Below are positions 1 through 33,354 of a stretch of 33,354 bases of DNA, in pieces (the stretch's first letter is position 1; each line of letters starts with the position of its first letter). The stretch lies in NCBI GenBank assembly GCA_022545455.1, contig JACZQZ010000013.1, positions 1 through 33,354 of the forward strand, given 5' to 3'. The position numbers and the translations under genes are program-made. The notes below the pieces were generated by a model that saw nothing but the letters and a program-made list of their open reading frames with translations, did no database searches and was not told where the DNA came from. The DNA comes from Pseudomonadota bacterium (GTDB taxonomy: Bacteria; Pseudomonadota; Alphaproteobacteria; Rhodospirillales; 2-02-FULL-58-16).

Positions 1-397
1 AATGCATCCCCGTGGGTCATGGTCTTTGAGTTAAATCGTGCAGTCTCGAAACGTCCGCTTTGGGTCACAAGCAGACGTACAGCGCCTCCTTCGATTATGT
101 CTGCTTTCGGGGGTAAAGCGGACGTAAATCAACGGCTCTTAAAACGTCCGCTAATAGCCATAAGCGGACATTCAGCCACGAGGGTTAGAAGTCCGAAATC
201 TTCCAAAATCAACTGCACGGAAATCCCCCTCAAAATGCCCTTTTGAAGTCTAGATGTTTAGTCCCGGAGAGTGATGGAATCAGTTTACATGGTTTTCCGT
301 CACAAGATGCGAACTGGAGCTGAGGCGGATGGAGTTATTGGTAGACCCAACCGGCGGAAACCGGTCGTGACCCGTGAAATTCAGCCCCCGGGCGGCG
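1..397. other. Non-coding left edge with small palindromes
   Basis: I find no convincing gene here. The first 175 bases hold three imperfect palindromes of the GTCCGCTT family (listed separately). The rest lies downstream of the minus-strand amidase gene. A weak 5 bp hairpin (ACCGG at 350-354 with CCGGT at 361-365) lacks a T-run, so it is not a convincing terminator. The short open frames in this stretch have no recognisable family features. Confidence 0.6.
51..171. repeat. Three tandem GTCCGCTT-type palindromes
   Basis: Three imperfect palindromes follow one another. The first pairs ACGTCCGCTT (51-60) with AAGCAGACGT (69-78), with one mismatch. The second pairs ATGTCTGCTTT (97-107) with AAAGCGGACGT (115-125). 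The third pairs ACGTCCGCT (144-152) with AGCGGACAT (163-171). Loops are short and include words such as GGGTCA and AATAGCCA. Further members lie at 10517-10577. Similar GTCCGC intergenic palindromes are familiar to me from alphaproteobacterial genomes; their function is not known to me. Confidence 0.75.
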
Positions 398-1810
398 TCA
401 CCGGGCGCACAGGGGCGGCGGTCCAAGTCGCTCCCGCCCGCTGCCCAGAACCCTTTCGCAGGCCAACGCCGCGGCCAGCACGCGTTCCTCGTGCCCGCCC
501 GGCGCCATGAACTGAAGCCCCACCGGCATCCCTGCTCCGTCCAGCGCCACGGGCATGGTCAACCCGCACAGGCCGAGCAGGTTGGCGGGGATGGTGTTGC
601 GGGTCATCGCCGCCTGGGTCCGGCCGTAAGCCTCGTCCGTGGCGACCTCGTCGACCGTCGGCGGCGTGATCGGCACCGTGGGCGCGACCAGCACGTCCAC
701 TTGGCGCAGGCGCGTCTCCGCGGCCGCACCGAGCTCGCGCAACGCGCGCAGCGCCGTGACGTAGTCCACCGCCGAAACCTCGCGGGCAATGTCGAAGCGC
801 ACCCGCACGTTGGGATCCAGGGTGTCCATGCGATCAGGGTATTCCTCGGCGATGACCGACAGCCCCTCGATCCCGAAGGGTTGCAAATGGAGGGCGCGGC
901 GCCCGGCCTCGCCGGCCTCGGGAAACGGCAGACGGACCAGGCGTGCACCCTTGCCGGTAAGTTCGTCGAGGGCCGCCTTGACGCCTTCGGCGATGCCCGG
1001 CGCGCAACCGTCCCAGAAATGCTCGTCGCAGATGCCCAGGCGCAGATCCGCGACGCCCACGCCATCGAGCCGCCGGAACAGGGCGTCCGCATCCCCGTGG
1101 GCCGGGTCGATGGCGGCGAAGGCGACGGCGGCGTCCTCCACCGATCGGGTCAACGGCCCGGGAGTATCGAAGGTCGGGCTCAGTGGCACGATGCCCCGGG
1201 TCGACCAACGCCCGGCGGTGGTCTTGAGCCCCACCTGCCCGGTGACGCTGGCCGGGATGCGAACCGAGCCGCCGGTATCCGTGCCCATGGCGATGACCGC
1301 CGAGCCCTCGGCCAGGCTCACCCCGGCGCCGGCGCTGGAGCCGCCGCACACCCGGTGGGCCGCCGCGTCCCAGGGATTGCGCGGTGTCTCCCAGTGGGCG
1401 GTCAGGCCGATGGCGCCGAGGGCGAACTCCACCGTATGGGTCTTGCCCATGACCACCGCGAGCCCGTGGCGGAGCGCCCCGACCACCGGTCCTTCCGTGC
1501 GCCACTTGCCGGGCAGCTCCTTGGGCGTGCCGGCGAAGGTGGGCATGCCGGCGACGCCGTAGATGTCCTTGATGGAAACCGGCAGGCCCATCAACGGCCC
1601 GGCGTCGTGGCCGGCCGCCAAGAGTCCACCGACCGCCCGCGCCTCGCTCCGGGCCCGCTCCGCATCCCAGTGCTTGTAGGCATGTAAGGCCCCGCCATAG
1701 CGCCCGTGCCGCGTCACCGCCTCGTCGATCAGGTCCTCGAAACCGATCATTCCGTCGCGCAGGGCGGCGGCAATCTGGCGCACGGGCCGCTCGATCACAT
1801 GCGTGCTCAC
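398..1810 (-). CDS. Amidase-signature family hydrolase
   Basis: A 470-residue amidase-signature enzyme, expected to hydrolyse a carboxylic amide to acid and ammonia in the cytoplasm. The catalytic set is complete: Lys81 in SIKDIYG, the Ser-Ser pair 158-159 in GGSSAGAG, and the nucleophile Ser182 in TDTGGSVRIPA. Length matches the family. The start is a GTG with GGGGAG about 8 nt upstream. It is the last gene of a four-gene minus-strand operon, 36 nt after the PEP mutase-like gene. No GatB or GatC gene is nearby, so it is not evidently the GatA subunit of the tRNA amidotransferase. The substrate cannot be read from the sequence; co-location with a second amidase and a Liv-type importer suggests an imported amide. 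The family call is firm, the role open. Confidence 0.9.
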   Translation of the reverse strand: MSTHVIERPVRQIAAALRDGMIGFEDLIDEAVTRHGRYGGALHAYKHWDAERARSEARAVGGLLAAGHDAGPLMGLPVSIKDIYGVAGMPTFAGTPKELPGKWRTEGPVVGALRHGLAVVMGKTHTVEFALGAIGLTAHWETPRNPWDAAAHRVCGGSSAGAGVSLAEGSAVIAMGTDTGGSVRIPASVTGQVGLKTTAGRWSTRGIVPLSPTFDTPGPLTRSVEDAAVAFAAIDPAHGDADALFRRLDGVGVADLRLGICDEHFWDGCAPGIAEGVKAALDELTGKGARLVRLPFPEAGEAGRRALHLQPFGIEGLSVIAEEYPDRMDTLDPNVRVRFDIAREVSAVDYVTALRALRELGAAAETRLRQVDVLVAPTVPITPPTVDEVATDEAYGRTQAAMTRNTIPANLLGLCGLTMPVALDGAGMPVGLQFMAPGGHEERVLAAALACERVLGSGRERLGPPPLCAR

Positions 1811-1846
1811 GGACGTTCTCCCCTCGCTCCTCGTCGATGGGCCTGA

Positions 1847-2683
1847 TCAGCGGTCGAACATCCGGTTTATATCCGCGAACGGGACGGCATCCTTGGTAAA
1901 GTCGAAAGTCCCGGGGCCAAGGAGTTCTTCGGCGGCGCGCTTCATGAGCCCGTAGGCGGCGCGCGCCAGGCTGCTGCCGATGCTGACCCGGGCGACGCCC
2001 AGGGCCTGGAGTTCCGCAACCGGCACCGTCGTTGGCCCGGCGAGGACGTTGACAGGGCCGTCGATACGTTCGACCAGCTGGCCAATGGTCGGCGCGTCGC
2101 CCACCATGGGCACGAAAAGGCAATCGGCGCCTGCCGCGCGGTAGGCGTTGGCGCGTCGCACCGACTCCTCGAACACGTCTTCGCCGTTTCCACCGTTCAC
2201 CATGTAGCCATCGGTGCGGGCGTTGATGACGAGGGGCACGCCGGCGGCATTGGCGGCCTTCCGAGCCGCCCGGATGCGCTCCACGGCAAGCGCAATCTCG
2301 AACAGTGGATCGCTGGCGCATCCCGTGCTGTCCTCGATGTTGATACCGACGGCGCCGGCCTCGACAGCCCTTTTGACCGACTCCGCCACGGCCTCGGGTG
2401 ACGGTCCGTAGCCCGCCTCGATGTCCGCGGTGACGGGAAGGGGAACGGCGGCGGTGATGCGGCCGACCACGTCGAGCATCTGCTCACGGCTGATCCGTTC
2501 CCCGTCGGGATATCCCAGCGCGAAAGCTATCCCAGCGCTGGTGGTCCCCATGGCAGAGAATCCGGCCCCGGCGAGGAACCGGGCGCTGCCCACGTCCCAG
2601 GCATTGGGCAGGATCAGGATTTCCGGTCCCTTATGGAGTTCGCGAAGCGCTTCCGCCTTGGCTCGTTGGGTTTCGACGTCCAT
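1847..2683 (-). CDS. Isocitrate lyase/PEP mutase family protein
   Basis: A 278-residue member of the isocitrate lyase/phosphoenolpyruvate mutase superfamily, which makes or breaks C-C or C-P bonds on small 2-oxo acids. Visible features are TTSAGIAFALGYPDG near the N-terminus, the metal-binding TADIEAGYG segment, the GINIEDS strand and INARTDGY. I see neither the KKCGH loop of true isocitrate lyase nor a clear EDKxxKxNS loop of PEP mutase, so it fits the broad group annotated as oxaloacetate decarboxylase or carboxyphosphonoenolpyruvate mutase-like. The start ATG is preceded by GGGGAGA; an upstream in-frame extension would run into the def-like gene and has no family resemblance. It lies 49 nt after the deformylase gene and 36 nt before the amidase gene. 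The reaction is unknown. Confidence 0.85.
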   Translation of the reverse strand: MDVETQRAKAEALRELHKGPEILILPNAWDVGSARFLAGAGFSAMGTTSAGIAFALGYPDGERISREQMLDVVGRITAAVPLPVTADIEAGYGPSPEAVAESVKRAVEAGAVGINIEDSTGCASDPLFEIALAVERIRAARKAANAAGVPLVINARTDGYMVNGGNGEDVFEESVRRANAYRAAGADCLFVPMVGDAPTIGQLVERIDGPVNVLAGPTTVPVAELQALGVARVSIGSSLARAAYGLMKRAAEELLGPGTFDFTKDAVPFADINRMFDR

Positions 2684-2732
2684 GGTCAAATCTCCCCGTG
2701 GAATGCATGATCCGGCAAACCGCGCCCGCCGC

Positions 2733-3293
2733 TCATTCGACGAACTCTTCGGGCGAGCGCTGAACGATGAAGGTGGTCTCACCGAGTTCGGTGTTGAAGG
2801 ACAGGGTCGACAGATCGGTCATCCGCATGGGATACAGGATGCCGTCCAGGTGGTCGTATTCGTGCTGCAACAGCATGGCATGAAAGCCCGCCGCGGTGAT
2901 ATCGATGGGCGCCCCGTCGAGGCCCACGGCTTCCAGGTGGACCTTGGTGTAGCGCGGCACCATGCCGTGCAGTCCGGGAATTGACAGGCAGCGTTCCCAG
3001 ATCGGCTTCTTCTCCTCGGTAAGCGGTGTCAGCACCGGATTGACGAGAACCCGCCAGGGAATCGGCTTCATCGTCGAACCCGGCGGGATTTGGCGTTCGG
3101 CCACCCGGTAGACCACCATGCGCTTCGAGACGTGCACCTGGGGCGCCGCGAGACCGTTTCCGCCGATGTCTTCCAGCGTCTCCCGCATGTCGTCGGCCAG
3201 CTTGGCAATTTCCGGCGCGGCGGGGTCTTCCACCGGCTCGGCCACCCGTTTCAACACCTCGTCGCCCATCCGGGCGATCTTCAGGATGGCCAT
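2733..3293 (-). CDS. Peptide deformylase-like metalloenzyme
   Basis: A 186-residue member of the deformylase family, which removes the N-formyl group from new polypeptides. Motif 1 is GGNGLAAPQ (44-52), motif 2 is ERCLS with metal ligand Cys102, and motif 3 is HEYDH with ligands His144 and His148 and catalytic Glu145. Motif 2 is usually EGCLS; Arg replaces Gly here, a change often seen in divergent deformylases. The ATG at 3293 has GGAG upstream, and the family N-terminus (ILKIARMGDEVL) begins right there. The gene is embedded in a catabolic-looking operon, 50 nt after the peroxiredoxin-like gene, with no fmt or rsmB beside it as housekeeping def genes often have. It may be a second, specialised deformylase; that is inference. 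Confidence 0.9.
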   Translation of the reverse strand: MAILKIARMGDEVLKRVAEPVEDPAAPEIAKLADDMRETLEDIGGNGLAAPQVHVSKRMVVYRVAERQIPPGSTMKPIPWRVLVNPVLTPLTEEKKPIWERCLSIPGLHGMVPRYTKVHLEAVGLDGAPIDITAAGFHAMLLQHEYDHLDGILYPMRMTDLSTLSFNTELGETTFIVQRSPEEFVE

Positions 3294-3343
3294 GATTTTC
3301 TCCTTTTCCTCCCTGCATCCTCTCTGCGCTGCACCGGCGCCGG

Positions 3344-3862
3344 TCAATCCGCGTCGCCCCGGGGCGGATAGTCGCGGGCGCGGATCATGTCGATGGATTC
3401 GAGCACATCGGCGAAGTGGGGCCGGTTGAAGGGTGTCGAATTGTAGATGGCCGAATAAAGGGTGCCGTCGGGCCTCACCAGGCACGTTGCCGGCTCGTTG
3501 AACTGGCGCGGCTCCACATCGGTGATGGCATTGCTAAGGTAGAGCCCCCATTCCCGGGCCTTCTCCAGCGACAGGCCGTAGCCGATGGTCAGGCGATCGA
3601 GGCCCCAGTTTTCCTTGGCCTTTTCCGCCCGGTCGACGCCGTCGGTGCTGATGGCGATGACCTGGACCCCCCGTTCGGCGAAGCGGTCCAGCTTGGCCTG
3701 AAGGTCGATGAGATGCTGGCGGCAGCGCGGGCAGTGGTACCCGCGGTAGAATTCGATCAGGGCGAAGGTTTCCGGTTTTTGATCGGCGAGGCGCCAAATC
3801 TCGCCGCCCGCCGTCTCCACCTCCAAATCCGGAACCTTGGTGTTGGGTTTCAGGCCGCTCAT
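3344..3862 (-). CDS. Peroxiredoxin-like (AhpC/TSA) family protein
   Basis: A 172-residue thioredoxin-fold protein of the AhpC/TSA type. After a short N-terminal strand (KVPDLEVETAGG) comes IEFYRGYHCPRCRQHL, with a CPRC pair at Cys44 and Cys47 where the peroxidatic or redox centre lies. VIAISTDGVDRAEKAKENWGL follows, the usual second half of the fold. The CxxC arrangement differs from the single-Cys PxxxTxxC of classical 2-Cys peroxiredoxins, so the protein is better called peroxiredoxin-like; the electron donor is unknown. No signal peptide is visible. The ATG at 3862 has GGAGG upstream. It is the first gene of a minus-strand operon with the deformylase, PEP mutase-like and amidase genes. Confidence 0.85.
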   Translation of the reverse strand: MSGLKPNTKVPDLEVETAGGEIWRLADQKPETFALIEFYRGYHCPRCRQHLIDLQAKLDRFAERGVQVIAISTDGVDRAEKAKENWGLDRLTIGYGLSLEKAREWGLYLSNAITDVEPRQFNEPATCLVRPDGTLYSAIYNSTPFNRPHFADVLESIDMIRARDYPPRGDAD

Positions 3863-4343
3863 GGGTTCCTCCGTGTTCGTGCCCGGGTTGCAGGCCGGGG
3901 GGCCGCTCGGGCCAAGGGTACCACGGAAAACCCGGCGGCGATCAACCTCTTTCGGCAACGGCGCCAAGGGGTCGGCGGCGGCGGCGTTTCGATCCCGTTC
4001 CCCCCGTTGGCGCCCGGATCGGCGTCAGATTCCTCCAGCTTTCGTCACGCCCGCTTCCCGGTGCGACGACGTTTCGCCTGAAGTCAACGAATAATTCCTC
4101 CATCGAATTGCAACCATGCACGTTGCGCATGCGTCCGCGCGCGCAGCCATTTCACGTGTCCATTGACTCACTGATGTAATACGGAGACGATGAAGGGACA
4201 TTAATAAAAAAACCGAAGCAGCCGGTACTCGGGGCAGGGCAAAATCCCTGAATCGGCGTCAGGCCGAATCAATGGGCCCGACCAACGGCGCCCGGTCGCA
4301 AGACTGAAGGTCTGCGAGATCTGATTACAGAGGAGGATTCAAT
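3863..4343. promoter_or_regulatory. Divergent intergenic region upstream of the Liv-type cluster
   Basis: This 481 bp gap separates the minus-strand peroxiredoxin operon from the plus-strand transporter genes and must hold both promoters. On the plus strand a TTGACT box (4163-4168) is followed after 17 nt by a poor -10 (GACGAT, 4186-4191), so that promoter is weakly supported. The region becomes AT-rich around 4177-4213. In the leader, TGAATCGGC (4249-4257) pairs with GCCGAATCA (4263-4271) with one mismatch around a 5 nt loop. No gene is seen in the gap. Confidence 0.45.
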
Positions 4344-5588
4344 ATGATTTCTAGGCTGTCAGAAAAACTTAGATCCCTCCGAACCATGGGGTTGTCCATG
4401 GCCGGGGCAGCAGCGCTCGCCACAGTCATGTTCCTGCCGACCCAGTCGGCGGCAGAAGAGGAGGTGGTGATCCTCGGCATTTGGCCAATCACTGGTCCCT
4501 ATGCCGACATGGGACCCCTGCTTGACCGGGGCGTAGAGATCGCGCTCGAGGAGGTCGGCTACAAGGTCGCGGGCAAGAAGATCAAGTATATCACGCGCGA
4601 TAGTGAGACCAAGGCCGGCACCGCCGCTCGGCGGGCCCAGGGGGCGATCGACTCCGAGGGTGTGAAGTTCATCATCGGGCCGTGGTCGTCAGGCGTCGCG
4701 CTCGCGGTGACCGAGGTCGCCAAGAAGAACAAGGTGATGTACTACTTCTCCGGCGGCACAGAGGACATCACGGGCAAGCGCTGTCACAAGTACGCCTTCA
4801 TGTGGGCGGCCAACGCCTGGACGGCGATGGACGCCAACCTGAAAATCTTCAAGAAGTTCAACCCGGACGCCAAGTCGATCTATCTGTTCGTTGTCGATTA
4901 TGCATTCGGTTGGACGCTGCAGAAATATGTCGAGAAGCTTGCACCGAAATACGGGCTCAAGATCGCTGGTGTCGACCGGCACCCCCTGGGCCATCGCGAG
5001 TACTCGTCCTTTATCACCAAAGCCATGGCGACCAAACCGGACGCCGTCTACATGATCAATTTCGGCCTCGACGCCATATCGGCGGTGCGCCAGCTCTACA
5101 ACTTCGGCTTCACGCCGAAGAAGCCGGTGATCCTGTCGTGGTCGGCGGGTGTCGAAGAGCTAGTGCAGATGGATCCGGCGATGCGCGCCAACCTGCAGTT
5201 CGGAACCAACTATTACTACACGGTCGACACGCCGGGGAACAAATCCTTCGTCGATGCCTACAAGAAGAAAAGCGGCGGCATTCCGCCGGGATACGCCCCG
5301 GGCGCCGGCTATGGGTTAATGAAGATGACCCTGCTGGGGATGCAAAAGGCCAACAGCACCGACCCAAAGAAGGTCATCCAGGCCCTCGAAGGGCTGAAGG
5401 GCAAGAACTTCGTGGGCGACTTCGCGATCAACGGCCGCAACCACCAGACCGTGCGGCCCTACTTCGTCGCGCGCACGAAGCCCGAGGATAAGATGGCCAA
5501 CAAGTACGACTTCGCGACAATCCAGGACATCAGTTCGACGGAACAACCGCGCGATCTCAACCAGTGCCAGGACATCGGCGGCTTTTAG
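4344..5588 (+). CDS. Branched-chain-type ABC transporter substrate-binding protein
   Basis: A 414-residue periplasmic binding protein of the LivK/type I fold. A basic N-terminus and hydrophobic stretch end in SAA-EE, giving a signal peptidase I site after about residue 37. The mature protein opens with VVILGIWPITGPYADMG, typical of Liv-type receptors, and continues through IIGPWSSGVALAVTEVAKK and a second lobe. The start ATG has a strong GAGGAGG site. It heads a transporter set with two permeases and two ATPases, separated from them by a strong hairpin. Ligands of this family include amino acids, amides, urea and aromatic compounds; flanking amidase genes make an amide ligand plausible, but this is inference. 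Confidence 0.93.
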   Translation: MISRLSEKLRSLRTMGLSMAGAAALATVMFLPTQSAAEEEVVILGIWPITGPYADMGPLLDRGVEIALEEVGYKVAGKKIKYITRDSETKAGTAARRAQGAIDSEGVKFIIGPWSSGVALAVTEVAKKNKVMYYFSGGTEDITGKRCHKYAFMWAANAWTAMDANLKIFKKFNPDAKSIYLFVVDYAFGWTLQKYVEKLAPKYGLKIAGVDRHPLGHREYSSFITKAMATKPDAVYMINFGLDAISAVRQLYNFGFTPKKPVILSWSAGVEELVQMDPAMRANLQFGTNYYYTVDTPGNKSFVDAYKKKSGGIPPGYAPGAGYGLMKMTLLGMQKANSTDPKKVIQALEGLKGKNFVGDFAINGRNHQTVRPYFVARTKPEDKMANKYDFATIQDISSTEQPRDLNQCQDIGGF

Positions 5589-5611
5589 TCCTGCCCCACG
5601 CGATGGAACCC

Positions 5612-5635
5612 GATCCCGGCCAAAAGGCCGGGATC
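5612..5635 (+). terminator. Intercistronic hairpin after the binding-protein gene
   Basis: GATCCCGGCC (5612-5621) and GGCCGGGATC (5626-5635) form a perfect 10 bp stem with an AAAA loop, 23 nt after the stop codon and 47 nt before livH. Only a short, weak T-run (GTTT) follows, so it may be a partial terminator or a 3' end stabiliser. Such hairpins commonly let the binding protein be made in excess over the membrane parts. Confidence 0.75.
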
Positions 5636-5682
5636 GTTTCCCCGGTGCCTGAACAAGACGCAGGGTAGGCGGTTCCGTTGGC

Positions 5683-6543
5683 ATGAGTTTCTTGATCCTA
5701 AGCCAGATCCTGAACGGTTTTGCCACGGGCATGCTGTATGCGCTGGTCGGCGTCGGCTTGACGCTCGTGTTGGGCGTCCTCAACCTCCCCAACTTCGCCC
5801 ATGGCACACTCTTTGCCTTTGGCGCCTATTTCACATACACCGTCGCCAATTTGACGGATTCGTTTTACTTGGGGGTTCTTATCGGCCCCCTCCTGGTAGT
5901 ACTGATAGGCTTCGTTATCGAAAGCCAGGGGGTAAGGCGGCTCTATGCGGCGCATCACGATTATCAACTTCTATTTCTGTTCGCGATCGCGCTCATCCTG
6001 CAAGAGACGGTGATCCTGATCTGGGGTCCGGTCGGCTTTTCGCTGCTGCCGCCGAAATTCCTCGCCGGCGCCGTCGATCTCGGCTTCACCGTCTATCCGA
6101 AATACAGGCTGGCGCTGATCTTGTTCACGGCGACCATCGTGGTGGCCCTGTACCTCATGCTGACTCGGACGAACGTCGGCGCGATCCTGCGCGCCGGAAT
6201 CGAGAACCGGGAAATGGTCAAGGTCCTCGGGATCAACATCAACAAGGTTTTTCTTTTCACGTTTGGTCTCGGCGCTTATCTGGCAGGTCTCGCCGGGGGC
6301 CTAGCGACTCCCATCTGGGGCCTGACGCCCACCATGGGTTTCGACATTCTCCCCATATCCTTCGTCATCGTGGTGGTGGCCGGGCTCGGCAGTATCCTGG
6401 GTGCCATCGCGGCGGGAATCCTGATTGGTCTCGCTCAGAGTCTGACGACGATCTGGTGGCCCGAGGCCGCGAACGTCGTCATCTACCTGATCATGGGTCT
6501 GACCATCATTCTTCGACCGCAGGGGCTATTCGGAAGCCGGTGA
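5683..6543 (+). CDS. Branched-chain-type ABC transporter permease (LivH type)
   Basis: A 286-residue inner-membrane permease, nearly all hydrophobic, with about eight predicted membrane segments. The N-terminus (LSQILNGFATGMLYALVGVG then LTLVLGVLNLPNFAHG) is characteristic of LivH. The conserved cytoplasmic stretch with GAILRAGIENREMVKVLGIN contacts the ATPase. It ends with the usual GLFGSR tail. The ATG at 5683 lacks a strong ribosome binding site (GGGTAGGCGG lies far upstream). Its TGA stop overlaps the livM start by one base, so livM is probably translationally coupled. Confidence 0.93.
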   Translation: MSFLILSQILNGFATGMLYALVGVGLTLVLGVLNLPNFAHGTLFAFGAYFTYTVANLTDSFYLGVLIGPLLVVLIGFVIESQGVRRLYAAHHDYQLLFLFAIALILQETVILIWGPVGFSLLPPKFLAGAVDLGFTVYPKYRLALILFTATIVVALYLMLTRTNVGAILRAGIENREMVKVLGININKVFLFTFGLGAYLAGLAGGLATPIWGLTPTMGFDILPISFVIVVVAGLGSILGAIAAGILIGLAQSLTTIWWPEAANVVIYLIMGLTIILRPQGLFGSR

Positions 6544-7463
6544 TGCGCGATCGAAACATATTCCTGATCGTTCTGGCCTTCGTCGTCATCGGCCCGTTCG
6601 TGCAGCCCAAGGTGATTATCACCGAGATGCTGATCTTCGGCATTGTCGCGGTGGCTAACAACATCATGATCGGCTACACGGGCATGCTGTCCTTCGGGCA
6701 GGCGATGTTCTTCGGCATCGGCGCCTATGTCGCGGGACTACTGCTCAAGGCGGGTATGCCGCTCATCGTCGCACTGCCGGTCGGCACTCTGTTCGTCCTG
6801 GTGCTGTCGATCGCGGTCGGTTACTTCTGCGTCCAGCGGACCGGCCTCTACTTCATCTGCATCACCTTTGCCTTCAACCAAATGTTCTATTTCATCGCCT
6901 ATTCCTGGACCGGGCTGACCGGCGGGGAGGATGGTCTGCCCGGCATCCCGCGTCCGAGCTTGCTGCTCGATCCGGTCGCCTTTTATGTTTTTGTTGCCGT
7001 CGTGTTCTTGGCCTGCCTCGTCGCCATGAAGCGAATCGTCGACTCGCCGCTGGGACTGATCTGCCAAACCATCCGGGAGAACCCCTCGCGTGCCGCGGCG
7101 GTGGGGTATAACGTGAAGCTCTACAAGTTGACTGCCTTCACCATAGCGAGCACCTTCACCGGCCTCGCCGGCACCGTCTACGCCATGCTCTACGGTATCG
7201 TCCCCATCGATCAAATCCACTGGCTCAAGTCCGGCGACTTCATCTTCATGACGCTCTTGGGAGGCACCGGGAACTTCTTCGGGCCGATCATGGGCGCCGT
7301 CGGATACATCTGGATGTCGGAGACCTTCAGCCTGTACTGGGCGCGCTGGCCGTTAATCATGGGCATCGTATTCGTCGTCGTCGTCCTCTACCTGCGCGGC
7401 GGCATCGTCGAACTCATAGGCAAGGTCTACGGCAGCATTCAGCGGGCGCGGGAGGCGCCTTAG
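6543..7463 (+). CDS. Branched-chain-type ABC transporter permease (LivM type)
   Basis: A 306-residue second permease of the importer, with multiple hydrophobic helices. The family stretch NNIMIGYTGMLSFGQAMFFGIGAY is split here only to identify it: the core GYTGMLSFGQ is diagnostic of LivM. A cytoplasmic coupling segment (ENPSRAAAVGYNVKLYKLTAF) and the GGTGNFFGPIMGA signature follow. The start ATG lies in TGATG, overlapping the stop of livH. The next gene (livG) begins 3 nt after its stop, consistent with one transcript. There is no fused C-terminal ATPase domain as in some LivM proteins. Confidence 0.93.
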   Translation: MRDRNIFLIVLAFVVIGPFVQPKVIITEMLIFGIVAVANNIMIGYTGMLSFGQAMFFGIGAYVAGLLLKAGMPLIVALPVGTLFVLVLSIAVGYFCVQRTGLYFICITFAFNQMFYFIAYSWTGLTGGEDGLPGIPRPSLLLDPVAFYVFVAVVFLACLVAMKRIVDSPLGLICQTIRENPSRAAAVGYNVKLYKLTAFTIASTFTGLAGTVYAMLYGIVPIDQIHWLKSGDFIFMTLLGGTGNFFGPIMGAVGYIWMSETFSLYWARWPLIMGIVFVVVVLYLRGGIVELIGKVYGSIQRAREAP

Positions 7464-7465
7464 CG

Positions 7466-8215
7466 ATGGCCGGGCTGCTCGAATGTCACGCCTTGTCGAA
7501 GAACTTCGACGCTGTCGCCGCGGTCGTCGACGTCAACCTCGAAGTGACGGAAGGCAGCGTCCACAGCATCATCGGTCCCAACGGCGCGGGCAAAACCACG
7601 TTCTTTAACCTGATTTCGGGCGAGGTTCCCCCGACGGCCGGGCGCGTCTATTTCAAAGGTCGGGACATCACCGGGCTCCCCTCCCACCAGATCCCTCACG
7701 TGGGCATTGCCCGATGTTTCCAACGGACCAACATCTTTCCGAAGCTCACCGTCTTCGAGAACGTGTGGGTCGCCATGTTCTCGCGGTCGAATTCAGGCGC
7801 CTTGGATTTTATCAAGCGAGTCTCCGATTTTGGGGAAATCGGAGACAAGACGCGGGAGATTATTTCCGAGTTGGGGCTCGAGGAAAAGCTGACTGAGCGT
7901 GCGGAGACGCTTTCCCATGGACAGCAGCGCGCCCTTGAGGTGGCGATCGCCCTCGCGGGGGCACCAACACTTATCCTCTTGGACGAGCCCACCCAGGGGC
8001 TGGCCCCCGAGGCCACCCAGCAGATGACCCAGCTCATCCAGCGCCTTGCCGGCCGATACACTATCCTCCTCATCGAGCACAAGATGCACGTGGTGATGGC
8101 GATTTCCCACTGGATTTCGGTAATGCACTTCGGGCAGATCATCGCCGAGGGCGGACCTGACGAGATCCGGCAAAACGAGGCGGTCCAGAAAGCGTACCTG
8201 GGAGGCCGTCGATGA
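7466..8215 (+). CDS. Branched-chain-type ABC transporter ATPase (LivG type)
   Basis: A 249-residue ATP-binding subunit that powers the importer. Walker A is GPNGAGKTT (37-45), the Q-loop glutamine is near residue 86, the signature is LSHGQ (149-153, His in place of the usual second Gly of LSGGQ), Walker B is LILLDE (169-174) and the switch His is in LLIEHKM. LSHGQQRALE is common in this ATPase subgroup, so the His is not a defect. The gene starts 3 nt after livM and ends by overlapping livF in ATGA. Confidence 0.93.
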   Translation: MAGLLECHALSKNFDAVAAVVDVNLEVTEGSVHSIIGPNGAGKTTFFNLISGEVPPTAGRVYFKGRDITGLPSHQIPHVGIARCFQRTNIFPKLTVFENVWVAMFSRSNSGALDFIKRVSDFGEIGDKTREIISELGLEEKLTERAETLSHGQQRALEVAIALAGAPTLILLDEPTQGLAPEATQQMTQLIQRLAGRYTILLIEHKMHVVMAISHWISVMHFGQIIAEGGPDEIRQNEAVQKAYLGGRR

Positions 8216-8910
8216 TCCTGAAACTAGAGGAGATCCACACCTATTACGGGCTCGTGCATATGTTGCAGGGCGTCTCCCTCGAGATAGCAGAGGGAGAGGT
8301 GGTGGCCCTTCTCGGGCGGAACGGGGCGGGGAAGACCACGGCGCTCAAGAGCATCATGGGACTGGCTCCACCTCGCCAGGGTAAGGTCCTGTTTGAAGAC
8401 CAGGATATTACAGGCCTGCCTCCTCATGTGATTGCCCGGCTAGGCATTGCCTATGTCCCGGCGAGCCGCGGGATCTTCATGACCCTCACGGCTACGGAGA
8501 ATTTGAAAATCGTTCGCACCAAGGGGGCTCGGTGGGACACGGAGGACGTTTTCCGGCGCTTCCCCAAACTTGCTCCTTTGAAACGACGCCGCGGCCGTTC
8601 TTTGTCTGGAGGAGAGCAGCAGATGCTTGCCATCGGCCGCGCCTTGGTCACCGGTCCTTCCCTGATCCTCCTGGATGAACCCTCCCAAGGGCTCGCCCCG
8701 ATGGTAGTTGAGCTTGTCGTCGACATGCTTCGCGAGCTGAAAGCCGAAGGAGTGAGCATGCTGTTGGTGGAGCAGAACCTACAGATGGCCCTCGACCTGG
8801 CGGAGCGGGTGTACATCCTCGACCAGGGGGCGGTCGTCTTCGAAGGGTCCGCCCGAGAGTTGATCAACAACGACCAGCTGACCGCTAGTTACCTTGGGGT
8901 GAGCGCCTGA
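8212..8910 (+). CDS. Branched-chain-type ABC transporter ATPase (LivF type)
   Basis: A 232-residue second ATPase of the importer. Walker A is GRNGAGKTT (35-43), the signature LSGGEQQ starts at 131, Walker B is LILLDE (151-156), followed by the switch region LLVEQN. The segment AYVPASRGIF replaces the Q-loop region in the way usual for LivF. Its ATG overlaps the livG stop by 4 bases (ATGA), a sign of translational coupling. The second amidase gene follows after 88 nt without a visible terminator. Confidence 0.93.
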   Translation: MILKLEEIHTYYGLVHMLQGVSLEIAEGEVVALLGRNGAGKTTALKSIMGLAPPRQGKVLFEDQDITGLPPHVIARLGIAYVPASRGIFMTLTATENLKIVRTKGARWDTEDVFRRFPKLAPLKRRRGRSLSGGEQQMLAIGRALVTGPSLILLDEPSQGLAPMVVELVVDMLRELKAEGVSMLLVEQNLQMALDLAERVYILDQGAVVFEGSARELINNDQLTASYLGVSA

Positions 8911-8998
8911 GGAGTCTTTGGAGGAGCGGGCTCGGCCGTCGAGGAGATGAAGAAAAATCCGGAAATTGTCGCAACTTACGTGGCTATCGGTTGACCCT

Positions 8999-10342
8999 AT
9001 GAATGACGCACCGGTGCAAACCACCAACTACGTTGCCGATCCCGGCAGGATCGCGGACCTCGCCCGGCGCATCCGGGAGGGGGAACTCTCCCCGGCCGAC
9101 CTGGTCCGGGGCTGCCTCGATCGCATGAAAGTGACTGAGCCGGTGGTCGAGGCATGGCGCGAAGTCTGCGCCGACACCGTGTTGGCGGAGGCCGAGCAGC
9201 GAGCGAAGGAGGTCGAGGACGGCCTGGTGCGTGGGCCGTTGCACGGCATCCCGGTGGGCATTAAGGACATCATCGACGTCGCCGGCGTTCCGACGCGCTG
9301 CAACAGCTTGAGCCGCGCCGACGCGGCGCCAGCGACGGCCGACGCCGAGATCGTCTCCGCCTTGCGCGCCGCCGGGGCGGTTATCCTCGGCAAGACCCAC
9401 ACGACGGAGTTCGCCTATTTCGACCCATCGCCAGCGCGCAACCCGCATGACATCGAGCACACGCCGGGCGGGTCCAGCAGCGGCTCCGCGGCGGCGGTCG
9501 CGTCGGGGACCGTGCCGGCGGCCCTCGGCACCCAGACCATGGCGTCGCTCAACCGGCCGGCCGCGTATTGCGGCATAGCCGCGTTCAAACCCAGCACCCA
9601 GCTCCTCAGCACCTTCGGGATCGAGCCGCTGTCGACGCTCTACGACACCGTGGGGTTCTATGGCTGGAGCGTGGCCGACGCAGTGGCCATTTTTGACACC
9701 GTTTGCCCGGCCCACGCACGGCTTGGGCGGGAAGAGCTGCGGGATGGTCCTCTGACCGTCGTGGTCCTGCAGGACCCGTTCATCGACGAGGCAGATGAGG
9801 ACGTCAAGCAAGCGGTCGACCGGGTCGCGGGGTGCGTGGCGGACGCCGGCCATTCCGTTGAGTCGAGGGACACGAACCTGTCTTTCGCGCATCTTTACGA
9901 CCTCCAGGTTCTGACCATGGAATACGAAATCGGTCGCATACAGCGGCGGCTTCTCGACGAGCCGGAGGGGCGCGTCGGCGCCAAGCTCAGCGAGACCATC
10001 CGGCGGGGCAGTAAGATCGACGACGCTGCCTACCTCGATGGGCGCCGTGCGCTGGATGACGCCCGCAGCAAATTTTTCGGCGCGTTAGAGGGTGTCGACG
10101 CCTTTCTCTGGCCGGCCACGCCGAAAACTGCCCCGCGAGGCATAGCGTGGACGGGAGAACCCAAGTTTATTTCGCCCTGGACCGCGCTCGGTGGTCCCGT
10201 GGTGACCATGCCCGCGGGGGCCGGCGCCGATGGACTGCCCATTGGATGTCTCGTCACGGGCGCGCCGGGCAGCGACTTTCGGTTCGGTCGGATCGCCTGC
10301 CGCATCGCCGAAGCGGCTGAGGCACACGGGACCGCCAGCTAG
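8999..10342 (+). CDS. Amidase-signature protein with altered nucleophile loop
   Basis: A 447-residue amidase-signature protein. Lys89 (VGIKDIID) and the serines of GGSSSGSAAA (159-161) are present, and the nucleophile position is Ser183. The two residues before it, Gly-Gly in nearly all relatives (GTQTGGSV), are Met181-Ala182 (GTQTMASLNRPAAYCG). This loop forms the oxyanion hole, so activity or specificity may differ. The ATG at 8999 lacks a clear ribosome binding site. A TTG at 8966 in the same frame is possible, but the residues it would add do not look like the family. It follows livF by 88 nt on the same strand and is probably co-transcribed. It may be an active amidase, a binding protein derived from one, or a decaying enzyme. 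Confidence 0.88.
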   Translation: MNDAPVQTTNYVADPGRIADLARRIREGELSPADLVRGCLDRMKVTEPVVEAWREVCADTVLAEAEQRAKEVEDGLVRGPLHGIPVGIKDIIDVAGVPTRCNSLSRADAAPATADAEIVSALRAAGAVILGKTHTTEFAYFDPSPARNPHDIEHTPGGSSSGSAAAVASGTVPAALGTQTMASLNRPAAYCGIAAFKPSTQLLSTFGIEPLSTLYDTVGFYGWSVADAVAIFDTVCPAHARLGREELRDGPLTVVVLQDPFIDEADEDVKQAVDRVAGCVADAGHSVESRDTNLSFAHLYDLQVLTMEYEIGRIQRRLLDEPEGRVGAKLSETIRRGSKIDDAAYLDGRRALDDARSKFFGALEGVDAFLWPATPKTAPRGIAWTGEPKFISPWTALGGPVVTMPAGAGADGLPIGCLVTGAPGSDFRFGRIACRIAEAAEAHGTAS

Positions 10343-10606
10343 TCATTGTGGTCCCAGCGGTAATTATCACCGGTCTTGCGAAAGGAGGTATGAGCGGGTG
10401 ACCGAGTCTCCGGCGATAAACGAATGTGGCGCGGCGAGGTACTGTCTCGCGTGTCACTCCCGTACCAAAATCACTGGTTTTCGGTACACACACCTTCTGA
10501 ACCTCGTAATCCAACGAATGTCCGCAAAGGGTCAGAACCGGACGTTCAGTAGACCCGCGCTGGATGTCCGCTCATAGCCAAATTCGAACAATAAAGGAAC
10601 CGCGTG
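10343..10606. other. Intergenic region with GTCCGC repeats
   Basis: No gene is seen in these 264 bases between the second amidase and the RidA-family gene. The right half contains the second cluster of GTCCGCTT-type palindromes (10517-10577). A ribosome binding site for the RidA gene (AAAGGAA, 10593-10599) ends the region. I find no good promoter pair or terminator. Confidence 0.5.
10517..10577. repeat. GTCCGCTT-type palindrome cluster, second location
   Basis: AATGTCCG (10517-10524) pairs with CGGACGTT (10539-10546), and a further half-unit ATGTCCGCTCATAGCCA begins at 10564. The loop word GGGTCA and the tail TTCAGT match the copies at 51-171, so these belong to one repeat family placed about 10 kb apart. 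Confidence 0.7.
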
Positions 10607-10999
10607 ATGTTGAAGGTACATGTCCTCGACGAACTCTATCATCATTCAAGCAACGTCGCCCACGGGGTCGAAGTGCCGGCCGGCGCGCGCCTGTTGTTCA
10701 CCAACGGCCAGGTCGGTACCAAGCCTGACGGATCTACGCCCGAAGCGACGGCGGATCAGGCAGAGGTCATCTTCGGGAGGTTAACGGCGGTTCTGGAACG
10801 GGCGAACATGACCCTCGGCGACATCGTCCGCTTTACCGTTTATCTGACCGACCAGGCGGATGTAAAAACCTTCGTCGAGGTGCGTGACCGTTTCATGGGT
10901 GATCACAAGCCGGGCGCCACACTCCTTGTCATCAAGGGGCTGGCCCGACCGGAGTTGAAGATAGAGATCGAGGCCGTGGCCGCGAAGGTGGATCGATGA
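10607..10999 (+). CDS. RidA/YjgF family protein
   Basis: A 130-residue member of the RidA family. RidA proper hydrolyses reactive 2-imino acids released by PLP enzymes. The fold is clear: ARLLFTNGQVGTKPDG, VIFGRLTAVLERANMTLGDI and the C-terminal LARPELKIEIEAVA. RidA proteins carry an arginine (Arg105 in E. coli) in the context RLPxxxxVEIEA; aligning KIEIEA puts Leu at that place, with the only nearby Arg two residues later. This suggests a non-RidA Rid subfamily whose activity is unproven. The ATG at 10607 is 9 nt after GG of AAAGGAA; a GTG just before it is equally spaced. It lies downstream of the amidase and may act in the same pathway. Confidence 0.9.
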   Translation: MLKVHVLDELYHHSSNVAHGVEVPAGARLLFTNGQVGTKPDGSTPEATADQAEVIFGRLTAVLERANMTLGDIVRFTVYLTDQADVKTFVEVRDRFMGDHKPGATLLVIKGLARPELKIEIEAVAAKVDR

Positions 11000-11013
11000 C
11001 AACGTCCGGGTAG

Positions 11014-11095
11014 GGTCAAACCCGGTAGTTCGCCGGGTTGGTTACGGTTGACCGGTGTGGACCTGTGAGCGGACGTCGCCACCCGCCACACCGGT
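11014..11095. terminator. Hairpins between convergent RidA and tyrS genes
   Basis: AACCCGG (11019-11025) pairs with CCGGGTT (11033-11039), nested inside GGTCAA (11014-11019) with TTGACC (11048-11053). A second stem pairs ACCGGTGTGG (11051-11060) with CCACACCGGT (11086-11095) across a 25 nt loop. The region lies between two convergent genes and could end transcription from both sides. No strong T-runs are present, so rho-independent termination is not certain. Confidence 0.5.
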
Positions 11096-11104
11096 TAATG
11101 AGTC

Positions 11105-12358
11105 CTAGACCGCCCGCACGACGGCGTGGCGCTTCCTGCCGGCGGAGAGCTTGATCACCCCTTCGCCGGTGAGGTCGGCGAGGCCCACCAGCCGGGTCTC
11201 GTCGGTGATGACGGTGCCGTTGAGGCGGCCGCCGCCGCCCTTGATCAGGCGCCGGGCCTCGCCGTTGGTTTTGGCCAGGTTGGCGCGCCGCAAAAGCTCG
11301 AAGGCGGGGATGCCGTTTTCCAGGTCCGCCCGGGGCACGTCCACGGTGGGAAGCTGGTCGCCGCTGGCGCCTTCGTCGAAGGTTTGCCGGGCCGTCTCGG
11401 CGGCGGCGGCGGCCGCCTCGGCGCCGTGGCACAGGCCGGTCGCCGCGTCCGCCAGGACCTTCTTGGCCTGGTTGATCTCGGCGCCCTCGAGGGCTTCGAG
11501 GCGCCGCACCTCGTCGAGCTCCAGGTCGGTGAACAGGCGCAGGAACCGGCCGACGTCGGCGTCGTCGGTATCGCGCCAGTACTGCCAGTATTCATAAGGC
11601 GACAGCATGTCCTTGTTCAGCCACACCGCGCCGGCCGCGGTCTTGCCCATCTTGGCGCCGCCCGACGTGGTCAACAGCGGCGTCGTCAGCCCGAACAGCG
11701 GCCGGCCACCCAGCCGGCGGCCCAGTTCCACGCCGTTGACGATGTTGCCCCATTGATCGGACCCGCCCATTTGCAGCTCGCAGCCGTAGCGCCGGCTCAC
11801 CTCGACGAAGTCGTAGGCCTGCAGGACCATGTAATTGAACTCGAGCAGGCTGAGCGTCTGCTCGCGGTCCAGGCGCAGCTTCACGCTGTCGAAGGCGAGC
11901 ATGCGGTTGACCGAGAAGTGGCGCCCGAAATCGCGCAGGAACGGGATGTATTCAAGGCCGTCCAGCCAGTCCGCGTTGTTGACCATGACGGCGTCCGAGG
12001 GTCCCTCGCCGAAGGTCAGGAACCGGGAGAAGACCTCCCCGATCCCCGCCATGTTGGCGCCGATCTCGTCGTCGCTGAGAAGCTTGCGGCTTTCGTCCTT
12101 GCCCGACGGATCGCCGACCTTGGTCGTGCCCCCGCCCATCAGCACGATGGGCTTGTGGCCGGTGCGCTGTAGTATCCTGAGCAGCATGATGGAAACCAGG
12201 CTGCCGGCGTGCAGGCTGGGGGCGGTGCAGTCGAAGCCGATGTAGCCGGCGACGGCCTTCCCGGAGGCCAGGAGGTCGAGCCCCTCGAGGTCCGTGCACT
12301 GGTGCAGGTAGCCTCGCTCGACGGCGGTGCGGATAAACTCCGAGCGGTGGGTGGGCAT
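11105..12358 (-). CDS. Tyrosyl-tRNA synthetase
   Basis: A 417-residue class I aminoacyl-tRNA synthetase that charges tRNA-Tyr. The HIGH-type motif appears as SLHAGSL (around His50), the tyrosine pocket as GSDQWGNI (199-206), and the KMSKS-type loop as AKMGKT (235-240). The S4 RNA-binding domain occupies the C-terminus, about 350-417 ([20 protein letters not shown]). Length is normal for bacterial TyrS. The ATG at 12358 has only a poor ribosome binding site and a short predicted leader. It diverges from anmK, an arrangement I know from other alphaproteobacteria. Confidence 0.97.
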
Positions 12359-12372
12359 CGACGTTCCGCGTT

Positions 12373-12400
12373 ATTATTGCCGATGGGCCGCGCCTGTCCC
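12373..12400 (-). promoter_or_regulatory. Likely tyrS promoter
   Basis: On the minus strand GGGACA (12395-12400) and AATAAT (12373-12378) are separated by 16 nt, matching a sigma-70 promoter in nine of twelve positions. The start of transcription would fall only about 7-10 nt before the tyrS ATG. Confidence 0.4.
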
Positions 12401-12406
12401 CGGCCC

Positions 12407-12435
12407 TTGCCGGGCGGGCGCGAAATTAACACTAT
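12407..12435 (+). promoter_or_regulatory. Possible anmK promoter
   Basis: TTGCCG (12407-12412) is followed after 17 nt by CACTAT (12430-12435), about 50 nt before the anmK start. It lies next to the divergent tyrS promoter. The -10 match is moderate. Confidence 0.35.
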
Positions 12436-12487
12436 CACCGCCGGCGCACAACGCCACCGGCGGGACGGTTGGACAAAGGGATGTGGT

Positions 12488-13597
12488 ATGGCCGGTCACG
12501 AGCCACTGACGGCGCTGGGATTGATGAGCGGAACGTCCCTCGACGGCATCGACGCGGCGATCCTGCGCACCGACGGGGAACGGGTGCTCTGCGTCGGTGC
12601 GGCGGCGACGGTTGCCTACGACGACGCCTTCCGGGAGCGCCTGCGCGGGGTGCTCGGGGACGGCCGCGCCACCGCCGGCGAGACGGCGGCGGTGGCGCGG
12701 GCGTTGACCCTGAAGCACGCCCAGGCGGTGGAGAGCCTGCTTGCGAAAAGCCGTGCCGGGGACCCGGAATTCCCGCCCGTCGACCTCATCGGCTTCCACG
12801 GCCACACCATCGTCCACCGCCCCGAAGGAGGCGTCACCCGCCAGATCGGCGACGGCGCGCTGCTGGCGCGGACAACGGGCATATCCGTGGTCGACGACTT
12901 CCGCAGCCGCGACCTGGCGCACGGGGGCGAAGGCGCGCCGCTGGCGCCGCTCTATCACGGCGCACTGGCCCGGGAGCTCGAGCGGCCGGTGGCCGTCCTC
13001 AACATCGGCGGCGTCGCCAACGTCACCTGGATCGGCGCCGGCGACGATATCTTAGCCTTCGACACCGGCCCGGGGAACGCCCTCATCGACGACTGGGTCC
13101 GCGCCGCCACGGGCCGGCCCATGGACGAAGACGGCCGTCTGGCGCGCTCGGGACGGGCCCGCGGCGACGTGGTCGCGGCCTTGCTGGATCATCCCTACTT
13201 CCGCCGGCCGCCGCCCAAGTCCCTGGACCGGGACGATTTCGCCGCCGACGCCGTGTCCCATCTGTCGCCGGCCGACGGCGCGGCGACGCTGACGGCGTTC
13301 ACCGCCGGCGCCGTGGCCGCCGCCCGGGCGTTCCTGCCCGCCGCGCCCTTGCGCTGGCTGGTGTGCGGGGGCGGGCGCCGTAACCGGGCCCTGATGGCGG
13401 CCCTCGAAGATGCCCTGGAGACGGCCGTCGAGCCGGTGGAGACGGTGGGCTGGCTGGGCGACGCCCTGGAGGCCCAGGCCTTCGCCTTCCTGGCGGTGCG
13501 CTCGCTCTACGGCCTGCCGCTCAGCCTGCCGGCGACCACGGGCGTCGACCGGCCGATGGTCGGCGGCACCTTGTATAAGGCGCCCGGCGGCGGGTAG
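12488..13597 (+). CDS. Anhydro-N-acetylmuramic acid kinase
   Basis: A 369-residue sugar kinase of peptidoglycan recycling that opens the anhydro ring and phosphorylates the sugar to MurNAc-6-phosphate using ATP. The N-terminal phosphate loop GLMSGTSLDGID (11-22) is diagnostic. GFHGHTIVHRP, DDFRSRDLAHGGEGAPLAPLYH (the family core), VLNIGGVANVTW, FDTGPGNALIDDW and a C-terminal LVCGGGRRN follow in order. Length is normal. The ATG at 12488 has AAGGG upstream; in-frame codons further up would overlap tyrS. Divergent from tyrS and convergent with the alpha/beta hydrolase gene, with only 18 nt between their ends. Confidence 0.96.
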   Translation: MAGHEPLTALGLMSGTSLDGIDAAILRTDGERVLCVGAAATVAYDDAFRERLRGVLGDGRATAGETAAVARALTLKHAQAVESLLAKSRAGDPEFPPVDLIGFHGHTIVHRPEGGVTRQIGDGALLARTTGISVVDDFRSRDLAHGGEGAPLAPLYHGALARELERPVAVLNIGGVANVTWIGAGDDILAFDTGPGNALIDDWVRAATGRPMDEDGRLARSGRARGDVVAALLDHPYFRRPPPKSLDRDDFAADAVSHLSPADGAATLTAFTAGAVAAARAFLPAAPLRWLVCGGGRRNRALMAALEDALETAVEPVETVGWLGDALEAQAFAFLAVRSLYGLPLSLPATTGVDRPMVGGTLYKAPGGG

Positions 13598-13615
13598 GGG
13601 GGTCGGGTCCCGGCC

Positions 13616-14263
13616 CTATGCCGCCTGGGCCAGAACCTTGTCCAGGTAGTCGTCGATGTGGCCGTTGAGGATATCCATGTGGTTGCCGTAGAAATGGTCG
13701 CCGCCTTCGATCACCCGGTAGTCGATGGTGATGTTCTTCTGGCTGGAGACCTTTTGCGACAGCTTCTCCACCGCCGCGATGGGAACCACCTCGTCCTTGT
13801 CGCCATGGACGATCATGCCCGAGGCGGGACACGGCGCAAGGAACGAGAAATCCTGATAGCTGGCCGGCGGCGACACCGAAATGAAGCCGCTGATCTCGGG
13901 ACGGCGCATCATCAACTGCATGGAGATCCAGGCCCCGAACGAATACCCGCCGATCCAGCACCGGGGCGCATTGGGGTTGTGGGCCTGCATCCAGTCCAGG
14001 GCCGACGCCGCATCGCTGAGCTCCCCCTGGCCGCTGTCGAACCGGCCCTGGGAGCGGCCGACGCCGCGGAAATTGAATCGCAACGCCGAAAAGCCCCGGC
14101 GCACGAAGGTCTGATACATGGCATACACCACCTTGTTGTTCATGGTGCCGCCGTACTGGGGATGGGGGTGCAACAGCAGCGCAATGGAGGAATTGCTCTG
14201 TCTGGCGTGGTGGTAACGGCCTTCGAGACGGCCCTCGGGTCCGTTGAAGATGACTTCCGGCAT
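13616..14263 (-). CDS. Alpha/beta hydrolase, dienelactone-hydrolase-like
   Basis: A 215-residue soluble alpha/beta hydrolase. The nucleophile elbow is GGYSFGA with Ser108, the acid is Asp155 or Asp157 in HGDKDEVV, and the histidine is His190 in GGDHFY. The N-terminal LLLHPHPQYGGTMNN and FNFRGVGRSQG are typical of a widespread proteobacterial group with no settled substrate. No signal peptide is visible. The ATG has AGGAA close upstream. It diverges from cysE. The triad is complete, so an esterase or hydrolase activity is likely. Confidence 0.85.
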   Translation of the reverse strand: MPEVIFNGPEGRLEGRYHHARQSNSSIALLLHPHPQYGGTMNNKVVYAMYQTFVRRGFSALRFNFRGVGRSQGRFDSGQGELSDAASALDWMQAHNPNAPRCWIGGYSFGAWISMQLMMRRPEISGFISVSPPASYQDFSFLAPCPASGMIVHGDKDEVVPIAAVEKLSQKVSSQKNITIDYRVIEGGDHFYGNHMDILNGHIDDYLDKVLAQAA

Positions 14264-14374
14264 GGTTCCTGGCGAAACGTTAGCGTTGTATGCGAACCCG
14301 GCCGTTCACGGGGAATTCCTGACAAACGCGCTCGGGTATTTCCCACCCGGCGCAGCCGCGCTGGCCGGATAATC

Positions 14375-14403
14375 TTGATACCAATGGTCGGCCATCGTAT
14401 ATA
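14375..14403 (+). promoter_or_regulatory. Likely cysE/isc operon promoter
   Basis: TTGATA (14375-14380) and TATATA (14398-14403) are separated by exactly 17 nt, each one mismatch from the sigma-70 consensus. Transcription would start near 14410, leaving a leader of about 95 nt before cysE. An additional TATAAT (14491-14496) lies 7 nt before the cysE ATG but has no -35 partner, so it is a weaker candidate for a second, leaderless start. Confidence 0.6.
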
Positions 14404-14503
14404 CCAAAGAGGTAACAAGGGACACGCACACGCCCGCACACCGGGGAGCGTAAACGCGACCCTTGGGAACCCTGATGGCTACTCCTAAGATATAATAAAA
14501 CCG

Positions 14504-15280
14504 ATGTTTTTCAAGAGGTTTCAAGAGGATATCGACGCCTTTCTGGCCCGCGACCCGGCGGCGCGGTCGCGCCCGGAGGTGGTCCTCTGTTATCCGGGTT
14601 TTCACGCTTTGCTGTTTCACCGCGCCTCCCACGGCGCCTGGCGGCGCGGCTGGCGCCTGTTGGGGCGGTTCATCTCGCACATCGGTAGAATCCTTACCGG
14701 AATTGAGATTCATCCGGCCGCCCAGATCGGCCGCCGCTTCGTTATCGACCACGGGACCGGCGTCGTGGTGGGCGAAACCTCCATCATCGGGGACGACGTG
14801 ACCCTTTATCACGCGGTCACCCTGGGCGGCATCGCGCCGTCCGTGGATTCCGGTTCCCAGGTCGACCAGAAGCGCCACCCGACGATAGAGGACGGCGCCA
14901 TCATCGGCTCCGGCGCCCAGGTTCTGGGGCCCATCACCATCGGCAAAGGGGCCCGTGTCGGCGCCAACGCCGTGGTCACAAGGGACCTGCCGGCGGGGGT
15001 GACGGCGGTGGGCATTCCGGCCCGGGTCATTATGCCCCGCGACAAGGACAAGGCCAAAAAGTTCGTCGCCTACGGCACGCCGACCGACGGCGTTCCCGAT
15101 CCCGTGGCGCGCATGATCGACAGCCTGCGCAGCCAGGTGACGATGCTGATGGAGCGAGTCGAGGAGCTGGAGGGACGCCTTCCCGAAGGGGAGGCGCCGG
15201 ACCATGGAAAAACGGTCGAGAGCGAGGGTGACAGGATTGAGAAGATACCGAGCGCCGCGGCGTCGGGAAGGAAACCGTAA
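14504..15280 (+). CDS. Serine O-acetyltransferase
   Basis: A 258-residue enzyme making O-acetylserine from serine and acetyl-CoA, the committing step to cysteine. Hexapeptide-repeat sequence fills the centre: [20 protein letters not shown] (His83 is the expected catalytic base), [23 protein letters not shown], then [28 protein letters not shown]. The N-terminal helical domain is short, as in the compact CysE class. After about residue 200 an acidic, low-complexity tail extends the protein. No ribosome binding site precedes the ATG. It heads a run including two cysteine desulfurase genes, so cysteine supply and use are linked. Confidence 0.94.
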
Positions 15281-15313
15281 CCGCGAACGGGGCGACGGTA
15301 GGGGAGGTGGCGG

Positions 15314-15814
15314 GTGAGACTAAGCACCAAAGGACGATACGCCGTGATGGCCATGGTCGACCTAGCGGCGAACAGCAGCGGAAGGCCGATCGCGTTGGCC
15401 GAGGTCGCCGAGCGCCAGGAGATATCGCTTTCGTACCTGGAGCAGCTGTTCGCGAAAATCCGCCGGGGCGGCCTGGTGAAAAGCGTCCGCGGGCCGGGCG
15501 GCGGCTATCTCCTGGCGCGCGACGCCAGCGCGCTCAGGGTATCCGACATCATCTTAGCCGTGGACGAGACCATCCGGGCGACGCGCTGCACGCCGGGATC
15601 CCCCGCCGGGTGCACATCGGACAGGAGCCGTTGTCTGACCCACGACCTGTGGGAGGAACTGGGCAACCAGATTTACCTGTATCTCAGTTCGGTGTCCCTC
15701 GCCGACGTGTGTGCCGGTCGCGTGCTGGGAACCAGCGGCGACCTGTTCCGCCGCGCCCGGACGGCCAAAATGGCCGCGCATGAAGGCGTAAATCGGGCGA
15801 CCACGGCCCGCTAG
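15314..15814 (+). CDS. IscR-type Rrf2 family transcription regulator
   Basis: A 166-residue DNA-binding regulator with an N-terminal winged helix (MRLSTKGRYAVMAMVDLA, LSYLEQLFAKIRRGGLVKSVRG). Three cysteines, Cys92, Cys100 and Cys107, and His110 (CLTHDLW) match the Fe-S cluster ligand pattern of IscR (Cys92, Cys98, Cys104, His107 in E. coli) with slightly wider spacing. It probably carries a [2Fe-2S] cluster and controls this operon according to cluster status. The start is a GTG with GGGGAGG 6 nt upstream. It lies 33 nt after cysE and 11 nt before the NifS-like gene. Confidence 0.92.
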   Translation: MRLSTKGRYAVMAMVDLAANSSGRPIALAEVAERQEISLSYLEQLFAKIRRGGLVKSVRGPGGGYLLARDASALRVSDIILAVDETIRATRCTPGSPAGCTSDRSRCLTHDLWEELGNQIYLYLSSVSLADVCAGRVLGTSGDLFRRARTAKMAAHEGVNRATTAR

Positions 15815-15825
15815 AAACATCCGTC

Positions 15826-16974
15826 ATGGATTACGGTGTCGACATGGACCGCGCTGTCTATCTGGATCACAACGCGACCACCACGGTCAGGCCGGCGGCG
15901 GCCGAGGCCGTGGCGGCGGCCCTGTCGCTGACCGGCAACGCCTCGTCGGTGCACGGCTTCGGCCGCGCCGTGCGCCGCACCGTGGAAGACGCCCGCGAGG
16001 CGGTCGCCGCCCTGGTCGGCGCCGCCCCGGCGGACGTGGTGTTCACGAGCGGCGGCACCGAGGCCAACAACCTGGCCCTCAGGGGCTCGGGGCGCGAGCG
16101 CATCCTGGTCTCGACGGTGGAGCACGAATCGGTGCTCATGGCGGGGGCGGGGGCCGCGTTGATCCCCGTGGACTCAGACGGCGTCGTCGACCTCGATGCC
16201 CTGGACTCCCTGCTGGCGGGCGAGGGGACCCCGGCCCTGGTTTCGGTCATGCTGGCCAACAACGAGACCGGCGTCGTGCAGCCGGTGGCCGGGATCGCCG
16301 GGGTGGCGCGGCGTTTCGGAGCCCTGGTGCACTGCGATGCGGTGCAGGCGGCGGGCAAGATCCCCGTCGACATGTCGGCGCTCGGCGTCGACATGCTGTC
16401 GCTGTCGGCCCACAAGATTGGCGGGCCGGCGGGTGTCGGCGCCCTGGTCGTCGCCGATTCCGTGCCGCTCAGCCCCATCGTGTTCGGCGGCGGGCAGGAG
16501 CGCGGGCGGCGGATGGGCACCGAAAACTTTTCCGGCATCGCCGGCTTCGGCGCCGCGGCGCGGGAGGCCCGCAAGGGCGTGGACGGATTCGCCGAACTTG
16601 GGCGGTTGCGCGACGGACTGGAGCGGCGAATCCGCGACGTCTCGCCGGGGACGCGGATATTCGGCGCCGGCGCCGGGCGCCTGCCCAATACCAGTTGTCT
16701 CACCATGCCGGGCATGGCCAGCGAGACCCAGGTGATGGCCCTGGATCTGGCCGGCGTGGCGGTGAGCGCGGGCTCCGCCTGTTCCTCGGGCAAGGTGCAG
16801 GCGAGCCACGTGCTCGCGGCCATGAACGCGGACGCGGCCCAGGCCGCCAGCGCCATCCGGGCGAGCCTGGGCTGGAACAGCACGGCGCAAGACGTGGACC
16901 GGTTCGTTGACGCGTGGACCGCGCTTCATATCCGCGCCGAAGCCGGCCAAGGTGTGGCGGCGCCGGCGGCCTGA
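15826..16974 (+). CDS. NifS-like cysteine desulfurase
   Basis: A 382-residue PLP enzyme that takes sulfur from cysteine to form an enzyme persulfide and alanine. N-terminal [13 protein letters not shown], the PLP lysine Lys197 in SAHKIGG, the RMGTEN segment and the catalytic Cys319 in [17 protein letters not shown] are all present. It belongs to the same fold class as the next gene but is clearly divergent from it. The ATG at 15826 lacks a good ribosome binding site; Met7 (15844) is an alternative. It sits between iscR and iscS, 22 nt from the latter. Confidence 0.92.
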
Positions 16975-16996
16975 GCGCGAACAGCAAGGGAATACG

Positions 16997-18214
16997 ATGG
17001 GTAATTCCGGTGCCACGGACGGGGCCGGGCCGGGCCTTCGCAAACGCGATGTCCCCGTCTATCTGGACTACCAGGCGACGACGCCGACCGATCCGCGCGT
17101 CGTCCAGGCCATGCTGCCCTATTTCAGCGAGAAGTTCGGCAACCCCCATTCGCGCGAGCACTTTTTCGGCTGGGAGGCGGAAGACGCGGTGGAAAAGGCG
17201 CGCGGCGAGATCGCCCGCCTGATCGGCGCCACCGCCAGGGAGGTGATCTTCACCTCGGGCGCGACCGAATCCAACAACGTGGCGCTCAAGGGCGTGGCCC
17301 GTTTCTACAAGGACAGGAAGGACCACATCGTCACCTGTGTCACCGAACACAAGTGCGTCCTGGAAACCGCCCGCCACCTGGAGCACGAAGGTTTCCGGGT
17401 CACCTGTCTGCCGGTCGAGGCGACCGGGCTGATCGACCTGGACACGCTGAGGGACGCCATCACGGAGAACACCGTCATGGTCTCCGTCATGGCCGTCAAC
17501 AACGAGATCGGCGTCATCCAGCCGATCGGGGAGATCGGCGCCATGTGCCGCGAACGGGGCGCCTTTTTCCATACCGACGCGGCCCAGGCCGTGGGCAAGA
17601 TCCCGCTGGACGTGGACGCGATGCACATCGACCTGATGAGCATCTCGGGCCACAAGATTTACGGACCCATGGGAATCGGCGCCCTCTACGTGCGCCGCCG
17701 TCCGCGGGTGCGCCTGGTGGCGCTCATGGACGGCGGCGGCCAGGAGCGCGGCCTGCGATCGGGCACGTTGCCCACCCCCTTGTGCGTCGGCCTGGGCGAG
17801 GCCTGCGCCATCGCCGGGCGCGAGATGGGGGACGAGGCGGAGCGCCTGGCCGCCCTCAGGGACCGCTTCTACAAGGGCATCACCGGGCGCCTTCCCAGGG
17901 TCCATCTCAACGGGGACGCGGAACGGCGCATCCCCGGCAACCTCAACCTCAGCTTCGCCGACGTGGACAGCGAAGGCCTGATGGCGGGCATCAAGGACCT
18001 GGCGGTGTCCTCGGGCTCGGCCTGCACCTCGGCATCCGTGGAACCGTCCTACGTCTTGCGGGCGATCGGGCTCGACGACGGGCTGGCCAGGGGCGCCATC
18101 AGGGTAGGCTTCGGCCGCTTCACCACGGAAGACGACGTGGACTTCGCCGTCGACAGGATCGCCGGCGAAGTGGAGCGGTTGCGCCGGACGGGCCCGCTCC
18201 GGGAGACGGCTTGA
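16997..18214 (+). CDS. Cysteine desulfurase IscS
   Basis: A 405-residue IscS-type desulfurase, the general sulfur donor for Fe-S clusters, tRNA thiolation and thiamin. [15 protein letters not shown] begins the fold, Lys220 in [10 protein letters not shown] binds PLP, and Cys343 in [19 protein letters not shown] is the persulfide residue. The long Cys loop is typical of group I desulfurases. The ATG at 16997 has AAGGGAA upstream. No iscU, iscA, hscB or hscA follows, which is unusual; fdx comes next after 28 nt. MnmA, a known client of IscS, is encoded at the end of the same run. Confidence 0.95.
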
Positions 18215-18242
18215 TCCCTGCCAAGCCCATGGGCCCGGCCGC

Positions 18243-18569
18243 ATGCCCACGATGACCTTTATCGAACCCGGCGGACGGCGCCGCGAGGTCGATGCCCCGG
18301 AAGGGGTGTCGGTGCTTGAGATCGCCCATAGCAACGCCATCGACCTGGAAGGCGCCTGCGAGGGCTGCATGGCGTGTTCCACCTGCCACGTGATCGTGGA
18401 CCCGGCGTGGTTCGTGAGGCTGCCCGAGAGCAGCGAGGAGGAGGACGACATGCTGGACCTGGCCCTGGGCCTGACCCGGACCTCGCGCCTGGGCTGCCAG
18501 ATCACCATCACCAAGGAACTCGACGGCCTCGTCGTGACCTTGCCGGCGGCGACCCGCGATGTCCGCTAA
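18243..18569 (+). CDS. [2Fe-2S] ferredoxin of the Isc type
   Basis: A 108-residue adrenodoxin-type ferredoxin that supplies electrons for Fe-S cluster assembly. Ligands are Cys39, Cys45 and Cys48 in GACEGCMACSTCHV and Cys85 in RLGCQI. The DPAWF segment and acidic SSEEEDDMLD stretch match Isc ferredoxins. An additional Cys42 lies inside the first ligand loop, where Ser or another residue is more usual. Its end overlaps the tenA start by 11 bases. It is the only Isc accessory gene in the window. Confidence 0.94.
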   Translation: MPTMTFIEPGGRRREVDAPEGVSVLEIAHSNAIDLEGACEGCMACSTCHVIVDPAWFVRLPESSEEEDDMLDLALGLTRTSRLGCQITITKELDGLVVTLPAATRDVR

Positions 18570-19281
18570 GGCTCAAGCGCCGGTGCCCGGAAAGGCGGTG
18601 AAGCCGTTCGCCTCAGGCAGCGTCTTCGGCCGCCTGCGCGCCGGCTGCCGGGAAGACTGGCAGGCCTACACCGGGCACGCCTTCGTCCGCGCGGTGGGCG
18701 ACGGCACCCTGGCCGAGCCCTGCTTCCGCCGGTACCTGGGTCAGGACTATCTGTTCCTCATCCACCTGGCCCGCGCCTATGCGCTCGCCGCCTACAAGGC
18801 CGACGGCCTGGACGACATCCGCCAGGCGGCGCGGTCGCTTTCCGCCGTCATCGACGTGGAAATGGGCCTGCACGTGACCTATTGTGCCGGCTGGGGCCTG
18901 AGCGAAGACGACATGGCCGCCCTGCCCGAGGCCCGGGCCACCATGGCCTATACCCGGTACGTGCTGGAGAAAGGCCTGGCCGGCGATATTCTGGACCTGC
19001 ATGTGGCGCTGGCGCCGTGCGTCGTCGGCTACGCCGAGATCGGCGCCGGCCTGATCTCCGGCCCGGCCACGCGCCTGGACGGCAACCCGTATCGTGAGTG
19101 GATCGAGATGTACGCGTCCACCGACTACCAAGACGTCGCCCGCGCCGAGGTGGCCACCATCGACCGCCTGATGGAACGCCGCGGCGGCCCGGGGCGCATC
19201 GACTCCCTTCTCACCACCTTTCGCCAGGCCACCCGCCTGGAGGCGGCATTCTGGGACATGGCGCTCGACGCCCCGGAGTGA
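18559..19281 (+). CDS. TenA-family thiaminase II/aminopyrimidine aminohydrolase
   Basis: A 240-residue TenA protein, expected to salvage thiamin breakdown products by deaminating aminomethyl- to hydroxymethylpyrimidine, or to cleave thiamin. Key residues of B. subtilis TenA are matched: Asp63 in GQDYLF, catalytic Cys154 in LAPCVVGY with Tyr158, and Glu228 in RLEAAFWDMA. About 20 residues precede the family start and look unstructured. The ATG overlaps fdx by 11 bases, and the next gene starts 4 nt after its stop. Unlike thiC it has no riboswitch of its own and is transcribed with sulfur genes. Confidence 0.9.
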   Translation: MSAKAQAPVPGKAVKPFASGSVFGRLRAGCREDWQAYTGHAFVRAVGDGTLAEPCFRRYLGQDYLFLIHLARAYALAAYKADGLDDIRQAARSLSAVIDVEMGLHVTYCAGWGLSEDDMAALPEARATMAYTRYVLEKGLAGDILDLHVALAPCVVGYAEIGAGLISGPATRLDGNPYREWIEMYASTDYQDVARAEVATIDRLMERRGGPGRIDSLLTTFRQATRLEAAFWDMALDAPE

Positions 19282-19285
19282 CGCC

Positions 19286-20023
19286 GTGTTTGGAGCCGCC
19301 GTTGCCGACTACATTGCCCTGGTCTGGCTCTTTGTGTGCTGGGTCGGGTACACGGCCTTTGCCGACCGCCCGAATCGGGACGCGCCCAATCTGGTGGAGG
19401 CCCTGCACCGGTACCGGGTGCGCTGGATGGAGCGCATGCTGGAACGCGAGTTGCGCACCGGCGACGTCAATATCCTGGCGGCGCTGATTCGCAGCAACGC
19501 CTTGTTCGCCTCCACCACCATCTTCATCCTGGCCGGGCTGATGACCCTCCTCGGCGGGTTCGGCGCCGCCCGCGGGGCGGTGTCCGAGCTGTCCTTCGCC
19601 GTGCAGGCGTCGCGCGAACTGTGGGAGGTGAAGGGCATAGTGCTGCTGCTGATCTTTGTTTACGCCTTCTTCAAGTTCGTGTGGTCCATGCGCCAGTTCA
19701 ACTTCGCCCTGGTGCTGATCGGCGCCGCCCCCATGCGCGAAGATGTCAACGCGCCCGACAGGCCAAGGTTCGCCGAGCGCACGGCGCGGCTCATCACGCG
19801 CGGCGTGAACACCCAGAACCGCGGCCTCAGGGCCTATTACTTCGGCCTGGCGACGCTCACCTGGTTCATCCAGCCCTGGGCGTTCGTGGTGGCCTGCATC
19901 TGGGTCGTTTTGGTGCTGTACCGGCGCGAGTTCCGCTCGATCACCCTGCGCGCCCTGATCGAGCCCGACGGCGATGGGCCCAAGGACGAAATCGCCGGGG
20001 ACGAAATCCCCAAGGACGGCTGA
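19286..20023 (+). CDS. DUF599-like integral membrane protein
   Basis: A 245-residue membrane protein resembling the DUF599 family, whose function is not known. Hydrophobic segments are seen near residues 5-25, 68-90, 116-136 and 187-207. Between them are conserved-looking polar stretches such as [36 protein letters not shown] and MRQFNF. A charged, probably disordered tail ends it. The start is a GTG with GGAG upstream, 4 nt after the tenA stop, so it is translated with tenA. The gene overlaps the likely mnmA promoter region only just beyond its stop. Confidence 0.8.
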
Positions 20024-20025
20024 GC

Positions 20026-20053
20026 TTGTACCGGCGCTCCGAATCCCTATATT
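20026..20053 (+). promoter_or_regulatory. Likely mnmA promoter, nearly leaderless
   Basis: TTGTAC (20026-20031) and TATATT (20048-20053) are 16 nt apart, a good sigma-70 match. The mnmA ATG is at 20061, only 7 nt after the -10, so transcription would start at or next to the ATG. No ribosome binding site precedes that ATG, which fits a leaderless message. Confidence 0.55.
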
Positions 20054-20060
20054 CGCGCCC

Positions 20061-21182
20061 ATGAATACCTTGGGCTTTGACAAGACGCCGGGCGAGACCC
20101 GCGTCGTCGTCGCCATGTCGGGCGGGGTCGACAGCTCGACCACCGCCGCCCTGCTCGACGAGCAGGGCTACCAGGTCATCGGCGTCACCCTGCAGCTGTA
20201 CGACCACGGCCGGGCGGTGAAGAGCACCAGGTCGTGCTGCGCCGGCCAGGACATCTACGATGCCCGCCGGGTGGCGGACACCCTCGGCATTCCCCACTAC
20301 GTGCTCGATTTCGAAAGCCGCTTCCTGGACGCGGTGATCGACGATTTCGCCGATTCCTACGTGCGCGGCGAGACCCCCGTCCCCTGCGTGCGCTGCAACC
20401 AGACGGTCAAGTTCCGCGACCTCCTGGCCATGGCGCGGGAGCTCGGCGCCGACGCCCTCGCCACCGGCCACTACGTGCGCCGGGTGGCCGGCGGCGCGGG
20501 CGCGGAACTGCACCGCGCCGTCGACCCCGTGCGCGACCAGAGCTATTTCCTGTTCGCCACCACGCAAGAGCAGCTCGAATACCTGCGCTTCCCCCTGGGC
20601 GACATGGACAAGGCCCGGACCCGGGACCTGGCCCGCCGGTTCGGGCTTGCCGTCGCCGCCAAGCCCGACAGCCAGGACATCTGCTTCGTGCCCGAGGGCT
20701 CGTACGCCGACGTGGTCGGCCGGCTGCGCCCCGGCGCGTTCCGGGCCGGCGACATCGTCGACACCCACGGCCGCGTGCTCGGCCGGCACGACGGCATCAT
20801 CCGCTTCACCATCGGCCAGCGCCGGGGCCTGGGCATCGCGGCGCCCGAGGCGCTTTACGTGGTGCGGCTGGAGCCCCAGGCCAACCGGGTCGTCGTCGGT
20901 CCGCGGGCGGCGCTCCTGCGCGACCGGCTCCGGGTGCGCGAGGTCAACTGGCTCGGGCCGGGCGCCCTGCCGGGCGGCGGGGTCAGGGCGGCGGTGAAGC
21001 TGCGCTCCACCCAGGCCCCGGCGGCGGCCACGGTGTACGGGCGCGAAGGCCACACGGCCGAGGTGGTCCTCGACGAGCCCGAGGCCGGCATCGCCGGCGG
21101 CCAGGCGTGCGTGTTCTACGACGGCGAGCGCGTCCTCGGCGGCGGCTGGATCATGCGCGAGGAACAGGTCAAGGCGGTGTAA
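20061..21182 (+). CDS. tRNA-specific 2-thiouridylase MnmA
   Basis: A 373-residue enzyme that puts sulfur on uridine 34 of Lys, Glu and Gln tRNAs, using ATP and persulfide sulfur passed on from IscS. The PP-loop is MSGGVDSS (19-26), the first catalytic cysteine is Cys112 in [11 protein letters not shown] and the second is Cys208 in [18 protein letters not shown] and the C-terminal beta domain follow. The ATG at 20061 matches the usual N-terminus with a short extension. It probably has its own promoter although it follows the DUF599-like gene by only 37 nt. A tRNA-Gln gene, encoding one substrate tRNA family, is at the far end of the window. Confidence 0.96.
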
Positions 21183-21184
21183 TT

Positions 21185-21249
21185 CCGGCTGCCGCCGGGC
21201 GGGATTGCATCCCGCGCCCTGCTCTCTTGGGGCCACAGGCCCCAAACCC
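21185..21249 (+). repeat. Triple-hairpin element, copy 1 (3' of mnmA)
   Basis: Starting 3 nt after the mnmA stop, three hairpins follow in tandem: CCGGC with GCCGG, GCGGGAT (21199-21205) with ATCCCGC (21209-21215) around TGC, and TTGGGGCC (21227-21234) with GGCCCCAA (21238-21245) around ACA. A near-copy lies on the minus strand at 23704-23770, differing by paired changes in the stems. It could act as a terminator or protect the 3' end of the message. Confidence 0.8.
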
Positions 21250-21264
21250 CATTGAAAGAAGACT

Positions 21265-21532
21265 AACCACAGAGCCCGCCGAGATGTTCACAGAGATGAT
21301 TGAATGCGGTGCCGTGCGTCGCTTTTAGTTTCCTCTGTGTTTCTTCCTCCGCGTTCCTTTGCGGCCTCCGCGTTAAAATTTGAAACGCCGAGGACGCGGA
21401 GGGCCGCAGAGGCTTTCCAAAAACAGGAAGCGCTGTCACGGCGCGGCTGCAAAGGCGCGGCGCGTACCAGCAAAGCGCAGAAATTCTTTTCTCTGTGTTT
21501 CTTTCTCTGTGCTCTCTGTGTTCTCGGTGGTT
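21265..21532. repeat. CTCTGTG-type composite palindromic repeat
   Basis: The element opens with AACCACAGAG (21265-21274) and closes with CTCTGTGTTCTCGGTGGTT (21514-21532), approximate inverse copies. Inside are further CTCTGTG words (21333, 21491, 21505) and a central stem: CCTCCGCGT (21365-21373) pairs with ACGCGGAGG (21394-21402), extended by CTTTGCGG against CCGCAGAG with one bulge and one mismatch. This sequence style (CTCTGTG, CCTCCGCG, GTGGTT) recurs in many environmental bacteria as dispersed non-coding repeats. No function is known to me. Confidence 0.75.
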
Positions 21533-21598
21533 CAAAACCCACACCCTCGAGCGGGCCTTCCCATTTGAGACGAGGGGCACTGGGGTTTGAACCCCGAG

Positions 21599-23473
21599 CT
21601 ACTCCGCCGGCGCCGTTGCCTCGGCGCCGGTGGCCGTGTCGGGCGCCTCGCCGGTGCGTTCCAGGGCTTCGCGCGCCTTCGCCGCTTGCCTCTGGCGCGC
21701 CCACATGTCGGCGTAGCCGCCCCTGGCGGCGAGCAGTTGGGCGTGGCCGCCGCGCTCGACGATGCGCCCCTCGTCCAGGACCACGATCTCGTCGGCGTCG
21801 ACAACCGTCGACAGCCGATGGGCGATGATCAGCGTCGTGCGGTCGGCCGAGACGGCGTTCAGGGAATCCTGGATCTCCCTCTCGGTGCGGGAATCGAGCG
21901 CCGAGGTGGCCTCGTCGAAGAGCAGGATGGACGGTCCTTTAAGGATGGTGCGGGCGATGGCGACGCGCTGTTTCTCGCCGCCCGAAAGCTTGAGGCCGCG
22001 CTCGCCGACCGCCGTCTGGTAGCCGTCGGGCAGGCCCATGACGAAATCGTGGACGCGGGCCAGCCGCGCCGCTTCCTCCACCTCCGCCGGGCTCGCCGCC
22101 GGGTTGCCGTAGGCGATGTTGTAATAGATGGTGTCGTTGAACAGCACCGTGTCCTGGGGGACCATGCCGATGGCGGCGCGCAAGGATTGTTGCGTCACTT
22201 GGCGGATGTCCTGGCCGTCGATGAGCACGCGGCCCGCATCGACGTCGTAGAAGCGGAACAGGATGCGCGAGATCGTCGACTTGCCCGAGCCGCTGGGGCC
22301 GACGATGGCCAGGGTCTTGCCGGCGGGCACCGTGAACGAGACGCCTTTGAGCACCGGACGCCGGGGATCGTAGCTGAAGGAGACGTCTTCGAATTCCACC
22401 CGGCCGCCGGTGATGCGGACCGGTCCGGCGTCCGCCGCGTCGCCGATCTCGGGCGCCTCGCCGAGAAGCGCGAACATGGCCTCCATGTCGGTGAGCGAGC
22501 GCTTGATCTCGCGGTAGACGAAGCCGAGGAAGTTGAGCGGCAGGTAGAGCTGGATCAGGTACGCGTTGACCAGCACGAAGTCGCCGATGGTCATGGCGCC
22601 GGCGGCGACGCCGCTGCCGGCCATGATCATGACCGCGGTGAGGCCGGCGGCGATGATGCCGCCCTGGCCGATGTTCAGCAGCGTCAGCGACGTCCTGCTC
22701 TTCACCGCGGCCTGCTCGTAGCCCTTGAGCGCCACGTCGAAGCGCCTCGCCTCGTGGTCCTCGTTGCCGAAGTACTTGACGGTCTCGAAGTTGAGCAGGC
22801 TGTCGATGGCCTTGGTGCTGGCCTCGCTGTCGTTCTCGTTCATCGTCCGGCGGAACTTGGTGCGCCACTCGGTGACGCACAGCGTCCACGCGATGTAGCC
22901 GCCGATGGTGACGAGGGTGACCAGGGCGAACCACACGGTATAAAGCGCCCACAGCACGCCGCAGACGAGCAGGATCTCCAAGAGGGTGGGGAGGATGTTG
23001 AAGACCATGAAGGCGAGCACGAACTCGATGCCCTTGGTGCCGCGCTCGATGGCCCGGCTGACGCCGCCGGTCTTGCGGTCCAGATGGAAGCGCAGGGACA
23101 ACCGGTGCAGGTGGCGGAACGCACTCAGCCCGGCCAGGCGGATGGAGCGCTGGGCGACCTTGGCGAACACCGCGTCGCGGACCTCGCCGAAGGCCTGGGC
23201 CATGACCCGGGTCAGGCCGTAGGCGACGAGCAGGCCGACGGGCACGGCCAGCACCGCCCCGGTCTCCGCCGACAGCGCGTCGACCGCGTACTTGTAAAAG
23301 ATCGGCACGACCACGTTGGTGCCCTTGGCCAGCACCAGAAGGCCGAGCGCGATGACCACGCGCACGCGCATCTCCGTGGCCCCCGCCGGCCACAGGTAGG
23401 GCAGCAGGGCGCGGATGGTCTCCAGGTCGTTGCGCGGGCCGATCGCGCCCGGCCCCGGCTCTCTGCTGCGCAT
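21599..23473 (-). CDS. Atm1-type ABC exporter (fused permease-ATPase)
   Basis: A 624-residue half-transporter: six membrane helices in the first 310 residues, then an ATPase domain. It has Walker A GPSGSGKST, signature LKLSGGEKQR, Walker B ILLFDEATSALD and switch IIAHRLST. Segments such as LLNFETVKYFGNEDHEARRF and NFLGFVYREIKRSLTDME are hallmarks of the Atm1/HMT1 group, which exports glutathione-linked sulfur or metal conjugates and forms homodimers. The ATG at 23473 has GGGAGG just upstream; a GTG at 23539 in frame is less likely. The gene converges on the sulfur-trafficking run ending in mnmA, which fits the role. Confidence 0.93.
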   Translation of the reverse strand: MRSREPGPGAIGPRNDLETIRALLPYLWPAGATEMRVRVVIALGLLVLAKGTNVVVPIFYKYAVDALSAETGAVLAVPVGLLVAYGLTRVMAQAFGEVRDAVFAKVAQRSIRLAGLSAFRHLHRLSLRFHLDRKTGGVSRAIERGTKGIEFVLAFMVFNILPTLLEILLVCGVLWALYTVWFALVTLVTIGGYIAWTLCVTEWRTKFRRTMNENDSEASTKAIDSLLNFETVKYFGNEDHEARRFDVALKGYEQAAVKSRTSLTLLNIGQGGIIAAGLTAVMIMAGSGVAAGAMTIGDFVLVNAYLIQLYLPLNFLGFVYREIKRSLTDMEAMFALLGEAPEIGDAADAGPVRITGGRVEFEDVSFSYDPRRPVLKGVSFTVPAGKTLAIVGPSGSGKSTISRILFRFYDVDAGRVLIDGQDIRQVTQQSLRAAIGMVPQDTVLFNDTIYYNIAYGNPAASPAEVEEAARLARVHDFVMGLPDGYQTAVGERGLKLSGGEKQRVAIARTILKGPSILLFDEATSALDSRTEREIQDSLNAVSADRTTLIIAHRLSTVVDADEIVVLDEGRIVERGGHAQLLAARGGYADMWARQRQAAKAREALERTGEAPDTATGAEATAPAE

Positions 23474-23593
23474 GGTCCTCCCGCGTACACCGGCATCGGC
23501 GCCCGCGCCCGCAATCCGCGGGCCGGGGCGCCGTCCCACTATATAGGATCAGCGGGGCCTGGGCGCCATTGGGGGGAGAACTCGGCATGCCCC

Positions 23594-23809
23594 AAGTACT
23601 GAGAATTGCGAATCCGCGATACACTTGGTCAGGTCGGCAGAAGCTACTTGTACCAAGCGCTGCCGCGCGGGCTTTCTAAGGCGCCGTAGGCCCCGCACCC
23701 CTTGGGTTTTAGGGCCTACGGCCCTAAGAAAAAGCAGGGCGTGGGGTGCAACCCCACCCGGCATAGCCGGTGCGCACCGATGACTCGCGGATTTGCGCAG
23801 GTGAGTACC
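23594..23809. repeat. Possible small element with imperfect terminal inverted repeats
   Basis: The left end holds GTACT, TGCG and AATCCGCGA in order (23597-23619). The reverse complement of 23781-23808 gives GTACT, TGCG and AATCCGCGA in the same order with small gaps. About 160 bp between them include the triple-hairpin element. No transposase gene is present, so this could be a MITE-like unit or a coincidental structure. No target-site duplication is evident. Confidence 0.4.
23704..23770 (-). repeat. Triple-hairpin element, copy 2 (3' of guaA)
   Basis: On the minus strand, 50 nt after the guaA stop, the same order of stems is found as at 21185-21249: CCGGC with GCCGG, GTGGGGT with ACCCCAC around TGC (23741-23757), and TTAGGGCC with GGCCCTAA around GTA (23709-23727). 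After the second stem comes GCCCTGCTTTTTCTT, so this copy looks like an intrinsic terminator for guaA. Differences from copy 1 are mostly compensatory. Confidence 0.8.
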
Positions 23810-23820
23810 AGGCCCTCCCC

Positions 23821-25371
23821 TCACTCCCACTCGATCGTCCCCGGCGGCTTCGAGGTGACGTCGTAGACCACCCGGTTGATGCCCTTGACCTCGTTGATGA
23901 TGCGGCCCGCGACGCGGCCCAGGAACTCGTGGTCGAAGGCGAAGTAATCGGCGGTCATGCCGTCGGTCGACGTGACGGCGCGCAGGGCGCACACGAAATC
24001 GTAGGTGCGCGCGTCCCCCATGACGCCCACGGATTGGACCGGCAACAGCACGGCGAAGGCCTGCCAGATGGATTCGTACAGGCGCGCGGCGCGGATCTCT
24101 TCGATGTAGATGGCGTCGGCCCGGCGCAGGATGTCCAGCTTCTCCGCCGTCACCGCGCCGGGGATGCGGATGGCCAGCCCCGGGCCGGGAAAGGGGTGGC
24201 GGCCGACGATGCGCTCAGGCAGGCCGAGCTCGCGCCCGAGCGCCCGCACCTCGTCCTTGAACAGCTCGCGCAGGGGCTCGACGAGGGCGAGCTTCATGCG
24301 GTCGGGCAGGCCGCCCACGTTGTGGTGGGACTTGATGACGGCGCTCGGCCCGCCGGCGAAGGAGACGGATTCGATGACGTCCGGGTACAGGGTCCCCTGG
24401 GCCAGGAAGTCGGCGCCGCCGGCCTTTTCCGCCTCGTCCTCGAAGACGTCGATGAAGGCGGCGCCGATGCGCTTGCGTTTGTCTTCCGGGTCGGTCACGC
24501 CTTCCAGCGCGCCCAGGAACAGGGCCGCCGCGTCCCGGTGGATCAGCGGGATGTTGTAGTGGTCGCGGAACAGGCGCGTCACCTCGTCGGCCTCGTCCAG
24601 GCGCAACAGCCCGGTGTCGACGAACACGCACTGGAGCTGCGCGCCGATGGCCTCGTGCAGCAGCACGGCGACGACCGAGGAATCGACGCCGCCCGAAAGG
24701 CCGCAGATGACGCGCCCCTTGCCCACCTGGGCGCGCACCTTGGCGATCCCGGCGTCGCGGAAGGCGGCCATGGTCCAGTCGCCGCGGCACCCCGCCACCC
24801 CATGGGTGAAGTTCCTCAGCAACCGGGCGCCGTGGGGCGTGTGCACGACCTCGGGGTGGAACATGACGCCGTAGAAGCGTTTCTTGTCGTCGGCGATGAC
24901 GGCGAAGGGCGCGCCCTCGGAGACGGCGACGGCGCGGAAGCCTTTGGGGATCTCGATGACCCGGTCGCCGTGGCTCATCCACACCTGTTCGCGGCCGCCC
25001 TTGCGCCAGACGCCGTCGAACAGGCCGCAGTCGCCGGTCACGTCGACGTAGGCGCGGCCGAACTCCCTCTGCTCCGAGGCCGCCACCCGGCCGCCCAGTT
25101 GCGCCACCATGGCCTGCTGGCCGTAGCAGATGCCGAGCACCGGCACCCCCATGGCGAACAGCGCGTCCGGCGCCCGCGGCGTCTCGCCTTCGGTGACCGA
25201 GGCCGGCCCGCCCGACAGGATCACGGCGCGCGCCCCGAATTCGGCTAGGAACGCCTCGGTCACGGTGTTGAAGGGGTGGATCTCGCAGTAGACGCCGCTC
25301 TCGCGCACCCGCCGCGCGATGAGCTGGGTGACTTGCGACCCGAAATCGACGATGAGGACGCGGTCGGTCAT
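23821..25371 (-). CDS. GMP synthase (glutamine-hydrolysing)
   Basis: A 516-residue enzyme converting XMP to GMP with glutamine and ATP, the last step of guanine nucleotide synthesis. The glutaminase domain has Cys82 in GICYGQQ with His172 and Glu174 in FHPEV. The PP-loop SGGVDSS begins at 226. The C-terminal dimerisation domain ends in the canonical [13 protein letters not shown]. Length is normal. The ATG has no clear ribosome binding site. A promoter-like pair, TTGGTG and TATCGT 18 nt apart, can be read in the 88 bp gap behind thiC. guaB, the preceding pathway step, is 3.6 kb upstream on the same strand. Confidence 0.98.
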
Positions 25372-25401
25372 GGGCGGCGGCGTTTCATGGCGGTAAACGC
25401 G

Positions 25402-25432
25402 GGGGCCGGACGATACCCCATCGCCCGGCCCC
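25402..25432 (-). terminator. Hairpin between thiC and guaA
   Basis: GGGGCCGG (25402-25409) and CCGGCCCC (25425-25432) form a perfect 8 bp stem with a 15 nt loop, 28 nt after the thiC stop on the minus strand. No T-run follows. It may slow read-through into guaA or stabilise the thiC message. Confidence 0.45.
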
Positions 25433-25459
25433 GCACCAACGCCGAATTTTGCGCGCCGG

Positions 25460-27348
<1,889 letters not shown>

Positions 27349-27386
27349 ATTTCCGGAAGCGCCTTGGACTGCGTCGGCACGTCCCT

Positions 27387-27506
27387 GTCCCTTCGCCGGC
27401 ATGACCCGGATCAGGTTCGAAGGGTAACCGCGTTGCGCTCGCGTCGTTCCGTCCCGGCGCCGGCGGTGTCTCAGCCCCCTATCGGGGCTCCCCTGGGAAC
27501 GCCCCT
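27387..27506 (-). ncRNA. TPP riboswitch (THI element)
   Basis: On the minus strand the conserved parts occur in order: CAGGGGAGC, GGGGGCTGAGA (about 27469-27480), then ACCCTTCGAACCTGATCCGG and GGGTCATGCCGGCGAAGGGA, each matching the thi-box consensus. A GC-rich optional arm lies between the two halves. It is about 90 nt upstream of thiC. Binding of thiamin pyrophosphate should repress thiC. This is the clearest regulatory RNA in the window. Confidence 0.95.
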
Positions 27507-27535
27507 AATGTTGTCCCTTCTGCGTGGTCCGTCAA
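27507..27535 (-). promoter_or_regulatory. Possible thiC promoter
   Basis: On the minus strand TTGACG (27530-27535) is followed after 17 nt by AACATT (27507-27512). The -35 is good and the -10 poor. Transcription would start at about 27500, right at the 5' edge of the riboswitch, which supports the call. Confidence 0.45.
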
Positions 27536-27581
27536 GGGAGTGCATTCCGTGGGCGCCGCGATCCCCCTTCGTCGCGCGTCC

Positions 27582-28061
27582 TCAACCGCCGCCGGAGAGC
27601 AACTCGTCGCGGGACTTGTCGATGTAGAGGCCGCAGTCCCTGGGGTCTATGCCCAACCGGCTGCACAGGGTGACGATCTCGATCTGGTCGACCATGGAGA
27701 CCTCGCCGCCGGCCTCGCTGATCGCCAGGCAGATGCGCAGGATCAGGGCCGCCGTCTGCGGGTCGCGGGCCACCGGCTCGACGGCCCCGACGGCGGCGTC
27801 GCGGCCGGCCTCCGAGGACTCGCGGATGGCGTCGGCGAACCCGTTGAACAGGTTCACGCCTTCGTGGGGGTCGAAGATCCTCAGGGCCTCCAGGGTCTCG
27901 AGGATCTGATCGACGCGCACCTGTTCGGGAAACGTCACCCGGCCGTCGGCCATGGCGACAAGCGCGCTCGCCGCCATGGTCGCCCGCAGGAACGGCCGGT
28001 TGCGGTTACGCTCGAGCTGCTCGCGGAAGACGCTCTTCAGGGTGCTCAGGAAGCCGGCCAC
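27582..28061 (-). CDS. TerB-like helical protein
   Basis: A 159-residue, mostly helical protein resembling the TerB (tellurite resistance B-like) superfamily: MAASALVAMADGRVTFPEQVRVDQILETL is followed by a second similar half with AVEPVARDPQTAALILRICLAISEAGGEV and EIVTLCSRLGID. TerB-like domains often bind metals through acidic residues near such DG motifs, but no function is established for this group. The GTG at 28061 has GGGGAG about 9 nt upstream; a longer reading is rich in Arg and Pro and unlike the family. No ter operon partners are near. Confidence 0.75.
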   Translation of the reverse strand: MAGFLSTLKSVFREQLERNRNRPFLRATMAASALVAMADGRVTFPEQVRVDQILETLEALRIFDPHEGVNLFNGFADAIRESSEAGRDAAVGAVEPVARDPQTAALILRICLAISEAGGEVSMVDQIEIVTLCSRLGIDPRDCGLYIDKSRDELLSGGG

Positions 28062-28267
28062 GGATGCGCTCTCCCCTTTCGCCCGGCGCCCGCCCTTTGT
28101 CGCATCCCCGCCGGCGGACCTCAACCCCGGCGTTCGAGAACAGCGCCGAACAACCGATCGGTGCCGTTGGCGCCCGCCCGGCGGCGATTCCTTTATTTCC
28201 GGACGGAACGTTTGGCCTGGCGCCTCCGTGAAAGGCCCATTGCCGTGCGAGGCGCCGCGGGATCTGC

Positions 28268-28558
28268 TCAGCCGGTCGGTTCGTCGGGCCACATCTGGGC
28301 ACCGTGGAGCACGGCGATGATCTCGACGTTTTGATCACGCACCGTGTATGGCACGATGAACGGTGTCCCAGTGATCACCAGTTCGCGGGTGCCCGGCAGA
28401 CGCCCCGGCCGTCCCATCGACGGATGCCGCGCGAGGTTTTGCACCGCCTGCAGGATCGCCTTGGCGACGTTGGCCGCGGCGGCCGGATTCTGCCGGGCGA
28501 TGTAGGAACGGACGTGCTTGAGGTCGTCGCGGGCGGTCGGCGACCAGATGATCCTCAT
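28268..28558 (-). CDS. RelE/ParE-type toxin
   Basis: A 96-residue toxin of the RelE/ParE superfamily. MRIIWSPTARDDLKHVRSYIA opens the fold, followed by a helix pair, the HPSMGRPGRLPGTRELVI strand region and a last strand VEIIAVLHGAQMWP. ParE-type toxins poison gyrase and RelE types cut mRNA; this one looks closer to ParE by its tail but that is not certain. The ATG overlaps the antitoxin stop by 4 bases (ATGA), the normal arrangement for such pairs. Interposed between the TerB-like and guaB genes. Confidence 0.88.
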   Translation of the reverse strand: MRIIWSPTARDDLKHVRSYIARQNPAAAANVAKAILQAVQNLARHPSMGRPGRLPGTRELVITGTPFIVPYTVRDQNVEIIAVLHGAQMWPDEPTG

Positions 28559-28818
28559 CGAGGCCGATTTCGCTCCTCGTCCGTTCCCCACGTGGCCAGC
28601 CATTCGGCGACGTCTTCATGGGGGATTCCCTCGCCGCGGCGGAGTTCGTTCAGCCCCTTTTCGATATGGGCGATCTGCCACGACTGAGCGTCGAGGTACA
28701 CGTCCAACGCCTGTTCCAGCAGCCATGATTTGGCGCGGTCCGTGGCCCGGGAAAGGGCCTCAAGCCGCTTCGCCATTTCCTGCGAAGTCCGGAAGGACAA
28801 TGATACCGACTGGGGCAT
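28555..28818 (-). CDS. Ribbon-helix-helix antitoxin
   Basis: An 87-residue antitoxin. The N-terminal MPQSVSLSFRTSQEMAKRLEALSRATDRAKSWLLEQAL is a ribbon-helix-helix (CopG/ParD-like) DNA-binding unit; the remaining half, with AHIEKGLNELRRGEGIPHEDVAEWLATW, should wrap the toxin. The ATG has AGAGGATG upstream. It is the first gene of the pair and likely represses its own promoter through the inverted repeat at 28834-28860. Confidence 0.88.
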   Translation of the reverse strand: MPQSVSLSFRTSQEMAKRLEALSRATDRAKSWLLEQALDVYLDAQSWQIAHIEKGLNELRRGEGIPHEDVAEWLATWGTDEERNRPR

Positions 28819-28833
28819 CCCGCATCCTCTGTC

Positions 28834-28874
28834 TACAATGAATATAATATATACATTGTATCCAGAATGGTCAA
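28834..28874 (-). promoter_or_regulatory. Toxin-antitoxin promoter and operator
   Basis: On the minus strand TTGACC (28869-28874) and TATATT (28846-28851) are 17 nt apart, a strong promoter. A perfect inverted repeat, TACAATG (28834-28840) and CATTGTA (28854-28860), brackets the -10. A ribbon-helix-helix antitoxin bound there would block transcription. This is the most AT-rich patch of the region. Confidence 0.75.
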
Positions 28875-28987
28875 GGGATTGGGTATATCCATTGCCGGGG
28901 CCGGATACGCGCGACCCCGGACCGTGTGTTCCCGGTGGTTCATACCCAACGCCGCCCGCCGGCGACTCATACCAAGGAGCCCTGGTC

Positions 28988-30535
<1,548 letters not shown>

Positions 30536-30627
30536 TCACAGACGCCGGCCTTCCCGGTGTATAGTGTGACATGGTGCGGGCTGCCGCACGCCAAACGTCG
30601 GCCGGTCCACGGGATGGGGAGGCGGCC

Positions 30628-31113
30628 ATGAGAAAAAGAACGACATGGATCCTGATCGCCGACGGAGCGCGCGCCCGCATCGTCCTCAGCGAGGGCTGGA
30701 GCAGCGGTCTGGAACGGGCCCTGAATTACGATTTCGCCGCCTCCCACGTGCCGACGCGAACCTTCGGCACCGACAAGCCCGGGCGTACGTTCGGAAGCGC
30801 CGACGGCTCCCGCCACGCGGTGGAGCCGCGGGTCGACTGGCACGAATACGAAAAGCATCTGTTCGCCGTAAGCATGGCCAAGGTGTTGGACGAGGCCGCC
30901 GAACGCGGGGTGTTCAACAGGCTCGTGCTGGTGGCGCCGCCGAAGACCCTTGGCGCGTTGCGTGCCGCCCTCAAGCCCAGGACCCGCAAGATGGTGATCG
31001 CCGAGGTGGGCAAGGACCTCACCCATGTCCCGGTGCAGGGGCTTGCCGAACACCTGCGCGACGTGGTGCCGCTTAATCCCCGCGTCCCTTCCCGCGGAAC
31101 CCCTGGGCGATGA
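30628..31113 (+). CDS. Host-attachment family protein
   Basis: A 161-residue protein of the family annotated as required for attachment to host cells (Host_attach, related to bacterial release-factor-like eRF1 folds). TTWILIADGARARIVLSEG, the linker TFGSADGSRHAVEPRVDWHEYEKHLFA and the C-terminal RLVLVAPPKTLGALRAAL are typical. The biochemical role is unknown despite the name. The ATG at 30628 follows GGGGAGG. It diverges from guaB, and its last 41 bases overlap, tail to tail, the 3' end of rlmE. A TATAGT at 30560-30565 may be its -10, but no -35 is evident. Confidence 0.85.
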   Translation: MRKRTTWILIADGARARIVLSEGWSSGLERALNYDFAASHVPTRTFGTDKPGRTFGSADGSRHAVEPRVDWHEYEKHLFAVSMAKVLDEAAERGVFNRLVLVAPPKTLGALRAALKPRTRKMVIAEVGKDLTHVPVQGLAEHLRDVVPLNPRVPSRGTPGR

Positions 31114-31795
31114 CATAGGTTTCGGCCGACTCGGCGCGGCTGGCGGGGGGCTTGGCGTGCCGCACCCGGGTGAACAGGCGTTTCAGGTCCGCAAGCACGG
31201 CGTGCTCGGTGCCGCCCTTGAGCATCTTGGCGACGAACACGCCGCCCGGGGCCAGCACCTCGGTGGCGAAGGCAAGCGCCGCTTCGCACAGCGCCGTGAT
31301 GCGCAGGTGGTCGGTGCCGGCGTGGCCGGTGGCCGGCATCGCCATGTCGCTGAGCACCACGTCCGCCGGGCCGTCCAGGGCGGCGCGCAGGGCCGCCGGC
31401 GTTGCCGCGTCGAGGAAGTCGCGGCACAGCACGGTGGCGCCCGCCACCGGCTCCATCGGGTTGGCGTCGAGGGCGATGACGCGGCCGCGCCCCTTGTCCG
31501 CCTTCACCCGTTGCACCGCGACCAGGGTCCAGCCTCCGGGGGCGGCGCCGAGATCCACCACCCGCTTGCCCGGGGCCAGGAAATGGAAGCGGTCGTCGAG
31601 CTCCATCAGCTTGAAGGCGGCGCGCGAGCGCAGTCCCTGGCGCCCGGCCTCCCTCACGTAGACGTCGTTGAGCTGGCGCTGGAGCCAGCGGGTGGACGAA
31701 AGCTTCCGTCCCTTGGCCGTCTTTACCCGCCGGGTGAGACCGCGTCCCACCACCTTTGTGCCCCGCCCGGTGCGATGTCCGCGGTCCCTGGTCAC
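31073..31795 (-). CDS. 23S rRNA 2'-O-methyltransferase RlmE
   Basis: A 240-residue RrmJ/FtsJ-type enzyme that methylates U2552 of 23S rRNA late in ribosome assembly. The catalytic tetrad is readable: Lys in SRAAFKLMELDDRF, Asp in VVLSDMAMPATGH, Lys in GGVFVAKMLKGG and Glu in RAESAETYVIAQGF. The SAM loop is VVDLGAAPGGWTLVA. A basic extension of about 35 residues precedes the core. The start is a GTG overlapping the Ppx/GppA stop in GTGA, so translation is probably coupled. The 3' end overlaps the convergent host-attachment gene by 41 bases. Confidence 0.95.
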   Translation of the reverse strand: MTRDRGHRTGRGTKVVGRGLTRRVKTAKGRKLSSTRWLQRQLNDVYVREAGRQGLRSRAAFKLMELDDRFHFLAPGKRVVDLGAAPGGWTLVAVQRVKADKGRGRVIALDANPMEPVAGATVLCRDFLDAATPAALRAALDGPADVVLSDMAMPATGHAGTDHLRITALCEAALAFATEVLAPGGVFVAKMLKGGTEHAVLADLKRLFTRVRHAKPPASRAESAETYVIAQGFRGKGRGD

Positions 31796-32874
31796 GGCCG
31801 CGGGGGCGCGTGGCCGGCGGCCCGCGGCGCGGACGGCGGCACGGGCGCCTGGACGGAGCCGTCGGCCGCCATCATTCCGAGCAGCAGGCCCTCGCGGATG
31901 CCGCGGTCGGCGATGCGCAGGCGCCCCACCGGCCAGCGGCGGCAAATGGCGTCGAGGATGGCGCAGCCCATGACCATCAGGTCGGCGCCGTCGCGGCGGA
32001 TGCAGGGGTAGGTGCTGCGCGCCTTGTAATCCATGCCCGAGAGCCGGGCGCTGATGGCGGCGATGGAGTCGAAATCGATCACCAGGCCGTCGACCCGCGA
32101 GCGGTCGTAGCGGGGCAGGCCCAGATAGATGCCGCCGAAGGTGGTCACGGTGCCCGACGTGCCCAGCATCTGCACGCCGCCGCGGGCGATTTCGCGGGCG
32201 ATGCCGTGTTCGGCGTCGAAGGAGGCGAGTTCGGCCTTGATGCCGGCGACGATGCGTTTGTAGTCCTTGGGCGGTATGGCGTCGCGGCCGTGGCGCTCGG
32301 CCAGGGTCACCACGCCGTGCTTGAGCGACAACAGGCCGAGCAGCCGGGGCGCCCGCCCGGCGGCGAGCCCGATCCACATGAGCTCGGTGCTGCCGCCGCC
32401 GATGTCGAAGACCAGGGCCCGGGGGCAGGCGGCGTCCAACAGGGGCGCACAGCCGGCGAGCGTCAGCTTGGCCTCTTCGGCCGGCGAGATGGATTCAAGC
32501 GCCAGGCCCGTTTCCGCCTTCACCCGGTGCAGGAATTCGGCGCAGTTGCCGGCCCGCCGGCAGGCCTCGGTGGCGACGCCGCGCACCTGGCGCACCCCGT
32601 GGGCGCGCATCTTCTCGGCACACACCTTGAGCGCTTCGACGGTGCGCGCGATGGCCGCGTCGCTGAGGCGGCCGCTGGCCGCCAGCCCTTCGCCCAGGCG
32701 CACGATGCGCGAGAACGACCCGACGACGCGGAAGTCCCCGCCGGCGGGCTTGGCCATCAGCATGCGGCAGTTGCTGGTGCCCAGGTCGACGGCGCCGTAG
32801 ACGGGCGCCCGGGCGCGTCCCGGACGCCGACCGGCGGACCGCGCGCGCGCCTGCCTGCCTGTCCCGTGGCGCAT
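31792..32874 (-). CDS. Ppx/GppA family phosphatase
   Basis: A 360-residue member of the exopolyphosphatase/guanosine pentaphosphate phosphatase family, which acts on polyphosphate or pppGpp. YGAVDLGTSNCRMLM and FDIGGGSTEL are the two phosphate-binding loops of the actin-like ATPase fold, with VRLGEGLAASGRLSDAAI and GVATEACRRAGN between. It lacks the C-terminal HD-like half of long Ppx proteins. The ATG at 32874 follows GGGGAGG; about 25 basic residues precede the core. It shares a 4-base overlap with rlmE, and sits by guaB, which could tie (p)ppGpp or GTP pools to ribosome maturation. That last link is inference. Confidence 0.93.
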   Translation of the reverse strand: MRHGTGRQARARSAGRRPGRARAPVYGAVDLGTSNCRMLMAKPAGGDFRVVGSFSRIVRLGEGLAASGRLSDAAIARTVEALKVCAEKMRAHGVRQVRGVATEACRRAGNCAEFLHRVKAETGLALESISPAEEAKLTLAGCAPLLDAACPRALVFDIGGGSTELMWIGLAAGRAPRLLGLLSLKHGVVTLAERHGRDAIPPKDYKRIVAGIKAELASFDAEHGIAREIARGGVQMLGTSGTVTTFGGIYLGLPRYDRSRVDGLVIDFDSIAAISARLSGMDYKARSTYPCIRRDGADLMVMGCAILDAICRRWPVGRLRIADRGIREGLLLGMMAADGSVQAPVPPSAPRAAGHAPPRP

Positions 32875-33126
32875 TCTCCAAGCCCTCCCCGTGGCGCCGC
32901 CGGTGGCGTGGTCTTCTTCGGGTGCCGTTGTCTTTTGCGGCGGAGACCGCGACGCACCGGGCGCACGGGACACCATGCAACATTTTCCGGCGGGTTGCCA
33001 AAAAAAGCGGAAACGGGATCGTCGACAACCGCCGCCGGCGGGCGCCATGGCGTCTACCAAACCGCCGGTAGCTGTGGTAAAAGCGTTCCCCTCGCGCCCG
33101 CGCCGCCGCCGGGCAGGCGCGCCGGA
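32875..33126. other. Gap between Ppx/GppA gene and tRNA-Gln
   Basis: No gene is visible in these 252 bases. The promoters of the minus-strand Ppx/GppA gene and the plus-strand tRNA gene should both be here, but I cannot single out a convincing pair of boxes for either. Confidence 0.4.
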
Positions 33127-33200
33127 TGGGGGATAGTTTAACGGTAAAACTCGCGGCTCTGACCCGCGCATTCCCAGTTCGAATCTGGGTCCCCCAGCCA
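33127..33200 (+). tRNA. tRNA-Gln (anticodon CUG)
   Basis: A complete 74 nt tRNA with encoded CCA. The acceptor stem pairs TGGGGGA with TCCCCCA, the anticodon stem pairs CGCGG with CCGCG around the loop CTCTGAC, giving anticodon CUG, and the T arm pairs CCCAG with CTGGG around TTCGAAT. The U1-A72 end pair is typical of glutamine tRNAs. It reads CAG codons. Confidence 0.95.
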
Positions 33201-33272
33201 ATTTGTCTTTTAACACCGGTCGTTTGCACCACAGAAAATTTGTGTGTCTCCCCGGTGTCGGTATGGTCGCCC

Positions 33273-33354
33273 ATGCCCGTCCACGAAATCGACCCGTCCG
33301 CCACCAGCCCCGAAGTCGTCGTCCTGACCATAGGCGCCGCCGTGGCGGTGCTCT
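33273..33354 (+). CDS. Unidentified gene, 5' end only
   Basis: An open frame from an ATG at 33273 to the window edge, 27 codons, beginning MPVHEIDPS and ending in a hydrophobic strand-like stretch (VVVLTIGAAVAVL). No strong ribosome binding site precedes it. The start resembles that of some Nudix-type proteins, but far too little is visible to name it. Confidence 0.4.
   Translation, partial: MPVHEIDPSATSPEVVVLTIGAAVAVL

Follow-up and report, generated by a model that had tools for sequence, protein, structure and literature searches.

Six consecutive plus-strand genes (4344-10342) in the 33,354-nucleotide stretch of DNA analyzed here, referred to as the window, probably encode an amide-type ABC importer together with its own cytoplasmic amidase, a pair that would serve the scavenging of nitrogen and perhaps of carbon. 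The unit consists of a binding protein, two permeases, two ATPases, and an amidase, designated amidase 2. In the proposed mechanism, the binding protein would capture a small molecule whose head group resembles urea or a primary amide, though the ligand would not be urea; the permeases and ATPases, two of each, would bring it into the cell, and amidase 2 would cleave its amide bond to give ammonia and an acid. Gene content, conserved order, families and nearest relatives, catalytic residues, and conserved pocket residues were observed directly, and from these we infer an amide as the ligand, the action of amidase 2 on the imported ligand, and the scavenging role. As the importer and amidase 2 are paired here and in several marine bacteria, they probably act jointly in taking up and splitting a small amide. 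Moreover, uptake and hydrolysis of an amide are plausible because the importer resembles urea and amide systems, not those for branched-chain amino acids.

Gene organization of the region

The window is contig C40 of a 2.76 Mb assembly of 191 contigs with a completeness of 92.64%. All eleven genes named in a preliminary description of positions 398-10999 were found at about the coordinates reported earlier, as open frames without internal stops. The clustering described there, of two amidases, a five-part importer, and RidA-, deformylase-, PEP mutase-, and peroxiredoxin-like genes, was confirmed, with every gene above the curated Pfam cut-offs (PF01425 twice, PEP_mutase, Pep_deformylase, AhpC-TSA, and Ribonuc_L-PSP, the RidA family). 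The importer genes, which form one run, matched Peripla_BP_6, BPD_transp_2 twice, and ABC_tran twice, also above the curated cut-offs, which is the domain set of an ABC importer of the branched-chain amino acid/urea/amide type.

The plus-strand run begins with a Urt-like periplasmic binding protein of the Peripla_BP_6 family (4344-5588), assigned by Pfam, NCBIfam, and its identity to other loci. It is followed by permease 1 of the LivH/UrtB type (5683-6543) and permease 2 of the LivM/UrtC type (6543-7463), both assigned by BPD_transp_2 and NCBIfam, where the last base of the first gene is the first base of the second (6543). ATPase 1 of the LivG/UrtD type (7466-8215) and ATPase 2 of the LivF/UrtE type (8212-8910), assigned by ABC_tran and NCBIfam, overlap by 4 bases. 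The run is completed by amidase 2 (8999-10342), the enzyme of the module, which was assigned by PF01425 and by malonamidase E2 as its nearest structure; the ATG at 8999 was preferred as its start over a TTG at 8966. The RidA-family gene (10607-10999, plus strand; Ribonuc_L-PSP) lies 264 bp further on, and beyond it tyrosyl-tRNA synthetase-like and anhydromuramic acid kinase-like genes were recognized by eye.

A divergent gap of 481 bp separates this run from a minus-strand run (398-3862) with gaps of 36-50 bp, in which a peroxiredoxin-like protein (3344-3862; AhpC-TSA, 63.8 bits) is followed by a peptide deformylase (2733-3293), a protein of the PEP-mutase/isocitrate-lyase superfamily (1847-2683; PF13714, 303.8 bits), and amidase 1 (398-1810; PF01425). 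A scan of 3800-11200 for sigma-70 promoters returned none, against 1.8 expected.

Conservation of the six-gene module

Named genomes were scanned with a two-sequence alignment of the binding protein as the query. Among the 80 stretches matched, 12 encode a relative, and these 12 loci were then searched by translated search with 13 window proteins. In nine of them, the binding protein, the HMGF importer genes, and amidase 2 were found in identical order and strand, which defines the conserved unit of six genes. Seven of the nine are SAR116 records (L022, L023, L024, L025, L027, L031, and L032), and the remaining two are another marine alphaproteobacterial MAG, Alphaproteobacteria MED-G100 (L021), and a Rhodospirillales MAG (L026). 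Amidase 2 follows ATPase 2 in all nine, and in L025 the amidase is cut by the contig edge. Identity to the window proteins was 73-78% for the binding protein and 74-76% for permease 1 in the nine loci, and that of amidase 2 was 40-45% in the eight SAR116 and L021 loci and 51% in L026. As amidase 2 is only 40-51% identical, its linkage to the importer has outlasted much divergence. The SAR116 and L021 loci are mutually close and thus do not count as eight independent observations; the window and L026 each stand clearly apart.

The other three loci differ. L028, which is the same record as L020, also has the importer, but the amidase next to it is another one and lies directly upstream. In L029 (Rokubacteria), the importer is present and an amidase match is absent within 21 kb. 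In L030, the binding protein stands alone, with the contig end about 1 kb further on. L028 speaks for the pairing of importer and amidase, and L029 and L030 speak against it.

At E <= 1e-100, amidase 2 was confined to the source genome (1 of 100 relatives), and at E <= 1e-120 the binding protein was found in 2 of 386 genomes of the class, including its own. The plus-strand genes have GC3 values of 0.73-0.85, compared with 0.82-0.95 in 13 genes measured downstream of 11105. These counts and the GC3 values are suggestive, but only suggestive, of horizontal transfer. The viral contigs scanned with amidase 2 gave no match.

Features of amidase 2

Amidase 2 scored 228.8 bits against PF01425 (cut-off 27) and carries the Ser-cisSer-Lys residues, which places it in the amidase signature superfamily. 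Among solved structures, malonamidase E2 comes closest (1.2e-55 when one sequence was searched), and in a profile search malonamidase E2 gave 2.4e-80 versus 1.8e-56 for the next family. The Lys, the cis-Ser, and the nucleophile Ser were invariant in all 12 sequences of an alignment that takes in six of the nine linked copies, and so was an Arg located three positions beyond the nucleophile. These residues and the TQT of the nucleophile loop are held in common with malonamidase E2 (PDB 1ock and others). However, the Gly-Gly that precedes the nucleophile in malonamidase E2 is replaced by Met-Ala in amidase 2, giving a TQTMAS loop.

This Met-Ala pair precedes the nucleophile in all ten transporter-linked copies (the window and the nine loci). 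The unlinked relatives have Val-Ala or Ile-Ala (G378, G451, and G293) or Ala-Gly (G249 and G127), and most of the other amidases examined have Gly-Gly, with Asn-Gly, Gly-Cys, and Ala-Gly as exceptions. Gly-Gly is therefore the common form but not a strictly defining one, and amidase 2 does not have it. A DNA pattern for the loop, in which the first of the two places could be Ile, Met, Val, or Leu, was found in 1 of 397 genomes of the phylum, the source genome itself. The altered loop can serve as a sequence mark for this group of amidases. Since in a related enzyme the oxyanion hole is formed by backbone amides of the nucleophile loop, according to the available text of PMC11708778, the Met-Ala change probably reshapes the pocket of amidase 2 while leaving catalysis in place. 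A structure model of the amidase was poor (mean pLDDT 61.3, with the active-site stretch below 50) and was set aside.

Within the reading of an amide importer with its own amidase, the ligand may be a carboxylate-bearing or N-acyl compound instead of a simple short-chain amide, for example a malonamate-like compound, an acylated amino acid, or an aromatic amide, from which the amidase would remove ammonia or an acyl group. Malonamidase E2 is the nearest solved enzyme and has the post-nucleophile Arg in common, which we take to hold the carboxylate of the substrate, and related binding proteins hold aromatic acids. However, malonamidase E2 is only distantly related and has a different nucleophile loop. 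This narrower version is a serious possibility that falls somewhat short of an even chance.

Family resemblance and binding pocket of the importer

The preliminary description had called the importer Liv-type. The family domain set agrees with this, but the scores are nearer to Urt than to Liv. For all five subunits the best NCBIfam model was the Urt one, ahead of its Liv counterpart and below the cut-offs of both. In the case of the binding protein, UrtA gave 114.8 bits (cut-off 492.75) versus 46.9 (477) for the Liv-type binding protein. The corresponding values were 162 (250.3) for UrtB versus 75.1 (379) for LivH with permease 1, 119.1 (296.2) for UrtC versus 92.7 (366) for LivM with permease 2, 228.9 (304.1) for UrtD versus 215.9 (362) for LivG with ATPase 1, and 227.4 (285.8) for UrtE versus 195.2 (441) for LivF with ATPase 2. 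By these cut-offs, no subunit belongs to LivKHMGF and none to UrtABCDE, and an automatic label of branched-chain amino acid transporter would probably mislead here.

A structure model of the binding protein, built from an alignment of 11 sequences including seven of the nine module copies (mean pLDDT 80.5), was used for fold comparison only. The top match was 4maa (Z 49.3, rmsd 1.9, 372 residues), an entry titled amino acid binding protein, which is the best match both by fold and by sequence. UrtA structures ranked lower, at Z of about 38 (8hic, Z 38.2), amid many binders of amino acids and aromatic acids.

Nine residues surround urea in UrtA, as described in the available text of PMC10392092. 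The window protein was placed in an alignment together with five UrtA sequences that come from relatives, and the residue numbering of that text was transferred via UrtA segments. Six of the nine residues, namely, Trp120, Ser122, Tyr141, Tyr190, Phe192, and Ser274, are kept as W114, S116, Y134, Y186, F188, and S267, respectively. Depending on a one-residue gap, Asn246 either has a seventh match in N239 or lies one residue off. The loop that holds Gln144 and Glu146 is three residues longer in the window protein and does not keep these two. Among the urea-contacting residues Ser122, Gln144, Tyr190, and Asn246 of UrtA, the Ser and Tyr are kept, the Gln is lost, and the Asn is uncertain. In L020, a Trp takes the place of Tyr134. 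Three other binding-protein paralogues of the source genome keep the Ser, but where the window protein has the Trp they have Tyr, Phe, and Tyr, and where it has the Tyr they have Leu, Ile, and Val. A pocket that is largely but incompletely kept suggests, as far as residue matches can tell, a ligand with a urea-like head group and a different remainder.

The importer might instead take ordinary amino acids, branched-chain or similar, with amidase 2 acting on an internal amide. The family is rich in amino acid binders, the top match 4maa is so titled, and L029 carries the importer without an amidase. We consider this unlikely because Liv models score below Urt models in five of five subunits, amidase 2 is linked in nine of the 12 loci, and Trp114 and Tyr134 match UrtA, unlike the three paralogues.

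The resemblance to Urt could also be taken at face value, as that of a divergent urea importer with urea hydrolyzed elsewhere. The window shares with UrtABCDE the subunit make-up, the best-scoring models in all five subunits, and most of the pocket residues (six or seven of nine). It differs in that all five subunits miss the Urt cut-offs, Gln144 and Glu146 are not kept, and a urease alpha subunit was looked for and not found in the source genome (92.64% complete); a urea importer is therefore quite improbable. No UrtA over the cut-off was found in this genome at the same completeness, and 19 of the 60 relatives examined have one.

Comparison with known systems

The preliminary description did not recognize the combination of genes as a named pathway. 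For the importer and amidase this does not hold, since Urt-type transporters beside amide hydrolases have been published. As far as the available text of the sources goes, a Urt-type transporter stands beside a formamidase and an aliphatic amidase both in Bradyrhizobium japonicum (blr0968-blr0973; PMC3098086) and in Pseudomonas veronii (amiE-fmdA-fmdB-urtABCDE; PMC13209695). As in the window, a five-part Urt-like importer adjoins an amide hydrolase, and these texts propose the uptake of amide, not urea. However, their enzymes belong to PF03069 and PF00795 (available text of PMC3098086), whereas that of the window belongs to PF01425. In Methylophilus methylotrophus, fmdCABDEF is a system for short-chain amides and urea (cited in the available text of PMC10781810). 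By that account, it resembles the window in binding-protein-dependent amide uptake linked to an amide hydrolase, but has a formamidase and an outer-membrane porin, both absent from the conserved unit here. The enzyme linked to the importer in the window matches PF01425 only and is not an FmdA formamidase, which we take to be PF03069.

Other amidases stand beside other importers. The nearest non-module relatives of amidase 2 (G293, G378, and G451) do not adjoin this importer, which speaks against the pairing, and the relative in G378 lies beside an oligopeptide-type ABC importer. The source genome also has a further amidase (39%) next to a TRAP importer. These two cases make the pairing of amidases with varied importers a recurrent pattern. 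An acesulfame plasmid cluster likewise includes both an ABC importer and an amidase whose substrate is unknown (available text of PMC10413263). Clusters of importer and amidase are thus already known, and what is new here is this variant, a PF01425 amidase with a Met-Ala loop beside a Urt-like importer. In a search, mostly not full-text, of the literature on malonamidase and malonamate, SAR116, and amide and urea transport, the module was not found.

SAR116 are marine bacteria for which the choice of organic nitrogen compounds imported via Liv-like transporters has been mostly guesswork so far. The conserved importer-amidase pair would open the way to a direct ligand screen. More tentatively, and with less than an even chance, the module may be an undescribed amide-scavenging system of SAR116 and related bacteria, with a dedicated importer and a rare subfamily of amidases whose oxyanion loop has Met-Ala in place of glycine, both suited to one specific amide from dissolved organic nitrogen, perhaps one bearing a carboxylate, that is neither urea nor formamide.

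The neighboring genes

The preliminary description had joined all eleven genes in the import and breakdown of an amide. Import and breakdown remain plausible, given the importer and amidase 2 as a conserved, urea/amide-like unit, but a joint pathway with the other five genes is not supported. A search for the gene set in other genomes, which had been proposed there, recovered the six-gene unit in nine of 12 loci without repeated linkage of those five. In the 12 named loci, translated search at E <= 1e-8 found none of the PEP-mutase, deformylase, peroxiredoxin, and RidA genes. Among loci longer than 4.5 kb, at E <= 1e-4, these four genes were matched only in loci fetched for the PEP-mutase and deformylase themselves. 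Repeated linkage was found for none of the five.

Scattering in relatives, named earlier as evidence against an island, is what was seen for amidase 1, the PEP-mutase-like protein, and the deformylase. Homologues of amidase 1, which has the common TDTGGS nucleophile loop, occur in 5 of 41 genomes at E <= 1e-90, its own included, and the rest of the run is missing around each of the four others. Homologues of the PEP-mutase-like protein, which reaches none of the NCBIfam cut-offs listed, occur in 3 of 41 genomes at E <= 1e-80, its own included, and the remaining genes are absent at the two other loci. The best deformylase homologue (76%, G010) also stands apart, with no peroxiredoxin on its upstream side and its downstream side cut by the contig end.

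Some deformylase match is present in 18 of 21 genomes, and the window gene is the second copy in its genome, the other being in G000:C122. It scored 114.3 bits with TIGR00079 (cut-off 103.95). Since it passes the peptide deformylase cut-off, it offers no reason to invoke formamide. The close spacing of the minus-strand genes points to a shared transcript here, but conserved linkage was not found. These four genes and RidA are probably neighbors outside the importer-amidase function, and as far as tested the wider island is a chance neighborhood; membership of amidase 1 and RidA in the module is unsupported. An eleven-gene formamide or amide pathway that would also cleave the carbon skeleton and use RidA for detoxification is very improbable. 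It is supported by the adjacency of the eleven genes in this contig, in two divergent runs. Against it, nine other loci carry the module with no PEP-mutase, deformylase, peroxiredoxin, or RidA gene close by, and relatives have amidase 1, deformylase, and PEP-mutase homologues that stand apart.

A link to thiamine breakdown was considered and rejected, as the window and the seven other loci that were scanned have no TPP riboswitch ahead of the module itself and thi genes lie kilobases away. Elsewhere in the window, a TPP riboswitch precedes a thiC-like gene, and a TenA gene is present. In two SAR116 loci, a TPP riboswitch lies upstream of a ThiY-like gene.

Additional genes in the window and related loci

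Thiamine-related elements were observed both in the window and near the module in other genomes. In the window, a TPP riboswitch (27370–27504, minus strand) was located upstream of an ORF identified by eye as thiC-like (25460–27295, minus strand). The window also encoded a TenA thiaminase II at 18559–19281 on the plus strand (TIGR04306, 133.3 bits; cut-off, 130). In two of the SAR116 module loci, L022 and L023, TPP riboswitches (3469–3559 and 7254–7343, respectively, both on the minus strand) were positioned upstream of ThiY-like genes, named by eye, a few kb from the module and on the strand opposite to it. At 15314–18214 on the plus strand, the window further carried an IscR-like gene with two cysteine-desulfurase-like genes side by side after it, all of them likewise named by eye.

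Another amidase–importer pair was present in the window's own genome: a TRAP importer (DctP, DctQ, and DctM) directly adjoined a further amidase on contig C138 (locus L064, 3665–8803, minus strand); this amidase was 39% identical to amidase 2 of the module. In the module locus of a Rhodospirillales MAG (L026), the stretch 6542–11186 held a second, different amidase soon after the module and, past it on the other strand, genes for a gamma-glutamyltransferase and a class II aldolase family protein. In L020, where a different amidase stands immediately upstream of the importer, genes resembling a luciferase-like monooxygenase and a 2-hydroxyacid dehydrogenase, named by eye, were located downstream of the importer (17681–18838, plus strand).
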